Positions 1-64,000 of a DNA stretch of 64,000 nt are shown here, piece by piece (within the stretch, counting starts at the first letter, position 1; each line of letters opens with the position of its first letter). A program made the translations under genes and the position numbers. The notes under the pieces were generated by a model that ran no database searches, was not told the origin of the DNA, and worked only from the letters and a program-made list of their open reading frames with translations. Source of the stretch: Actinotalea subterranea (GTDB lineage: Bacteria > Actinomycetota > Actinomycetes > Actinomycetales > Cellulomonadaceae); NCBI RefSeq assembly GCF_008364845.1, contig NZ_VTTP01000001.1, forward strand, positions 519,594 to 583,593. The letters are read 5' to 3'.

Positions 1-1031
1 CGACCGGCGGCGTCGGCGTCGCGCCACCGGCCACGCAGATCCTCGCCCCCGCCCCAGCCCAGCTGGAACAGCTCGCGTGTGGTCGCGAGCGGCACGTTGC
101 GCGCGGGGTCGCCGTGGCCCATGTCCGTCAACGCCTGCTCGACCGCGTCGCGTCCCACCGCGTGCACGAGGAGGTCGGTCGCCGTGTTGTCGCTGATCGC
201 GATCATGTCGCTCGCGGCTGCCTGCACCGTGATGACGGCCCCGGCGGGCTCGTCCTGAAGGTTCCCCGACGGGAGCGAGCGCAGGTCGTCGGTGAGGGTG
301 AGCTCGGTGTCCCACGCGAGCCGACCGTCCTCGACGGCGTCGACCACTGCGCCGAGGACGTAGAGCTTGACGATGGACCCGACGGGCAGGCTCTCGCCCG
401 CGGCGTTCCCCGCGGGCATGCCGTCGACGGGTACGCACCGGCCGTCCTCGACGCGTGCGACGTACAGCGAGGTCGAGCCGGGCAGCGCGGCGACCTCGTC
501 GGACAGGTCGCCCCATGAGGTCGCGCGGTCACGGGGTGGCGCGGCGGGCGTGAAGAGCAGGCCCGCGATACGGCCGTCGGGGTCGACCGCGAGCTCCATG
601 TCCAGCGAGCCGTCCTGCCCGTCGAGCCTGGCCAGCAGGGCGCCCGGCCCCGTCTCGACCGACGCGAGCGTCCACGGGCCCGCCGCGCGCAGCGACGTGA
701 AGACGGGGTTCAGCTGGTCAGCGGGCACCTCGGCGAGGAAGGCCTCGGAGAACCGGCCGGCGATCTCGTCCTCCGGCACGTCCGCGGTTCCGGCGAGGGT
801 CTCCAGGACCCAGGCCGCCTGCCGCCCCGCGTCGTCGTCGGGCAGGTCCACAGCCGGACCCGCGGCGTCCTCGACGGGTGCGGTCGGGCTCGGGCCTGAC
901 GCGTCACCACCGCCCGTGCAGCCGGCGAGCAGCGCGAACGTGCACGCCGTCGTGACTGCCGCCGCGCCCGGGTTCCGCCAACGGACGTCGCGGCCCGGAC
1001 GTCCCCCGTCGTGCCTGCCGCCCGTCGTCAT
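1..1031 (-). CDS. Cpe/LpqF-like serine hydrolase lipoprotein (class A beta-lactamase fold), 3' end outside window
   Basis: The protein starts at ATG 1031 behind a GAAGGGGGCGGC ribosome-binding site and reads open to the window edge, so the C-terminus is missing. It has a long N-region and a lipobox LLAGC with the lipidated Cys at about residue 38, followed by an acidic linker. An N-terminal domain of about 110 residues precedes a penicillin-recognising domain with SIVK (Ser219-Lys222, SxxK nucleophile motif) and SDN (residues 280-282). These two motifs are diagnostic of the class A beta-lactamase/transpeptidase fold; the KTG-type third motif would lie outside the window. Two-domain lipoproteins of this kind are annotated as Cpe/LpqF family in actinobacteria and are not established beta-lactamases. 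It probably acts on the outer face of the membrane on peptidoglycan-like or ester substrates, which is inference. Confidence 0.85.
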   Translation of the reverse strand, partial: MTTGGRHDGGRPGRDVRWRNPGAAAVTTACTFALLAGCTGGGDASGPSPTAPVEDAAGPAVDLPDDDAGRQAAWVLETLAGTADVPEDEIAGRFSEAFLAEVPADQLNPVFTSLRAAGPWTLASVETGPGALLARLDGQDGSLDMELAVDPDGRIAGLLFTPAAPPRDRATSWGDLSDEVAALPGSTSLYVARVEDGRCVPVDGMPAGNAAGESLPVGSIVKLYVLGAVVDAVEDGRLAWDTELTLTDDLRSLPSGNLQDEPAGAVITVQAAASDMIAISDNTATDLLVHAVGRDAVEQALTDMGHGDPARNVPLATTRELFQLGWGGGEDLRGRWRDADAAG

Positions 1032-1126
1032 GCCGCCCCCTTCGCGTCGCAGCGATCACGGTACGGGCCCCCGGGCCGACCGCCCAAGCACGTCCGTCGG
1101 CGGGTCGCGCCAGGTGGCCACCACGC

Positions 1127-1381
1127 TCACCAGTGCGGTGGGACCTCGCGCAGGAACCGCTCGTCGTCGTCCGAGGCCGCCGGGCGCTCGCCCCAGCCCG
1201 TGTCCTGGTCCTCCGCGGCCCGGCGAGGCAGCAGCGGGACGTCGTCCGCCCCCGTGGCGGCGACCGCCGGCGGGGTCGGCGGCATGCCCCCCGTCGCCCG
1301 GCGTCGCCCGCGCCTGCGCGGCGCCGCACCGCCTGGCTGCTCGGGCGGCGCGGTCTGCTCCTCCGGTGCGTCGCGCGTCAT
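1127..1381 (-). CDS. small conserved actinobacterial protein, unknown function
   Basis: An 84-aa protein whose ATG (1381) overlaps the TGA of the upstream 1,606-aa helicase-like gene by four bases, implying translational coupling. The N-terminal half is rich in Pro, Arg and Ala and looks disordered. The C-terminal half is acidic and ends in FLREVPPHW, a conserved-looking tail, with no membrane segment or known motif. An in-frame ATG further upstream would place the start inside the helicase gene, so the coupled start was chosen. The coupling suggests a partner or accessory role for the helicase-like protein. I do not recognise the family. Confidence 0.6.
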   Translation of the reverse strand: MTRDAPEEQTAPPEQPGGAAPRRRGRRRATGGMPPTPPAVAATGADDVPLLPRRAAEDQDTGWGERPAASDDDERFLREVPPHW

Positions 1382-4300
1382 CGGGCCCGCCGGACCGCGC
1401 CCTTCACGACAGCGTCGACGCGCGAGCCGCGCCGGACGATGCCCAGCTCGGCACGCAGCGCCGCCGCGAGCTCGTCTTCGGTGCGCTCGACGCCGTCCGC
1501 GCGCAGCCACGCGACGAGGTCGTCGAGCTGGTCGTCGCTGTACGCGCCGATCGGCAGCCCCCTCTCGACGGGCGGCCGCGCTGGTGCGGGCGTGGGAACG
1601 CCGGGGACGTCGAAGAGCGGCGCCATCCGGGCGTCGGCGGGGACGGGCGGCGGGACGGGTCCGAGCCGGCGGTCCAGCTGAGCGGGCGCGAACGGCTCGC
1701 GTCGAGCAGCGGCGGGTGCGGCGGGCTCACCTCGCGCCGCGGCGGGCTCGGCCGCGGCGGGATCGACGGTGGTGGGCTCGGTGGCGGTGGGCCCGGCGGC
1801 GGCGGGCTCGACGACGGCGGGCCCGGCGGGGGCGTGTGCCGGTGCCGCGTCCTGCGGCGTCTCGCCCGTGGAGGACGGCACGAGCGAGGGCACCGGCATC
1901 CGGCGCTTCTTGGCCGGCCGCCCCTTGGCGGACGTCCGCACGGGCTCGCGGGCGCCGTGCGCGTCCGCGGGGATCCCGGTCGGCGACCAGGCGGGCATCT
2001 CCGGCGCCCTGGCGACCGCGGCCGGCCCGGGTGCGGCCTCGGTCCGGTCCGGCGCCGCCGGGTCGGACGGCACGGGCGCCGGGTCGGGTGCCTCCGACCT
2101 CAAGCCGGACGCCACCGGCTCGGACGGGACCGGGGACGGCTCCGCCGGGATGCCGGACCGTGCGGCGGACGGTGCTGGGGACGCTGCGGCGGCAGGCTCG
2201 GCGCGGGCCGTCCGGGGCGTGGCGTCCTCCGCGGCGGCCGCGCGTCGGGCGCTCCCGGAGGGCGACTGCCCGGCGTCGGGCACGGCCTCGTCTGCGTCGG
2301 CCGGGAGTGCGGGAACCATGAGCGGTGCGCGGGGCGCCGGGCGGGAGGCGAGGCGCCGCGCGCACGCGGTGACGGTCGCCTCGCTGATCGCGTCGGCCTC
2401 GCCCTGCGGGTCGAGGAACGCGGCGGCGGACCAGACCTGGACGACCGTCCAGCCCAGGCGCTCGAGCCGCTCGGGGATCTGGCGGTCACGCACGCGGACG
2501 CTCGGCTCGCCGACGTAGCCGTCGTCGTCGGTGAGGACGGCGACGAGCATCTCGTCCGGGAGGTCCGGGTGGCCCACGACGAGCGGGATGCGTGGGCCCC
2601 CGGCGATGCCGTGGTCGAGGTCGACCGTGAGCCCTCGGCGCCACAGGCGCTCGGCCAGGTCCAGCACGAGGCGGTCGGGCTCGGGCCCGCGGGCGGTCGG
2701 TGCGGTCCGGTCGAGCCCGTCAGCCGCGTCCGTCCGGCGCGCGGCGAGGTCGAGGAGCGCCGACAGGAGCACGGCGCCGGGGGCGCGCAGCCGCTCCGGG
2801 TCGAGGTCCTCGGGGCCGAAGCAGCTGACGATGGTGAGCCGGCGGCGGGTCGCACCGAGCGCCTCGAGCAGCCGGCCGTCGCCGCCCGTCTCGCTGAGCC
2901 GGCCGAACCTGTGGAGCACGCGGCCGTGCGGGGTTCGGCCGAAGCCGAGCGAGAAGACGACGGCCTCGCGGCTCAGACCCTGGGTCGCACCGACCTCGAC
3001 GACGACGAACGGCTCGGCCTGCTCGGGCCGGAAGTACGCCTCGAGTGCCGGGTTGTCACGGACCTCGGCCATCACGGCCTCGCGGACCCGCTCGGCGTGC
3101 ACCGGTGAGGCGGTGACCACCGCGAGCGACTCCTCGGGGCGGGTCAGGGCGTGCTCCACGACGAGCTCGACGACGTGCTCGACCTCCGCGCGCGTGCCCT
3201 CGACGGCGCCGTTCGCCGCGGGCATGCCACTGCCGTCGACCCGGTCGAGGCGCAGGAGCGAGCCGGCGACGGGCAACGGCGTCGCGGTGAGCCGGCCGGC
3301 GTAGCCGTGCTCGGCGAGGAATGCGGTCAGGTGCGGGTCGCGCCGCGAGCTGTCCGCGTGGAGCGAGATCGACGGCAGCACCGCCGCGAGCTGCGCGAGG
3401 GCGGTGCCCGAGGCGCTCCGGGTGTCCCCCACGACCACGACCTGGCGGCCGCGTGCGAGCGCGGGCACGAGCGCCTCGAGCGGGAGGTGGCCCGCCGCGT
3501 CCAGGATCACGAGGTCCTCGGTGCGGGACGCCGGCAGCAGGTGCGGCACGAGCATCGGTGCCGCGACGAGGCACGGTCGCAGGTGCCGCGCGACGGCCGG
3601 GTACCGCTCGACGGCGTGGCGCAGGCTCGTGAAGCGGTCCTCGATGATCTCGGCGAACAGTCCCTGGGTCTGCTCCTCGGCCGAGCGCAGGCGCATGCGC
3701 AGCGACTCGCGCGTGGCGGCCCGGTGCAGGACCGCGCGGTCCTGGAGGTGACGCCGGTCCAGGGCCCTGAACTCGGCGACGAGGCGTGCGAGGCCCGTGC
3801 CGTCGTACCCGGCGAGCGCCGGGTCCTCGCGCAGGATCTCCTCGAGCACCGTGCTCCACCACGCGAGCTCGAGCTCGGCGCCGACGATCGCCGCACCGGC
3901 CCGCCGGTCGGCCAGGTCGGCGACGAGCTCGCCGAGGCCCTGCCTGTCGAGGCTCCGCAGGAGGGCGGTGCGCTCGGGGAGCGTGTCGAGGGCCGACCCG
4001 TCGGCCTTGAGCCGGCGCAGCCTGTCGCGCAGCTGCGCCCACGTGAGGCCGTCGAGCGCGCCGCCCGACGGCGTGCCCCCGAGCACGGCCGCCAGGGCGT
4101 CGAGGTGGGCCCGCGCCTCGCGGTTGTCGTGCTCGATCTCGAACAGACCCTCGGGGATGCGCGGCCAGCCGCCGGCGGGGCAGTGGGCCTGCCACACCTC
4201 GCGCTGCGCCTGGACGTCGACGAGGGCGGCGTGCAGGTCAGCCACGGGGCGTCCCGGACGCAGCATGTCCTTGGCCTGCTTGCGCAGCCGGCGGCGCAGC

Positions 4301-6198
4301 GTGCCGTTCATCTCGATGCCGCGTTCCTCGCGCCACGCGTGCGGCGCCGTGGCGGCGACCAGGTCGGCGGCCGAGCGCTCGAACACGAGCGGCTGGAACA
4401 CGTCGAGCGCGCCGCGGACCCCGGCGAGCATCTCGAGCTGCTCGCCCCACTGCGCGGGGGTCGACGCGCGGGTGAGCCCGGTCGCGTCGGCGACGCGCGC
4501 CACCTGGTCCTCGAGGCGCGGCAGCACGTCGTCGAGCAGCTCGTCGATGCGCCGCAGGGCCGTCTGGGCACGCTCGGGGGTCGGCAGGTCCGCGCCGTAC
4601 CAGGCCGTCGCGCGCGAGCTGTGGGAGAAGGCGCCGAGGCCCGCGGCGTGGACGAGGTCCGCACGGGCCTGCGCCCGCCGCTCCGCGGTGAGCGACTCGG
4701 CGACGGGTGCGGTCAGGCGCACGGTCGTCTGCGGCGTGGGCCGGACGGAGGTGAGTCGCGCGAGGGCCTGGAGCGCGTCGTAGGCCGAGATGCCCCAGGG
4801 CGCGCGCACGAGGTGGAGGCCGTCGATGTAGCCGTGCAGGCGGCGACGCCGGTCGAGGAGCTCGCGCTGGACGATCTCGACCTTGTCCGACTCGACGTGC
4901 ACGGGCTCGACGGTCATCGCGCCGAGCAGGCGCCGACCGGCCTTCGCCCGCCACGCCGAGTCCGGGGCGATGTCCAGGACGAGCTCGTCGAGCCCGAGGG
5001 CCGCGAGCCGCTCGGTCAGCACGGTCGCGGCACGACGGTGCCCTGCGACGTAGAGGATCGTGCGCCCGCTCGCGGCGGCGTCGGCGACGACCGCCGCGAG
5101 GGTCCCGGGGACGTCGCTGCCCGACGGCGCGTCGACGAGCAGGTGGTGGCCGGCCGCGATCGCGTCGAGCACGTAGGTCTGGGCGGTGTCGAGGTCGCCG
5201 ACGCCGCGCTCCTGGTCCAGGGCGCGGTCGCCGCGGAGCATGGGCGGCAGGGGGTGCGCGAGCGCGTCGACGGCGCGCTGGTCGCCGGCGAGCGCGGCGA
5301 GCAGCTCGTGCTTGTGCAGCGTGCCCGCCTGGGCGTCCAGGTCCGCCACGAGGGCCTGCTCCGGGTGCACGAACGTGCCCACGAGCAGCCGGTCGTCCAG
5401 GCGGAACCCGGGCAGGACGGCCTCGCCGAGGGACACGAGGCGTTCGAGCGCGGGCCGTGGGTCGAAGCCCGACGCCGTGAACGCGCCACGGGCGAGCGCC
5501 GTCGGGTCGAGCAGCGCGCCGCGACGGCGCAGGGCCGTGGCGAGCAGGGGGTTGATCTCGAGCGACGGCTCCAGGGTGAGGTCGTAGTCGCTCTCGCCGC
5601 GCCCCCGGGGCGTGACGGCGATGGGCCGCAGGAGCACGGGCGCGGCGATGGTCCGGGGTTGCGCCTCCTCGCGCGGGGCCGCCTCGGCCCGGGACGGCCC
5701 GCCGTCGGTGGCGCCGGACGGGTCCGGGCGTGCGGCGTCGGCGAGCGCACCGACGGCCGACAGGTCGACGCCCGTCCCGGCGTCGGGCTCCTCGGTCCAG
5801 GTCGCGACGCCGATCGCGAGGAACGCGGACGCGAGGCCGTACCGCTGCGCGTGCTCCTCCGCGAGGGCGCCGACGGCGCGCGTGCGCCGCTTCGCCGCGG
5901 ACAGGGCCGAGCCCTCGCGCACGAGGTTGGACAGCCGGGTCGCCCGGCCGGCGAACAGCTGGGCGATGCCCGAGGGGTGGGCGGCCGACAGGTCGAGCTG
6001 GGCGTCGCCGAGCCGTGCCACGTCCGCGAGCGCGGAGTGGTCGGCCCGGGCCGAGAGGCCCGCGCGCCAGTGCTCGCACGCCTGCTCGACGATCTGGGCG
6101 GTGGTCAGGCGGGGTACCGCGACAGGGGCGGAGTCCTCGGGCCCGCGGCGGTCCGCTCTGTCGGGTCCCGGGCCTTGGATGCGCGCGGGAGCAGTCAC
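1378..6198 (-). CDS. DUF4011-type SF1 helicase-like protein with degenerate ATPase motifs
   Basis: A 1,606-aa protein starting at GTG 6198. The order of elements is that of DUF4011/AAA helicase-like proteins: an N-terminal alpha/beta region (residues 30-340), a Walker A position near 355-366, a Walker B position (VILDAAGHLP), the SF1 motif V/VI block (ATQGLSREAVVFSLGFGR, then LGATRRRLTIVSCF), a restriction-endonuclease-like domain around LVLDLAERLWRRGLTVDL, a Pro/Ala-rich low-complexity linker of roughly 200 residues, and a small C-terminal helical domain. The Walker A stretch reads APSGSDVPGT where relatives have GPPGTGKS, so the catalytic Lys is absent, and Walker B reads DAAG instead of DEA. 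ATP hydrolysis is therefore doubtful. Role unknown; DNA binding or genome defence is possible. Confidence 0.75.
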   Translation of the reverse strand: MTAPARIQGPGPDRADRRGPEDSAPVAVPRLTTAQIVEQACEHWRAGLSARADHSALADVARLGDAQLDLSAAHPSGIAQLFAGRATRLSNLVREGSALSAAKRRTRAVGALAEEHAQRYGLASAFLAIGVATWTEEPDAGTGVDLSAVGALADAARPDPSGATDGGPSRAEAAPREEAQPRTIAAPVLLRPIAVTPRGRGESDYDLTLEPSLEINPLLATALRRRGALLDPTALARGAFTASGFDPRPALERLVSLGEAVLPGFRLDDRLLVGTFVHPEQALVADLDAQAGTLHKHELLAALAGDQRAVDALAHPLPPMLRGDRALDQERGVGDLDTAQTYVLDAIAAGHHLLVDAPSGSDVPGTLAAVVADAAASGRTILYVAGHRRAATVLTERLAALGLDELVLDIAPDSAWRAKAGRRLLGAMTVEPVHVESDKVEIVQRELLDRRRRLHGYIDGLHLVRAPWGISAYDALQALARLTSVRPTPQTTVRLTAPVAESLTAERRAQARADLVHAAGLGAFSHSSRATAWYGADLPTPERAQTALRRIDELLDDVLPRLEDQVARVADATGLTRASTPAQWGEQLEMLAGVRGALDVFQPLVFERSAADLVAATAPHAWREERGIEMNGTLRRRLRKQAKDMLRPGRPVADLHAALVDVQAQREVWQAHCPAGGWPRIPEGLFEIEHDNREARAHLDALAAVLGGTPSGGALDGLTWAQLRDRLRRLKADGSALDTLPERTALLRSLDRQGLGELVADLADRRAGAAIVGAELELAWWSTVLEEILREDPALAGYDGTGLARLVAEFRALDRRHLQDRAVLHRAATRESLRMRLRSAEEQTQGLFAEIIEDRFTSLRHAVERYPAVARHLRPCLVAAPMLVPHLLPASRTEDLVILDAAGHLPLEALVPALARGRQVVVVGDTRSASGTALAQLAAVLPSISLHADSSRRDPHLTAFLAEHGYAGRLTATPLPVAGSLLRLDRVDGSGMPAANGAVEGTRAEVEHVVELVVEHALTRPEESLAVVTASPVHAERVREAVMAEVRDNPALEAYFRPEQAEPFVVVEVGATQGLSREAVVFSLGFGRTPHGRVLHRFGRLSETGGDGRLLEALGATRRRLTIVSCFGPEDLDPERLRAPGAVLLSALLDLAARRTDAADGLDRTAPTARGPEPDRLVLDLAERLWRRGLTVDLDHGIAGGPRIPLVVGHPDLPDEMLVAVLTDDDGYVGEPSVRVRDRQIPERLERLGWTVVQVWSAAAFLDPQGEADAISEATVTACARRLASRPAPRAPLMVPALPADADEAVPDAGQSPSGSARRAAAAEDATPRTARAEPAAAASPAPSAARSGIPAEPSPVPSEPVASGLRSEAPDPAPVPSDPAAPDRTEAAPGPAAVARAPEMPAWSPTGIPADAHGAREPVRTSAKGRPAKKRRMPVPSLVPSSTGETPQDAAPAHAPAGPAVVEPAAAGPTATEPTTVDPAAAEPAAARGEPAAPAAARREPFAPAQLDRRLGPVPPPVPADARMAPLFDVPGVPTPAPARPPVERGLPIGAYSDDQLDDLVAWLRADGVERTEDELAAALRAELGIVRRGSRVDAVVKGAVRRAR

Positions 6199-7481
<1,283 letters not shown>

Positions 7482-7591
7482 TCGAGGTGCGTCGCCCGGC
7501 GGGCCTGCGGAGCGACCGGCGCCCCGTGCGCACGGTCCCGCCCGGCCCGCCGGGCGCGCCCGCTCCGGATGCGCCCGGATACGATGCGGGG

Positions 7592-8116
7592 ATGCCCAGC
7601 ACCCGTGGCGCGGGCGCGTCAGCCACGCCCCGACCAGCCCGTCCGACCCCCGCGGCTGCCGACGGCGCGGCCGGGACCACGGCGGGGCCCGGACCGCTCG
7701 ACGCGATGATCTGCTTCGACGTGTACGCCGCGACGCGGGGCCTGACGACGGCCTACCGCCCGCTCCTCGACGGCCTGGGGCTCACCTACCCCCAGTACCT
7801 CGTCATGCGGGTCCTGTGGTCGCGTGGGCCGAGCGCCGTGCGGACGCTCGTCGAAGAGCTCCACCTCGACTACGGGACCCTGTCCCCGCTCCTCAAGCGG
7901 CTCGAGACCGCCGGGCTCGTGCGGCGCGAACGCCGGGCCGACGACGAGCGCTCGGTCCTCATCTCGCCGACAGCCGACGGCGCCGCCCTCGAGGCCCGCA
8001 CCGGTCACATCGGCGAGGCGATCCAGGAGGCGACCGGCCTGACCGACGAGGAGACGGCTGAGCTGAGCCGCCTGCTCCACAAGCTCAACGCGAGCGTCGC
8101 GCGCACCGTTCGCTGA
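7592..8116 (+). CDS. ohrR: OhrR-type MarR-family organic peroxide sensor
   Basis: A 174-aa winged-helix MarR protein starting at ATG 7592 (a shorter start at 7708 would remove a disordered Ala/Pro tail). Its only cysteine is Cys41 in MICFDVYAATRG. Tyr55 and Tyr66 follow at +14 and +25, the spacing of Cys15, Tyr29 and Tyr40 in Bacillus subtilis OhrR, where the sensing Cys is hydrogen-bonded by both tyrosines. The recognition region LTYPQYLVMRVLW, the helix around YGTLSPLLKRLE and the wing ERRADDERSV are also OhrR-like. It lies 110 bp downstream of the alpha/beta hydrolase on the same strand. It probably represses that gene, and perhaps itself, until the Cys is oxidised. No ohr gene is in the window, which makes the target unusual. 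Confidence 0.8.
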   Translation: MPSTRGAGASATPRPARPTPAAADGAAGTTAGPGPLDAMICFDVYAATRGLTTAYRPLLDGLGLTYPQYLVMRVLWSRGPSAVRTLVEELHLDYGTLSPLLKRLETAGLVRRERRADDERSVLISPTADGAALEARTGHIGEAIQEATGLTDEETAELSRLLHKLNASVARTVR

Positions 8117-8200
8117 CGCCGCGGCCCCGGCAGCCCGCGCCCGCACGCGTCTGGCCCGCCGGCCCGCCTACCCTTCGACGACCGGCGCGGACCCGTCCGC

Positions 8201-11200
8201 TCAGCTCTCCCGTCGGCGCCGGGCCGCGAGAAGCATGGCCCCCACGGCCGTCAGGGCGAGCGCCAGGGCGCCCGTCGACACGGCCGAGGCCCCCGTCGAG
8301 CTGAGGCCTGCCGCACGCGCCACGCCGGCCGGTGCCGCAGAGGCTGCGCCGGCGCCCGTCCCGCGCGTCGCGGCACCACCCGAGCCTGCTCCGCCGGTCC
8401 CGCCGGTCCCGCCGGAGCCGCCGCCACCCGTGCTCCCGCCGCCGCCCGCGGCCGGCACGTCGAGCGCGACGGCGGGCAGGTCGATGGTGCCCGCCGCGGT
8501 CGTCACGCGCAGGCGCAGGAGCAGCCCGTCGTCGGCGGCGGTCGGGGTGTAGCGGACCACGAAGGTCGTGCGCGTCGCGACGACCGCGTTCGCGGTCACC
8601 GTCCCCACGGCCGCCATGAGGCCCGATGAGACCGGGCCGACGACGAGGTCCTGGGTCACGGCGCCCGCAGGCAGGGGACCCCACGTCGCACCGCCGTCAC
8701 GCGACGCGAGCCACGTCGCGGTCGGTCCGACCCCGTCGACGGTGTAGGAGAACGTCATCGGGGTCCCCGCCGTGACGGGCACGGTCCCGGTCGCGTCGGG
8801 TGCGACCCCGTCAGGGCCTGAGACGAGCGCGGGCGGGGCCGCGATCGCGACCGTCGCCGCAGCGCTCACTGCCGTGCGGGGACCTGCGAGGAGCGTCGAC
8901 GACGCACGCGCACGCACCTGCAGACCGTCGTCCGTCGCGGCGACGACGAGGTCGAACGAGGCGCCCGAGGCGCCCGGCACCGGCGTCCACACCGCACCGT
9001 CGGGCGACGTCTCCCAGGAGATGACCGGCGTCGGGCTACCCGTGACCGTGACGGCGAAGCGTGCCGTCCCGCCCACCCCGACGACCATGTCCTGGGGGTC
9101 GGACACACCGGGTGGCGTCAGGACGTGCAGCGCCGCGACCGAGCTCGCGACGTCCTGCGCGGCGGCGTTCGAGGCGAGCGCGCGGTACTCGCGGCCGTCG
9201 TCGGCCGCGACGACGGCCAGGGTCCAGCCGGTCGCACCCGGGACGTCCTCCCACGCCCCACCGGCCGTCCGCACCTGCCACCGCACCGACGGGGCCGGAC
9301 GCCCCACGGCCGCCGCGGTGAGGGTGACGGTCGTCCCGGCGTCCACCGTCGCGTCGACCGGCTGGGTGGTGAAGACGGGCGCCTCCCGTACGGTCAGCAC
9401 CGCGCTCGCCGAGTCCACGGCCGGGCCGGCACCGGTGACCCGTGCGCGGACCTCGAGGCCGTTGTCGGCGCTGACCGTCGTGCGCGTGTAGGTGGCTCCG
9501 GTCGCACCCGGGACGTCCTCCCAGGTCGCGGCCCCGGACGCCCGCGTCTGCCACTGGACGCCGGGCACCGGGTTGCCCGCGACGGTCACCCGGAAGGTCG
9601 CGTCGCCGCCCGCGACCGCGGTGGTGTCCGTGGGCTGCTCGGTGACCTGGGGCCCCCAGGTCACCGAGAGGGTGGCGGCGGGGCTCGTCGTGGTGCCGGC
9701 CAGGTTGGACGCGACCATGCGGTACTGCCGCCCGTCGAGGCTGCGGTGCGCCGTCACCTGCAGCCGGTTCGTGGTCGCGCCGGTCACGCCCGGGCCGTCG
9801 ACCACGTCGGTCCACGTGGTGCCCCCGGCGGGCGCGGTCTCCCACCGGACCGTCGCCGTCGGGTACCCGTCGACGGTGGCCTCGAGCACCGCGGTGCTGC
9901 CCTCGGCGACCGTCGTGGCGCCCGGTGCGCCGACGGTCGGCGGGACGCCGCGCTGCACGGTCCGGGTCACGGCCGCGCCGTCGAACGTCGCGGTCACGTC
10001 CACCGCCGTCGCGGCACCCGTCGTGTACGTGGTGCGCGCGGTCCCGTCGGTCCGCACCGCCAGGTCGCTCGACGGCGCGTCGGCACCCGACACCGGTGCG
10101 AACGCCCACGTCACCGGGCGTCCCGCCATGCGCGCGAGCAGCGCCGGGGCTGCGGGGGTGCCGTCCGAGAGGCGCAGGGACGCGGTGACGGTGGTGACGG
10201 CGCCCTGCGCGGGCACGGCCGGCGAGACGCTCGTCGTGAGCGTCGCGTAGGGCGCGACGGCGGTCGCCTCGACCGCGGTGTCGCACCCCGGGGCGCCCGG
10301 GCCGCCCGTGCACCCCCACCAGCTCCCGGTCACGGACACCGGGCCGCGCACGGCCACCCTGCCGGACGAGCCGTCGAACGTCTCGGTGTTGCCGACCAGG
10401 CGCGTGGCAGTCACGGTGCCCCCGCCGGGCAGTGCGAGAGCGGCACCCGCGCCGGCGGCCGTGGCGGCTCCCGTGACCGTGTTGCCCGCGACGTCCGACC
10501 CGACGACGGACGTCGGCCCGGTCGCGAGGACGGCGGAGCCACGGACCCCGGACGCGGCCGGTGCGGTGACGCTGTTCGCGGTGAAGGCCGACCCCGTGAT
10601 CGTCAGCGGGACGTCCCGCGACCAGATCGCTCCACCGCCCAGGACGCCGTCCTCGTCGGTCCCGGTCACTGTGTTGCGGGTGAACACCGAGTCGGTGACG
10701 GTCATGGTGTCCGTGCCGTCGACCCCGAGCATGGCGACGGCTCCGCCGGGAGCGCCGTCCGAGGTGTTGTCCGTGAACGTGCACCGCGTGATCTCGAGCC
10801 GGCCGCCCGTCATCTGCACCGCGCCGCCGGGAGCAGCCGCGCGGCGCGGCCCGTTCGCGTTGTGGTGCACGGAGCAGTCGGACAGGCGCAGGGTGTCCGG
10901 GGCGCCCGGCGTGCCCGAGCCCGCGAGGATCGCGCCACCGCCCGCGACCTCGGCCGCGTCGGTCGCGTCGGGCGCCCCGTTGCGGAGCTCGACGTGCGAG
11001 AGCGTCACGTCGACGCCGCCGACGAGGAGCGGGTCGATGTCGAGGATCCGCCGCGCCTTGCCGTCGACCACGAACGTGCCGGGTGAGGTGACGGTGATCG
11101 TCGCCGGGCCCGCCGGGGCGATGACGAGCGGGCCCTGCGAGAGGCTCACCACCATCGCGTCGGGCACCACGACGACCGCGTCGCCGTCGGCCGACGCCGC

Positions 11201-11404
11201 GCACAGCGCCTCACGCAGGGTCGTGCCCGCCGCGCCGTCGTCGCACCCCGCCGTGAGCGCGGCGTCCGAGGCGACCGTGACCGTGACCGTCGTCGCGGCC
11301 GCGGCGGACCCGACGGGGCCGAGCATGCCGCCCACGAGGGCCAGCAGCCCCACGGCGGCGACGGACGCGGGCATGCGCGGCGACAGCCGGGCGGTGAGGG
11401 GCAT
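8201..11404 (-). CDS. cell-wall-anchored surface protein: beta-helix plus Ig-like repeats, sortase signal
   Basis: A 1,067-aa secreted protein. The N-terminal signal peptide ends near GSAAAA (about residue 36). A CSLREA-like segment (TTLREALCAAS) and a right-handed parallel beta-helix (about 45-420) follow, with repeated short strands such as SAFTANSV and SVFTRNTV. Then come several Ig-like domains (about 490-950) with the recurring pattern Q/E-W-E/Q-T...W.DVPGA. A Gly/Ser/Thr linker leads to LSSTG (1034-1038), a hydrophobic helix and RRRRES, a sortase-type wall anchor whose motif deviates from LPXTG and resembles the LAXTG of actinobacterial class E sortases. It is divergent from the DUF6916/GNAT/tail-collar operon across a 79-bp gap holding a long inverted repeat. 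It is likely a surface adhesin or structural protein; ligand unknown. Confidence 0.85.
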   Translation of the reverse strand: MPLTARLSPRMPASVAAVGLLALVGGMLGPVGSAAAATTVTVTVASDAALTAGCDDGAAGTTLREALCAASADGDAVVVVPDAMVVSLSQGPLVIAPAGPATITVTSPGTFVVDGKARRILDIDPLLVGGVDVTLSHVELRNGAPDATDAAEVAGGGAILAGSGTPGAPDTLRLSDCSVHHNANGPRRAAAPGGAVQMTGGRLEITRCTFTDNTSDGAPGGAVAMLGVDGTDTMTVTDSVFTRNTVTGTDEDGVLGGGAIWSRDVPLTITGSAFTANSVTAPAASGVRGSAVLATGPTSVVGSDVAGNTVTGAATAAGAGAALALPGGGTVTATRLVGNTETFDGSSGRVAVRGPVSVTGSWWGCTGGPGAPGCDTAVEATAVAPYATLTTSVSPAVPAQGAVTTVTASLRLSDGTPAAPALLARMAGRPVTWAFAPVSGADAPSSDLAVRTDGTARTTYTTGAATAVDVTATFDGAAVTRTVQRGVPPTVGAPGATTVAEGSTAVLEATVDGYPTATVRWETAPAGGTTWTDVVDGPGVTGATTNRLQVTAHRSLDGRQYRMVASNLAGTTTSPAATLSVTWGPQVTEQPTDTTAVAGGDATFRVTVAGNPVPGVQWQTRASGAATWEDVPGATGATYTRTTVSADNGLEVRARVTGAGPAVDSASAVLTVREAPVFTTQPVDATVDAGTTVTLTAAAVGRPAPSVRWQVRTAGGAWEDVPGATGWTLAVVAADDGREYRALASNAAAQDVASSVAALHVLTPPGVSDPQDMVVGVGGTARFAVTVTGSPTPVISWETSPDGAVWTPVPGASGASFDLVVAATDDGLQVRARASSTLLAGPRTAVSAAATVAIAAPPALVSGPDGVAPDATGTVPVTAGTPMTFSYTVDGVGPTATWLASRDGGATWGPLPAGAVTQDLVVGPVSSGLMAAVGTVTANAVVATRTTFVVRYTPTAADDGLLLRLRVTTAAGTIDLPAVALDVPAAGGGGSTGGGGSGGTGGTGGAGSGGAATRGTGAGAASAAPAGVARAAGLSSTGASAVSTGALALALTAVGAMLLAARRRRES

Positions 11405-11422
11405 GCGCCGAGGTTAGGGGGT

Positions 11423-11456
11423 TTCACCCGGTCGGCTGGCAGACCGAACGGGTGAA
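11423..11456. promoter_or_regulatory. 34-bp inverted repeat between divergent surface-protein and tail-collar operons
   Basis: TTCACCCGGTCGG (11423-11435) pairs with CCGAACGGGTGAA (11444-11456), 12 of 13 positions, around CTGGCAGA. It occupies the centre of the only intergenic space between the divergent genes, so one regulator could control both sides. No regulator gene is adjacent, so the binder is unknown. A candidate -10 for the plus-strand operon, TAGGCT, follows at 11463-11468. Confidence 0.65.
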
Positions 11457-11507
11457 TCCTCATAGGCTCGCTGCGCCCCACCCGTGCGACAGGTCCCGAG
11501 GTCCCCC

Positions 11508-11870
11508 GTGCTCACACGCCGTTCCGTGCTAGCCGCCGGCGGTGCCCTCGTGGCCGCCGGGGTGGTCGTCGGCGGCGTCGAGCTCGGCCGCCGCCGCGCG
11601 ATCCCGCTCACGGCGGAGGCGCTGACGCCCCTCGTCGGCACGCGCTTCCGCACGGGCGACGCGACCCTGACCCTCACCGCTGTCACGGGCCTGGAGGGGC
11701 CGACGCCCCGGCACGACGCGTTCCGGCTCGTCTTCACCACCCACGACACGGCGGACCTGCCCGGGGCCACCCGGGTGCTCGAGCACCGCGACGGCGACCT
11801 CGCGGTCCACCTCGGACCCGTCGGGGCCGAGCGCACGGACCTCGAGGCCGTCGTGAACAGGACGGTCTGA
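11508..11870 (+). CDS. DUF6916-like protein with twin-arginine leader
   Basis: About 120 aa from GTG 11508, which has CGAGG seven bases upstream; an in-frame GTG at 11484 would add eight residues. The leader LTRRSVLAAGG plus a hydrophobic helix suggests Tat export or membrane anchoring. The mature part shows the DUF6916 signature: F..GDATLTL near its start, a central FRLVF strand, LPGATRVLEHRDGDLAVHL and the terminal EAVVNR. DUF6916 proteins typically sit beside MdpB-like tail-collar proteins, exactly as here. Its stop overlaps the GNAT start by one base (TGATG), so the genes are co-translated. Biochemical function is unknown. Confidence 0.7.
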   Translation: MLTRRSVLAAGGALVAAGVVVGGVELGRRRAIPLTAEALTPLVGTRFRTGDATLTLTAVTGLEGPTPRHDAFRLVFTTHDTADLPGATRVLEHRDGDLAVHLGPVGAERTDLEAVVNRTV

Positions 11871-12376
11871 TGCGGCTGCGCCCCGCGACGCCCGCGGACG
11901 CACCGTTCCTGGCCGCGCTGCACGCGGCCGTCCGCGCCGACGAGGTCGCGGCGTTCGGCTGGCCGGCCCCGGTCGCCGACGCGTTCCTGGGCCAGCAGCA
12001 CGCTGCCCGCGAGCGCCACTACGCGCTCGCGCACCCCGGCGCGCAGGACCTGCTCGCCGAGGTCGACAACGCACCCGTCGGCCGGCTCCTCCTCGACGTC
12101 CGGCCGGGCCGCATCGACCTCGTGGACCTCGCGGTCCACCCGGCGCACCAGCGCGCCGGGCACGGGACGGCGCTGCTCGCCGGCGTCCTCGCGCGCGCCG
12201 ACGCGACCGGTGCGGGCGTGCGCCTGACCGTGCGCGCCGACAACACCGGCGCCCGGCGGCTCTACGCGCGCCTGGGCTTCGCCGTCGTCGCGGACGACGG
12301 TCTCGACCTGACGCTCGAGCGCACGACGCTCGCGGCACGGACGGAGGTACCGCATGGGTCAGCCCTACGTCGGTGA
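11870..12376 (+). CDS. GNAT family N-acetyltransferase of the tail-collar operon
   Basis: A 168-aa protein with the GNAT core: N-terminal LRPATPADAPFLAALH, beta4 IDLVDLAVHPAHQRAGHGTALL containing the acetyl-CoA pyrophosphate loop Q-R-A-G-H-G-T, and the C-terminal block NTGARRLYARLGF. It is translationally coupled to the DUF6916 gene (TGATG), and its 3' end overlaps the first tail-collar gene by 23 bases. The position inside a conserved surface-protein cassette suggests that it modifies a cassette protein or a small cell-envelope molecule. The acceptor substrate cannot be read from the sequence. Confidence 0.9.
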   Translation: MRLRPATPADAPFLAALHAAVRADEVAAFGWPAPVADAFLGQQHAARERHYALAHPGAQDLLAEVDNAPVGRLLLDVRPGRIDLVDLAVHPAHQRAGHGTALLAGVLARADATGAGVRLTVRADNTGARRLYARLGFAVVADDGLDLTLERTTLAARTEVPHGSALRR

Positions 12377-12860
12377 GATCCGCATGTTCGGCGGCAACTT
12401 CGCCCCGATCGGCTGGGCGATGTGCGACGGTCAGCTCTTGTCCATCTCGGAGAACGACGTCCTCTTCACCCTCATCGGGACCACGTACGGCGGGGACGGG
12501 CAGCAGACGTTCGCCGTGCCCGACCTGCGGGGCCGGTGGCCGCTGCACCAGGACGGCGGCCACGTCCTGGGCAGGCAGGGCGGGCTCGAGACCGTCCTGC
12601 TGACGACCCAGCAGCTGCCCGTGCACCGGCACACCCCGCAGGGCTCGGCTGCGGAGGCCACGGCCTCGACGCCCGCCGGCGGGGTCTGGGCGGCGTCGAC
12701 GGCGCCCGCCTTCCTGCCCACGCCGGGCGCGTCGACCGCACCGATGGCGACCGGCGCCCTGGACCCGGTCGGGGGCAGCGAGCCGCACGAGAACCGGCCG
12801 CCGTACCTCGTCGTCCACTTCATCATCAGCCTCTACGGCATCTACCCCGCGCAGGCCTGA
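12354..12860 (+). CDS. phage tail-collar domain protein 1 (MdpB-like)
   Basis: A 168-aa protein starting MGQPYVGEIRMFGGNFAP. The tail-collar domain (PF07484 type) is recognisable from PIGWAMCDGQLLSI, LFTLIGTTYGGDGQQTF and VPDLRGRWPLH in the N-terminal half. A variable Ala/Thr/Pro-rich middle follows, and the C-terminus ENRPPYLVVHFIISLYGIYP is shared with its two neighbours. Family members are called microcystin-dependent protein MdpB or tail fibre proteins. There is no signal peptide. First of three tandem paralogues, starting inside the end of the GNAT gene. No other phage structural gene is near, so this is a domesticated cassette and not a prophage. Function unknown. Confidence 0.9.
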   Translation: MGQPYVGEIRMFGGNFAPIGWAMCDGQLLSISENDVLFTLIGTTYGGDGQQTFAVPDLRGRWPLHQDGGHVLGRQGGLETVLLTTQQLPVHRHTPQGSAAEATASTPAGGVWAASTAPAFLPTPGASTAPMATGALDPVGGSEPHENRPPYLVVHFIISLYGIYPAQA

Positions 12861-12872
12861 GGGAGCAGCGAC

Positions 12873-13367
12873 GTGAGCGAACCCTTCCTCGGCGAGATCC
12901 GCCTGGCCAGCTTCGTCTTCCCCCCCAAGGGGTGGGCGCTGTGCAACGGGCAGCTTCTGGCCATCAACCAGAACCAGGCGCTCTTCTCGCTGCTCGGCAC
13001 CACGTACGGCGGCGACGGCCGCGTGACGTTCGCGCTGCCCGACCTGCGTGGCCGCGTCCCGGTGCACGCCTCCCCGACGTACCCCCAGGGGGCCGTCTGG
13101 GGCGAGGAGGTCCACACCCTGACCCAGGCGGAGATGCCCACCCACACGCACGTGGCGAGGCCGGGTGGGACGGCCGACACGGCGGACCCCGCCGGAGCGA
13201 GGTGGGCCACGACCACGGCACACCACTACGGCACGACGCCGCAGGTCGCGATGGACCCGGCTGCCGTGGGCCCGGCCGGCGGCAGCCAGCCGCACGAGAA
13301 CATGCCGCCGTACCTGACGCTCAGCTTCGTCATCGCCCTCCAGGGCATCTTCCCGAGCCGGAACTGA
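12873..13367 (+). CDS. phage tail-collar domain protein 2 (MdpB-like)
   Basis: A 164-aa paralogue starting at GTG 12873, 12 bases after the first collar gene with GGGAGCAG as ribosome-binding site. Same architecture: FLGEIRLASFVFPPKGWALC, LLAINQNQALFSLLGTTYGG, LPDLRGRVPVH, a His-rich turn MPTHTHVARPGG, and the terminal NMPPYLTLSFVIALQGIFP. The central variable segment differs from both neighbours, as in receptor-binding or tip-like proteins. The tandem arrangement suggests that the three form a hetero-oligomer, which is inference. Confidence 0.9.
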   Translation: MSEPFLGEIRLASFVFPPKGWALCNGQLLAINQNQALFSLLGTTYGGDGRVTFALPDLRGRVPVHASPTYPQGAVWGEEVHTLTQAEMPTHTHVARPGGTADTADPAGARWATTTAHHYGTTPQVAMDPAAVGPAGGSQPHENMPPYLTLSFVIALQGIFPSRN

Positions 13368-13376
13368 GGACACGCG

Positions 13377-13904
13377 ATGGCAGATCCCTTCGTCGGTGAG
13401 ATCCGCATGGGTGCGTGGACCTTCGCGCCCACAGGCTGGGCGTTCTGCGACGGCCAGCTCATGCCGATCAGCCAGAACACGGCGCTGTTCGTGCTACTGG
13501 GCACCTCATACGGCGGAGACGGGATAACGACGTTCGCCCTGCCTGACCTGCGTGGTGCGTCGCCTGTCCACGCCGGGCAGGGGCCGGGGCTGAGCCCCTA
13601 CGGCCTGGGTGAGCGGGGCGGCGTGGAGGAGGTGACGCTCCTGGAGTCGCAGATCCCGGCGCACGACCACGGCGTTCGTGCCGGGACCCGTGGGACCACG
13701 GGCAACCCGTCGGCCGCCGTGTGGGCGCAGGCGCAGCAGGGGCGCTCGCGCGAGCAGCTCTACTCGACCGGTCCGGTGAGCGGAGCCATGGCCCCCGGCG
13801 CGATCGCACCGGCCGGCGGCAGCGTGCCGCACAACAACCGGCCGCCGTCGTTGTCCCTCACGTTCGTCATCGCGCTCGTGGGGGTCTTCCCGCCTCGGCC
13901 CTGA
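13377..13904 (+). CDS. phage tail-collar domain protein 3 (MdpB-like)
   Basis: A 175-aa third paralogue, nine bases downstream of the second, with GAGGA before ATG 13377. Motifs FVGEIRMGAWTFAPTGWAFC, LFVLLGTSYGGDG, LPDLRGASPVH, IPAHDHGVRAG and the terminal NRPPSLSLTFVIALVGVFP match the family. Some codons in the first third are less GC-rich than those of its neighbours (CTACTGGGCACCTCATAC), a mild hint of a different history. Last gene of the operon; it ends 47 bases from the convergent glf gene. Confidence 0.9.
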   Translation: MADPFVGEIRMGAWTFAPTGWAFCDGQLMPISQNTALFVLLGTSYGGDGITTFALPDLRGASPVHAGQGPGLSPYGLGERGGVEEVTLLESQIPAHDHGVRAGTRGTTGNPSAAVWAQAQQGRSREQLYSTGPVSGAMAPGAIAPAGGSVPHNNRPPSLSLTFVIALVGVFPPRP

Positions 13905-13951
13905 GCAGGCGCGGGTCCACCCGAAGCGCCGCGCGAACGGAGGGCCCGGGA

Positions 13952-15241
<1,290 letters not shown>

Positions 15242-17656
15242 TCAGGCGCCCACGTACGCGGCGAGGTGCTCCCCCGTCAGGGTGCTGCGTGCGGCGACGA
15301 GCTCCGCGGGCGGGCCCTCGAAGACGATGCGCCCGCCGTCGTGCCCCGCGCCCGGCCCCAGGTCGATGATCCAGTCGGCGTGCGCCATGACGGCCTGGTG
15401 GTGCTCGATGACGACCACGGACGTGCCCGAGTCGACCAGCCGGTCGAGCAGCCCGAGGAGCTGGGCGACGTCGGCGAGGTGCAGGCCCGTCGTCGGCTCG
15501 TCCAGGACGAAGACGCCGCCCTTGGCGCCCATGTGCGTCGCGAGCTTCAGCCGCTGCCGCTCGCCGCCCGACAGCGTCGTGAGGGGCTGGCCGAGGCTCA
15601 GGTACCCGAGCCCCACGTCGGACAGGCGCGTGAGGATCGCGTGCGCCGCCGGCGTGCGCGCCTCGCCCTCGGCGAAGTACCCGACCGCGTCGTCGACCGC
15701 CATCGCGAGCACCTCGCTGATGTCCTTGCCGCCCAGCCGGTACTCGAGGACCGAGGCGTCGAACCGCTTGCCGTCGCACTCCTCGCACGTGGTGGCGACG
15801 GTCGACATGATGCCGAGGTCCGTGTAGATCACGCCCGCGCCGTTGCACGTGGGGCACGCACCCTCCGAGTTCGCGCTGAAGAGCGCGGGCTTGACGCCGT
15901 TGGCCTTGGCGAACGCCTTGCGGACCGGCTCGAGCAGCCCCGTGTACGTCGCCGGGTTGCTGCGCCGTGAGCCGCGGATCGCGCCCTGGTCGACGGTGAC
16001 GACGCCCTCGCGGCCCGTGACCGAGCCGCTGACCAGGGAGCTTTTGCCCGAGCCCGCGACGCCCGTCAGGACGACGAGGACGCCGAGCGGGATGTCCACG
16101 TCCACGTCGCGCAGGTTGTGGGTGCTCGCGCCGCGCACCTCCAGCACCCCCGTGGGCGTGCGCACAGACTCCTTGAGCGTCGCGCGGTCGTCGAGGTGCC
16201 GGCCCGTGAGGGTGCCGCTCGCGCGCAGCGCCTCGACGGTGCCCTCGAACACCACCTCGCCTCCCCCGCTCCCCGCGCCGGGGCCGAGGTCGACGACGTG
16301 GTCGCCGATGGCGATGGCCTCGGGCTTGTGCTCGACGACGAGCACCGTGTTGCCTTTGTCCCGCAGGCTCAGCAGCAGGTCGTTCATCTTCTGGATGTCG
16401 TGCGGGTGCAGCCCGATCGTGGGCTCGTCGAACACGTAGGTCACGTCGGTGAGCGACGACCCCAGGTGCCGGATCATCTTGGTCCGTTGCGCCTCGCCGC
16501 CCGAGAGCGTGCCGGCGGGCCGGTCGAGCGAGAGGTAGCCGAGGCCGATCTCGACGAACGAGTCGAGGTGGTGGCGCAGGTTCGCGAGGAGCGGCGCGAC
16601 CGACGGCTCGTCGAGGCCGCTCACCCACGCGGCGAGGTCGCTGATCTGCATGGCGCACGCGTCGGCGATGCTCACGCCGGCGATCCGCGAGGACCTGGCG
16701 GCCTCGTTGAGCCTGGTCCCGCCGCAGTCCGGGCAGGAGGTGAACGTGACCGCCCGCTCGACGAACGCCCGCACGTGCGGCTGGAGCGCATCGCGGTCCT
16801 TGGACAGGAACGACTTCTGGATCTTGGGGATCAGGCCCTCGTAGGTGAGGTTGATGCCCTCGATCTTGAGCTTGGTGGGCTCGCGGTGCAGCAGGTCGTG
16901 GAGCTCCTGCTCCGTGTAGTCACGGATCGGCTTGTCCGGGTCGAAGTACCCGGACCCGATGAAGATCCGGCCGTACCAGCCGTCCATGCTGTAACCCGGG
17001 ATCGTGAACGGTCCCTCGCGCAGCGACTTGCCCGCGTCGTAGAGCTGCGTCACGTCGATGTCCGTGACGTTGCCCATGCCCTCGCAGCGCGGGCACATGC
17101 CCCCCGTCACGGTGAACGACCGGCTGACCGTCTCGCCGTCGCCCTCCCCGCGGGCCACCGTCATCGCCCCGCTGCCCCGCACCGACGGCACGTTGAAGGA
17201 GAACGCGTTCGGCGACCCCACGTGCGGGTCCCCCAGCCGGCTGAACAGGATGCGGAGCAGCGCGTTCGCGTCGGTCGCGGTCCCGACGGTCGAGCGCACG
17301 TTGGCGCCCATGCGCTCCTGGTCGACGATGATCGCCGTGGTCAGCCCCTCGAGCACCTCCACGTCAGGGCGGTCGAGCGTCGGCATGAAGCCCTGCACGA
17401 ACGCGCTGTAGGTCTCGTTGATCATCCGCTGCGACTCCGCGGCGATCGTGTCGAAGACGAGCGAGCTCTTGCCTGAGCCCGAGACGCCGGTGAAGACCGT
17501 GAGGCGGCGCTTGGGGATCTCGATGCTGATGTCGCGCAGGTTGTTCTCGCGGGCCCCCTGCACCCGGATCACCTCGTGCGCGTCGGCCGGGTGCCGCTGC
17601 GGTGCGGCCCCCTGCGTCGCCTGCCCCGTCGTGCCCTGCGCGATGCTGCTGACCAT
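15242..17656 (-). CDS. UvrA2-type ABC ATPase (excinuclease A subunit homologue, class II)
   Basis: An 804-aa protein, shorter than canonical UvrA (about 950 aa). Two ABC modules are present: Walker A GVSGSGKSS and GVAGSGKSS, signatures LSGGEAQRTKM and LSGGERQRLKL, Walker B VFDEPTIGL and VLDEPTTGL. Zinc-type cysteine pairs occur at CPRCEG, CPDCGG, CPTCNG and CEECDG. The compact form, lacking part of the UvrB-binding region, matches UvrA2/DrrC-like proteins, which are linked to drug or DNA-crosslink tolerance and do not replace UvrA. The start ATG 17656 has GGAG upstream. No uvrB or drug-biosynthesis gene is adjacent. Nucleic-acid binding is expected; role in repair is uncertain. Confidence 0.9.
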   Translation of the reverse strand: MVSSIAQGTTGQATQGAAPQRHPADAHEVIRVQGARENNLRDISIEIPKRRLTVFTGVSGSGKSSLVFDTIAAESQRMINETYSAFVQGFMPTLDRPDVEVLEGLTTAIIVDQERMGANVRSTVGTATDANALLRILFSRLGDPHVGSPNAFSFNVPSVRGSGAMTVARGEGDGETVSRSFTVTGGMCPRCEGMGNVTDIDVTQLYDAGKSLREGPFTIPGYSMDGWYGRIFIGSGYFDPDKPIRDYTEQELHDLLHREPTKLKIEGINLTYEGLIPKIQKSFLSKDRDALQPHVRAFVERAVTFTSCPDCGGTRLNEAARSSRIAGVSIADACAMQISDLAAWVSGLDEPSVAPLLANLRHHLDSFVEIGLGYLSLDRPAGTLSGGEAQRTKMIRHLGSSLTDVTYVFDEPTIGLHPHDIQKMNDLLLSLRDKGNTVLVVEHKPEAIAIGDHVVDLGPGAGSGGGEVVFEGTVEALRASGTLTGRHLDDRATLKESVRTPTGVLEVRGASTHNLRDVDVDIPLGVLVVLTGVAGSGKSSLVSGSVTGREGVVTVDQGAIRGSRRSNPATYTGLLEPVRKAFAKANGVKPALFSANSEGACPTCNGAGVIYTDLGIMSTVATTCEECDGKRFDASVLEYRLGGKDISEVLAMAVDDAVGYFAEGEARTPAAHAILTRLSDVGLGYLSLGQPLTTLSGGERQRLKLATHMGAKGGVFVLDEPTTGLHLADVAQLLGLLDRLVDSGTSVVVIEHHQAVMAHADWIIDLGPGAGHDGGRIVFEGPPAELVAARSTLTGEHLAAYVGA

Positions 17657-17818
17657 CGTGACTCCATCCGTCGGGCCCGTGTGAGGTCATGCTAAGGAAC
17701 GGGCCCGCACGAGCGGCAGGGGATTCCCCGGATCCGCGGTCCGGCGGGGACCCACGGCCCTGGCGGGTGCGTGGCGCGCGCGGTCACGATGGGGCATGGC
17801 TCATGGCGTGGGCGTCGG

Positions 17819-18793
17819 ATGACGCCGGGCGCACCGCCCGTGTGCGACCTCGCCGCGGCGGCCTCGTGGCTCGCGGCCTCGGCGCCGCTCGACGTCGCGC
17901 CGCTCGACCGGGTCCTGGAGCGCCAGCGCGACGACGGCTCGTGGGGCGCGGCCGACGACTGGCGGCGGCGCGTGCTGCCGACGCTCTGGACCGTGAACGT
18001 CCTGGCCGAGCTGGGCGCCGCGTCGGGTCCGGCGTGGGACGCCGCGGCCCGGTTCCTCGCCGCCCGCGGGACGACCGACGGTGGCGTGTTCTCACGCGAC
18101 GGCCGACGCGACGGCGTGCTCGCCTGCTACGTCGGCATCGCGGCGACCACGTACCTGCTCGGTGGCCGTCCGGATCTCGCCGCCCCCCAGGTCGCCTGGA
18201 TCCTGCGGCACCAGGACGTGCGCGAGCACGGCGTCTCGCGGCGCGGCGACGTCGAGCCGTACCACCCCGCGCTGTCGCACCGGTACGGCGGGTGCTTCGC
18301 CTCGACGTCGTGCCTGGTCGGCGTCGTCAAGGCGGGGCGCGCCCTCGAGCTGTGGCGCCGTACGGGCCAGACGGGGACGGCGGCGCTCACCGGCACGGAC
18401 GCGCGTGACGTGGACGAGCTGCTCGGGGTGATCCGCGACGCGCTGCTGGCACGCAGCCTCATGCGCACGGGCGACGGGCGCGTCCTGCCCCTGGGGGTTC
18501 CGCCCGCGCGTGCGGACGAGTGGCTCGTGCCGACGTTCCCGGTGGACTGGCGGACGGACCTCGTCGAGGTGCTCGGCCTCGCGGCCCGGACGGGCCCGTA
18601 CGACGAGCGCCTGCAGCCCGCGGTCGACCTCCTGACCGCCCTCCAGCGGCCCGACGGCGGCTGGCCCCTCCTGCGCTCGTTCTGGCCCACCGGGTTCCCG
18701 GCGCTCGAGCCGCGGTCGTCGCGCCGGTCGAGCCGGCTCGCGACCGACCGGGTCGTCGCCGCACTGATCGCCTGCCCGGCTGGCACCGCCTGA
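17819..18793 (+). CDS. prenyltransferase/squalene-cyclase-like alpha-toroid protein
   Basis: About 324 aa from ATG 17819; the frame is open upstream to a GTG at 17771 and an ATG at 17789, and none has a strong ribosome-binding site. QW-like repeats of the alpha/alpha-toroid fold are visible: QRDDGSWG near the N-terminus, DGGVFSRDG in the middle and QRPDGGWPLL near the C-terminus, alternating with helical segments such as LPTLWTVNVLAELG. The DxDD acid of squalene cyclases is not visible, so terpene cyclisation is not supported. It converges on the MMPL gene with only 22 bases between them. Function unknown. Confidence 0.7.
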   Translation: MTPGAPPVCDLAAAASWLAASAPLDVAPLDRVLERQRDDGSWGAADDWRRRVLPTLWTVNVLAELGAASGPAWDAAARFLAARGTTDGGVFSRDGRRDGVLACYVGIAATTYLLGGRPDLAAPQVAWILRHQDVREHGVSRRGDVEPYHPALSHRYGGCFASTSCLVGVVKAGRALELWRRTGQTGTAALTGTDARDVDELLGVIRDALLARSLMRTGDGRVLPLGVPPARADEWLVPTFPVDWRTDLVEVLGLAARTGPYDERLQPAVDLLTALQRPDGGWPLLRSFWPTGFPALEPRSSRRSSRLATDRVVAALIACPAGTA

Positions 18794-18815
18794 CTGTCGG
18801 GCGCCGCGCGGCCGG

Positions 18816-21341
18816 TCAGAAGTGCAGGTGGTGGCGCCGCTCGATCCCCGCGCCCTCGACGTCGACGTCGGGCAGCAGCCGGTCGAGCCACCTGGGCAGC
18901 CACCACGCGCTGTCGCCGAGCAGGTGCATCAGCGCGGGCATGAGGAGCATCCGCACGACGAACGCGTCGACCAGCACGCCGAACGCCAGGCCGAACCCGA
19001 CCGAACGGATCATCACCGAGTCGGCGAAGACGAATCCGCCGAACACCGACACCATGATCAGCCCGGCGGCCGTGACGACCGAGCGCCCGGCGCGGAAGCC
19101 CCGCGCGACGGCGACCCGGGCCGGGGCCCCGTGCACGTAGACCTCGCGCATCCCCGTCGCGAGGAAGAGCTGGTAGTCCATGGCGAGGCCGAAGAGGATG
19201 CCCACCAGGATGATCGGCAGGAAGCTGAGGATCGGCCCGGGGTTGTCGAGGCCGATGAGCCCCGCCCCGAAGCCCTCCTGGAACACGGCTGTGATCGCCC
19301 CGTACGTCGCGAAGAGCGACAGCACGAACCCGCCGGTCGCGATGAGCGGCACGAGGATCGAGCGGAACACCAGGACGAGGATGACCAGCGAGAGGCCCAC
19401 CACGACGAGCAGGTACAGCGGCAGCACGTCGTCGAGGCTCTCGGAGATGTCGATGTTGATGGCGGCCTGACCGGCGACGCCGAGCGTGATCTCCCCGTCG
19501 ACGGGGGGCATCGTCCGCAGGGCGCGCACGAGCTCCTCGGTCGACTCGCTGTCGGGGCCCGCCTCCGGCACGACCTGGAAGGCGGCGAGCCGGCCGTCGT
19601 CGGACACGGCGACAGGTGCGACCGCACGCACGCCGTCGGTGTCGGCGAGCGCACGGGCCACGGTGAGCTGGGCGTCGACCAGGGCACCCTCGTCGAGGCC
19701 CGCGGGCAGGTCGGCGGCGACGATGAGCCGGCCGTTCGCACCCGCGCCGAACGCGTCCTGCGTGATCGCGTACGCGCGCTGGGCCAGGGAACCCTCGGGC
19801 TCCGACGAGCCGTCGGGCAGCCCGACGCGCATCGAGAGGGACGGGACGGCGAGCGCGAGGAGCACGGCGGTGCTCAGGAGGACCGTCACCACGGCCCGAC
19901 GCGTGGACATGGGCGCCGCATGGGCGACGACGTCGTCCTGCGTGGCGCTCGCAGCCCGGGCGCGACGGCTGAGGATGCGCTCGCCGACGAGGCCGAGAAG
20001 CGCGGGCGTGAGGGTCACGGCGATGAGCACCGCGATCGCGACGCAGACCGCGCCGACGGTCCCCATGAGGCCGAGGAACGGGATGCCCGTGATGTTCAGC
20101 GCGAGCAGGGCGACGACGACGGTGCTGCCCGCGAACAGGACGGCGGTGCCGGACGTGCCGTTGGCCAGACCGATCGACTCGTCGAGCTCGACACCGCGGA
20201 GCACCTGCTTGCGGTGCCGGTTGAGGATGAAGAGCGAGTAGTCCACGCCCACGGCGAGGCCGAGCATGAGGCCCAGCACCGGGGTGACGGACGCCATCTG
20301 CACGACGCCGGACAGGGACAGCGCGCCGAGCGCACCGATGCCCACGCCCGTGAGCGCCGAGACGATCGGGATCCCGGCACCCAGCACCGTGCCGAGCATC
20401 ACGAGCAGGACGACCGCGGCGACCAGCAGGCCGGCGACCTCGCCCAGCCCGACGAGCTTGGGGACGCCCTGGGCGATCTCGGAGGACGCCGCGACCTCCA
20501 CGCCGTCGACGGGCGCCGACGTGAAGTGCTCGACGACGGCCTGCTTGGACTCGTCCTGGAGCTCCATGCGCGAGTCGGTGAAGGCGACGTTGACGACGGC
20601 GGTCGCCCCGTCCTCGGAGACGACGCGCACGTCCTGCGCGAGCGTCATGAGCTCGGCGCCTTCCTCGACCCGCTCCGCGTTGGCCTCGAGCTCCTCGCGG
20701 CCGGCGTCGAGCTGGGCCTGCGCGGCCTCGAGCTGCGCACGCTGGGCGTCGAGCTCGCCCTGCTGCGCGTCGAGGGCGGCGAGCTGGGCGTCGACCTCGG
20801 CCGTGGGGAACCCGGCCGCCTCGGCCTGCTGCCGCGCGGCCTCGAGCTGCTGCCGACCGGCGTCGAGCTGGGCCTGGCCCGCCTCGACCTGGGGTGCTGC
20901 CGCGTCGAGCTGCGCCTGGCCGGCGTCGAGCTGGACCTGGCCGGCCTCGATCTGGGCGCGTCCGGCCTCGAGCTCGGCGGCCTGCGCCTCGCGGCCGGCC
21001 TCGGCCTCGAACGGGTCGACGACCTGCGCGACGTCCGGGAGGTCGGCCGCGTCGGCGACGAGGGCGCTGATCGCGGCGCGCTGGTCCTCGGTCAGCGACG
21101 AGCCGTCCTGCGTGCGGTAGACGATCGTCCCGGAGGCGCCCGCGAGCGCGGGGAGCGCGTCCTCGAGCTCGGAGACGACGTCCGACGACGGGAGGCCCGG
21201 GATGTCGAAGCTCGTCGTGAGCGTGCCGGCCCAGGCCAGGTACGCGCCTGCCGCGAGCGCGAGCACGGTGACCCACGCCCCGATGACGAGCCACGCGCGG
21301 TGCGCCGCCGCCTTGCCCAGCCGGTACAGCGCTTCCGCCAT
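18816..21341 (-). CDS. MMPL-family RND transporter with extracytoplasmic coiled coil
   Basis: An 841-aa membrane protein starting at ATG 21341 (GGGAG upstream; the frame stays open further upstream but enters the operator). It has 12 predicted membrane segments in two halves. Each half carries an extracytoplasmic loop and an MMPL/RND core: first half GLAVGVDYSLFILNRHRKQ, second half GLAMDYQLFLATGMRE. The first large loop (residues 113-235) contains at least six near-perfect 7-residue units of the type AGQAQLD, predicted to form a long helical hairpin. It is divergent from a TetR regulator across an 81-bp gap with a perfect palindrome, indicating a drug or lipid exporter under TetR repression. 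Substrate unknown. Confidence 0.9.
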   Translation of the reverse strand: MAEALYRLGKAAAHRAWLVIGAWVTVLALAAGAYLAWAGTLTTSFDIPGLPSSDVVSELEDALPALAGASGTIVYRTQDGSSLTEDQRAAISALVADAADLPDVAQVVDPFEAEAGREAQAAELEAGRAQIEAGQVQLDAGQAQLDAAAPQVEAGQAQLDAGRQQLEAARQQAEAAGFPTAEVDAQLAALDAQQGELDAQRAQLEAAQAQLDAGREELEANAERVEEGAELMTLAQDVRVVSEDGATAVVNVAFTDSRMELQDESKQAVVEHFTSAPVDGVEVAASSEIAQGVPKLVGLGEVAGLLVAAVVLLVMLGTVLGAGIPIVSALTGVGIGALGALSLSGVVQMASVTPVLGLMLGLAVGVDYSLFILNRHRKQVLRGVELDESIGLANGTSGTAVLFAGSTVVVALLALNITGIPFLGLMGTVGAVCVAIAVLIAVTLTPALLGLVGERILSRRARAASATQDDVVAHAAPMSTRRAVVTVLLSTAVLLALAVPSLSMRVGLPDGSSEPEGSLAQRAYAITQDAFGAGANGRLIVAADLPAGLDEGALVDAQLTVARALADTDGVRAVAPVAVSDDGRLAAFQVVPEAGPDSESTEELVRALRTMPPVDGEITLGVAGQAAINIDISESLDDVLPLYLLVVVGLSLVILVLVFRSILVPLIATGGFVLSLFATYGAITAVFQEGFGAGLIGLDNPGPILSFLPIILVGILFGLAMDYQLFLATGMREVYVHGAPARVAVARGFRAGRSVVTAAGLIMVSVFGGFVFADSVMIRSVGFGLAFGVLVDAFVVRMLLMPALMHLLGDSAWWLPRWLDRLLPDVDVEGAGIERRHHLHF

Positions 21342-21380
21342 GGTCACTCCCGAGCTCGTCCCGTTGCGAGGTTCAAGCAT

Positions 21381-21394
21381 ACGCAACGTTGCGT
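21381..21394. promoter_or_regulatory. 14-bp perfect palindrome, candidate TetR operator
   Basis: ACGCAACGTTGCGT lies in the 81-bp space between the divergent MMPL and TetR genes. Further GTTGCG/CGCAAC half-sites flank it (21363 and 21391). Position and symmetry fit autoregulation by the TetR and co-repression of the exporter. Confidence 0.75.
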
Positions 21395-21422
21395 TGCGCG
21401 AATCGCCCCGTACCCTGGCGCC

Positions 21423-21989
21423 ATGTCTGAGCGTCGTCGCGGAGCGGTGCGCAGCGAGTCCGCACGGCTCGCGGTGCTCGACGCGACGGCGACCCTGTTC
21501 GTCGAGCGCGGGTACGAGAACCTGACGATCGAGGGCGTCGCCGCCACGGCCGGAGTCGCGAAGCAGACCATCTACCGCTGGTGGCACTCCAAGAGCGAGC
21601 TCGTCGCCGAGTGCCTCATCGAGGGACGCCTCCTGCCCTCCGAGCTGCGCCCGCTGGACACGGGCGACATCCGGGCCGACATGACCGCCTGGCTCGACAA
21701 CCTCTTCCGGTTCGCGGACGCCCCCGGCAACAGCACGTTCATGCTCTCGCTCGTCACGGCCGCCGCGGACAACGAGGCGACGGGCCGGCTGCTCAACGAC
21801 GCCCTCGGCGCGTCGTCGCTGCTCACGGGCCGGCTCACGACGGCGGTGACCGCAGGGAACCTCCCCGCCGAGACCCCCGTCCAGGAGGTCGCGCAGGCGC
21901 TCGTGGGTGCCGTCGTCGTCCACGTCCTGCAGCGGGCGCCGGCCAGTCCCGGCAGCGCCGAGCGTCTGGTCCGCGCCGTCCTGCGCTGA
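21423..21989 (+). CDS. TetR-family regulator of the MMPL transporter
   Basis: A 188-aa protein. The N-terminal TetR helix-turn-helix is clear (VLDATATLFVERGYENLTI, then VAATAGVAKQTIYRWW), followed by a variable ligand-binding domain. ATG 21423 has no Shine-Dalgarno. TACCCT (21411-21416) ends six bases before it, fitting a leaderless mRNA with a TANNNT -10. It probably binds the 14-bp palindrome at 21381-21394 and represses itself and the divergent MMPL exporter, releasing DNA when the exporter substrate binds. It converges on the SDR gene 31 bases away. Confidence 0.9.
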   Translation: MSERRRGAVRSESARLAVLDATATLFVERGYENLTIEGVAATAGVAKQTIYRWWHSKSELVAECLIEGRLLPSELRPLDTGDIRADMTAWLDNLFRFADAPGNSTFMLSLVTAAADNEATGRLLNDALGASSLLTGRLTTAVTAGNLPAETPVQEVAQALVGAVVVHVLQRAPASPGSAERLVRAVLR

Positions 21990-22020
21990 CCGGCAGCAGT
22001 CGGGCCGCCCCGCCCTGCCG

Positions 22021-22782
22021 CTACAGGTTGAAGCCCCCGGAGACCTCGACGTCCTGGCCCGTGATCCAGCGGGCCCCGTCCGAGAGCAGGAAGGCGATGA
22101 CGCGGCCGACGTCCTCGGGCTCGCCGAGCCGACCCAGCGCCGTCTTCGCCGCGAGCGGCTCCGCGAGCTCCGGGTGAGCGCTGAACGTGTCGCCCCCGAG
22201 GCTCGTCCGCGTGGGGCCCGGCGAGACCGAGTTGACCCGGATCCTGCGCGGGGCGAGCTCCGCTGCGAGGTACCGCGTCGCCACGACCAGGCCGCCCTTC
22301 ATGGCCGCGTAGCCCGAGTACCCGGGCACGAGGCCGAGAGGCTGCGTCGCGCTGGCGCTCGTGGTGCACACGACGGCGCCGCCGTCCGCCAGCAGGGGCA
22401 GGAGCACCTGGGTGAGGAAGTAGGGCCCCTTGAGCAGCCCGCCGTAGAGTTCGTCGAAGGTGTCCGGGGTCATGTCCTCGACCAGCGCCACCCGCGAGAA
22501 GCCCCCGTTGTTGACGACGCCTGTCACGTGGGTCTCGCCCCACGTCTGGGCCACGACCCGACGGACCTCCGCGGCGAACGCGGGGAACGTCTCGGTCCGC
22601 GCGAGGTCGAGCGGGAGGGCGACAGCCGTCCCACCGAGCTCCTCGATCCGCGCGACGGTCTCGCGGACCCGGTCGGGCCGCGCGTTGTACGTGACGATCA
22701 CGCCGGAGCCGCTCCGGGCGACCTCGATCGCCGCGCTCCGCCCGATGCCCGAGCTCGCGCCCGTGACGATGGTGATGGACAT
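22021..22782 (-). CDS. SDR-family oxidoreductase of the AraC regulon
   Basis: A 253-aa classical short-chain dehydrogenase. NAD(P) binding is shown by TGASSGIG (residues 7-14). The usual NNAG reads NNGG, the catalytic Ser lies in TTSASA, and YSGYAAMKGG carries the Tyr-x-x-x-Lys pair. The C-terminal GEPEDVGRVIAFLLSDGARWITGQ is typical of the 3-oxoacyl-ACP reductase-like branch. It is divergent from the AraC regulator. A 39-bp operator upstream is shared with the monooxygenase gene at 24007, so the two enzymes are probably co-induced. Substrate unknown. Confidence 0.9.
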   Translation of the reverse strand: MSITIVTGASSGIGRSAAIEVARSGSGVIVTYNARPDRVRETVARIEELGGTAVALPLDLARTETFPAFAAEVRRVVAQTWGETHVTGVVNNGGFSRVALVEDMTPDTFDELYGGLLKGPYFLTQVLLPLLADGGAVVCTTSASATQPLGLVPGYSGYAAMKGGLVVATRYLAAELAPRRIRVNSVSPGPTRTSLGGDTFSAHPELAEPLAAKTALGRLGEPEDVGRVIAFLLSDGARWITGQDVEVSGGFNL

Positions 22783-22887
22783 GCTGGTCCTCCTCGGTCC
22801 GCGTGCGACGGCGTCGGGCCCGCGGGTCGCAGGCCCGGACGACAGCGCCGGTCGCTCCCGACCAGCACATCAGCGCAGGCCCCGACG

Positions 22888-22926
22888 CCCTAGACCGATC
22901 CGGTCGACCCGATGCCCGATCCTGCT
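22888..22926 (-). promoter_or_regulatory. 39-bp AraC-type tandem operator upstream of the SDR gene
   Basis: Read toward the SDR gene it is AGCAGGATCGGGCA, 11 unconserved bases, then GGATCGGTCTAGGG. The half-site GGATCGG is repeated at 21 bp, two helical turns, as AraC-family dimers prefer. Both 14-bp blocks and their spacing recur exactly at 23937-23975. It lies in the divergent SDR/AraC space, so it could serve activation of SDR and autoregulation of the AraC gene. Confidence 0.85.
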
Positions 22927-22979
22927 TCGCACGGCAGCCGGGGGTACCCAGGGCAGCGGCCGGGTGGTTGCATCGGCGC

Positions 22980-23888
22980 ATGGTCCTCGACGAGCTGCGT
23001 GACCTGATCACCCGCCACGCACGTGCCGGCGTCACGAGCACCCCCGAGGGCGTTCACGTGTCGCTCGTCGAGGAGGCGGGGCCGCCGGCGACGTCGACCA
23101 CGGGGACGGTCCTCGCGGTCGTCGCGCAGGGCGCCAAGCGGCTCGCCCTCGGTGACCGTGTGCTCGAGTACCGCGCGGGGCAGCACCTCGTCGCCTCGCT
23201 CGACCTCCCCGTGACCGGCCAGTTCACGGAGGCGAGCCGCGAACGTCCGGCGCTCGGGTTCGGCCTGACCCTGCGCCCGGCGGTCGTGGCCGAGCTGCTG
23301 CTCCACCCGACCGCCCGGGAGGCCGCCGTCCTGCGCCACGAGCCGACCGCTCCGCCCGGCATCGTCGTGGCCGACTCCTCCCCGGCCCTCCTCGACGCCG
23401 TCGTACGGATGCTGCGGCTCCTCGACCGCCCTCGTGACCTGCCCGTCCTCGGCCCCATGGTCGAGCGGGAGATCCTCTGGCTGCTCATGACGGGTGAGCA
23501 GGGCGCGACGGTGCGACAGCTGGGCCTGGCCGACAGCAGCCTCAACCACGTGGGCCACGCCGTCACGTGGCTGCGCGAGCACTACGCGGAGGCGGTCCGG
23601 GTGGACGACCTCGCCCAGATCGCCCGCATGAGCCCGTCCGCGCTGCACCGCAGCTTCAGGTCCGTCACGGCCATGAGCCCCATCCAGTTCCAGAAGCAGA
23701 TCCGCCTCCAGGCCGCCCGCGTCCGCCTCGTGCTCGACCCTCGCGACGTCGCGGGCGTGGCGCACGCCGTCGGCTACGAGAGCGCGTCGCAGTTCAGCCG
23801 CGAGTACCGGCGGCAGTTCGGCGCACCGCCCGCCGCCGACGCCCTCCGGCTCAGGGCGACCGCCGGCACCGCGGGAGCGCTCGGGTGA
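22980..23888 (+). CDS. AraC-family transcriptional regulator (AraC_N/cupin type)
   Basis: A 302-aa protein starting at ATG 22980. Residues 1-160 form the AraC_N sensor domain typical of regulators beside dehydrogenases (VLAVVAQGAKRLALGD, YRAGQHLVASLDLPVTG). The C-terminal 100 residues hold the paired helix-turn-helices, with VDDLAQIARMSPSALHRSFR and VGYESASQFSREYRRQFGAPP. The gene is divergent from the SDR and followed by the monooxygenase and esterase genes. The repeated 39-bp element at 22888 and 23937 is the obvious binding site. The natural inducer is unknown. Confidence 0.92.
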   Translation: MVLDELRDLITRHARAGVTSTPEGVHVSLVEEAGPPATSTTGTVLAVVAQGAKRLALGDRVLEYRAGQHLVASLDLPVTGQFTEASRERPALGFGLTLRPAVVAELLLHPTAREAAVLRHEPTAPPGIVVADSSPALLDAVVRMLRLLDRPRDLPVLGPMVEREILWLLMTGEQGATVRQLGLADSSLNHVGHAVTWLREHYAEAVRVDDLAQIARMSPSALHRSFRSVTAMSPIQFQKQIRLQAARVRLVLDPRDVAGVAHAVGYESASQFSREYRRQFGAPPAADALRLRATAGTAGALG

Positions 23889-23930
23889 CGCGCGACACGC
23901 TCGGGTGACGCGCGACCCGCTCGGGCGGCG
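23881..23930. repeat. 20-bp tandem repeat, about 2.5 copies, at the end of the AraC gene
   Basis: TCGGGTGACGCGCGACACGC (23881-23900) is followed by a copy with one change (23901-23920) and a partial third copy. The first copy contains the AraC stop codon, so slippage would only change the 3' untranslated spacer before the downstream operator. Confidence 0.8.
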
Positions 23931-23936
23931 CCCCCG

Positions 23937-23975
23937 AGCAGGATCGGGCAGTCATCGGCGGGGATCGGTCTAGGG
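23937..23975 (+). promoter_or_regulatory. 39-bp AraC-type tandem operator upstream of the monooxygenase gene
   Basis: AGCAGGATCGGGCA, 11 bases, GGATCGGTCTAGGG, with the same two blocks, spacing and orientation to its target as the SDR copy at 22888-22926. It ends 31 bases before ATG 24007, placing the activator next to the polymerase. The 11 central bases differ between copies, so conservation of the blocks is selective. Confidence 0.85.
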
Positions 23976-24006
23976 ACCTCGGCCCGGCCCGGCCCAGGGT
24001 GGAGCC

Positions 24007-24324
24007 ATGAACACGACCTACGGATTCACCTCCACCATGACCGCCAGGCCCGGCCTGGGCGACGACCTGATCGAGGCGCTGCTCAGCGGCCTCGAGCCCG
24101 GCAGCCCCGCGGCCAGCGCCCACTGCATCGTCTACCTCGTGAGCCGCTCCGCCTCGAACCCCGACGTCGTGCACGTCGCCGAGGGGTGGACCAGCGAGGA
24201 GGAGCACCACCGAGAGTTCGCCGGTCCGGCGGCGCAGGCCGTCGTCGCGCGGGTCCAGGGGCTCCTGGCCGGCGAGCCCGCAGGCACGGACCTCGTCCCG
24301 GTGGGCGGCAAAGCCCTCCTCTGA
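24007..24324 (+). CDS. antibiotic-biosynthesis-monooxygenase (ABM)-fold protein, putative quinol monooxygenase
   Basis: A 105-aa single-domain protein with GGTGGAG before ATG 24007. The dimeric alpha/beta-barrel ABM pattern is visible: N-terminal strand YGFTSTMTARPGLGDDLIEALL, central CIVYLVSRSASNPDVVHVAEGW and the helix SEEEHHREF. Members are cofactor-free monooxygenases or stress proteins such as YgiN. It is first in a likely two-gene operon with the esterase (97-bp gap) under the AraC operator at 23937-23975. Conversion of a phenolic or quinol substrate is possible but not shown by sequence. Confidence 0.8.
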   Translation: MNTTYGFTSTMTARPGLGDDLIEALLSGLEPGSPAASAHCIVYLVSRSASNPDVVHVAEGWTSEEEHHREFAGPAAQAVVARVQGLLAGEPAGTDLVPVGGKALL

Positions 24325-24421
24325 GCTCTCCCGGTCGGCCGCGTACGACGACCGGCACGGCCGACGACCGCACCGGCCCACCGACCACCCGACCTGTCAC
24401 CCCACCTGCAAGGAGCCCGCC

Positions 24422-25429
24422 ATGGACCGCCCCCGCCCCGCCGTCGACCCGGAGCTGGACGAGCGCCTCGCCGCCCTGCCCCTCGCGCCTGTGACGAGCG
24501 CCGACGCGCTGGCGCGGGTGCGCCCGTTCGCGAGCTCGCCCGTCGAGCCGCTCCTCGCCGGCCGCGACGTCCACCGCCGCGAGGAGACGGCCACCGCGGC
24601 CGACGGCACGCCCGTGCCGCTGACCGTCCTGAGCCCCGCGGACCGGACCGGCCCGGCGCCCTGCGTCTACTGGGTGCACGGCGGCGGCATGATCATGGGA
24701 GACCGCTTCTCCCAGATCGACATCCCGCTCGAGTGGCTCGACCAGCTCGGCGCCGTCGTCGTCTCGGTGGACCACCGCCTGGCGCCTGAGGCCCGTGGGA
24801 CGACCCTCGTCGAGGACTGCTACAGCGGGCTCACCTGGGTCGCCGCGCACGCCGCCGAGCTCGGGATCGACCCGGCCGCCGTGGTCGTCGCGGGCACCAG
24901 CGCAGGGGGCGGCCTCGCCGCTGGCACGACCCTCATGGCACGCGACCGCAGCGGACCGCCTATCGCCGCGCAGGTGCTGATCTGCCCGATGCTCGACCAC
25001 CGCAGCAGCACGGTCTCCAGCCACCAGTACGCCGGCGGCGGGGTGTGGCCGCGCGAGACCAACGAGTTCGCCTGGCGGTCCGTCCTCGGCGACACCCGCG
25101 ACGCCGACGTACCGGCGTACGTCTCCCCAGCCCGCGCGGGCGACCTGGCGGGCCTGCCGACGACGTACCTGGACGCGGGCACGGCCGAGGTCTTCCGCGA
25201 CGAGGTCGTCGCGTACGCGACGCGGATCTGGGCGGCCGGCGGGCAGGCCGAGCTGCACCTGTGGGCAGGAGGGGTGCACGGGTTCGACGCGCTCTTCTCG
25301 GACGCCGCACTGTCCGTCGAGGCGCGCAGGACACGGACCGGCTGGCTCGCCCGTGCACTCGGGGCGCCCGTCCCGGGGAGCGCGAGCGCGGTCGCGGTGC
25401 CGCGCGGCGCGGTCGCCGCGGCCGGGTAG
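24422..25429 (+). CDS. alpha/beta hydrolase, hormone-sensitive-lipase (HSL) family esterase
   Basis: A 335-aa cytoplasmic esterase with AAGGAG upstream of ATG 24422. HSL-family motifs are clear: oxyanion HGGGM, nucleophile elbow GTSAGG, the acid region DAGTAEVFRDE and a C-terminal His in GGVHGFD. DHRLAPE after the second strand is also characteristic. It follows the ABM monooxygenase on the same strand and probably belongs to the AraC regulon with the SDR, suggesting breakdown of a small ester or carbonyl xenobiotic. Substrate unknown. Confidence 0.9.
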   Translation: MDRPRPAVDPELDERLAALPLAPVTSADALARVRPFASSPVEPLLAGRDVHRREETATAADGTPVPLTVLSPADRTGPAPCVYWVHGGGMIMGDRFSQIDIPLEWLDQLGAVVVSVDHRLAPEARGTTLVEDCYSGLTWVAAHAAELGIDPAAVVVAGTSAGGGLAAGTTLMARDRSGPPIAAQVLICPMLDHRSSTVSSHQYAGGGVWPRETNEFAWRSVLGDTRDADVPAYVSPARAGDLAGLPTTYLDAGTAEVFRDEVVAYATRIWAAGGQAELHLWAGGVHGFDALFSDAALSVEARRTRTGWLARALGAPVPGSASAVAVPRGAVAAAG

Positions 25430-25468
25430 GTTCTCCAGCGGACGCACGGCGACGCGGGTGGGAGAACG

Positions 25469-26113
25469 ATGAGCGACGAGTGGGCGGCGCAGGCGCTGCT
25501 GTTCGACAACGACGGCGTGCTGGTCGACTCGACGCAGGCGGGCGAGGCGGCCTGGCGGGAGTGGTCCCGCAACCACGGCGTCGACCCCGAGGCCGTCCTG
25601 CTCGGTCTCCACGGCCGCCGCTCCGTCGAGACCGTCGCACGCCACCTGCCCGCGGACCAGGTCGAGGCCGCGACCGCGGAGATCGATGCGCTCGAGCTCA
25701 CGACGGCGTCACGGACCCAGCCGATCCGTGGCGCGGCCGAGCTGCTCGGCTCCATGCCCGGCGGTGCCCACGCGCTCGTCACCTCCGGCCCGCGCGCGCT
25801 CGCCGAGGCGCGCATCCTCGCCGCCGGGCTCCCCGTGCCGGCGGTCATGGTGACCTCAGAGGACGTCGAGGTCGGCAAGCCCGCGCCCGACCCGTACCTG
25901 CGTGCCGCCGAGCGCCTCGGGGTCGACATCGCCCGGTGCGCGGTGCTCGAGGACAGCCCCAACGGGATCGCCGCCGCGCACGCCGCGGGGGCCGGCGTGG
26001 TCGTCGGGGTCGGCCCCGCCGCCGTCGGTCAGGGCTGCGACGCCGTCGTCGCTGACCTCGCGGCGGTGCGCTGGGCGGACGGCGTGCTCACGGTCCTCGA
26101 CGCGCTCGCGTGA
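25469..26113 (+). CDS. HAD-superfamily (subfamily IA) sugar-phosphatase-like hydrolase
   Basis: A 214-aa protein with GGGAGAACG before ATG 25469. HAD motifs: I FDNDGVLVDS (Asp nucleophile and general acid), II LVTSGPRA, III with Lys in VGKPAPDPYLRAAERLG, IV VLEDSPNGIAAAHAAG. The small helical cap between motifs I and II and the overall similarity suggest a sugar-phosphate or glycerol-phosphate phosphatase. The 3' end overlaps the convergent MFS gene by 26 bases. It follows the esterase by 39 bases and could be read through from it. Confidence 0.88.
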   Translation: MSDEWAAQALLFDNDGVLVDSTQAGEAAWREWSRNHGVDPEAVLLGLHGRRSVETVARHLPADQVEAATAEIDALELTTASRTQPIRGAAELLGSMPGGAHALVTSGPRALAEARILAAGLPVPAVMVTSEDVEVGKPAPDPYLRAAERLGVDIARCAVLEDSPNGIAAAHAAGAGVVVGVGPAAVGQGCDAVVADLAAVRWADGVLTVLDALA

Positions 26114-27455
26114 CGCGGAGCAGGAGGACGAGCGCGGCGACCTGGGCCGCACCGACGACGACGGTGAGCCAGCCGACGGACACGTCGTACAGTGCGCCGA
26201 TCGTCACGCCGCCGACGAGGGCCGCCACGCCCTGGATCGCCGCGAAGACCCCGTAGGCGGTCGCACGCCGGTGGTGTGGGACGAGGTCCGCGACGAGCGC
26301 CTTGACCGTCGCGTCCTGCAGACCACCCGCGAGACCCCAGCAGACCGCTCCGACGAGGACCCACGCGAGGCGCGAGCTGAGCGCGAGCGGCGGGACGGCG
26401 GCCACGAGCACGGGAAGCACCAGGAGCACCGCTCCCCCGCGCCGGTCGTACGCCCACCCCGTGACGACCGCAGCCACAGCCCCCGCGGCCATCGCCCCCG
26501 CGAACACGATCGGTGCGACCGCGAGCGGGACGAGCCCGTCCTGCACCAGGTGGTAGCCGGTGATGCCGTAGCTCACGAGGCCACCCGTCGCCAGGGCGCA
26601 CGCGGCGGCGAACAGGAAGAACTCGCGAGGCAGGCCCGCACCGACCGACTGCGCCCACCAGGCACGCAGGCGCGGGGTCGCCGGGCGCAGGCCGTCGGCG
26701 TCGCCGCGCGGTCCTGCCTCGACCCGCGCGGCAGCGGGACCCGCGGACAACCCGGTCGCCGCCGGCGCCACGGGCACGTCCGGCAGCACGGGCGCCGTCG
26801 GCGTGTCAGGCAGCACGGGCGCCGCCGGCGCCACGTCGTACACGGACGGGTCGGGTACCCGTCGGCGCAGCCACGCGAGCAGCGCCATCGTCACGAGGCC
26901 CGGCACGAGGAGCACCAGGAGCGCCGGAGACATGTCGCCGGTGGCGGCCACGACGGCCGCGACCAGCAGCGGCCCGCTCATGGCCCCGACGAGGTCGAGG
27001 ACCTTGTGCACCCCGAAGCCCTTGCCCCGCCCGACGGCACCCGCGGCGTGCGCGAGGAGGGCGGACTTGGACGGGCTGCGGACGGCCTTGCCTGCCCGTT
27101 CGACGAGGATCAGCGTCGCCGCGACCGCGAGTCCGGCGCCGCCCACGAGGGGCGCGACGGCGAGCAGCGGGATGCAGAGCGCCGTGACGGCGTACCCCGC
27201 GATCGTCCAGCTCCAGTGGTTGCCGCGACGGTCGGCGAGCGGTCCGACGGCCAGTCGCAGGACGAGCGACACCGCCTCCGACGCCCCGGTGACCAGACCG
27301 ACCACGAGGGCGGAGGCGCCCAGCGCACCGAGCAGGGGCCCGTAGATCGACTTGCCGCCGTCGGCGACCATGTCGGCGGCGAGGCTCACGAGGCCCAGGC
27401 CGACGACCATGCGCCAGGGCGACAGGCCCGTGGCCGCCGTCCGACCCGTGCTCAC
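26088..27455 (-). CDS. major facilitator superfamily transporter
   Basis: A 455-aa membrane protein. The start is GTG 27455 because GGGAGGAGG lies just upstream; the frame is open further but without such a site. Two six-helix bundles are visible, with the loop 2-3 motif LAVGPLADRRGNHW and the matching second-half loop VTGWAYDRRGG. A Pro/Ala-rich central cytoplasmic loop contains a tandem VLPDTPTAP/VLPDVPVAP repeat. SLAADMVADGGKSIYGPLL at the start resembles the multidrug-efflux-like branch found beside metal or arsenic genes, but nothing here fixes the substrate. Convergent with, and overlapping, the HAD gene. Confidence 0.88.
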   Translation of the reverse strand: MSTGRTAATGLSPWRMVVGLGLVSLAADMVADGGKSIYGPLLGALGASALVVGLVTGASEAVSLVLRLAVGPLADRRGNHWSWTIAGYAVTALCIPLLAVAPLVGGAGLAVAATLILVERAGKAVRSPSKSALLAHAAGAVGRGKGFGVHKVLDLVGAMSGPLLVAAVVAATGDMSPALLVLLVPGLVTMALLAWLRRRVPDPSVYDVAPAAPVLPDTPTAPVLPDVPVAPAATGLSAGPAAARVEAGPRGDADGLRPATPRLRAWWAQSVGAGLPREFFLFAAACALATGGLVSYGITGYHLVQDGLVPLAVAPIVFAGAMAAGAVAAVVTGWAYDRRGGAVLLVLPVLVAAVPPLALSSRLAWVLVGAVCWGLAGGLQDATVKALVADLVPHHRRATAYGVFAAIQGVAALVGGVTIGALYDVSVGWLTVVVGAAQVAALVLLLRVTRARRGP

Positions 27456-27589
27456 CCGCGCCTCCTCCCACCGACGGCGCCCACCCTCGCACAGCACGCC
27501 GACAGCGTCAGCACGCTCGGCACCCCGCGGGCCGACGCACGCGCCGCCTGTCCCGGCGCGAGGCCAGCGCGCTGCGTCGTCGGGCACAC

Positions 27590-28372
27590 CTACCGGACGG
27601 ACCTGCGCTCGTAGATGCGCCTGGCCCACACGTAGCCACCGACGGCCAGCGCGACCGACCACGCGAGCGTCGCGGCGAGCGCCACGCCGCCGAGCGGGAG
27701 GTCCAGCAGGAGGGCACGGATCGTCTCGATCGCGTGCGTGAAGGGCTGCACCTCGGCGAACCACCGCAGGGGTCCGGACATGGACTCGGCCGGCACGAAC
27801 CCGCTCCCGAGGAAGGGGAGCAGCATGAGGAACGCAGGCAGGTTGCTCGCGCTCTCCACGTTGCGCGCCGCGGTCCCCATCGCGACCGCGAGCCACATGA
27901 GCGCGAGCGCGAGCAGCGCGAGGACGCCGAACGCGGCGAGCCAGCGCAGCGGCGAGCCCTGCGGGCGGAAGCCGACGGCGAGCGCGACGGCCACGACGAG
28001 CACGAGCGCGGCGAGCGACTGGAGCAGGTTGCCCACGACGTGCCCGGTGAGGACCGCGCCGCGCGAGATGGCCATGCTGCGGAACCGCGCGACGATGCCC
28101 TCGGCGAGGTCGGTCGCGACCGAGATCGCGGCCCCCTGCGCACCACCGGCGATCGCGAACATGAGGACGCCGGGCACGATGTACTCGACGTAGTCCGCGC
28201 GGCCGCCACCGAGCCCGGCGCCGAGGGTCCCGCCGAGCACGTACACGAAGAGCAGCAGGAACAGGACCGGGATGCCCGCCACGAAGAGCGGCACCGTCGG
28301 GTAGTAACGGACGTGGACCAGGTTGCGGCGCACCATCGTGACCGCGTCGGCCATGGCGTGGCTCGCGCTCAT
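27590..28372 (-). CDS. ABC-2 type exporter permease (DrrB-like)
   Basis: A 260-aa permease with six membrane segments of the ABC-2 family (VRYYPTVPLFVAGIPVLFLLLF near the start, the re-entrant region EGIVARFRSMAISRGAVL, and a C-terminal helix before RRIYERRSVR). ATG 28372 overlaps the TGA of the ATPase gene (ATGA). Together they form a daunorubicin-resistance-type exporter. Last gene of the RHH-DUF4097-ATPase-permease operon. Substrate unknown. Confidence 0.92.
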   Translation of the reverse strand: MSASHAMADAVTMVRRNLVHVRYYPTVPLFVAGIPVLFLLLFVYVLGGTLGAGLGGGRADYVEYIVPGVLMFAIAGGAQGAAISVATDLAEGIVARFRSMAISRGAVLTGHVVGNLLQSLAALVLVVAVALAVGFRPQGSPLRWLAAFGVLALLALALMWLAVAMGTAARNVESASNLPAFLMLLPFLGSGFVPAESMSGPLRWFAEVQPFTHAIETIRALLLDLPLGGVALAATLAWSVALAVGGYVWARRIYERRSVR

Positions 28373-29337
28373 CGCGGACCCTCCTCGTGCTCGGCGGGAC
28401 GGGTCGGTGCGCCCGTGAGGGCGAGGAACACGTCGTCGAGGTCGGGCGTGTGGACCGTCAGCGCGTCCACCTCGACGGCCGCACGGTCGAGCCTGTCGAG
28501 CACCGCGCGCAGGTCCCGGGCCCCCGTGCCGCCATGGACCTCGAGGGTCAGCGCGGCGTCGTCGGGCCTCGCGTCCGGCAGGGCTGCCGTCGCACCCGCG
28601 AACGCCACCGCGTCCGGCAGGCGCAGGCGGATGTGCCCGCCCGGCACGAGGCGCTTGAGCTCGTCCGGGCTCCCCGCCGCCACGATGCGTCCGTCGTCGA
28701 GGACCGCGACCTGGTCGGCGAGCTGGTCGGCCTCCTCGAGGTACTGCGTGGTCAGGAGGATCGTGACGCCGTCGGCGACGAGCTCGCGGACCTGGTCCCA
28801 CATCGCGCGGCGGCTGCGCGGGTCCAGACCCGTCGTCGGCTCGTCGAGGAAGATCACCGCAGGCTCGCCCACGAGTGTCATCGCCAGGTCGAGCCGGCGC
28901 CGCATGCCGCCCGAGTAGGTGACGGCCGGTCGGCGCGCGGCGTCCACCAGGTCGAAGCGCTCGAGCAGCGCGGCCGCCCGGCGGGCCCGCTCCGCCTTGC
29001 CCAGGTGACGCAGGCGGCCCATGAGCAGCAGGTTGTCCTCGCCCGTCAAGAGGCCGTCGACCGCGGAGAACTGCCCCGTGAGGCCGATCGCGGCACGCAC
29101 GCCGTCGGGGTCGGCCCGCAGGTCGCAGCCGGCGACGGTGACGTCTCCACCGTCGGGCGCGACGAGCGTCGACAGGATGTGCACGGTCGTCGTCTTGCCC
29201 GCGCCGTTGGGCCCGAGCAGCGCGGTGACCGTGCCGGGCGCGACGTCGAGGTCCACGCCGCGCAGCACGCTCGTCGCGCCGAAGGCCTTGCGCAGGCCCC
29301 GGACGGTGATCGCCGCGGGATGCCGGGGCGCGTTCAT
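28369..29337 (-). CDS. ABC exporter ATPase (DrrA-like)
   Basis: A 322-aa nucleotide-binding subunit: Walker A GPNGAGKTTT, signature YSGGMRRRLDLA, Walker B AVIFLDEPTTGLDP, switch-region TTQYLEEAD in place of the usual His, and a C-terminal accessory domain typical of DrrA. ATG 29337 overlaps the stop of the DUF4097 gene and its own stop overlaps the permease start, so the operon is translationally coupled. It powers export of a drug or lipid by the permease. Confidence 0.95.
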   Translation of the reverse strand: MNAPRHPAAITVRGLRKAFGATSVLRGVDLDVAPGTVTALLGPNGAGKTTTVHILSTLVAPDGGDVTVAGCDLRADPDGVRAAIGLTGQFSAVDGLLTGEDNLLLMGRLRHLGKAERARRAAALLERFDLVDAARRPAVTYSGGMRRRLDLAMTLVGEPAVIFLDEPTTGLDPRSRRAMWDQVRELVADGVTILLTTQYLEEADQLADQVAVLDDGRIVAAGSPDELKRLVPGGHIRLRLPDAVAFAGATAALPDARPDDAALTLEVHGGTGARDLRAVLDRLDRAAVEVDALTVHTPDLDDVFLALTGAPTRPAEHEEGPR

Positions 29338-30206
29338 CGGCCCGGCCCGGCCCCGGCCGGGGCTGCACGCCGCACCGTGATGTCGCCGTAGGCGGTGTGG
29401 GCGCGGATCTCGACGGCGGGGCCGTCCCCCGGCCCGTCCGTGGGCTCGAGCTCGCTGCGCACCCGGCCGTAGGTGGCGCGCACGTCCAGCCAGGCGGCCA
29501 CGCCGTCGGCGACACCCACCTCGATGGAGCCGGTCGCCGTGGTGAGCGACACGGGCCCACCGGCGACCTCGCCCAGACGGATCCCGCCGTGCGAGGACCT
29601 CGCGGTCACCGGACCGGCGGACCTGTCCACCACGATCGCGCCGTTGCTCGCCTTCACGTGCACCTCGCCGGCGACGGCCCCCACGGCGGTGTCGCCGTTG
29701 GAGTTCTTCACCTCGACGCCGCCGTCCGCCTCACGGACGCGCACCGAGCCCGAGCCGGTCGTGACGTCCGCCCGCCCGACCGCGCGCTCGACGAGCACGT
29801 CGCCCATGCTCGTCCTGGCGCGCAGGTGCCCGCAGTGGTCGATGCGGATGTTGCCCATGCCGGTGCGCAGCTCGGCGTCGCCGAACTCGCCCTCGCAGGC
29901 GAGCGCGCCCATGCCGGAGGTCACGTCAAGGGTGCTGCCGATGGGCACGACCACGGAGAGGTCGATGGCGCCGCCGTCGTTGAGCCACGTGTAGCGGCGC
30001 GGCGGACGGCACGTGACGCGCAAGCGGCCGTCGACGAGCTGGGCCGTCGTCTCCTCGGCGGCGCGGACGTCGAGCGCGCGTGCCGGGTTGCGCGGCACGA
30101 CGGTCACCTCCGACGTGCTGCCGGACGTCGCGACGATGCGGACGTCGGCGCGGACGGCGACGTCGACCGTCAGCGCCACGGGCTGCGGGGTCTCGTAGGT
30201 GGTCAT
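29334..30206 (-). CDS. DUF4097 beta-helix-type protein of the ABC exporter operon
   Basis: A 290-aa protein made of short recurring strands of the DUF4097/adhesin type, each turn ending in Gly/Asp pairs (GMGNIRI, SMGDVLV, GSGSVRV, SNGDTAV, SNGAIVV, SHGGIRL, TYGRVRS, AYGDITV). No signal peptide or membrane helix, so it is cytoplasmic. ATG 30206 overlaps the stop of the RHH gene (TGATG) and its stop overlaps the ATPase start. DUF4097 beside an RHH regulator and a DrrAB pair is a recurrent actinobacterial arrangement; the molecular role, perhaps sensing or scaffolding, is unknown. Confidence 0.85.
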   Translation of the reverse strand: MTTYETPQPVALTVDVAVRADVRIVATSGSTSEVTVVPRNPARALDVRAAEETTAQLVDGRLRVTCRPPRRYTWLNDGGAIDLSVVVPIGSTLDVTSGMGALACEGEFGDAELRTGMGNIRIDHCGHLRARTSMGDVLVERAVGRADVTTGSGSVRVREADGGVEVKNSNGDTAVGAVAGEVHVKASNGAIVVDRSAGPVTARSSHGGIRLGEVAGGPVSLTTATGSIEVGVADGVAAWLDVRATYGRVRSELEPTDGPGDGPAVEIRAHTAYGDITVRRAAPAGAGPGR

Positions 30207-30709
30207 CAGCGCACCCACCCGGTGAAGCCCTGGTCGGCAGGACGGCGGCCCGGCCGGCGGTCCGGCGCGTCCGGCTCGACGGCGTCCGTCACCGTGCGGA
30301 TGAGCCAGGCGTTGACCGAGAGCCCCTGGCGGGCCGCGACGTCCTCCATGCGGCGCTTGAGGTGGTCGGGCAGACGCAGCGTGGTGCGTGACATGCCGCT
30401 CTCGGCGCCGTCGAGCGGTGCCGCCGTCTCCTCGGCGGGGCGCGCGGCCTGGGGCGCGGGCTCCTCGCCCCGTCCGGTGACGACGAACTCGGGGTCGCGC
30501 CCCCGCAGGCGGACCTCGACGGCGGCGGGGGCGAGCTCGAGCGTGATCTCGCCCGCGGCCGCGGCCAGCGCCTCGAGAAGGACGAGGCGTGCGGCGCTCT
30601 CGAGGGGCGCCGTGAGCCGCTCGGCGAGGGCGCGGGCGTCGTCGCCGCCCGCATCCGCCGCGACGGCGAGCTGGTGGTGCAGGGATCCCACGAAGGGTGA
30701 CAGGTCCAT
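30206..30709 (-). CDS. ribbon-helix-helix (Arc/HicB-like) regulator of the DUF4097-ABC operon
   Basis: A 167-aa protein. Residues 1-80 form an alpha/beta domain rich in Ala and Leu, and a linker (85-105) carries Pro/Ala/Glu. The C-terminal 45 residues are a ribbon-helix-helix: SRTTLRLPDHLKRRMEDVA, then GLSVNAWLIRTV, the NAWL being typical of HicB/Arc DNA-binding antitoxins. No toxin gene is adjacent, so an operon repressor is more likely than a toxin-antitoxin system. ATG 30709 is preceded by two TGACGTCA palindromes one helical turn apart, the expected operator form for RHH dimers. It starts the ABC exporter operon. Confidence 0.82.
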   Translation of the reverse strand: MDLSPFVGSLHHQLAVAADAGGDDARALAERLTAPLESAARLVLLEALAAAAGEITLELAPAAVEVRLRGRDPEFVVTGRGEEPAPQAARPAEETAAPLDGAESGMSRTTLRLPDHLKRRMEDVAARQGLSVNAWLIRTVTDAVEPDAPDRRPGRRPADQGFTGWVR

Positions 30710-30719
30710 GGCGCCATGA

Positions 30720-30781
30720 TGACGTCATGGTGACGTCATCGTCAAGACGTTCGACGTCGACCGTGGCGTCAACGCGACGTC
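30720..30781 (-). promoter_or_regulatory. helically phased GACGTC array, candidate RHH operator and promoter
   Basis: Two TGACGTCA palindromes (30720-30727 and 30731-30738) are 11 bp apart, and further GACGTC cores start at 30753 and 30776, giving steps of 11, 21 and 23 bp. Toward the RHH gene, TTGACG (30745-30740) and a weak TCATCA -10 (30722-30717) are separated by 17 bp that contain both complete palindromes. An RHH array here would sit exactly on the promoter. Confidence 0.7.
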
Positions 30782-30876
30782 AGGGGTGCGTGCCGCCGCA
30801 TCCAGCTCCGCGTCCGGGAGCCCGGGGCCGGGCTGGGACGGCGTCGCCGCGCCGCTGCGCGCCGTGCGCCGGAGGC

Positions 30877-31605
30877 TCAGCCGACGAGGACGACGCGCAG
30901 GTCACGCGGGCCGTGGACACCCTCGACGCGCACGAGCTCGATGTCGCTCGTCGCGCTCGGCCCCGAGACCCACGTCAGCGGACGCTCGGGATGCTCCCCG
31001 AGGAGCGCGACCGCATCCGGCACCCCGGGCACGACCTGCCCGTGCGCGACGACGCAGACGTGGCGGTCCGGGAGCAGCGTGACCACGCGACGCCCTTGGT
31101 CAGGTGCGCCGTCCAGCACGATCGTGCCGGTCTCCGCGACGGCGACGCGGCACGCGGTGAGCGCCGCACCGACGGCGTCGAGCGCGGCGTGCGACAGGGG
31201 GTGCGCGGGGTCGTCGACGAGGACCTCGACCCCTGCGGCGTCGAGGTCCGCGAGCCACGCCCGGTCCAGCCCCGCGGGCACGACGACGCCCGGGACGCCC
31301 TCGAGCTCCTGCGCGAGCACGGCAGGGAGCTCGTCGGGCGAGCACCTCCGCACCGAGGCGCGGTAGTCGAGGAGGCGGTCGACGAGCAGGTCGACGTCGG
31401 CGGCTTGGCCCGCCGACCCCGTCGGGCCCCGGTAGCCGCGCGGGGTCCCGTCCGGACCGCGCGTCGGCCCGCCGTCGGGCGCATGCCGAGCCGTGTCACC
31501 GGTCACCTGCGGGACCGCACGACCGGACGACGGGGGCGTGGCACCGTCCCCGCGCCCCAGCGCTCGACGCACTGCGGCGAGGACGTCCTGGCGGGCGTCG
31601 CTCAT
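30877..31605 (-). CDS. lutC: LutC-like LUD-domain lactate utilization protein
   Basis: A 242-aa LUD-domain protein. ATG 31605 overlaps the lutB stop (ATGA). Recognisable LutC segments: MSDARQDVLAAVRRALG, AVAETGTIVLDGAPDQGRRVVTLLPDRHVCVV and VSGPSATSDIELVRVEGVHGPR at the C-terminus. LutC works with LutA and LutB in a cytoplasmic complex oxidising L-lactate to pyruvate. A Gly/Pro-rich insert at residues 20-60 is lineage-specific. Last gene of the lut operon. Confidence 0.95.
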   Translation of the reverse strand: MSDARQDVLAAVRRALGRGDGATPPSSGRAVPQVTGDTARHAPDGGPTRGPDGTPRGYRGPTGSAGQAADVDLLVDRLLDYRASVRRCSPDELPAVLAQELEGVPGVVVPAGLDRAWLADLDAAGVEVLVDDPAHPLSHAALDAVGAALTACRVAVAETGTIVLDGAPDQGRRVVTLLPDRHVCVVAHGQVVPGVPDAVALLGEHPERPLTWVSGPSATSDIELVRVEGVHGPRDLRVVLVG

Positions 31606-33176
31606 GCGCGACCTCCGCGACGTCGCCACAGGTCGCGGAACGAGCGGGGCGGCAGCGCCGGGGCGTCGCGCGCCGCCGTCCAGAGGGAGCCGGGCCACGG
31701 CAGCCTGCGGAGCCGCCGGCCCCCGGTGAGGCGCGCCGCGACGGACACGCCGCGCGCCGCCCAGCGGAAGCGCGTGCCGCCCCCGAGCGCGACCGCGGCG
31801 ACCCGCATGGCGGCCGTCGTGGGGGTCGGGGTCGCGGCCCCGCCCGGGTGCGTCGCACGCTCGCGCAGGTGGACGAGCGCCGACGGGATGTCGATCTTCA
31901 CGGGGCACGCGTCGTAGCACGCGCCGCACAGGGTCGACGCGAACGGCAGCGACGCCGTCGGGTCGTGGGAGCCCGACGGCCCACCGGTGTCACCGACGCC
32001 GAGGAGCTGGGGGGTGAGGATCGCGCCGATCGGGCCCGGGTAGACGGACCCGTACGCGTGCCCGCCGGCACGCTCGTACACGGGGCACACGTTGAGGCAC
32101 GCGGAGCACCGGATGCAGTGCAGCGCCTGCCGCCCGACGTCGTCCGCGAGGGCGCGCGTGCGGCCGTTGTCGAGCAGGACGAGGTGGAACTCCTGCGGCC
32201 CGTCGCCCGGGGTCACACCCGTCCACATCGACGTGTACGGGTTCATGCGCTCACCCGTCGAGGACCGCGGGAGGAGCTGGAGGAACACCTCGAGGTCGCG
32301 GAACGTCGGCAGGACCTTCTCGATGCCCATGACGGTGACGAGGACGCGCGGGAGCGTCAGGCACATGCGCCCGTTGCCCTCGGACTCGACGACGGCCACC
32401 GTGCCCGTGTCGGCGATCGCCAGGTTCGCGCCGCTCACCGCGACCTCGGCCCGCAGGAACCTCGCCCGCAGGTGCGCGCGTGCGGCCATCGCGAGGTCGT
32501 GCGGGTCGTCGGTGAGGTCGGGCGGCGCGTCGTCCATGCCCGCGGCGAAGATGTCCCGGATCTGCGCCCGGTTCCGGTGGATCGCGGGGACGAGGATGTG
32601 CGAGGGCATGTCGCCCGCGAGCTGGACGATGCGCTCGGCGAGGTCGGTCTCGACGGCCTCGATGCCCGCGTCGGCGAGCGCCTCGTTGAGCCCGATCTCC
32701 TGCGTCGCCATCGACTTGACCTTGACGACCTCGCGGACGCCGTGACCCTGGGCGATGCCGACGACGATCGCGTTGGCCTCGGCGGCGTCGCGGGCCCAGT
32801 GCACCGTGCCCCCGCGCGCGACGACGGACGCCTCGAGCTCGACGAGCAGCTCCGGGAGCCGCTCCATGACGTCCGCCTTGACGGCCGCGCCCGCGTCGCG
32901 CAGCGCCTCCCAGTCCGGCAGCTCGCCGGTGACGGCGAGCCGCTTGTCGCGGATGGTGCGCGTCGCCCGGCGCAGGTTCGCGCGCAGCTGCGGGTCCGCG
33001 AGCGTCTCGTGCGCGGCCTCCGGGAAGCTCGGTCCCCAGCGCAGCGGGTCGCTCGGCGGCGTCGCGGGGAGCGGGTGCACCGCCGCGTCGCCACGCCCGC
33101 GCCCGACGGTCGGGCCGCGCCCGACCTGTCCGTCGGGGACCCGCCTGCCCGGCATGCCGAGCGGGACGGCGCTCAT
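31602..33176 (-). CDS. lutB: LutB-like iron-sulfur L-lactate oxidation protein
   Basis: A 524-aa protein. An N-terminal LUD-type domain contains VVKVKSMATQEIGLNEAL and GTVAVVESEGNGRMCLTLP. Two 4Fe-4S ferredoxin motifs follow: CIRCSACLNVCP and CGACYDACP with a neighbouring Cys. It probably passes electrons from lactate within the LutABC complex. ATG 33176 overlaps the lutA stop and its own stop overlaps lutC, so the three proteins are co-translated. The N-terminal 45 residues are variable and partly disordered. Confidence 0.95.
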   Translation of the reverse strand: MSAVPLGMPGRRVPDGQVGRGPTVGRGRGDAAVHPLPATPPSDPLRWGPSFPEAAHETLADPQLRANLRRATRTIRDKRLAVTGELPDWEALRDAGAAVKADVMERLPELLVELEASVVARGGTVHWARDAAEANAIVVGIAQGHGVREVVKVKSMATQEIGLNEALADAGIEAVETDLAERIVQLAGDMPSHILVPAIHRNRAQIRDIFAAGMDDAPPDLTDDPHDLAMAARAHLRARFLRAEVAVSGANLAIADTGTVAVVESEGNGRMCLTLPRVLVTVMGIEKVLPTFRDLEVFLQLLPRSSTGERMNPYTSMWTGVTPGDGPQEFHLVLLDNGRTRALADDVGRQALHCIRCSACLNVCPVYERAGGHAYGSVYPGPIGAILTPQLLGVGDTGGPSGSHDPTASLPFASTLCGACYDACPVKIDIPSALVHLRERATHPGGAATPTPTTAAMRVAAVALGGGTRFRWAARGVSVAARLTGGRRLRRLPWPGSLWTAARDAPALPPRSFRDLWRRRGGRA

Positions 33177-33985
33177 GCGCGTCCGCCGGCGGGCGCGGCC
33201 GTCGTCGGCGCGGCCGGTCGCTGCTCGGGCCGCCACGGGCGCTCGCGCGTGGACGCCAGGATCTCGGCGAGGTGAACCGCCCGGGCGCGGCCGCCCGCAC
33301 GGCTGAGCGCACCGTCGATGTTCATGAGGCAGGACCAGTCGCCCGCCGTGACGACGTCGGCGCCGCTCGCCGCGACGGCGTCCGCCTTGTCCGCGACCAT
33401 CGCGCCGGACGTGTCGGCGTTCTTGAGCGCGAACGTCCCCCCGAACCCGCAGCACTGGTCCGCGTCCGGGAGGTCCACGAGCTCGAGGCCGTCGACCGCG
33501 CGCAGCAGGCGCGTCGGGCGGTCCCCCACACGCAGCAGGCGCAGCGAGTGGCACGTCGGGTGGTACGTCACCGTGCGCGGGAACCACGCGCCCACGTCGG
33601 TCACGCCGAGGACGTCGACCAGCAGCTCGCTCAGCTCGTACGTGTGCGCCGCGACCTGCTCGGCGGTGTGCGCGAGGCGCGCGTCGCCGTGCCGCCGGGC
33701 GACGACCGACTGCTGGTGGCGCACGGACCCGACACACGAGCCGGACGGCGCGACGACAGCGTCCCACTCCCCGTCGAGCACGGGCGCGAAGGTGCGCACG
33801 TGGTTGCGGACGATGCCGACGGCCTCGGGCGCGTAGCCCGTGTTGACGTGCATCTGGCCGCAGCACGCCTGGCCCTGCGGCACGTGCACCTCGTGGCCTA
33901 GGCGCTCGAGGAGACGCACCGTCGCAACGGCGGCGCCGGGGAACACGGCGTCGACCAGGCACGTCGTGAAGAGCGCGATCCGCAC
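33173..33985 (-). CDS. lutA: LutA-like (Fe-S)-binding CCG-domain protein
   Basis: A 270-aa protein starting at GTG 33985, chosen for AGGAGGTGGGC directly upstream. Two CCG domains carry the cysteine-rich motifs ACCGQMHVNTGY and QCCGFGGTFALKN, with partner cysteines in TTCLVDAVFPG, SGSCVGSVRHQ and YHPTCHSLR. It is the first gene of lutABC, for growth on L-lactate. Its promoter region is shared with the divergent FAH-family hydrolase, whose reaction would release L-lactate, and it contains a box also found at two other promoters of the island. Confidence 0.95.
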   Translation of the reverse strand: MRIALFTTCLVDAVFPGAAVATVRLLERLGHEVHVPQGQACCGQMHVNTGYAPEAVGIVRNHVRTFAPVLDGEWDAVVAPSGSCVGSVRHQQSVVARRHGDARLAHTAEQVAAHTYELSELLVDVLGVTDVGAWFPRTVTYHPTCHSLRLLRVGDRPTRLLRAVDGLELVDLPDADQCCGFGGTFALKNADTSGAMVADKADAVAASGADVVTAGDWSCLMNIDGALSRAGGRARAVHLAEILASTRERPWRPEQRPAAPTTAAPAGGRA

Positions 33986-34141
33986 GCCCACCTCCTCGTC
34001 GGCTCGTGACCTGGCCGACCTCGCTGCCCGCCGGGCCCTCATCATGCCCTCCGGGTCGGAGGGCCACCTGCGATGCGCCCGACCGTGGCCGCATCGCCGT
34101 AGTCCGGTGCACGGTCGCGGTGCGACCGGTTGATGGAGCGA

Positions 34142-34155
34142 TTCTACATGCTGAA
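34142..34155. promoter_or_regulatory. IclR-type box 1 between lutA and the FAH hydrolase
   Basis: TTCTACATGCTGAA, a TTC-N8-GAA element matching those at 40654 and 41694. A second, overlapping IclR-like palindrome GAAACTGATTTC lies at 34153-34164. On the lut side it covers a possible -10 (TAGAAT, 34146-34141). Confidence 0.65.
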
Positions 34156-34170
34156 ACTGATTTCCTTGGG

Positions 34171-34200
34171 TTGAATAGCCAGGTCAGCAACGGCTAGCCT
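34171..34200 (+). promoter_or_regulatory. candidate promoter of the FAH-family hydrolase
   Basis: TTGAAT (34171-34176), 18-bp spacer, TAGCCT (34195-34200), followed by a leader of about 43 nt. The IclR-type boxes lie immediately upstream, a position suited to activation or to repression from the -35 side. Confidence 0.5.
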
Positions 34201-34249
34201 GACCGGGCGCCGGCGCGGAGCCGGTCCCGCCACTACCCCCTGGAGCACC

Positions 34250-35095
34250 ATGCGCTTCCTTCGGGTCGGCCCAGCCGGCAACGAACGACCGGTCGTCGAG
34301 CAGGACGGCGTCACGTACGACCTCTCCGACCGGACGCCGGACATCGACGGGGCATTCCTGTCCGGGGGCGGCATCGCGGCGACGCGCGCGGACCTCGCGG
34401 CCGGCGCGCTGCGACCGGTCGACGTCGACGGGCAACGGCTCGGCGCCCCGCTCGCACGCCCGCACGCGGTCTGGTGCATCGGCATGAACTACGCGGCGCA
34501 CGCGGCCGAGTCCGGCTCGCCGCCGCCCACCGTGCCCGTCCTCTTCTTCAAGACACCCAACACGGTCGTCGGCCCGCAGGACGACGTGCTCGTCCCCCGC
34601 GGCTCGAGCCACACGGACTGGGAGGTCGAGCTGGCGATCGTCATCGGCCGCCGCGCCCACCTCCTGGACTCGCCCGAGCAGGCCAGGACGCACATCGCCG
34701 GCTACACCATCTCCAACGACGTGTCCGAGCGCGCCTTCCAGCTCGACGTCTCCGGCGGCCAGTGGTCCAAGGGCAAGTGCTACCCGACGTTCAACCCGCT
34801 CGGCCCCGCCCTGGTCCCCGCCGAGGACCTCGACCCCGACGCGCTGCGGCTGCGCTCGTGGGTCAACGGGGAGCCGCGCCAGGACTCGACGACGGCCGAC
34901 ATGATCTTCGACGTCGGCCACATCGTCTGGCACCTCTCGCAGTTCGCCGCGCTCGAGCCGGGCGACGTCGTCAACACCGGCACGCCCGAGGGCGTCGCGC
35001 TCTCGGGCCGGTTCCCCTACCTCGAGCCGGGCGACGTCGTGGAAGTCGGCATCGACGGCATCGGGCGGCAGCGGCAGGTCATGCGCAGCGCCTGA
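34250..35095 (+). CDS. FAH-family hydrolase, probable 2,4-diketo-3-deoxy-L-fuconate/rhamnonate hydrolase
   Basis: A 281-aa cytoplasmic enzyme; ATG 34250 with TGGAG upstream. FAH-fold metal-site residues are in DWEVELAIVIGRRA (E-x-E) and the Asp of SNDVSERAFQ. The segment FQLDVSGGQWSKGKCYPTFNP is typical of acylpyruvase-type members acting on 2,4-diketo-3-deoxy sugar acids, which split them to pyruvate plus L-lactate. The divergent lutABC, which would oxidise that lactate, and the nearby dehydratase, lactonase and dehydrogenase genes support the assignment. Ureidoglycolate lyase or acylpyruvate hydrolase are alternatives. L-fuconate versus L-rhamnonate cannot be decided. Confidence 0.85.
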   Translation: MRFLRVGPAGNERPVVEQDGVTYDLSDRTPDIDGAFLSGGGIAATRADLAAGALRPVDVDGQRLGAPLARPHAVWCIGMNYAAHAAESGSPPPTVPVLFFKTPNTVVGPQDDVLVPRGSSHTDWEVELAIVIGRRAHLLDSPEQARTHIAGYTISNDVSERAFQLDVSGGQWSKGKCYPTFNPLGPALVPAEDLDPDALRLRSWVNGEPRQDSTTADMIFDVGHIVWHLSQFAALEPGDVVNTGTPEGVALSGRFPYLEPGDVVEVGIDGIGRQRQVMRSA

Positions 35096-35114
35096 CGTGG
35101 TGGCCCTGCGGGCG

Positions 35115-35136
35115 GCCCGACACCTCGGTGCCGGGC
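35115..35136. terminator. hairpin between convergent FAH and SGNH genes
   Basis: GCCCG-A-CACC pairs with GGTG-C-CGGGC around a two-base centre, nine pairs with one mismatch, between genes ending at 35095 and 35184. There is no T-tract on either side. Its position suggests bidirectional termination. Confidence 0.45.
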
Positions 35137-35183
35137 TGGCCGCGAGGCCCCGTCGGCTCGGTGCTGCGCTCGACCGACAGCGT

Positions 35184-36323
35184 TCAGTGCCGCGCCCGCC
35201 CGACGGCGTCGCGCAGGGCCTCACCCGCGAGGGCCGCGACGCGCGTATGGCCGGCCTCGCTCAGATGGACGCCGTCGTCCGTGCAGCCGGGCAGCCACCC
35301 GCCGCTCATCTCGACGGCCCTCGCGACGTCGACGACCGCCGCGACGGGGGCCGGGCACGAGCGCAGCCACGCGTTGAGGTCGCTCCGCGCAGCCTCCCGG
35401 TCGCACGCTCCGGGTCCGTCGTCCGTAGCGATGGGCGGCACCGTGGCTGCCAGGACCCGCCAGCCGCGCTCGGCGAGCAGGCGCCAGTGGGACTCGAGGG
35501 CGGCCCGCGCACGAGCCGCCGACGGCCCCGGGCCCTGCAGGTCGTTGGTGCCCAGGGCGCTCAGCGCCCACGTCGGCCGGACCCATGCGGCGAGCGCGAG
35601 CCGCCGACGCAGGCCCTCCACCCGCGCGGCGTCGTCGGCCGTCGCCCCGCTGACCGAGAGGTTCAGATACGGGACGTGTCCCGCGAGCGCGCGGTGCACC
35701 CACCCGAGGTGCTCGGCGGTCCCCCTGCGATCGCCGAAGCCGACCCCGTTCGAGTCGCCGAGGACCACACCCACGGGCGCCCCGGGGACACCGCCCTCAC
35801 CGAGCAGCGCCCACGGGGCGTAGCCGTACGCCGTCGAGGGCGCCGGCGCGGGACCCCTCAGGAGGTCCTGCGCGAGGGACCACTCCCCCGCCGCCGCGTC
35901 CGTCTGGGGCCCCAGGGGGAACCGGCCGCCGGGCGGCACCCGGACGACGGTGCGGCTGACCAGGACATCGCCCGGCGCCACCGCCAGCCCGATCCCGTCG
36001 GACAACGCGTGGGCACCGGGCGGCAGCTCGAGGACGTCATGCCCGTCGAACCGCACGTCCATGGTCACGGTCCCGGCGCCACGCCCGCCCGGGCGGAGCT
36101 CGAGCGCCGAGCGCACCTCGATCGGCGCGGGACCGTCGGCCTCCCGGCCGCCGTCGTCGTACCAGTTCGCGAACCCCAGCCGGACCGACGCGGCCTCGAC
36201 GTGCACCCGGTGGGCCATCGACGTGGTCCGCACGCGCTCCCCCGGGGCCGACAGGTGTCGATCCCCTGTGACCCGCACCAGCACGTGCGGGTTGTCGGCC
36301 ACCGGGAGGAGCCGCCCCGTCAT
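35184..36323 (-). CDS. SGNH/GDSL-family esterase at the end of the sugar ABC operon
   Basis: A 379-aa protein whose ATG (36323) overlaps the stop of the second permease. Residues 1-150 form a beta-rich N-terminal domain. The SGNH hydrolase follows: block I GVVLGDSNGVGFG (Ser nucleophile), block II around SVSGATADD, block III ALGTNDL and block V DDGVHLSEAGH (Asp/His). Family members with this two-domain layout often remove acyl groups from glycans. No signal peptide is visible, so it would act inside the cell on imported, esterified oligosaccharide. Acetyl-ester specificity is inference. Confidence 0.85.
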   Translation of the reverse strand: MTGRLLPVADNPHVLVRVTGDRHLSAPGERVRTTSMAHRVHVEAASVRLGFANWYDDGGREADGPAPIEVRSALELRPGGRGAGTVTMDVRFDGHDVLELPPGAHALSDGIGLAVAPGDVLVSRTVVRVPPGGRFPLGPQTDAAAGEWSLAQDLLRGPAPAPSTAYGYAPWALLGEGGVPGAPVGVVLGDSNGVGFGDRRGTAEHLGWVHRALAGHVPYLNLSVSGATADDAARVEGLRRRLALAAWVRPTWALSALGTNDLQGPGPSAARARAALESHWRLLAERGWRVLAATVPPIATDDGPGACDREAARSDLNAWLRSCPAPVAAVVDVARAVEMSGGWLPGCTDDGVHLSEAGHTRVAALAGEALRDAVGRARH

Positions 36324-37213
36324 CCCTTCAACCCACCCGCGAAGCCCTGGATGATGTGGCGCTGGAGGAAGAAGTACACGACCAGGACCGGCAGCGCGGC
36401 GATGACCATGCCCGCGAAGATCAGGCCCCACTCGCTCGCGAACTCGCCCTGGAACGAGAACACCGCGACGGGCAGGGTGCGGTTGGGCGTCCCGGACATG
36501 TAGAGCAGCGGCACCAGGAAGTCGTTCCAGGTGTTGATCGCGTTGATGATGATCACGGTCCCGGTGACCGGCCGCAGCAGCGGGAAGACGACGTGCCAGA
36601 AGGTCCGCCACCACCCCGCGCCGTCGATGCGTGCCGCCTCCTCGAAGCTCGGCGACTGCGTCTTGAGGAAGCCCGCGTACAAGAAGACGGTCATCGGCAT
36701 GAGCGAGCCCGCGTAGAAGATGATGAGCGCGGTGTGCGTCTGGAGCAGCCCGACGTCGCGCATGAGCATGTACAGCGGCACCATGCCGAGCTGCCCGGGG
36801 ATCATGAGGCCGAGCAGGAAGAGCATGAGCTTGGGACCGCTCGTGCGCCGCGCCCCCCGCACGATCGCGTAGCCGGCCATGGCGCCGATGATGATCGCGA
36901 CCGTGATGCTGACCGCTGTCACGAGCACGCTGTTCACGAGCGCACGGCCGAGGTCCGCCTCCGTCCAGGCCGTCTCGTAGTTGCCCAGGAAGAAGCCCTC
37001 GGGCAGCGCCACGGTCGACGCGGCGATCTCCGGCTGCGTCTTGAACGACATCGACACGAGGATGTACAGCGGGATGAGGTACGCGATCGTGACCGGGATC
37101 ATCACGAGCTCGAGGACCGGCCTCCCGTACGCACCCCGACGACGACGGCGCGGGGCGCGGCCGGTCGGCGGTGCGGGGGACGCGGCGGGGGCCACCTGGA
37201 CCACGGAGGTCAT
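36320..37213 (-). CDS. CUT1 sugar ABC importer permease 2 (MalG-like)
   Basis: A 297-aa inner-membrane protein with six helices. The EAA loop contacting the ATPase is EEAARIDGAGWWRTFWHVVFP. A basic disordered N-terminus (RRRRRGAYG) precedes helix 1. ATG 37213 overlaps the stop of permease 1 and its stop overlaps the SGNH gene. No ATPase gene is in the operon, so a shared MsiK-type ATPase encoded elsewhere is expected. Confidence 0.95.
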   Translation of the reverse strand: MTSVVQVAPAASPAPPTGRAPRRRRRGAYGRPVLELVMIPVTIAYLIPLYILVSMSFKTQPEIAASTVALPEGFFLGNYETAWTEADLGRALVNSVLVTAVSITVAIIIGAMAGYAIVRGARRTSGPKLMLFLLGLMIPGQLGMVPLYMLMRDVGLLQTHTALIIFYAGSLMPMTVFLYAGFLKTQSPSFEEAARIDGAGWWRTFWHVVFPLLRPVTGTVIIINAINTWNDFLVPLLYMSGTPNRTLPVAVFSFQGEFASEWGLIFAGMVIAALPVLVVYFFLQRHIIQGFAGGLKG

Positions 37214-38148
37214 GCGTCGACCTCCCCGCGCCGGGTCACCGACATCTGGAGGAACACGATGAGCGCGACGATCATCGTCAGGACCAGGGCGATCGCCGAG
37301 CCGTAGCCGTAGTTCCCGTACACGAACGCCTCCTTGTACATGACCAGGGACAGCGTCTGGGTCGAGACGCCGGGGCCGCCGCCCGTCATGACGAAGACCT
37401 GGTCGAAGAGCTTGAGCGACGACGTCATCGTCAGCGCGGTCGCGATCGTGACCGCCTGACCCAGCAGCGGACGCGTGACGCTCCAGAACTTGCGGACGGT
37501 CCCGGCACCGTCGATCGCAGCCGCCTCGTAGAGCTCCTCGGGGATGCCCTGGAGGCCCGCGAGGAAGATGACCATCGACATGCCCACGTGGTGCCAGATG
37601 ACGCTCGCGATGATCGACCACAGCGCCAGGCGCTCGTTGCCGAGCCAGCTCTGGCGCAGGCCCTCGAGACCGATCGCGCTCATCGCGCTGTCGAGCGGGC
37701 CGCCAGGCGTGTAGATGTACTGCCACAGCAGACCGGTGATGACGGGCGGGAGCATCATCGGGGCGAAGAACACCGTGCGCAGCAGGTTGCGGCCGCGGAT
37801 CGCGCTGTTGAGGGCCAGCGCGAGGAGCAGCCCGAGGCCCGTCTGCACGATCGTGAGCACCACGGCGATGGTCAGCGTGTTGGTGAGCGACGCCGTCGCG
37901 GTCTGGTCGCCGAGCATCTGCCGGAAGTTGTCCAGGCCCACCCAGCTCGCCTCGGCGCTGCCGCGCCAGTCCGTGAACGCGTAGAGCGCGCCGGCGAGGC
38001 TCGGGTAGAGGACGACGACGCCGTAGACCGCGAGCGCCGGGAGCAGGAACCACTGCGGCACCTGACGCATCGCGGCGCGTCGGCGCCGCCCGGGCACGCC
38101 CGAGGAGGGCCGCGTCGCGACCCTCCTCGGACTCGTCGAGATGCTCAA
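37210..38148 (-). CDS. CUT1 sugar ABC importer permease 1 (MalF-like)
   Basis: A 312-aa permease with six helices and the EAA loop EELYEAAAIDGAGTVRKFWSVTRP. The start assigned is TTG 38148, overlapping the TGA of the binding-protein gene in the same coupled manner as its neighbours. The alternative is ATG 38070, which would remove a basic N-terminal tail of 26 residues just before helix 1. Works with the adjacent permease and lipoprotein to import an oligosaccharide. Confidence 0.92.
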   Translation of the reverse strand: MSISTSPRRVATRPSSGVPGRRRRAAMRQVPQWFLLPALAVYGVVVLYPSLAGALYAFTDWRGSAEASWVGLDNFRQMLGDQTATASLTNTLTIAVVLTIVQTGLGLLLALALNSAIRGRNLLRTVFFAPMMLPPVITGLLWQYIYTPGGPLDSAMSAIGLEGLRQSWLGNERLALWSIIASVIWHHVGMSMVIFLAGLQGIPEELYEAAAIDGAGTVRKFWSVTRPLLGQAVTIATALTMTSSLKLFDQVFVMTGGGPGVSTQTLSLVMYKEAFVYGNYGYGSAIALVLTMIVALIVFLQMSVTRRGEVDA

Positions 38149-39443
38149 CGCGAGGCCGCCTCGTAGGCCGCGTCGAGGGCCTCGAGCAGGTCGTCGACCG
38201 TCGCCGAGCCGCTCACCATCTGCTGCCCAGTGGTCATCAGCGCATCCGCGATGGTGCCTGCGGGCCAGGCGTGGTTCGCGAACGGCGTCGTGCGACCCGA
38301 GTCGAGGTACGGCTGCACCGAGCGGTTGAGGCCGTTGTCCACGGGATCGGCGTTGGTCAGCGCGGGGATGGCGCCGGTCGCCTCGGCCCAGGCGGCCGTG
38401 CGCTCGGGCGCCGAGATGTACTCGAGGAAGGCCGTCGCCGCAGCGGCGTGCTCGGCGTCCTTGTTGACGACGAGGTAGTCGGGGCTGAAGGGGATGTGCG
38501 TCTCCTCCGGGTCGTCGCTCGCGGGGAACGCGAAGGACCCGAGGCGATCCTCGCCGCCTTCGAAGAAGCCCGCGAGGACGGGCGACGCGGCCGACGGCAT
38601 CACGACGATCGCGGCCTCACCGCTGCCGACCGACTGCATGGCGGGGTCGCCCGGCATCCCGAGCGGGTCCGGCGTCGTGTAGCCGTTGTCGATGAGCCAC
38701 ATGAGCTTCTCGAAGGTCTCGCGCCAGCCGGCCGACTCCGCGAAGCTCGTCTCGCCGGCCTCGAGGTCCGCGTAGAAGTCGGGCTCCGCACCGTTGACCA
38801 GCGTCGCCGACAGCGCGTACGTGAGGAACTGGATCACGTAGTTGTCCGCCAGGCCGAGCGCGATCGGCACCTTGCCCGCCGCCTTGAGCTCGTCGAGGAC
38901 CTCGACGAGCTCGTCCCAGGTCGTGGGCGGCTCGACGCCGACCTCCTCGAACACGTCCTTGTTGTAGAACGCGAGGATCGCCTGGCCGAACGTCGGGTAG
39001 GCGTACACCGCGTCGCCGTCCTGCTGGAGGGGCGCGAACGACTCGGGGACGTACTGGGCCCACTCCTGGTCGGAGAGGTCCATGAGGACGCCCTCGTTGG
39101 CGAGGTTGAGCACCGACGAGGGTGCTGCGTAGCCGGGCGCCGACCGGTAGATGTCCGGGGCGGTTCCGGAGGTGATCTGGATGCGGAGCTGCTCGTTGAG
39201 CGCTCCGGCCTCGGCGTACGTCCCGTTGACCGCGACGCCGGTCTCGGCCTCGAAGTCCTCGGTGAAGAGCTCGAGACCGCGTTCGCTGGTGGTCGCGAGC
39301 GTCAGGGTGCCGCCCAGGTCGCCGTCGGCGTCCGGGGTCTCGGCCCCCTCCGACGCGTTGCCGCTCGAGCACGCGGCGAGCAGGGCGAGAGCTGTGGCGG
39401 CGCCGACGGCGGCAAGGCCGCGGTGCCTCAGGTCGACATCCAT
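38145..39443 (-). CDS. CUT1 sugar ABC importer solute-binding lipoprotein
   Basis: A 432-aa lipoprotein: signal peptide and lipobox LLAACSS (Cys25), then a family 1 extracellular binding domain with LTLATTSERGLELFTEDFEAETG, GTAPDIYRS, YAYPTFGQAILAFYNKDVFEEVG and PPTTWDELVEVL. ATG 39443 has AATGGAGG upstream. It is first of the transport genes and follows the alcohol dehydrogenase by 85 bp. The ligand is presumably the sugar or oligosaccharide whose L-6-deoxyhexose is oxidised by the island. Aromatic-rich pocket residues cannot be resolved from sequence alone. Confidence 0.95.
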   Translation of the reverse strand: MDVDLRHRGLAAVGAATALALLAACSSGNASEGAETPDADGDLGGTLTLATTSERGLELFTEDFEAETGVAVNGTYAEAGALNEQLRIQITSGTAPDIYRSAPGYAAPSSVLNLANEGVLMDLSDQEWAQYVPESFAPLQQDGDAVYAYPTFGQAILAFYNKDVFEEVGVEPPTTWDELVEVLDELKAAGKVPIALGLADNYVIQFLTYALSATLVNGAEPDFYADLEAGETSFAESAGWRETFEKLMWLIDNGYTTPDPLGMPGDPAMQSVGSGEAAIVVMPSAASPVLAGFFEGGEDRLGSFAFPASDDPEETHIPFSPDYLVVNKDAEHAAAATAFLEYISAPERTAAWAEATGAIPALTNADPVDNGLNRSVQPYLDSGRTTPFANHAWPAGTIADALMTTGQQMVSGSATVDDLLEALDAAYEAASR

Positions 39444-39528
39444 GATTCCTCCATTGGATCCATCGGACGGGGGGTTCGGTGCCAGGACTCGAGCAGCCGG
39501 CCGGCGGCGGTCGCCGCAGGTCCGGACG

Positions 39529-40608
39529 TCATGCGTGCACGGGGTCGAAGACCACGAGCACCTTGCCTGCGACGTCGTGACCTCGTGCGAGGTCGCTGAA
39601 CGCTGCGGGCGCCTCCTCCGGGGTGACCCGGAGGGAGATGAGGGATGCCAGGAGGTCGGGGACCTCGCCGGCCCACCGGGCCGTGGCGGCGAACTCGGCC
39701 GGCGAGTAGCAGAACGCGCCGACGAGCGTGCGCTCCTGGGTCGAGACGGCGAACGCGTCCAGGCGCACGTCGGGTGCGGCCATGCCGACCAGGACGCACC
39801 GGCCGCCGGGCTGCGTGGCGTTCAGCGCGGTCGCGATCGTGGCCGAGGAGCCGACGGCGTCGAGCGTCACCTCAGCGGGGCCGCCAGCCTGGACCTGCTC
39901 CGCGACGTCGCCGGCCGCCGGGTCGAGCACCTGCGCACCGAGGCCCGCCACGAGCAGTCGGCGTGACTCGAGGGGTTCACTGACCCGGATGCGCCCGGCA
40001 CCGAGGCGCCGGCACGCGAGCACCGCAGCCTGGCCGATCGGTCCCCCACCGAGCACGAGGACGTCCGCCCCCTCGCGGACCTCTCCCCGTACGGCTGCGT
40101 GGTAGCCGACGGCGAGCGGCTCGACGAGGGCTCCGTGCGTGACTCTGGAGGCACCGGAGGAGCCGGAGGTGAAGGGCACCACGTTGCTGGCGGGGACCGC
40201 GAGGTAGTCCGCGAAGGCGCTCGTGAGATCGGGGTCGACGCCGATGACCCGGCGGCTCCGGCAGATGTGGCCGCGACCGGCGTGGCAGGCGGGGCACTGC
40301 CCGCAGGCGAGGCCGGGGTTGACCGTGACGAGGTCGCCCAGGCCGGCTTCCCCGCCCCGTGCGCCTGGGCCGAGGCCGACGACGGTGCCGACCGTCTCAT
40401 GGCCCATGACCTGACCCGGGCGGCGCCGCCCGTTCTCGCCCGTGTACCCATGGAGGTCGGAGCCGCAGATGCCCGTCGCGTGGATGCGCAGCAGGACCTC
40501 GCCGGGGCCGGCCTCGGGCGTGGGCAGCTCCGCGACGGAGAGGTGTCCGTAGTCCTCGAGGACGAGCGCTCGCATCGTCGTCGGAGGCGCTGCGGTGAGC
40601 TGGGCCAT
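39529..40608 (-). CDS. zinc-dependent MDR alcohol/sugar dehydrogenase
   Basis: A 359-aa medium-chain dehydrogenase. Catalytic zinc ligands: CGSD near residue 49, GHE (HETVGTVVG) and EPLA. The structural zinc Cys cluster is CGQCPACHAGRGHIC. The nucleotide-binding motif is GGGPIGQAAV. ATG 40608 has GAGG upstream. In this island it could oxidise the free sugar to its lactone or the 2-keto-3-deoxy acid to the 2,4-diketo acid; the sequence does not decide. Its promoter region holds an IclR-type box and a GTTTCA palindrome, so it likely heads the ADH-ABC-SGNH operon. Confidence 0.92.
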   Translation of the reverse strand: MAQLTAAPPTTMRALVLEDYGHLSVAELPTPEAGPGEVLLRIHATGICGSDLHGYTGENGRRRPGQVMGHETVGTVVGLGPGARGGEAGLGDLVTVNPGLACGQCPACHAGRGHICRSRRVIGVDPDLTSAFADYLAVPASNVVPFTSGSSGASRVTHGALVEPLAVGYHAAVRGEVREGADVLVLGGGPIGQAAVLACRRLGAGRIRVSEPLESRRLLVAGLGAQVLDPAAGDVAEQVQAGGPAEVTLDAVGSSATIATALNATQPGGRCVLVGMAAPDVRLDAFAVSTQERTLVGAFCYSPAEFAATARWAGEVPDLLASLISLRVTPEEAPAAFSDLARGHDVAGKVLVVFDPVHA

Positions 40609-40632
40609 CGAACCTCGGTCTCGTCGTCGAGT

Positions 40633-40648
40633 GTTTCACCAGTTGAAC
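40633..40648. promoter_or_regulatory. GTTTCA-type palindrome upstream of the alcohol dehydrogenase
   Basis: GTTTCACCAGTTGAAC is an imperfect palindrome 25 bases before ATG 40608. It shares 13 of 17 aligned positions with the perfect site at 49854-49870 in front of the GH2 gene. The binding protein is unknown. Confidence 0.5.
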
Positions 40649-40653
40649 GGTGA

Positions 40654-40667
40654 TTCCTGATGCTGAA
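40654..40667. promoter_or_regulatory. IclR-type box 2 upstream of the alcohol dehydrogenase
   Basis: TTCCTGATGCTGAA, TTC-N8-GAA, sharing the core ATGCTGAA with box 1 (34142). It lies 46 bases upstream of the dehydrogenase start. Confidence 0.65.
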
Positions 40668-40742
40668 CCGAGGTTAGCCCGGCACATGCCGTGGATGCAA
40701 GGACCGGGTCGCCTGACCGGCACCGATGCCCGGTCAGGTCGC

Positions 40743-41600
40743 TCAGGGGAGCCGCCCGAGCCGGTCGAGGACACGCGCGAGTGCGCCACCCAGGACCTCC
40801 TCGACCTCCTGCGAGGCGAGCCCCGCGCGTCGGCGGACGACCTCGAGGGACTGGCGGTAGGTCAGGTGCCGCGCCGCGACGGGGTGGTCCGAGCCCCACA
40901 CCAGGCGCGCGGACCCGAACGTCGCGCGGAGCTCGCGCAGCACGTGGAGCACGCCCGTGTAGGGCACGTCCCACGGCTCCGGAGCGAGGTAGTGGAAGCC
41001 GGACACCTTCACGTGGGCCGACGGCGCGTCGGCCAGCGCCACGAGGCCGTCCAGGTGCGGGCGCGAGGCGGGGTCGACCAGGCCCTGGTGATGGATGAGC
41101 ACGGGCGCCGCCCCCGGGTGCTCCAGCAGGAGGGCACGCAGGTCGGCGTGCCACACCGGCGGGACGTGCAGGCTCACGAGGACGCCGAGGTCCGCAGCGC
41201 GCTCCAGGAGGTCGCCCGCCTCGCTCGTGCGCAGCCAGCCGTCGTCCTCGTCAGCGAGGTAGTGCGTGACCCCTACCGCTCCCGTGCGCCCCACCTCGTC
41301 CTCGAGCCGCCGAGCGATCCCCGCCCGGTGGTAGCTCGCGGACCAGCGCGAGTCGACGTCGACCACCGCCAGCAGCCGTCCGGGGTGGCGCCTCGCCGCC
41401 GCCGCGACGTAGTCGTTGTTGTCGCTGTTGGCCGTCCGGGGGTCGGGCCCCCCGATCCGGGCGGCGACGACGAGGGCGGCGTCGACGCCGTGCTCGTCGA
41501 GGGTTCGTAGGAGGCGGCCGGAGCGAGCCCGGTCCGGGTCGGGCTCGTGCGCGTCGTAGGGCCAGGTCCGCCAGGCGTGGCAGTGGGCGTCGAGGATCAC
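40743..41600 (-). CDS. amidohydrolase-family lactonase (L-fuconolactonase/COG3618 type)
   Basis: A 285-aa TIM-barrel amidohydrolase starting at GTG 41600. Features: N-terminal metal motif DAHCHAWR (H-x-H), a central SLHVPP strand, IHHQGL, and the catalytic Asp in LVWGSDHPVA near the C-terminus. This layout belongs to the group containing L-fuconolactonase, L-rhamnono-lactonase and 2-pyrone-4,6-dicarboxylate lactonase. Context selects a sugar lactonase opening L-fucono- or L-rhamnono-1,4-lactone. Divergent from the IclR gene across 116 bases with an IclR-type box. Confidence 0.85.
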   Translation of the reverse strand: MILDAHCHAWRTWPYDAHEPDPDRARSGRLLRTLDEHGVDAALVVAARIGGPDPRTANSDNNDYVAAAARRHPGRLLAVVDVDSRWSASYHRAGIARRLEDEVGRTGAVGVTHYLADEDDGWLRTSEAGDLLERAADLGVLVSLHVPPVWHADLRALLLEHPGAAPVLIHHQGLVDPASRPHLDGLVALADAPSAHVKVSGFHYLAPEPWDVPYTGVLHVLRELRATFGSARLVWGSDHPVAARHLTYRQSLEVVRRRAGLASQEVEEVLGGALARVLDRLGRLP

Positions 41601-41693
41601 GCAGGGCCTCCCGAGGTCCGCGGCCGGCCCACCGCGCTGGTGGACAGCCGGTATCGGACGCTAGTAGTTTGCGTTTCCTAGGCGCAACACCGA

Positions 41694-41707
41694 TTCTCGA
41701 TACTGAA
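41694..41707. promoter_or_regulatory. IclR-type box 3 between the lactonase and IclR genes
   Basis: TTCTCGATACTGAA, TTC-N8-GAA, ending nine bases before the IclR ATG at 41717, consistent with autorepression. A separate inverted repeat TTGCG-N9-CGCAA lies at 41669-41687. Confidence 0.65.
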
Positions 41708-41716
41708 CGGGTGACC

Positions 41717-42502
41717 ATGGCTGAGCACGACGCACCCCGGTTCGCGACCCCAGCGGCCGCCCGGACGCTCCAGGTCCTCGAGCTGCTCGCCGACACGGGC
41801 GAGAGCCTGAACCTCACCGAGATCGCGGCGCGCCTCGACCTGCCCAAGTCGAGCGTCCACCACATGCTCGCCGTGCTCACCGAGTTCGGCTGGGTCGAGC
41901 GCGACCCCGAGACGCTGCGGGTCACGCTCGGGCTCCGCGCCTGGGAGGTCGGCCAGGCCTACCACGTGGCGCAGTCCATGACGCAGCGCGCACGGCCCTT
42001 CATGGACCGGGTGCGGGACGAGATCGGCGAGACCGTGCGCCTCGCCGTCCGCTCCGGCACCGACCAGGTCTGCATCGCGAAGAGCGCGGGCCCGCACCAG
42101 CTCGTGTTCGACCAGCGGGTCGGCGCACGCCTGCCCTGCCACGCCACGGGCCTCGGCAAGGCCCTGCTCGTCGGGCTCACGGGGCCCGAGCTCGAGGCCC
42201 TCTACGCGGACGGCCTCGAGCAGTACACCGAGACGACCCTGCCCGACGTCGCGAGCCTGCGCGCCGAGCTCGAGGTCGCGGCAGGCTCGGGCTACGCCGA
42301 GGACCACGGCGAGTACATCCTCGGCATCCGCTGCGTCGCCGTGCCCGTGCGCCGGCCCGACGGCGTCATCGTCAGCGCCCTGTCCGTGAGCGGGCCGACG
42401 CGACGGTTCGACGACGCGCACGTCGCCGAGTCCCTCGACTCCCTCCAGCGCGCCGCGCGCGAGCTCGGACGACGCCTCGGCGAGGAGACCGACCTGACCT
42501 GA
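41717..42502 (+). CDS. IclR-family regulator of the sugar-acid island
   Basis: A 261-aa protein; ATG 41717 is preferred over an upstream in-frame start that would read through the operator (GTG 41711 is a near alternative). The N-terminal winged helix contains LNLTEIAARLDLPKSSVHHML. The C-terminal effector domain contains RLPCHATGLGKALL and YAEDHGEYILGIRCVAVPV, both conserved in IclR. The shared TTC-N8-GAA boxes at its own promoter, the dehydrogenase promoter and the lut/FAH space suggest that it governs the whole pathway. Likely effector is a pathway acid such as a 2-keto-3-deoxy sugar acid, which is inference. Confidence 0.92.
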   Translation: MAEHDAPRFATPAAARTLQVLELLADTGESLNLTEIAARLDLPKSSVHHMLAVLTEFGWVERDPETLRVTLGLRAWEVGQAYHVAQSMTQRARPFMDRVRDEIGETVRLAVRSGTDQVCIAKSAGPHQLVFDQRVGARLPCHATGLGKALLVGLTGPELEALYADGLEQYTETTLPDVASLRAELEVAAGSGYAEDHGEYILGIRCVAVPVRRPDGVIVSALSVSGPTRRFDDAHVAESLDSLQRAARELGRRLGEETDLT

Positions 42503-42517
42503 GCGCCGACGGCGCTC
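42501..42517 (+). terminator. hairpin after the IclR gene
   Basis: GAGCGCC-GAC-GGCGCTC, a perfect 7-bp stem with a 3-base loop, begins within the IclR stop codon and precedes the GH-like gene at 42559. With no T-tract it may attenuate readthrough into the catabolic genes without ending it. Confidence 0.45.
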
Positions 42518-42558
42518 GCCGGGGGCGACGACGCCCCACCCGACCAGACGGAGCCACA

Positions 42559-45003
42559 GTGCCGCACGCCCAGACCCGTCCCGTGCTCGAGCGAGCAACC
42601 CTCGAGACGTCGCTCAAACCCTTCCACCCGGCCGACCGGGACTCCTGGGAGCAGACGGCACGCGCCCTCTTCGAGCAGTGGACGCCGCTGCTGCGCACGG
42701 CCCGCACGTGCTCGGTGCTGCTGTGGGTCTCGGACGGCAGCGAGATCCTGGACTGGGCGGGCGACCTGGACGACGAGCTCGAGTGGGCCCGCTACATCGG
42801 CTTCTGCAACACCGGCGCCGGGCCCTACGGCGAGCCCAAGGAGCCGGGCCGCGTCGCCGTGCCCTACCGGGACGGACCTGCGACGCTGCGGTACGCCGAC
42901 GTCGCCGAGCTCGTGGCGATCCTGCGTCGCGTGGGCACCGAGCTGGGCCGGCCCACCGAGGTAGGGGCGACCTTCGACCCCGGGCCCGAGTTCGCGCCGT
43001 CGTCGTTCAAGTACGAGCGGCACCCCGAGGTCGTGGCCCGCGGCGAGGAGATCGGCATCGGCCCGATCATCCAGATGGTCAGGCACTTCAGCACCCTGCA
43101 CGCCGACGAGCGCCGGTACGCGGCCTTCCCGGACGGCATCGTCGAGGGCACGTCGTTCGGCGAGTTCCTCGGGCGCCAGGCGCAGCACTACGTCGACGCG
43201 CTCGGCTTCGACTACCTGTGGCTCTCGAACGGGTTCGGCTTCAGCTCCTACGCCTGGTCCGAGCTCGGGGAGACGTTCGACGGCGCGCGGTTCAGGTCCG
43301 AGCGGGTCGGCGAGCTGCGGGACCGCGCGCTGGGCTTCTGGGCCGACCTCCACGCCCACCTGCGCGTACCCGTCGAGGTCCGCGGCACCAACCAGACGGC
43401 CGGGATCGACATCGGCGCCGACGCCGTCCCCGCGCTCGAGATCTACGAGCGCGGCCACGTCGCGTCGCCGCCGCCCAACTCCCCGTGGGGGCCGCTCAAC
43501 GAGGACTTCGGCATCGAGCTCGCGGGCTTCATGTCGCGCATCGCGCACCTGCCGCGCGGCTCCGCGGGCTACCGCTTCCGGTTCTACGCGAACGACCCGT
43601 GGTTCTGGCAGCAGCCCTGGTGGGACTTCTACGACCGCCAGCCGTTCGACATCGACCTCCCCCTCGCGGTCAGCCGCCTCGACCAGGACGGCACGGTCCA
43701 CGGTGCGCGCGAGGTCAACGTCCTCACGGTCGACACCGCGCACGGCGTGCTGGACGAGCGGTGCGGCCGCGAGGTCGGCGGGTACGTGGCACGCGCGCTC
43801 GAGGCCCGGCCTGACGCCGCGGGCCCGCTCGTGTGGGTCTACCCGTTCCGCGAGTACCACGAGGCGATGGCCGCGGACCCGTCGTCGATCGCCCGCCCGC
43901 ACGCCGAGGACTGGGCCCTGACCGCGGCGATCAACGCCGGGCTCCCGCTCAACACCGTCGTGTCGACCGACGCCCTGCCCGGCGCGCATGCCGCGGGTGC
44001 CCTCGCGTCGCGGGTCCTCGTCGTGCCTGCGGGAGCGCTCGCCGACCACGTCGTCGAGGTGCTCGACTCGCACGCCCGCGCGGGCGGCACGGTCGTCGTG
44101 CACGGCTCCACCGCCGGGCTGGGCGCGCGCGCCCTCGACCTGCTCGGTGTGGGGCCCACGGATGCGGGCGTCGCGGGCGCGCTCCGGGTACGCACCGCGC
44201 TCGGCGGCGACCGGGTGCGCGACGGCGAGCTGCCGCGCACGCTCCACCACGAGGCGTCCGTGTCCCACGGCGACCTCACGGAGCAGGTCCGGACGTCGGA
44301 CGTCGAGGTCCTCGTCACGGTCGAGGGCACCGGTGGGACCCACCCCTGGGCGACCTCCCGGGGCGTCGGCGCCGGCCACGTGCTGTGGGCGCGGGGGTCC
44401 GCACCGTTCACCTACGCTCCGCCCGACGCGCGCGGCGTGCGGGCGCACGTGGGCGTGGACCGCTCCGCCCACCTCGACCCGGGTGCGCTGCTGCGCGACG
44501 TCGTCGGGACGGCGGGCCTGACCGTCGGGCACGAGCTGCGCACGCCGGCGTCGGGGCGCGTCGTCCTGACGGTCCACCGCAGCGACGGCGCCTGGTGGTT
44601 CGCCGGCTACCTCGCCGACACGACGACGTCCGTGCGGCTCGGGCTGCCCGACGGCGCACCCCTCCTGACGCAGCACAGCTGCTGGTTCGACGACGGCGGC
44701 GCGACCTACCACCTGACGGGCGCGACCAGGGCGGAGTGCCGCGTGCTCGTCCGGCGGGCCCGGCACGGGACCCTGCGCTGCCGCGAGGTCGCCCCGTACC
44801 CGGCCGACATGAGCAGGGCGCTGCAGGTCGAGGGCCTGCACGACGCCGACGTCGCGCTCGAGCTGCCGCCCGCCGCGCGCCTGCGGCTCGTGGTCGCCGG
44901 GCAGGAGGTCGACTGCGGCCCCGCGGGTACCGAGCCCCGGCGCCACGAGCTCCGCGGGGTGACGGGGACGCTCACCCTGAGCTGGCAGGAGCTCGACCGG
45001 TGA
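42559..45003 (+). CDS. large glycosidase-like protein of an unassigned family
   Basis: An 814-aa cytoplasmic protein from GTG 42559 (CGGAG upstream). It begins LERATLETSLKPFHPADRDSW. A conserved-looking N-terminal two thirds resembles a TIM-barrel glycosidase, with motifs GATFDPGPEFAPSSFKYE, DYLWLSNGFGFSSYAW, EVRGTNQTAGIDIG, PPPNSPWGPLN and NDPWFWQQPWWDFYDR. The last 250 residues are beta-rich. I recall the same opening and core motifs in uncharacterised proteins of Bacillota sugar-utilisation clusters but know no assigned activity. The stop overlaps the dehydratase GTG by two bases, so it is co-translated with the sugar-acid enzymes. A role releasing or isomerising the deoxysugar is plausible but unproven. 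Confidence 0.75.
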   Translation: MPHAQTRPVLERATLETSLKPFHPADRDSWEQTARALFEQWTPLLRTARTCSVLLWVSDGSEILDWAGDLDDELEWARYIGFCNTGAGPYGEPKEPGRVAVPYRDGPATLRYADVAELVAILRRVGTELGRPTEVGATFDPGPEFAPSSFKYERHPEVVARGEEIGIGPIIQMVRHFSTLHADERRYAAFPDGIVEGTSFGEFLGRQAQHYVDALGFDYLWLSNGFGFSSYAWSELGETFDGARFRSERVGELRDRALGFWADLHAHLRVPVEVRGTNQTAGIDIGADAVPALEIYERGHVASPPPNSPWGPLNEDFGIELAGFMSRIAHLPRGSAGYRFRFYANDPWFWQQPWWDFYDRQPFDIDLPLAVSRLDQDGTVHGAREVNVLTVDTAHGVLDERCGREVGGYVARALEARPDAAGPLVWVYPFREYHEAMAADPSSIARPHAEDWALTAAINAGLPLNTVVSTDALPGAHAAGALASRVLVVPAGALADHVVEVLDSHARAGGTVVVHGSTAGLGARALDLLGVGPTDAGVAGALRVRTALGGDRVRDGELPRTLHHEASVSHGDLTEQVRTSDVEVLVTVEGTGGTHPWATSRGVGAGHVLWARGSAPFTYAPPDARGVRAHVGVDRSAHLDPGALLRDVVGTAGLTVGHELRTPASGRVVLTVHRSDGAWWFAGYLADTTTSVRLGLPDGAPLLTQHSCWFDDGGATYHLTGATRAECRVLVRRARHGTLRCREVAPYPADMSRALQVEGLHDADVALELPPAARLRLVVAGQEVDCGPAGTEPRRHELRGVTGTLTLSWQELDR

Positions 45004-46100
45004 CCCGCATCACCACGGTCCGTACCCGCACCGCACCGTTCTCCTCCGGCACCTGGCTCGACGAGGTCCGCGTGTCGACCCCCATGGCCCCCTTCCCCGA
45101 GCACGCCGAGCGCCGGTCGACGTGGCGCGGGCCGGGCGCCGACGTCGTGTGGACGCACGTCGCGACGGCCGACCCCGAGGTGTTCGGCATCGGCCAGGCC
45201 CGGGGCGGCGCCGTCGTCGAGTCGCTCGTCCAGGAGCACCTCGTGCCTCTGCTCAGCACGCTCGACCCGACCGCACCCGTGCACGCGGCCGCCGTCCTGC
45301 GTCGCGCGGTCGCCCCCTACGCCGAGGGCGGCGTCGCCGAGATGGCGGTCTCGGCCGTCGAGCTCGCCCTGTGGGACCTGAGCGCACGGGCGGCGGGCCT
45401 GCCGCTGTTCCGCCTGCTCGGCGGCACCGCGGACGCGCTCCCGTACTACCTGACGACCCCGGCGCCCGAGCTGCTCGACCGCCCCGAGGTCGCGCACATG
45501 CTGCCCGGCGCGCGCTGCGTCAAGGTCCCCATGGCGTACGGGCCCCACGACGGCCCGGCCCGGATGCGCGACAACCTGGCCCGGCTCGCCGCCGTGCGCG
45601 AGCGCGTCCCCGCGGGCATCCCGCTCGCGGTCGACTGCTTCATGTCCTGGGACCTGCCGTATACGCTCCGGTTCGTCGCCGCCGCACGTGACCTCGACCT
45701 CGCCTGGGTCGAGGAGCCCCTCAACCCGGGCGACGTCGCCGGGCACCGTGAGCTGCGCGCACGCCTCGGCCCCGTGGCGCTCGCCGCGGGTGAGCACGCC
45801 TTCGGCCTGCGGGCCGGGCGCGCCCTCGTCGAGCAGCGCGCCGTCGACGTGCTCCAGAGCGACGTGACGTGGTGCGGCGGGCTCGACGTCGCGCGCACGC
45901 TCGGGGCGCTCGCCCAGGACGCCGGCGTACTCTTCGCCCCGCACGCCTCCGCGATGCAGCCGTGGGCGGTCCACCTCCTCGCCGCGACGGGTCCCGGTGC
46001 CGTCGCCGAGGTGCTCCTGGGCCTCGAGGACGGCGTGCAGGTCCCGCGCCCCGGTGACGGACCCGGCGTCGGGATCCGCCCCGAGGAGGTCGGGCTGTGA
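45000..46100 (+). CDS. mandelate racemase/enolase-family sugar-acid dehydratase (rhamnonate-dehydratase-like)
   Basis: A 366-aa enzyme starting at GTG 45000, overlapping the preceding stop. The enolase-superfamily barrel shows the strand-2 Lys in CVKVPMA, metal ligands Asp in AVDCFMSWD, Glu in WVEEPLNPGD and Glu in AAGEHAFG, then LQSDVTWCGGL and the catalytic His in FAPHASAM. The MSWD/EEPLNPGD/GEHAFG/WCGG combination resembles L-rhamnonate dehydratase. It would convert the L-6-deoxyhexonate to its 2-keto-3-deoxy acid. L-fuconate dehydratase is the main alternative. Confidence 0.87.
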   Translation: MTRITTVRTRTAPFSSGTWLDEVRVSTPMAPFPEHAERRSTWRGPGADVVWTHVATADPEVFGIGQARGGAVVESLVQEHLVPLLSTLDPTAPVHAAAVLRRAVAPYAEGGVAEMAVSAVELALWDLSARAAGLPLFRLLGGTADALPYYLTTPAPELLDRPEVAHMLPGARCVKVPMAYGPHDGPARMRDNLARLAAVRERVPAGIPLAVDCFMSWDLPYTLRFVAAARDLDLAWVEEPLNPGDVAGHRELRARLGPVALAAGEHAFGLRAGRALVEQRAVDVLQSDVTWCGGLDVARTLGALAQDAGVLFAPHASAMQPWAVHLLAATGPGAVAEVLLGLEDGVQVPRPGDGPGVGIRPEEVGL

Positions 46101-47170
46101 CCGCACGCCCGGTCCGCGTCGCGGTCGTCGGGGCCGGGTGGTGGTCGACCGACCACCACGTGCCGGCCCTCCTGGGGCACCCCGACGCCGAGGTCGTCGC
46201 GGTGTGCGACCCCGTGCCGGATCGCGCCCAACGGCTCGCGGCGCAGGCCGGCGCGCTCGCCGCCGCGAACCTCGACGACGCCCTCGCGTGCACGCAGGTC
46301 GACGCCGTCGTGATCAGCACCCCGCACGTCACGCACCACGCCCTCGTCGGCGCGGCGCTCGACGCGGGCCTCGACGTCCTGGTGGAGAAGCCGCTGGCGC
46401 TCACCGCGGACCACGCCTTCGACCTCGTCGAGCGGGCCGAGCGCCTCGGCCGGCACCTCGTGACCGGCTACACGCACCAGCTCGACGCGGGTGCCGGCGC
46501 CGCGCGCAGCGCCGTCCGTGCGGAGATCGGCGACCTCGTGCAGGTCACCGTCGAGTTCTCCTCCCGCGCGGGCGACCTCTTCGTGGCCGCGCAGCACGGC
46601 ATCGGCAGCGACGACCGGGGACGGCACCCCGAGGCGTACTCCGCAGCCAACGGCGGCGGGCAGGCGCACACCCAGCTCACGCACGCCCTCGGCATGCTGT
46701 GCTGGGCCACCGACGAGGAGCTCGCCCAGGTCGCCGCGTTCGTGGGGAGCCACGGCCTCGACGTGGACGTCGACGACGCGGCCGCCTTCCGGATGCGGGG
46801 CGGCGCGACGGGCGTGGTCGTCGGGAGCGGGGCGACACCCTCCGGCTCGCCACCCCGTCAGCACGTGCGCTACCTCGGGACCCGCGGCACGGTCGAGCAG
46901 GACCTGCACCGCGCACGCGTCGTGGTGCACCGGGCCGACGGCAGCCAGGTGCACCACGAGCCCGGCCAGCACACCCCGGCCTACCAGGCTGGTGCCCCGG
47001 CGCGCGCTCTCGTCGACGTCGTCCTCGGGCGCACGGAGAACCCGGCTCCCCCGCGGCCGGCCGCCGCCGCGGTCGCCGCCGTCGAGGCGCTGCTGACGGC
47101 CGCACGCGAGCACCGCGTGGTCGACGTCGCGCCCCTCCCCCCGCCACCCGGGGTACGGCCGCTCGGCTGA
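46097..47170 (+). CDS. Gfo/Idh/MocA-family oxidoreductase
   Basis: A 357-aa NAD(P)-dependent enzyme starting at GTG 46097, overlapping the dehydratase stop (GTGA). The N-terminal Rossmann motif is AVVGAGWWSTDHHVPAL. VVISTPHVTHH and the catalytic-Lys motif DVLVEKPLAL are canonical. The C-terminal domain has the open-sheet substrate region GGGQAHTQLTHALGMLCW. Last gene of the plus-strand operon. It may oxidise the sugar at C1 or an intermediate at C4, complementing the zinc dehydrogenase. Specificity is open. Confidence 0.9.
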   Translation: MTARPVRVAVVGAGWWSTDHHVPALLGHPDAEVVAVCDPVPDRAQRLAAQAGALAAANLDDALACTQVDAVVISTPHVTHHALVGAALDAGLDVLVEKPLALTADHAFDLVERAERLGRHLVTGYTHQLDAGAGAARSAVRAEIGDLVQVTVEFSSRAGDLFVAAQHGIGSDDRGRHPEAYSAANGGGQAHTQLTHALGMLCWATDEELAQVAAFVGSHGLDVDVDDAAAFRMRGGATGVVVGSGATPSGSPPRQHVRYLGTRGTVEQDLHRARVVVHRADGSQVHHEPGQHTPAYQAGAPARALVDVVLGRTENPAPPRPAAAAVAAVEALLTAAREHRVVDVAPLPPPPGVRPLG

Positions 47171-47294
47171 TCGACGGGGCCGGGGCCCCTCTGGTGACCT
47201 GCAGCAGCGGGGCCCTCGGGTGACCGGCACGGCCCCGGCTACTCACCTGACCGGGAGGCCTGGGCTACTCACCTGACCCGTGCCAGCCGGCCGG

Positions 47295-49844
47295 TCAGCC
47301 GACCCGAGCGGCCCCGAGGTCCCCTGCATGCCGCAGCACGGGCCAGGCCGCGAAGGCGCCGTCGGGCCGGGACGTGCGCACACCGATGGTGACCTCCTGG
47401 CCGGCGAGGAGCGTGACCATCCCCGCGTCGACGCGCGCGCCCGGGTCCACCCGGTCCACGTGGAGAGTGAGGTCGCGCACGTACGCGTAGGCGTGGACGT
47501 CGAGCTCGACGCCGCCCGCGACCGCCCGCACCGTGACGCTCACGGGCTCGCGGTCGAGCGCCTGGTCGGCGACCTCGGCGTAGTCCCACACCGCACGCCC
47601 GTACCCGGGCACATCGACGACGAGGACCTCACGCGCGGGGTCGGCCGCATGGGCCAGGTCCGCGGGCAGCAGGAGGGTCTGCTGCCCGTGCCCATCGACG
47701 CGCGCCGCGAGCTCCGCGCGCGCGAGCTCGACGCCGTCGAACGTGGTCCTGCGGGCCGTGACCGTCCCCGCCCACGGCTCGCCCGTGTCCTCGACGAGCA
47801 CGACGCTCAGGCCCGCGTCACGAGGCTGGACCGTGACGAGCCTTGGCGCGTACGCGGCGCGCAGGGCGAACCAGAGGGGCTTGCGGTGCTCGTGGAAGTC
47901 GACGGCCGCCCAGGAGATCACCGGCCAGCTGTCGTTGAGCTGCCACATCACGACCCCGGTGCAGCGCGGCGCGAGGGAGCGCAGGTGCTCGATCCCGTAC
48001 CGGACGGCGTGGGCCTGGTTGAGCTGGGTCGCCCAGTGCCAGTCCTCGATGGTCGTCGGGGCCGGCAGGTGCCCGGCGAGGCCCCGCTCGAGCTTCCCGT
48101 TGCCGTCGGCCGCCTTCTGGTGGACGAGCATGTGCGGGCCGTACGGGTCGAGCGGCTCGTCGTGGACCACGCTCGTGAGCGTGGTCCACGCGGGCGGGCC
48201 CTGGAAGCCGAACTCGGAGACGAAGCGCGGCCGGTGGTCGCGGTAGGTCGAGTAGTCCCGCGTGTTCCACACGTCCCAGATGTGCATGGTCCCGTGGTCA
48301 GCGTCGTTGGGGTGCGCCCCGGCTCGGAAGGAGTACGGGCTCGCGGGGGTGTACGGCCGCGTCGGGTCGAGCTCGGCCACGACGCGGGGCAGGAGGTCGT
48401 GGTAGTAGCCGTCGCCCCACGCCCGTCCGTCGAGCTCCTCCTGCCAGCCCCAGTCGACATGGCCCCAGGTGTTCTCGTTGTTGCCGTTCCACAGGACGAG
48501 GCTCGGGTGCGCGGCCAGGCGCGTCACGGCCTCGCGCGCCTCGGCCTCCACCTCTCGTGCGAGCCAGTCGTCCTCGGGGTAGCACGCGCACGCGAAGAGG
48601 AAGTCCTGCCACACGAGCACGCCTGCCTCGTCGCACAGGTCGTAGAGGTGCTCGGACTCGTAGAGCCCTCCGCCCCACACGCGCAGCAGGTTCATGTGGG
48701 CGTCGGTCGCGTCCCGTACGCGGCGCTCGTACCTGTCGCGCGTCATCTCGGTGACGAACGCGTGGTCGGGGATCCAGTTGGCGCCGCGGACCCGCACGAG
48801 CCGACCGTTGACGAGCAGGTGGAAGGGCGTGCCCTCCGCGTCGGGAGTCGTGTCGAGGCGCACGGTCCGGAAGCCGACCCGGCCGGTCCAGCGGTCCGGG
48901 GCACCGTCGTCGGGTCGCGCAGCGCCGTCGAGGCCTGCGGCTTGGTCGTTCCCGGCGCCCCCGTCGGACCGGGCCGAGCCGTCGGACCGGGCCGAGCCGT
49001 CGGGTCGGGGTGAGCCGAGACGCACGACGACGTCGTAGAGGGGTTGCGCGCCGTAGCCGCGGGGCCACCACAGCCGGACGTCGGGCATCCGGACCTCGAC
49101 GAGCCCGCGCGTCTCGCCCTCGGGGACCACGGCGGTCGCGCTGCGACCGTCGACCTCGGCCATGACCTCGACCGGGCCGGTGCTGCCGGGGGCGCGCTCG
49201 ATGTCGACGTGGACGCGGAGCACGCCGGTGGAGCCGTCGACGTCCACGAGGGGACGGACCGCGGCGAGCCGCGCACCCGACCAGCCCTCGATGCCGATCT
49301 CCTGCCAGATCCCGGCCGTGGCGACGTCGACTCCCCAGTCCCACCCGAAGTTGGCGGCCGACTTGCGGAGCATGTTGTACGCGTGCGGGTAGTTCCGCGG
49401 GAGGGCGCCGTACCGGGCGTCGCGCTCCTCGCCCTCGGTGACGGGCGCGGCGAACGTGATGCTCAGCGTGTGCTGGCCGGGAGCGAGGTCGGGCAGCGCG
49501 AAGCGGTGGGTCCGGTGCTGGTTCTCGGCCGTGCCGATGACCCGGCCGTCGAGCACGAGCTCGGCGACGGTGTCGAGGCCTCGCGCGACGAGCGTGTGCT
49601 GGTCCGCACCGTCGTCGGCCCAGGTGAACGTCGTCGTGTACTGCCAGACGGTGCGGCCCACCCAGGACAGGAGCGCCTCGTTGTCACCGTCGAAGGGGGA
49701 CGGGATGAGCCCGGCCGCGAGCAGGTCGGTGTGCACGCACCCGGGCACCGTCGCCGGGACACCCGCGTCGGCGAGGGGCTCGAGCCCGGCGGGGACGGGG
49801 GTCAGCGGTCGGAGGTGCCAGCCGGTCGCGATCGAGGTCCACAT
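47295..49844 (-). CDS. GH2-family beta-mannosidase-like glycoside hydrolase
   Basis: An 849-aa cytoplasmic enzyme. The N-terminal jelly-roll (ATVPGCVHTDLLAAGLIPSPF, then YNMLRKSAANFGWDWG) and Ig-like domain precede the TIM barrel, with acid/base Glu457 in WNGNNEN and nucleophile Glu544 in SEFGFQ. This is the beta-mannosidase branch of GH2, and the N-terminal GWDWG is typical of it. Residues 279-318 are an insertion of Ser/Asp/Gly/Ala repeats (DGSARSDGSARSDG) at the end of the second domain. The promoter region holds a perfect GTTTCA palindrome. It likely cleaves imported beta-mannosides or manno-oligosaccharides. Confidence 0.92.
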   Translation of the reverse strand: MWTSIATGWHLRPLTPVPAGLEPLADAGVPATVPGCVHTDLLAAGLIPSPFDGDNEALLSWVGRTVWQYTTTFTWADDGADQHTLVARGLDTVAELVLDGRVIGTAENQHRTHRFALPDLAPGQHTLSITFAAPVTEGEERDARYGALPRNYPHAYNMLRKSAANFGWDWGVDVATAGIWQEIGIEGWSGARLAAVRPLVDVDGSTGVLRVHVDIERAPGSTGPVEVMAEVDGRSATAVVPEGETRGLVEVRMPDVRLWWPRGYGAQPLYDVVVRLGSPRPDGSARSDGSARSDGGAGNDQAAGLDGAARPDDGAPDRWTGRVGFRTVRLDTTPDAEGTPFHLLVNGRLVRVRGANWIPDHAFVTEMTRDRYERRVRDATDAHMNLLRVWGGGLYESEHLYDLCDEAGVLVWQDFLFACACYPEDDWLAREVEAEAREAVTRLAAHPSLVLWNGNNENTWGHVDWGWQEELDGRAWGDGYYHDLLPRVVAELDPTRPYTPASPYSFRAGAHPNDADHGTMHIWDVWNTRDYSTYRDHRPRFVSEFGFQGPPAWTTLTSVVHDEPLDPYGPHMLVHQKAADGNGKLERGLAGHLPAPTTIEDWHWATQLNQAHAVRYGIEHLRSLAPRCTGVVMWQLNDSWPVISWAAVDFHEHRKPLWFALRAAYAPRLVTVQPRDAGLSVVLVEDTGEPWAGTVTARRTTFDGVELARAELAARVDGHGQQTLLLPADLAHAADPAREVLVVDVPGYGRAVWDYAEVADQALDREPVSVTVRAVAGGVELDVHAYAYVRDLTLHVDRVDPGARVDAGMVTLLAGQEVTIGVRTSRPDGAFAAWPVLRHAGDLGAARVG
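48891..49010 (-). repeat. in-frame low-complexity repeat insertion in the GH2 gene
   Basis: About 120 bases encode residues 279-318, with direct copies of a roughly 18-bp unit giving GSARSD. It sits between the Ig-like domain and the barrel, a position where length change is likely tolerated. Confidence 0.7.
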
Positions 49845-49853
49845 GTCAGGTCC

Positions 49854-49870
49854 GTTTCACAGGTTGAAAC
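49854..49870. promoter_or_regulatory. perfect palindrome between the GH2 and GH5-like genes
   Basis: GTTTCACAGGTTGAAAC has 6-bp perfect arms around five bases, nine bases from the GH2 ATG and just upstream of the GH5-like promoter. A related site lies at 40633-40648. A candidate plus-strand promoter follows: TTGAAG (49884-49889), 18 bp, TACGTT (49908-49913). Confidence 0.6.
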
Positions 49871-49962
49871 ATCGTTGCGTCTATTGAAGACGCCACTGTA
49901 GCGCGGCTACGTTGACGTCTCATCCGGGGCCTGGCCCGGGACCGACACAGGGAGATGCACCG

Positions 49963-52584
49963 ATGCAGCACCTGGACATGACGCGACGCACCGTCCTCAA
50001 GGGCCTCGGCGCGGTGGTCGCCACGACGGTTCTCAACCCCGGGCCCGCAGCAGCGGCCGCGACGACCTCCGCCCCGACGACCTGGACGGACGTGCTGGGC
50101 CACTTCGAGTCCAGGCACGAGCCCTGGAGCATCACGGTCGGCGCCGAGTACGGCGGCTCCCGGACCGCGTTCACGCGGGTCGCCGAGGGCGCCCCCGTCG
50201 GAGGCTGGTACGGCCGCCTGGACACCGACTTCTCGGCCGGAGGCCGCTACGGCGGGCTCGTCAAGACGCTCGACCACCTCGACGTCACGCGCGTGACCAT
50301 GAAGGTGCGCGCGGAGAACGTGTCGCGGGTGACGGTGCGGCTCGTGAGCGGCGACCGGACGCTGCGCCAGGGCTACGCCGCGGTGACGCCCGGCTCGAGC
50401 ACCTGGCAGGACGTCGAGGTCACCGCGTGGAACGGCATCGCCGGCTTCGAGGACGCGGTGACCATGCAGATCCAGGTGTGGAAGGACCACCTGACGGGCG
50501 GCAACCTGGCCGGGGCGCTCCTGCTCGACGACATCAGGGTCGAGCACACCGTCACGCCCGTGGTTCCCGCCTCCCTCACGACCGCGGGCCTGCCGGTCGT
50601 CCTGACGGACGACGAGGACCTCGTCCCCCTCACGGTGCGCGCGACGTACGAGGACGGGAGCACCCGGGACGTCACCCAGCACAGCGACCTCGTGTCGAGC
50701 GACCCCGCGGTGCTCACCGTCGACGAGTACGGGTACCTCGTGCCCGTGGGCGCGGGCAGCGCCGTCGTCACCGTCGACCACCTCGGCGCACGTCAGGAGT
50801 TCGCCGTCGACGTACGGGCACCGCAGGCGCTCGCCCCCCTGCGCGTCGTCGAGGGGCGCCTCATGGCCGGCGACGCGCCCTTCGGCTTCACGGGCTTCAA
50901 CTACGACCTGTTCATGCTCAGCTACCCGCGCCGCGCGAGCTGGAGCGGGCTCGACAGCGACATCGCCGTCATGGCCTCGTGGGGGCTCGGGGCCGTACGC
51001 GTCCCCATGAACCTGGGCATGGTCCAGGCCGCCCGGGGCGTGTTCCCCGACGACGAGGCGTGGGCCGGTGAGATCGCCGCGCACGGCTTGAACACCGAGT
51101 GGATGGCGATGCTCGACCACTTCGTCGAACGCGCCGGCAAGCACGGTGTCCGCACCATCATCGACTGGCACCGTGGCCCCGTGGACCCGTACGACTACTG
51201 GATCGGCGGCGTCGCCCAGGACGCCGGCACGGGGAAGCCGGGGACGGCCATCGCCTACCTCGCGCCGTCACCGACCGAGCGCGGCGAGCTCGACATGTCG
51301 AACCCCGAGCACCTCGCGACCCTGCTCGACAGCCACCGCTGGATCGCCGCGCACTTCAAGGACGACCCCGCCGTCCTGGGTGTCGAGATCCCGCACAACG
51401 AGCCGCACGACGCCTACATGTCGATCCAGTCGAACTGGCGCCACGTGACCGAGCGGTGCGCGGCGGCCGTCAAGGCCGGCGACCCCGAGCGGCTGACGTT
51501 CACGATGCCGCCCGCGTACGGCCACGACGTCTCGACGGCCGCACCGACCTGGCAGGTGCCGTTCGGCGTCGACGGGACCGCGCCGCACCACTACCTGCCG
51601 AACGCCCCCGTGCCGACGCGCGACGACGCCCCCGACCGGCACTCGCCCTGGCTCGCACGCGACGTCGACGCCGTGTTCAGCCACGCGATCGCCTCGCTGT
51701 TCGCCCCGTACTCCACCTCATCCGTGCCCGTGTACAACGGCGAGGGCGGCCACTACGGCTTCGAGTCGTTCCTGCCCGACATGGACAAGGTCGAGGCGGC
51801 CGACCTCATGATGGAGGCCGGCATGGTGCAGTACTACGCCGCCGGCGCCGCGGGTCAGCTCCACTGGTCGCTGTGGCACAACGCCAACGACTACGTGCCG
51901 TTCGTCGAGTCGTTCGCCCGCCACTACCGCCGCTTCTCACCCGTGTACGCGGCCGGGCCCGTGAGCTGGCGAGGTGCGCGCGTCGCCGTCGTCCAGAACC
52001 CGGCGGCGGCGCCCATCTCCAACGGGCACAACTGGTCGGCCGTGCCGTTCGTCAGGCTCGCGCTCGACCTGCACCTGGGCCCGTTCCACCTGCTCACGGA
52101 CGACGAGGTCATCGACAGGCTGCTCACCCAGGTGCCGTCCGGCCTCGAGCAGGTCGACGGGCTCTCCGCGTCGTTCGACTACGACGCCGTGGTGGTGGAC
52201 CGGCGCAACCTGGACGAGCGCGTCAGGTCGGTCCTCGAGCGCGACGACCTCGACGTGCCCGTGCTCTGGGTCGACGACATGGAGCAGCTGGGTGCCACGG
52301 CGCTGGCGTCGTTCCTCACGGGCGCGGGCGTCCAGGTCGACCGGCGCACGAGCCCCGGCGTCCAGCTCGTGACGGGCCCCGCGCACCTGCTCGTCTACCG
52401 GCGCGACGAGCGCAGCCCTGGACGCGTGCGGGTGCACCCGCGGATCCCGGGAGACGGACCGCTCCGACTCGTCGACGAGTCCGGCACCACGGTGTACGAC
52501 GGCACCTCGGCCGACCTGTGGGACCGCGGCGTGCGCGTCGAGATCGAGACGTGGCGCAGCGCGATCCTGCGCATCGAGCGCTGA
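49963..52584 (+). CDS. Tat-exported GH5-like (clan GH-A) glycoside hydrolase
   Basis: An 873-aa protein; ATG 49963 has ACAGGGAG upstream. The Tat leader is TRRTVLKGLGAVVATT, with a probable cleavage after the Ala run near residue 33. Residues 41-195 are a beta-sandwich (carbohydrate-binding-module-like), 205-285 a bacterial Ig-like group 2 domain (LTVRATYEDGSTRDVT), and 295-660 a TIM barrel with acid/base Glu480 in PHNEPHD and nucleophile Glu594 in YNGEGGHYG. The last 210 residues are a C-terminal domain of clan-A type. It could act on a beta-mannan or beta-glucan, fitting the adjacent beta-mannosidase. The exact GH family is uncertain. Confidence 0.8.
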   Translation: MQHLDMTRRTVLKGLGAVVATTVLNPGPAAAAATTSAPTTWTDVLGHFESRHEPWSITVGAEYGGSRTAFTRVAEGAPVGGWYGRLDTDFSAGGRYGGLVKTLDHLDVTRVTMKVRAENVSRVTVRLVSGDRTLRQGYAAVTPGSSTWQDVEVTAWNGIAGFEDAVTMQIQVWKDHLTGGNLAGALLLDDIRVEHTVTPVVPASLTTAGLPVVLTDDEDLVPLTVRATYEDGSTRDVTQHSDLVSSDPAVLTVDEYGYLVPVGAGSAVVTVDHLGARQEFAVDVRAPQALAPLRVVEGRLMAGDAPFGFTGFNYDLFMLSYPRRASWSGLDSDIAVMASWGLGAVRVPMNLGMVQAARGVFPDDEAWAGEIAAHGLNTEWMAMLDHFVERAGKHGVRTIIDWHRGPVDPYDYWIGGVAQDAGTGKPGTAIAYLAPSPTERGELDMSNPEHLATLLDSHRWIAAHFKDDPAVLGVEIPHNEPHDAYMSIQSNWRHVTERCAAAVKAGDPERLTFTMPPAYGHDVSTAAPTWQVPFGVDGTAPHHYLPNAPVPTRDDAPDRHSPWLARDVDAVFSHAIASLFAPYSTSSVPVYNGEGGHYGFESFLPDMDKVEAADLMMEAGMVQYYAAGAAGQLHWSLWHNANDYVPFVESFARHYRRFSPVYAAGPVSWRGARVAVVQNPAAAPISNGHNWSAVPFVRLALDLHLGPFHLLTDDEVIDRLLTQVPSGLEQVDGLSASFDYDAVVVDRRNLDERVRSVLERDDLDVPVLWVDDMEQLGATALASFLTGAGVQVDRRTSPGVQLVTGPAHLLVYRRDERSPGRVRVHPRIPGDGPLRLVDESGTTVYDGTSADLWDRGVRVEIETWRSAILRIER

Positions 52585-54333
<1,749 letters not shown>

Positions 54334-54349
54334 CGGCGCTCCCGTGACG

Positions 54350-54388
54350 GGCGGGGTGGGCGAGCGCACGCTCCTCGCCCACCCCGCC
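54350..54388 (+). terminator. strong terminator hairpin after GAPDH
   Basis: GGCGGGGTGGGCGAG (54350-54364) pairs perfectly with CTCGCCCACCCCGCC (54374-54388), a 15-bp stem and 9-base loop, 17 bases after the stop codon. No T-tract follows, as is common in high-GC actinobacteria. Confidence 0.75.
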
Positions 54389-54512
54389 GCGTCGCCACCC
54401 GGCCGCACGCCGGATGGTGGACGATTCCTCGGGGAACCCGGTGCGCGGCGGGCGAGGCCCGACGCGCACGGCCCGCCACCGCTCGCCACTGCTCGCCGCC
54501 GAGAGGACCACT

Positions 54513-55820
54513 GTGCAGACCGTCACCACCCCCGTCCCGTCAGCCCTCGCGCACCGCGTGGTCGGAACCGACGTCACGCTCGTCGGGCCCGACGGCCGGC
54601 CGCTCGCCGACCAGGAGGTGCGGGTCGAGCAGGTGCGGCACGCCTTCGGCTTCGGCAACATCGGGTTCGACCTCATCGGCCTCGCCAACGGCGAGACGGG
54701 ACGGCCCGCAGGTGCAGGTGACGACGACGCCGCGATGCACCACGAGGTCGGCAGCGCCGCCCCCGAGCAGGCCGAGCACCTCGCCGAGCTGTGGCTCGAC
54801 GTGTTCAACATGGCCACGCTGCCCTTCTACTGGCGCGCCTTCGAGCCGGAGCGCGGCCGCCCCGACACGGTCCGCCTGCGCCGCGCCGCCCAGTGGTTCG
54901 CCGAGCGCGGCGTCACGGTCAAGGGCCACCCGCTCGTGTGGCACACGCTCGCCCCGTCGTGGCTGCTCGGCCTGCCGACCGACGAGGTCGAGCGGGCAGT
55001 CCGCGACCGCATCACGCGCGACGTGACGGACATGGCGGGGGCCGTCACGGTGTGGGACGCGATCAACGAGGTCGTGATCATGCCGGTGTTCACCGCGGAG
55101 GAGAACGCCGTCACGCCGCTCGCCCAGCGGCTCGGCCGCGTCGGCATCGTGCGGCTCGCGTTCGACACGGCGCGCGCTGCCGACCCGTCGGTGACGCTCC
55201 TGCTCAACGACTTCAACCTGTCGCCCGCGTACGAGCAGCTCGTCGAGGAGTGCCTCGAGGCGGGCGTGCGGATCGACGCCCTCGGCCTGCAGAGCCACAT
55301 GCACCAGGGCTACTGGGGCGAGGAGAAGACGCAGGCCGTCCTCGAGCGGTTCGCGCGCTTCGGCCTGCCCCTGCACCTGACCGAGACCACGCTCGTCTCG
55401 GGCGACCTCATGCCGCCGGAGATCGTGGACCTCAACGACTACCAGGTGCCCTCCTGGCCTTCGACGCCCGACGGCGAGGCCCGCCAGGCCGACGAGCTCG
55501 TGCGGCACTGCACGACGCTCATGGCCCACCCGTCCGTCGAGGCGTTCACCTACTGGGGCATCTCCGACGACGGCGCCTGGCTCGGCGCCCCGGCGGGCCT
55601 CGTGCGGACCGACGGGACACCCAAGCCCGCGTACGACGCGCTGCGCCGGCTGGTCAAGGAGGACTGGTGGCTCGCGCCCACGACCGTGCGCACCGACGAC
55701 GCCGGACGCGTGCGCGTCGAGGGGTTCGCGGGGACGTACCGGGTCGAGGTCGGCGGCCGCTCGGCAGCGTTCGAGCTCGGGGCCCAGGGCCCGCGGGCCG
55801 TCGAGGTCTCGCCCGTCTGA
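54513..55820 (+). CDS. GH10-family endo-beta-xylanase, apparently intracellular
   Basis: A 435-aa protein from GTG 54513 (GAGAGG upstream); in-frame starts from 54414 would add a basic, unstructured tail without signal-peptide character. Residues 15-45 form a small beta domain. The GH10 barrel follows, with KGHPLVWHTLAPSWL, acid/base Glu186 in WDAINE, NDFNLSP, DALGLQSHMH and nucleophile Glu291 in HLTETT. The C-terminal 70 residues are a beta domain (VEGFAGTYRVEVGG). Lack of a signal peptide suggests action on imported xylo-oligosaccharides. It converges on the large secreted protein across a structured gap. Confidence 0.9.
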   Translation: MQTVTTPVPSALAHRVVGTDVTLVGPDGRPLADQEVRVEQVRHAFGFGNIGFDLIGLANGETGRPAGAGDDDAAMHHEVGSAAPEQAEHLAELWLDVFNMATLPFYWRAFEPERGRPDTVRLRRAAQWFAERGVTVKGHPLVWHTLAPSWLLGLPTDEVERAVRDRITRDVTDMAGAVTVWDAINEVVIMPVFTAEENAVTPLAQRLGRVGIVRLAFDTARAADPSVTLLLNDFNLSPAYEQLVEECLEAGVRIDALGLQSHMHQGYWGEEKTQAVLERFARFGLPLHLTETTLVSGDLMPPEIVDLNDYQVPSWPSTPDGEARQADELVRHCTTLMAHPSVEAFTYWGISDDGAWLGAPAGLVRTDGTPKPAYDALRRLVKEDWWLAPTTVRTDDAGRVRVEGFAGTYRVEVGGRSAAFELGAQGPRAVEVSPV

Positions 55821-55832
55821 CGGTCCGAGGCC

Positions 55833-55895
55833 GGCCCGAGCGGGTCCCGGCGGTCCGCGCGGCCGGCGACCGCTCGGGCCGCCGGCCGCGCGGAC
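55833..55895. terminator. compound hairpin between convergent GH10 and secreted-protein genes
   Basis: GTCCGCGCGGCCGGC (55853-55867) pairs perfectly with GCCGGCCGCGCGGAC (55881-55895). Eleven of the 13 loop bases (55870-55880, CCGCTCGGGCC) are perfectly complementary to GGCCCGAGCGG at 55833-55843, so a second, competing or pseudoknotted stem is possible. Probably a bidirectional terminator. Confidence 0.65.
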
Positions 55896-55919
55896 GCCGG
55901 CCTCACCGCTCGCGTGCCG

Positions 55920-58900
55920 TCACCGGCAGGACACGGCGGGGTACCTGGCGGTCATGGCCTGCCCGGCGCCGTGGCCGCCGAACGCCGGCTTCACCTCCAC
56001 CCGGACCGAGCCGCCGGGCACCCACCGCTGCCACGTCGGGAAGACGCGCGAGACGCTCCTGCCGGGTCGCACGTTGCGCAGCGTCTTCGTGCCGTACTCG
56101 GTCGAGACTCGAGCGTCGACGCGGGTGGTGTCCGCGTTGGTCACGGTCACCCCCAGCCACACGGTCCAGCCCACGCATCGCGCGTCCGCCCCGACGGTCA
56201 CGTGGAGCGACGGCGCGACAGGCCCGACGGCGGTCGCCTCCGCCTCGGCGTCCGACCACCCCGGTCGGCTCGCCTCGACGCGGACGCCGATCATCGCGCC
56301 GGCGTCGGCCGCGTCGAGGCGGTAGTCCGCCCCGGTCGCCGAGGTGAGGGGCTCACCGTCACGGGTCCACTGGTACGAGGCCGGCGTCCAGCCGTCCGTG
56401 ACACGCGCGTGGAGCGTCTCGCCGACCTTCGCGGTCCCCTCGATGCTCGCCGCGAGCGGCTCCCCCTCCGCGCCGACCTCGTGCCGCATGCTGATCGTCA
56501 CGGTGCCCGCGTCGGCAGGGACCCGGACGACGCCCGCGGCCTCGTCGACGCTCGCCCCGGGGGTGGAGACGCGTGCGATGTTGTCCTTGAGGCCGATGAG
56601 CTCGATGCTGAAGGCCTCCACGGCGCCGACGTCGCCCGTGAGGTCGACGGTGAGGTCCGTCCCGGTCGAGCTCATCGAGAAGCCGACGCGCCCGTCGTCG
56701 AGGACCGGGTAGCGGTCGAGCGCCACCGTGGAGCCGGTGGTGAGCCAGTCCTGCGGGATCCCGCGGCCGATGATCACGGTCCCGTCCGACCGCTGCGCGA
56801 TCAGGGAGTCGAAGAGCACCTTCGTGGCGGTGGACTGGCCCCACATGTGCTGGTTGGAGCCTCCACCGCCCGCAGCGTGGTCGATGCTCCAGGGTGAGCT
56901 CGCGGCCGGGTAGTCGACGCCCTCCCACCAGCCGAAGGGACCGCTCTGCGCCTTGTCGATCATGAACTCGTAGGCCCTGATGCCGGAGTCGCGGAACTGC
57001 TCCCCGCGCAGCGCCGAGCTGCCGTAGCCGGCGTTGTACGCACTCGAGTAGAACCCGTGGGGATACCCGCCGAAGTTGTGGATCGTGTCCGAGACCTCCG
57101 CACGTCGCTCGAAGCCGTGCGCGTAGGTCTGGTCGATCCAGTCCAGCATCAGACCCGACTGGTCGGCACCGAACAGGTACCCGTCCCACGCCCACCGGCC
57201 GAACAGGAACATGGACGCCCAGTTCGCGTCCCGCGGGTCGCTGCGCGGGCCGGTCTCGTTGGGCTCGACCATCGAGATCGGGATGTAGTCCAGCCCGAAC
57301 TCGTCGATCGTCTGCTGGAGCCTGCCGGTGGCGACACCGAGGAGGTCGTCGTACTCGGCCTGCGCCCACGCCGCCTCCTCGGTCTCGCCGAGGCTCTCCG
57401 CCAGGTAGCGGTACGTCGTCAGGCCCGCCAGGGCCGACCAGTTGTCGATCGTCCAGTAGCCCAGGCTGTCGATGGCGTTGGTCTGCTTCATGATCCCGGT
57501 GCCGCCGTCGATGCGGTCCGTCTCGACCATGTGCGTCTGCTTCTTGATGTTCTCGAACTGCGACCGGATGAAGTCGACGTCCCCGGTGCGCTGCAGGTAC
57601 AGCGCGAACGGCCAGCTGTACTTCCACTTCGCGTCGTCGTACTGCAGCTGGGCCGGCAACGTCGCGAGGTAGTCCTTCGCGTACGTGAAGTCGCCGATCG
57701 TCAGCAGCGTCGCGACGATGCCGATCGTGTCGTGGTCGAACATGATGTCGTACCCGTTCTCACCGACGTGCAGCTGCTTGTTCCCGTCGATGTCGTCACG
57801 GATGAGCAGCGTGTAGATGTAGCCGGCCTTGTACGCGTCGATGAGCTCCGGGTTCGGCAGCGCCGTGATGTCGGCGATGGCAGCGAGCCTGGTGTTCCAG
57901 TAGTCGCGCATGTGCGCGTAGTGCTCGTCATAGCCGCCGAGCGCCGCGACCTGTGCGCCCGTGGGCCACGCGTAGGTGCCGTTGAACCGGTCGGCGGCGA
58001 TCGCGAAGTCGCGCACGACTGTCTCTCCCGGCCCGACCACGGTGCGCGACGCGGCGTCGTCGAGCGGGACCAGCTCCTCGGAGACGACCGGGAGGCGCAT
58101 CTCGCTCGCGGTCGTGTTCGTGGTCGTCATCCGGGAGTAGGCGATCTCGAAGCGGTTGCCGTCGATCGTCACCTCGTCGGCGAAGCTCTGGACCCGGACG
58201 TCCAGGCCGCGCTTGCTGTACTCGCTGATGAACGCCGGGAGGTAGCCCTCGGCGTTGCGCCACTCGATCTTCCCGGGGATCGACGGCACGCCGAAGGTCA
58301 CCATCAGGTCCCCGCGGTCCCGCAGGCGGTAGCTGCCGTCGATGTACGCGATCGGTGCATGGCGGTCCCCCTCCCACCCGAAGGAGGAGACCAGCTCCGG
58401 GCTCGACTGGAAGGCGTACTCCGGGCGGGTGACCGAGCCGAGGACCTCGCGGAACGCGGCCTCGAGGAAGACGTGCTGCAGCCGGAGCGCAGCGACGTCG
58501 GCGCCACCGTCAGCGAGCAACGCCTCGGCGGCCGCGACCTCGCGCTCGAGCTGGGCGATCCCTGCCGCGTCGGCCTCGACGAGGTCGGTGCCGGCGACCT
58601 CGTCCAGGAGCAGCCGGAGCGCCTCGGCGGGCGCCGGTGACTCGTCCAGGGTGACGCCCGCCAGCGTGATGTTCCCGTTGCTGTTCGTCCGCCCGGTCAG
58701 CTGGCCCGTGATGAGCGCGCTGTCGCCCGCGGGGAGCGTGAGGGTGAGCAGCTGGGAGACCGGGGTCCCCGCGGCGGACATCGGTGCGCTCACGACCTCG
58801 GGGGTGCTCTCACCGTTGCGGTAGACCGAGATCACCGCCGACGCCTGCCAGACGCCCGTGACGAGCTGGAGCGTCCGCTCGCGGTCGTCCGCCTCGACGG

Positions 58901-59897
58901 TGAGGTCCCACCCGTACGGTCGGGTGAAGTCCGTGCTGTCGGCGAGGAACACGCCACCGGTACGGGTCCCCGCCTGCTCGGCGAGAGGCGTGCCGTTGGT
59001 CCAGCGGTAGACCACCGGGTTGTCGCTCTGGGTACGGATCGCCGTGCCCGCCGCACGGTTGGCGACCGCGAGCGCTCCGCTGCCGGTCGCAGAACGGTTG
59101 ATCGTGGGGCCGGCGAGGTGCAGCCAGTCGATACTGCCCGCGGACGTGAGGTCCATCGTCTGCGGCGGCGCCTCGGACGCGAGCGACATGCCGGCCGCGC
59201 TCGGGTCGACGGCCTGGAGCGTCGCCGCCGCGAACGAGACGTTCCCGTCCGCATGGAGCTTCTCCGTCAGGCGCGCGGTGAGCACCGCACCCTCGCCCGG
59301 GCGCAGCGTGACCGTGTACGTGCGCACCTTCGCCTCGTCGGACGCGGTGACCTGCGTCTCGTAGACCGGTGCGGAGATGCCCGTCGGCGCGACCGAGACG
59401 GTGGCACCCGCCTGCCAGATGCCGCCGACGACGACCAGACGGCGGACCGTGTCCGCGGCGGGGACGGCGACCCGGTAGCCCGCGTCGAGGTCCACGGGCC
59501 CTGTCGTCGTCCGGCCGTCGCCGAACACGCCGCCGGTCGTGAGACCGGTGGCCGTCGTCGTCGGCGTCCCGTCGGACCACTCGTACCGGTACGGGCTGTC
59601 CGTCAGGGTGCCGATCGGGCTGTCCGGGGCGAGGTTGGTGATCTCGATCGACGGCGTCGCCGCCTTGCGCTCCGTGCCGCTCCCCGTGACGTGGACCCAG
59701 TCGACCCCACCGACGGCGGTCAGGTCCAGGGCCCCTGCCGCGCCCGCCCCGGAAGGCAGGGCGGCGGTCTCGACCACGAGCGGTGACGGGTCGACGGCGG
59801 CCGCGGCCGGGGCCGGGGACCCGTAGGCGACGGGTGGCAGCGCGAGCGCGCCCACCACGAGCGCGGACACGAACACCCACGCGCCGGTCCTCTTCAT
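55920..59897 (-). CDS. large secreted (alpha/alpha)6-type glycan-active protein with duplicated N-terminal module
   Basis: A 1,325-aa protein; ATG 59897 has AAAGGAG at ideal spacing. Signal peptide to about residue 35. Two copies of a roughly 170-residue beta module follow (57-228 and 247-417), sharing DW-H-L/V, SP/NP-Y-R/YRW, GTP, TGGVF and GxWQAxAxxSV. A short helical segment comes next (424-485), then a large helical-barrel catalytic-like domain (490-1140) with YIYTLLIRDDIDGNKQ, DHDTIGIVATLLTIGDF, GYWTIDNWSALAG and WWEGVDYP. The C-terminal region has an Ig-like actinobacterial domain (YQWTRDGEPL) and a final beta domain. It is likely a glycosidase of the six-hairpin superfamily. I cannot name the family. 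It is adjacent to the LacI/CUT1 operon. Confidence 0.8.
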   Translation of the reverse strand: MKRTGAWVFVSALVVGALALPPVAYGSPAPAAAAVDPSPLVVETAALPSGAGAAGALDLTAVGGVDWVHVTGSGTERKAATPSIEITNLAPDSPIGTLTDSPYRYEWSDGTPTTTATGLTTGGVFGDGRTTTGPVDLDAGYRVAVPAADTVRRLVVVGGIWQAGATVSVAPTGISAPVYETQVTASDEAKVRTYTVTLRPGEGAVLTARLTEKLHADGNVSFAAATLQAVDPSAAGMSLASEAPPQTMDLTSAGSIDWLHLAGPTINRSATGSGALAVANRAAGTAIRTQSDNPVVYRWTNGTPLAEQAGTRTGGVFLADSTDFTRPYGWDLTVEADDRERTLQLVTGVWQASAVISVYRNGESTPEVVSAPMSAAGTPVSQLLTLTLPAGDSALITGQLTGRTNSNGNITLAGVTLDESPAPAEALRLLLDEVAGTDLVEADAAGIAQLEREVAAAEALLADGGADVAALRLQHVFLEAAFREVLGSVTRPEYAFQSSPELVSSFGWEGDRHAPIAYIDGSYRLRDRGDLMVTFGVPSIPGKIEWRNAEGYLPAFISEYSKRGLDVRVQSFADEVTIDGNRFEIAYSRMTTTNTTASEMRLPVVSEELVPLDDAASRTVVGPGETVVRDFAIAADRFNGTYAWPTGAQVAALGGYDEHYAHMRDYWNTRLAAIADITALPNPELIDAYKAGYIYTLLIRDDIDGNKQLHVGENGYDIMFDHDTIGIVATLLTIGDFTYAKDYLATLPAQLQYDDAKWKYSWPFALYLQRTGDVDFIRSQFENIKKQTHMVETDRIDGGTGIMKQTNAIDSLGYWTIDNWSALAGLTTYRYLAESLGETEEAAWAQAEYDDLLGVATGRLQQTIDEFGLDYIPISMVEPNETGPRSDPRDANWASMFLFGRWAWDGYLFGADQSGLMLDWIDQTYAHGFERRAEVSDTIHNFGGYPHGFYSSAYNAGYGSSALRGEQFRDSGIRAYEFMIDKAQSGPFGWWEGVDYPAASSPWSIDHAAGGGGSNQHMWGQSTATKVLFDSLIAQRSDGTVIIGRGIPQDWLTTGSTVALDRYPVLDDGRVGFSMSSTGTDLTVDLTGDVGAVEAFSIELIGLKDNIARVSTPGASVDEAAGVVRVPADAGTVTISMRHEVGAEGEPLAASIEGTAKVGETLHARVTDGWTPASYQWTRDGEPLTSATGADYRLDAADAGAMIGVRVEASRPGWSDAEAEATAVGPVAPSLHVTVGADARCVGWTVWLGVTVTNADTTRVDARVSTEYGTKTLRNVRPGRSVSRVFPTWQRWVPGGSVRVEVKPAFGGHGAGQAMTARYPAVSCR

Positions 59898-59940
59898 GCT
59901 GTTCTCCTTTGAACGATGCCTGGTCGGGGCGGGCAAGACG

Positions 59941-60993
59941 CTAGGCAGGGCTCCACGTCGTCGTGGAGTCACGGGTCACGAGCCGAGGCAGGGTGAGCCG
60001 TCGCAGGGGGGCTTCGGCAGTGCCTGCGAGCTGTGCGAGGAGGGACTCCCAGATGAGCTCCGCGACCTCGCGGATGGGCTGCGCGACGGAGGTGATCTGC
60101 GGGCGGCAGATCCGCGCGAGGTCGGAGTCGTCGAAGCCGGTGACCGCGACGTCCTCCCCCGGGCGCAGCCCGAGCTCGTCGAGCACCTGGATCGCCTCGA
60201 ACGCGAACGCGTCGTCACGGCACGCCAGCGCGGTCGGCCGGTGGTCGGCGAGCAGGGCCGGGAGCGCCTGCCGCAGACCGGAGGGCGACTCGACGACGAG
60301 GTGGAGCGCCGGGTCCGGCTCGACACCCGAGTCGACGAGGCCGGCGAGCAGCCCGTCGAGCCGGTCGTCCTCCATGCCGCGGTTCCGGGGCGGGCCGACG
60401 TACGCGATCCGCTCGTGCCCGGTCTGCAGGAGGTGCTCGGCGACGAGGCGCATGCCGTGGCCGCCGTCGACGTCGACCCACGAGTGCCGTGGGTCCGGGT
60501 CGGCCCACGGGCGGCCGAAGGCCACGGTCGGCATGCCGTGCTCGACGAGCCAGGCGGGCCGCGTGTCACCGACGTGGGTCTCGGGGATCACGACCCCGTC
60601 GACCGAGCGCCGCGCGTGCAGCTCCTCGTACGAGGCGATCTGGTCCTCGTCCTCGTCGCCGGCGATGTCGAGGACCACGCGATAGGCGTGCTCGGCGCCC
60701 ACCTTGGCGAGCTCGCGCATGAACGGGTCGAGCATGGACGCCTCGTTGTGGTGCCCCGCGCCGATGTGGAAGGAGATCAGGCGGGTCGAGCGGCGAGCGA
60801 GCGAGCGGGCCGTCTCGTTGGGCCGGTAGTTCAGCTGCTCGATGACGTCGAGGACGCGCGCGCGGGTGTGCTCGGCCACCCTGTCCGGCGCGTTGAGCAC
60901 GTTGGAGACGGTCTGGTGCGAGACCCCTGCCATCGCGGCGATCGACTGGAGCGTGGGTCGACGCTCCGGCACCGTCTTGCCCGGCGTGCTCAT
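59941..60993 (-). CDS. LacI-family regulator of the CUT1 importer operon
   Basis: A 350-aa protein whose ATG (60993) overlaps the stop of permease 2 (ATGA), so it is the last gene of the transport operon. The N-terminal LacI helix-turn-helix and hinge are clear: PTLQSIAAMAGVSHQTVSNVLN, then LNYRPNETARSLA. The periplasmic-binding-protein-like core includes SVDGVVIPE and VTGFDDSDLARICRPQITSV. It should repress the operon until a sugar binds. The operon promoter is outside the window. The secreted-protein gene 43 bases downstream is a likely further target. Confidence 0.93.
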   Translation of the reverse strand: MSTPGKTVPERRPTLQSIAAMAGVSHQTVSNVLNAPDRVAEHTRARVLDVIEQLNYRPNETARSLARRSTRLISFHIGAGHHNEASMLDPFMRELAKVGAEHAYRVVLDIAGDEDEDQIASYEELHARRSVDGVVIPETHVGDTRPAWLVEHGMPTVAFGRPWADPDPRHSWVDVDGGHGMRLVAEHLLQTGHERIAYVGPPRNRGMEDDRLDGLLAGLVDSGVEPDPALHLVVESPSGLRQALPALLADHRPTALACRDDAFAFEAIQVLDELGLRPGEDVAVTGFDDSDLARICRPQITSVAQPIREVAELIWESLLAQLAGTAEAPLRRLTLPRLVTRDSTTTWSPA

Positions 60994-61841
60994 TTGAGAC
61001 CTCCCGCGGTGAGTCCTTCGACGATCCGGCGTTGGAACAGCAGCACCATGATCACCAACGGGATCGTCGCGACCACGCCGGCGGCCATCTGCGTGCCGAA
61101 CGGCTGCTCGAACTGCGAGGAGCCGGTGAACTTGGCGATGGCCACCGTGACAGGGGACGTGGACGCGTCGATCGAGACGTTCGAGGCGATGAGGTACTCG
61201 TTCCAGGCGGCGATGAACACCAGGATGGTCGTCGTGAACACGCCGGGCGCGGCAAGCGGCAGGATGATGAGCCGGAACGCCTGGAACGGGTTGGCCCCGT
61301 CCACCTTGGCGGCCTGCTCGAGCTCCCACGGCATCTCGCGGAAGAACGCGGTCAGCGTCCAGATCGCCAGCGGCAGCGCGAAGGAGATGTCGGGCACGAC
61401 CATCGCCTGGTACGTGTTGATCCACCCGAGGTCGGCGAACAGCTCGTAGAGGGGCGTCAGGATCGCGACACCGGGGAACATGGACGCGGCCAGGATGAGC
61501 GCGAGGATGACCGTCCGGCCCGGGAATACGAGCCTCGTCAGGGCGTACGCCGTCGACACCCCCACGATCATCGCGGTGAGAGTCGTCACGCCCGCGACGA
61601 CCACGGAGTTCAGCAGGGCCCGCGAGAACTGGTTGCGGCCCGAGAAGACCGCGGCGAAGTTCTCGAGCGACGCGGTCGTCGGGAGCAGGTCGTTGTTGAA
61701 GATCGCGGTCGGGCTCTTCAGGCCCGAGACGAGCATCCAGTAGAAGGGCGCCAGGCAGAACACCACGAGCAGGGCCACACCCACGGCGAACGAGGCCGAG
61801 GCGGCCCACCGCCGCACCCTCGACGTCCATGTCCCGCTCAT
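60990..61841 (-). CDS. CUT1 sugar ABC importer permease 2, second system
   Basis: A 283-aa permease with six helices and the EAA loop ELEQAAKVDGANPFQAFRLIILP. ATG 61841 overlaps the stop of permease 1 and its own stop overlaps the lacI start. No ATPase gene is adjacent; a shared MsiK-like ATPase is expected. Confidence 0.95.
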   Translation of the reverse strand: MSGTWTSRVRRWAASASFAVGVALLVVFCLAPFYWMLVSGLKSPTAIFNNDLLPTTASLENFAAVFSGRNQFSRALLNSVVVAGVTTLTAMIVGVSTAYALTRLVFPGRTVILALILAASMFPGVAILTPLYELFADLGWINTYQAMVVPDISFALPLAIWTLTAFFREMPWELEQAAKVDGANPFQAFRLIILPLAAPGVFTTTILVFIAAWNEYLIASNVSIDASTSPVTVAIAKFTGSSQFEQPFGTQMAAGVVATIPLVIMVLLFQRRIVEGLTAGGLK

Positions 61842-62860
61842 GCCGCACCTCCGTCGCGTCCGTTCAGCACACGTGCGCCGAGCACCCGGATGTAGACCAG
61901 GGCGACCAGGAACACGATCAGGAAGGTCAGGGTCGACAGCGCGCTGCCCATGCCCGCCTTCAGGTTCCCGATCGACTCCTCGACGACGAGCATCGACAGG
62001 GTCCGCGTGTCGTTCGCGCCGTGCGTGAAGATCTGCGGCAGGTCGTAGATGCGCAGCACGTCGAGCATGCGGAAGAGCACCGCGACCACGATCGCCGGGC
62101 GGACCAGCGGGAGCGTGATGCTCACGAACCGGCGGACCGGGCCGGCGCCGTCGACCCGCGCCGCCTCGTAGATCTCCTGCGAGATCGTCTGGAGCCCGGC
62201 GAGGACGAGAAGCGCGATGAACGGTGCCGTCTTCCACGTGTCCGCGAAGACGATCGCCCACTTCGCCGGCCACTCGGAGCCGGTCCACAGGACCTGCTGC
62301 CCGATGAGGTGGTTGACGATGCCGTTGGCGTCGAACGTCCACCTCCACAGCACGGCGCAGACCGCCGTCGGGATCGCCCAGGGCACCAGGACGACCGCCC
62401 GGACGATGGAGCGTCCGCGGAAGGCGCGGTTCATCACCAGGGCCATCGCCATGCCGATGACCAGCTCGAGGACCACCGTCGTGCCCGTGAAGAACATCGT
62501 GGTGCTCAGCGCCGCCCAGAAGTCCTCCGCGCCGGACCCGACGACCGCCTCGGCGTAGTTGCCGAGACCGATGAACTCCGGCGTCCGGCCGACCGGGTCG
62601 TCGTAGAGCGACCGGACGACGGCTCGCACCACCGGGTAGCCGATGACCCCGGCGAGGACGATCAGGGTGGGCAGGACGAGCCAGAACGCGAACCGTCCTT
62701 CTCGTGAGCGGCCCGGCCGTCGACGCGCTCCCCCGGCGCGTGCCCCGTCCGGTGCGGCCTGCGTGCGCGTCCGTGGGTCAGGTGCTCCTTCGAGCGTCAT
62801 GTCCGGGTGCCTCACCACGTCGTCGAGCACGGCTCGCCCTGCCTTCACCCTCGTCCTCAC
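61838..62860 (-). CDS. CUT1 sugar ABC importer permease 1, second system
   Basis: Up to 340 aa from GTG 62860, which overlaps the stop of the binding-protein gene (GTGA). An alternative ATG at 62800, with GTGAGG upstream, would remove a 20-residue tail. Six helices follow a basic N-terminus (RRRPGRSREGRF), and the EAA loop is QEIYEAARVDGAGPVRRFVSITLP. Sequence and order match trehalose/maltose-type CUT1 systems. Confidence 0.93.
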   Translation of the reverse strand: MRTRVKAGRAVLDDVVRHPDMTLEGAPDPRTRTQAAPDGARAGGARRRPGRSREGRFAFWLVLPTLIVLAGVIGYPVVRAVVRSLYDDPVGRTPEFIGLGNYAEAVVGSGAEDFWAALSTTMFFTGTTVVLELVIGMAMALVMNRAFRGRSIVRAVVLVPWAIPTAVCAVLWRWTFDANGIVNHLIGQQVLWTGSEWPAKWAIVFADTWKTAPFIALLVLAGLQTISQEIYEAARVDGAGPVRRFVSITLPLVRPAIVVAVLFRMLDVLRIYDLPQIFTHGANDTRTLSMLVVEESIGNLKAGMGSALSTLTFLIVFLVALVYIRVLGARVLNGRDGGAA

Positions 62861-64000
62861 GATGCGTCGACGACGTCCTGGAGGTCCTCCTGCAGGCCGG
62901 ACAGCGCCTCGTCGACGGTGACCGAACCCTGGAGAGCCTCGTAGACCTCGGTCGAGATCAGCGTGCTCAGCTCGCTGTAGGCGACCGCCTTCGGGCGGGC
63001 GACGGCGTTCTCGAGGGCGGACTTGAGGGTCGCCAGGTACGGCACGTCCGCCTGGAGCGCCGCGTCGTCGTACAGGGAGCTGCGCACCGGGGGCAACGAG
63101 AGCTCGGTCAGGAGCGTGCGCTGGACCTCCTCGGACTCGAGGTAGGTGATGAAGTCCTTGGCCGTCTGCTGGTTCTCCGACGCCTTCGAGATCGCCAGGT
63201 TGTAGCCGCCGAGGGTCGATGCGCCGAGACCGTCGGCGCCCGGGAGCGGGGCGATGCCGATCGTGTCCTGCACGACGGAGTCCGCACCCTCCTGGGTGGC
63301 GAGACCGTGCACGTAGGGCCAGTTGCGCAGGAACAGCAGGTTCCCCGCCTGGAACGCCCGGCGGCCCTCCTCCTCCTGGTAGGTGATGGCCTCCGCCGGG
63401 ATCGTTCCCGACTCGAAGCCGTCCACGAGGAACTGGAGGCCGGCCTTCGCCTCAGGCGTGTCGACCGTGACCTCGCCGTTCTCGTCGATCACGGAGCCGC
63501 CCGCGGAGTTCACGGCCTCGGAGAAGTTGACGGTGAGTCCCTCGTACTGCGCGAACTGCCCGGCGTAGCAGTCGATCTCGTTCGCGACGGCGATGTCGCA
63601 GGCGTCCTCGAGCTCGGCCCAGGTGGTGGGCGGGGTCTCGACCAGGTCCGTGCGGTAGTACAGGAAGCCGGCGTTCGTGTTGTACGGCGCGGCGTAGAGC
63701 GTGCCGTCGTAGGTGCCGGAGTCGACGGTCGACTCGAACAGCCCGGTCGTGTCGATGTCGTCGAGCGGGACCAGCCAGTCCCGCGCCGCGAACTCGGCTG
63801 TCCACACCACGTCGAGCCCTGCGACGTCGTAGGTCCCGGCACCGGCCTGGAAGTCCTGGACCAGGGCGGTGCGCTGCTCGTCCGCCGCCTCAGCCAGCTC
63901 GATGAACGTGACCTCCTCGTCGGGGTGGTCGGCGTTCCAGCCGTCGATGACGGTCTGGAGCTTGCCGGTGGTGTCCTTGCCCTGGGCGAAGGTGATCGGT
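62857..64000 (-). CDS. CUT1 solute-binding protein, trehalose/maltose-type, N-terminus outside window
   Basis: 381 codons of a family 1 extracellular binding protein run open to the right edge; the signal peptide is beyond it. Recognisable parts: ITFAQGKDTTGKLQTVIDGW at the edge, DVAGLDVVWTAEFAARDWLVPL, LYAAPYNTNAGFLYYRTDLV, PPTTWAELEDACDIA, FLRNWPYVHGLA and LGGYNLAISKAS. These match sugar-binding proteins of the LpqY/ThuE/MalE kind. It leads the operon binding protein-permease-permease-LacI. Confidence 0.93.
   Translation of the reverse strand, partial: PITFAQGKDTTGKLQTVIDGWNADHPDEEVTFIELAEAADEQRTALVQDFQAGAGTYDVAGLDVVWTAEFAARDWLVPLDDIDTTGLFESTVDSGTYDGTLYAAPYNTNAGFLYYRTDLVETPPTTWAELEDACDIAVANEIDCYAGQFAQYEGLTVNFSEAVNSAGGSVIDENGEVTVDTPEAKAGLQFLVDGFESGTIPAEAITYQEEEGRRAFQAGNLLFLRNWPYVHGLATQEGADSVVQDTIGIAPLPGADGLGASTLGGYNLAISKASENQQTAKDFITYLESEEVQRTLLTELSLPPVRSSLYDDAALQADVPYLATLKSALENAVARPKAVAYSELSTLISTEVYEALQGSVTVDEALSGLQEDLQDVVDAS

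Follow-up and report, generated by a model that had tools for sequence, protein, structure and literature searches.

Glycosidases of clan GH-A carry their acid/base glutamate in an N-E motif after strand beta4 and their nucleophile glutamate after strand beta7. GH42 (beta-galactosidase / alpha-L-arabinopyranosidase; 5e9a, 4oif, 5xb7), GH151 (the alpha-L-fucosidase ALfuk2; 6tvk) and GH164 (beta-mannosidase; 6t5o, 6t6g and related) have in common a barrel, a Rossmann-type middle domain and a beta C-terminal domain, and the N-E motif is seen as N156-E157 in aligned GH42 rows. ALfuk2 is reported to use D154 after beta4 and E235 after beta6 (PMC10154630). The account of non-phosphorylating L-fucose/L-rhamnose catabolism in PMC11199699 describes a route 3 that converts the acids of both sugars into pyruvate and L-lactate, and in which the 4-dehydrogenase is an SDR.

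The window, the 64,000-nucleotide stretch of Actinotalea subterranea DNA analyzed here, harbors a glycosidase-like gene in the following surroundings:

31602..34045, - strand: LutA- and LutB-like L-lactate oxidation genes (TIGR00273 and LdhH matches)
34250..35095, + strand: hydrolase of the FAH family, closest to 2,4-didehydro-3-deoxy-L-rhamnonate hydrolase (242 bits against NF053535 over its full length, cut-off 500)
36320..38148, - strand: two ABC permeases, assigned by eye from sequence (homologs of the first in seven related loci)
38145..39443, - strand: ABC sugar-binding protein, assigned by eye from sequence (homologs in eight related loci)
39529..40608, - strand: zinc-type alcohol dehydrogenase that could serve as 2-keto-3-deoxy acid 4-dehydrogenase or as aldose dehydrogenase (model matches; counterparts in loci L002 and L007)
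40743..41600, - strand: amidohydrolase, candidate sugar lactonase (PF04909; weak match to the L-fucono-1,5-lactonase model, 32.7 bits, cut-off 400)
41711..42502, + strand: IclR-type regulator with an earlier in-frame TTG start at 41669 (ORF and domain search)
42559..45003, + strand: hyp814 (name used here), glycosidase-like protein of 814 aa (ORF, translation, 44 related loci, alignment A1, structure model)
45000..46100, + strand: enolase-superfamily sugar-acid dehydratase whose start overlaps the hyp814 stop (MR_MLE domains; L-rhamnonate dehydratase as best named model)
46097..47170, + strand: Gfo/Idh/MocA oxidoreductase, candidate aldose dehydrogenase (domain match; closely similar genes at L002 and L007)
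47295..49844, - strand: GH2 beta-mannosidase-type enzyme (relatives directly upstream of the hyp814 homolog in five Tessaracoccus/Arachnia loci)
49912..52584, + strand: secreted (Tat-type) GH5 protein (domain match; homologs in six related loci)

Our best explanation of this locus, to which we assign an overall probability of about 60%, is that hyp814 is an exo-acting glycoside hydrolase freeing a sugar for isomerase or oxidative catabolism. The open reading frame is real; its GC content by codon position resembles that of coding DNA (GC1/2/3 = 0.76/0.53/0.97), and its GTG start codon has a GGAG, identified by eye, a few bases 5' of it. The stop codon of hyp814 (TGA, 45001-45003) and the GTG that starts the following gene (45000-45002) overlap, making the translational coupling to a sugar-acid dehydratase claimed in the initial annotation plausible. 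The naming of that neighbor was also borne out: its best named model is L-rhamnonate dehydratase (NF011968, 177 bits, cut-off 393), so that "sugar-acid dehydratase", with no narrower name, is right. Rhamnonate dehydratases are among its best PDB relatives. As the same annotation had stated, no signal peptide is apparent by eye at the hydrophilic N-terminus of the window protein; some relatives do carry one by eye, Tat-like in L014 and Sec-like in L016, L018 and L022.

Relatives of hyp814 were found at 44 loci, distributed over at least eight phyla, and the 39 rows of alignment A1 contain members 33-65% identical to the window protein. A search of a plasmid collection returned one distant, unannotated match, in Nonomuraea. 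The initial annotation had proposed an undescribed family, and comparison of hyp814 with Pfam-A and NCBIfam models yielded no family at E<=1; the confident profile match that the annotation had named as counter-evidence was not obtained. The 39 members gave only scattered weak matches at E<=0.1 (best 0.0068 in Pfam and 0.0073 in NCBIfam), with DUF4350 weakly matched in three of them (best E 0.01) and the GH42 model PF02449 absent from the Pfam matches of hyp814 and its members. Among PDB sequences, phmmer and profile searches found no solved structure related to hyp814; the matches obtained were discarded as noise (for instance a designed Rossmann protein, E 0.35), and those of the A1 profile at E<=10 contained no glycosidase, no GH164 chain and no relation to ALfuk2. 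A full-text search limited to open-licence papers recognized none describing the family, which is weak evidence of absence. Judged by sequence, the family has no model in Pfam or NCBIfam and no relative among PDB sequences; it is perhaps new, the proposed novelty holding relative to these collections only.

Within A1, residues E144, R154-E157, N307-W310, D346, W348, P353-W354 and Y358 are invariant. The three motifs quoted in the initial annotation all lie in the most conserved part of this alignment, and map onto the predicted domains as follows:

42586..43938, + strand: (beta/alpha)8 barrel, approximately residues 10-460 (DSSP of models; Foldseek/VIA matches to barrel glycosidases)
42973..43029, + strand: motif FDPGPEFAPSSFKYERHPE, residues 139-157, after strand beta3 (D140, E144, R154, H155, P156 and E157 invariant)
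43468..43500, + strand: motif PPPNSPWGPLN, residues 304-314, in the loop preceding a helix with invariant E320 (N307, S308, P309, W310 and E320 invariant)
43591..43638, + strand: motif NDPWFWQQPWWDFYDR, residues 345-360, after strand beta6 (D346 invariant)
43954..44148, + strand: Rossmann/glutamine-amidotransferase-like domain, approximately residues 466-530 (model, whole-chain matches to GH42/GH164 chains, weak DUF4350)
44149..45000, + strand: beta-rich C-terminal part (DSSP)

Three distant barrel relatives likewise keep the RHPE of the beta3 motif unchanged, and have D or E at position 346. E144 and E157 may serve as catalytic or binding acids; together with D346 and D392 they are the leading catalytic candidates.

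The AlphaFold2 model of hyp814 (pLDDT 93.3), analyzed with DSSP for secondary structure and with Foldseek and VIA for fold comparison, combines a barrel, a Rossmann-like domain and a beta domain in the way that GH42, GH151 and GH164 do, in keeping with the glycosidase-like character first assigned to the protein, and its invariant acids and aromatics cluster past the C-terminal ends of the barrel strands. The best Foldseek matches, extending over the whole-chain layout, are to GH42 (E down to 3.5e-17, TM 0.35-0.48); GH164 gives a whole-chain E of about 1e-14 (VIA Z 13.8 for 6t6g), and 6tvk matches the whole model with a VIA Z of 15.1 over 533 residues at 6.0 A. A beta-1,2-glucosyltransferase (7vkz, 7x87) presents the same layout. 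With the barrel alone, Foldseek matches were weak and mixed (best E 8e-5). Assignment to a single family from the barrel-only search was rejected, the VIA scores being close together (Cwp19, Z 17.1; GH5_18, 16.0; GH151 6tvk, 15.8 over 323 residues at 4.3 A; the GH42 enzyme 8ibr, 14.2); a family missing from the barrel-only lists is not thereby argued against. Folds like the one modeled for hyp814 are widespread, and none of the barrel families is clearly ahead of the others. The putative active site differs from that of clan GH-A. Strand beta4 (219-222) is followed by N224 and G225, invariant in the 39 rows, and strand beta7 (385-389) by the invariant acid D392, so that, by strand position, both the acid/base and the nucleophile glutamate of clan GH-A are absent. 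ALfuk2 is reported to use D154 and E235 after beta4 and beta6; hyp814 has N224-G225 and D346 at those strand positions.

The strongest evidence in the analysis is the genomic pairing of hyp814 with an isomerase. In a sample of 240 Verrucomicrobiota genomes, 36 carry hyp814, and a close arabinose/fucose-isomerase-like subfamily is present in all 36 carriers (one as a partial match) versus 3 of 204 non-carriers; the two genes lie within 5 kb of each other in 21 of the 36. A sister isomerase subfamily shows no such association (2/36 versus 21/204, p=0.54). Across the 35 carrier genomes reached from the first loci, the isomerase is present in 30; in 16 of the 35 the hyp814 locus lacks it, and 11 of these have it elsewhere. 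It is missing from three actinobacterial genomes, that of the window among them, and a match to the window's sugar-acid dehydratase (E<=1e-30) occurs in exactly these three of the 35 carriers. Two Hydrogenedentota MAGs have hyp814 and neither isomerase nor dehydratase. Among 393 Bacteroidales genomes only the one on which the sample was centered has hyp814, so this sample neither supports nor refutes the pairing; five of its six isomerase carriers lack hyp814, and the isomerase therefore does not need hyp814. In eight genomes without hyp814 (L142-L149), an MFS-type importer recurs around the isomerase and no diagnostic glycosidase was seen there by eye, the isomerase gene itself being missed by gene picking in L148.

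The nearest NCBIfam model to the partner isomerase is L-arabinose isomerase (NF002795, best E 8.9e-21 of 16 members), with a weaker match to sulfoquinovose isomerase SftI in 15 of the 16; the tabled member scores 56.5 bits against a cut-off of 622 for the former and 46.9 against 700 for the latter, and thus reaches neither equivalog level. The profile also matches AraA structures (E about 1e-18). In the hmmsearch alignment to 4f2d/2ajt, read by eye against the columns of isomerase alignment A5, E306, E333, H350 and H450 of E. coli AraA, its metal-binding positions, align with the invariant E328, E351, H366 and H463-H464.

The window presents oxidative genes in place of the isomerase. Measured against route 3, the window contains candidate dehydrogenases, an amidohydrolase-type lactonase candidate, a dehydratase of the enolase type and, in the FAH protein, an LRA6-like hydrolase, but its 4-dehydrogenase candidates are a zinc alcohol dehydrogenase and a Gfo/Idh protein rather than an SDR. 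For the dehydratase, the lactonase candidate and the FAH hydrolase alike, the score against the naming model stays under its equivalog cut-off. The closest copies of the FAH hydrolase are in Agromyces (65%), Tessaracoccus OS52 (62%) and Phytoactinopolyspora (59%). Because OS52 (G495) is an isomerase carrier, and another (G508) has an amidohydrolase 44% similar, versus 42% for the Agromyces one, the swap of isomerase for oxidation is not clean gene by gene. The LutB-like gene matches TIGR00273 LutB/LldF with 426 bits (cut-off 444.8) and the LutA-like gene the second part of LdhH with 161 bits (cut-off 800). The Lut genes may be unrelated neighbors.

Neighboring glycosidases are varied. The window and six related loci have a GH2 beta-mannosidase gene close to hyp814, Proteiniphilum has GH130 near a homolog, and GH3, GH5, GH78-type and sulfatase genes are also among the neighbors; this mixture implies no single glycan. 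A GH95 gene directly downstream of one homolog (L128) is in keeping with our best explanation. Pfam tallies for 124 proteins (67 + 57) near non-actinobacterial homologs, covering the first 25 of 64 and the first 25 of 68 families, together with single scans, pointed to no glycan that recurs, apart from what the isomerase suggests. Weak recurrence was seen for a sulfatase cluster (8/44 loci), for AraC regulators and for GDSL esterases. No solved GH5 structure matched the window GH5 protein at 1e-4. In Proteiniphilum (L018), a hyp814 form with a signal peptide, by eye, adjoins MFS and SSF importers.

We infer from these data that hyp814 would cut the terminal sugar off an oligosaccharide taken up through the ABC transporter. 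The enzyme would work in the cytoplasm of the window organism, and some of its relatives are probably exported. The aldose set free would most likely be a 6-deoxy-L-hexose, with L-fucose ahead of L-rhamnose, and would then be catabolized. An arabinose/fucose-isomerase-type enzyme would handle it in most carriers examined; in the window organism dehydrogenase, lactonase, dehydratase, a second dehydrogenase and FAH hydrolase would take the isomerase's place and lead to pyruvate and lactate. The initial annotation had suggested release of the deoxysugar from an imported glycoside. The isomerase partner, and the oxidative genes that stand in for it, give good support to the idea that hyp814 supplies a sugar for catabolism; the deoxysugar is supported only indirectly, through the similarity of the FAH hydrolase to the 2,4-didehydro-3-deoxy-L-rhamnonate hydrolase model and the LutB-type gene, and L-arabinose or a mannoside is also conceivable.

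A glycoside hydrolase releasing L-arabinose (from a pyranoside), D-galactose or D-mannose instead of a 6-deoxyhexose is, in our estimate, rather unlikely. The similarity of the partner to L-arabinose isomerase, the arabinopyranosidase 5xb7 among the GH42 fold neighbors and the GH2 and GH130 genes all speak for it, but the LRA6-like hydrolase and LutB suggest pyruvate and lactate as end products, which would not be expected from C5 sugars or plain hexoses, and the window dehydratase is nearest to L-rhamnonate dehydratase. D-mannose, considered on the basis of GH2 and GH130, was set aside because it does not fit the hydrolase and LutB. That hyp814 is a diverged member of an existing CAZy family (GH42, GH151, GH164 or a recently created one) is suggested by the common three-domain layout; we regard this as unlikely given the absence of sequence relatives in Pfam, NCBIfam and the PDB, and of the N-E motif. 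Comparison of A1 with a shallow GH42 profile of four proteins by hhalign was likewise not significant (probability 0.2%, E 0.3), the HPE tripeptide aligning in its sole weak match.

With the usual GH-A glutamate after beta4 missing, hyp814 could also use other chemistry or be no hydrolase at all. A glycoside phosphorylase, transglycosidase, epimerase or lyase preparing the isomerase substrate would be consistent with that absence, with the coupling to an isomerase and with the layout of the glucosyltransferase; the Proteiniphilum form with its signal peptide (by eye) beside importers, however, fits monosaccharide release outside the cytoplasm, and the isomerase also occurs without hyp814, leaving this option improbable. 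For the preferred hydrolase, we tentatively entertain, at somewhat less than even odds, the founding of a GH family: a GH-A-like barrel that has lost the acid/base and nucleophile glutamates and whose newly formed active site would comprise the beta3 loop (DPGPEF...RHPE) and D346 or D392, dedicated to releasing deoxysugars in at least eight phyla and rarely found without the isomerase or its oxidative replacement.

A conserved family spread over at least eight phyla without a counterpart in Pfam, NCBIfam or PDB sequences constitutes a blind spot in the annotation of glycan degradation. The isomerase partner and the swap between isomerase and oxidation make a "hypothetical protein" testable as a two-enzyme system, and a substrate for hyp814 would also assign one to the isomerase subfamily in 39 of 240 Verrucomicrobiota genomes (one by a partial match). 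If the active site does lie outside the GH-A positions, hyp814 would represent a GH42-like scaffold re-equipped for other chemistry.

Gene models in the window relevant to this analysis are as follows.

12354-13904, plus strand: three short proteins in succession, tail-collar type by eye
35184-36320, minus strand: SGNH/GDSL-esterase-like protein by eye
42559-45003, plus strand: hyp814, the 814-aa glycosidase-like protein, GTG to TGA
45000-46100, plus strand: enolase-superfamily sugar-acid dehydratase
49912-52584, plus strand: GH5 protein with a Big-like domain, Tat-type secreted

The hyp814 ORF is coding-like in base composition, its N-terminus is hydrophilic by eye, and its TGA shares bases with the GTG of the downstream gene. 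One scan of GTDB species genomes returned 44 related loci in the Actinomycetota (Phytoactinopolyspora, Tessaracoccus, Arachnia and Agromyces), Bacillota, Armatimonadetes, Lentisphaerae/Verrucomicrobia, Hydrogenedentota, Bacteroidota, Spirochaetes and Planctomycetes, with a single distant match in the Gemmatimonadaceae. The family alignment (A1) combines hyp814 with proteins from 38 of the 44 loci, omitting near copies (L017, L035), fragments or shifted sequences (L039-L041) and the distant L045; its members are 33-65% identical to hyp814. The three motifs highlighted in the initial annotation are present in hyp814 and rank among the most conserved family stretches in A1. The single-protein query detected hyp814 only in its own genome among 99 genomes near home, and the A1 profile matched 2 of 396 phylum genomes, its own and a weak, distant one (49 bits). 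The family is thus rare near home, and hyp814 was probably acquired horizontally.

The initial annotation could name no GH family for this protein, and profile searches bear it out: hyp814 has no match in Pfam-A and NCBIfam at E ≤ 1, and the 39 A1 members yield only weak, scattered ones. Neither phmmer nor the A1 profile found a relative among PDB sequences, and hhalign of A1 against four GH42 proteins was not significant. Remote relatives include two proteins, one of 396 aa from the Gemmatimonadaceae (hhalign probability 99.5%) and one of 709 aa from an actinobacterium (97.7%), as well as a Nonomuraea ORF that carries no annotation and by eye follows an ABC sugar-binding protein gene. In a seven-row barrel alignment taking in these three, invariant columns include R154-H155-P156-E157, D183, Y187, P191, G193, Q207, D218, W348 and D356, and residue 346 is D or E. 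The three, which have the RHPE motif and a conserved D/E-x-W in common, lie at L048:3908-5134, L045:1362-2549 and L047:1267-3393, the latter two with no Pfam match. hyp814 belongs to a real, conserved glycosidase-like family unmodelled in Pfam-A and NCBIfam and is a putative glycoside hydrolase.

Structure prediction and fold comparison, proposed as a check in the initial annotation, point to a glycosidase-type scaffold. The AlphaFold2 model built on A1 (mean pLDDT 93.3, pTM 0.94) consists of a (beta/alpha)8 barrel (strands 10-18, 48-56, 133-139, 219-222, 272-274, 339-343, 385-389 and 424-428) followed by a Rossmann-like domain and, towards the C-terminus, a beta-rich part. Foldseek ranks GH42, GH164 and a beta-1,2-glucosyltransferase highest (E as low as 3.5e-17); TM scores are low (0.35-0.51 among the best 50 matches listed) and rmsd is large. 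In the VIA structure comparison Z was 18.0 for Cwp19 (over the barrel only), about 15 for GH5_18 and for GH151 (6tvk), and 14.7 for GH42; the isolated barrel gave a similar VIA mixture and only weak Foldseek matches. These mixed matches therefore predict a glycosidase-type scaffold, and the fold singles out neither family nor clan.

Clan GH-A has an Asn-Glu pair after beta4 and a Glu after beta7, whereas in hyp814 (A1 and model) beta4 is followed by invariant N224-G225, with no Asn-Glu pair, and the invariant acid past beta7 is D392. GH151 is reported to use an Asp after beta4 and a Glu after beta6 (PMC10154630); hyp814 has D346 after beta6. Comparison of these positions therefore suggests E144, E157 (beta3 loop), D346 and D392 as candidate catalytic acids.

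Clustering of genes around the first hyp814 loci identified one recurrent neighbour, present in 21 of 44 loci; in 9 of these, going by our own ORF picks, no more than 60 bp separate it from hyp814. All seven scanned neighbour proteins contain arabinose/fucose isomerase C-terminal domains; an alignment of 16 (A5) matches E. coli AraA with metal ligands retained, and the tabled member scores far under the AraA equivalog cut-off. Among 35 carrier genomes (reached through 36 of the 44 loci, with the window genome added), this close isomerase subfamily (at least 746 bits) is present in 30 and absent from 5; 16 of the 30 contributed sequences to A5 and match by construction, and a fairer figure is its presence elsewhere in 11 of the 16 genomes whose own hyp814 locus is without it.

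Of 240 newly drawn Verrucomicrobiota genomes, 36 contain hyp814, four of them previously known carriers (G500, G504, G507, G511), and 39 contain the close isomerase. In 38 of the 39 it scores at least 700 bits, a line set after a gap between 485 and 700 bits was seen; the remaining one, G654, has a partial match (461 bits over model positions 222-484, at a distance of 15 bp to hyp814), counted because its score per position resembles that of the other 38. Both genes occur in 36 genomes, hyp814 alone in none, the isomerase alone in 3 and neither in 201; leaving G654 out gives 35, 1, 3 and 201 (Fisher p 2e-37, which ignores kinship among genomes and is not to be taken literally). Of the 36 genomes, 21 have the two genes no more than 5 kb apart. 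As a control, a sister AraA-like subfamily (340-490 bits, 23 of the 240 genomes) showed no association with hyp814 (2/36 versus 21/204, p 0.54). Among 393 Bacteroidales genomes, 6 carry the close isomerase and 1, on which the draw was centred, carries hyp814. These counts link hyp814 strongly to a metabolic partner, and the dependence runs from hyp814 to the isomerase, the direction to be anticipated were hyp814 the source of the sugar.

An MFS importer family occurs near the isomerase, with or without hyp814, in 9 of 80 loci, eight from Bacteroidota and one from Verrucomicrobiota (L148); examples include L018:13701-14969, L143:10545-11789 and L144:6322-7569. A 431-aa protein directly behind the Proteiniphilum hyp814 (L018:12440-13735) has no Pfam match and has relatives in L022 and L035.

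The isomerase is absent from the genomes of the window organism, of Phytoactinopolyspora (L002) and of Agromyces (L007), which share, around hyp814, the dehydratase, a Gfo/Idh protein, an amidohydrolase, a zinc dehydrogenase and an IclR regulator. The dehydratase (E ≤ 1e-30) is confined to these three among the 35 carriers; the amidohydrolase is less exclusive (5 of 35), occurring also in isomerase carriers G508 (44%) and G498 (34%), between which the Agromyces copy (42%) falls. The five Tessaracoccus/Arachnia loci carry the isomerase and keep the same sugar-binding protein as the window (5/5), with GH2 in 5/5 and GH5 in 4/5 within the stretch examined; in L002 and L007 both the sugar-binding protein and GH5 are present, and GH2 was not matched. 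Comparable genes for uptake and cleavage are therefore coupled to two alternative sugar-degrading routes. The same searches found neither route in Hydrogenedentota MAGs G499 and G501.

Homologues of the window GH5 protein adjoin hyp814 in six actinobacterial loci. At 1e-4 it matched no solved GH5 structure, its sole hits being two teneurin-like chains in the region of the Big-like part; it is possibly an undescribed GH5 subfamily, and possibly the enzyme making the imported oligosaccharide. The SGNH/GDSL-esterase-like protein clusters with proteins from six other actinobacterial loci and has no NCBIfam match at 1e-5.

As to the released sugar, the window FAH hydrolase is nearest the 2,4-didehydro-3-deoxy-L-rhamnonate hydrolase model (242 bits, cut-off 500), and LutB (426 bits, cut-off 444.8) occurs with a LutA-like gene. 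Close FAH hydrolase copies occur in Agromyces (65%, within L007, where the copy scores 263 bits with this model), in the isomerase carrier Tessaracoccus OS52 (62%) and in Phytoactinopolyspora (59%, on another contig); weaker family members are present in all 8 actinobacterial genomes searched. The acids of fucose and rhamnose are described as meeting at one diketo intermediate that yields pyruvate and L-lactate (PMC11199699). Given the FAH hydrolase, LutB and this shared pathway, a 6-deoxy-L-hexose is favoured, with a probability of about 0.55. Within this reading L-fucose is a tentative choice, placed ahead because the partner isomerase is of the AraA/FucI type and not RhaA; against it, the dehydratase is nearest rhamnonate dehydratase. 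GH2 and GH130 beta-mannoside enzymes also lie nearby, for which this reading offers no explanation. By eye, FAD/Fe-S 2-hydroxyacid dehydrogenase-like genes lie near the isomerase in two phyla (L006:12499-15324, L143:5044-7881), with weaker matches in L033 and L124; such genes would fit deoxysugar-derived lactate.
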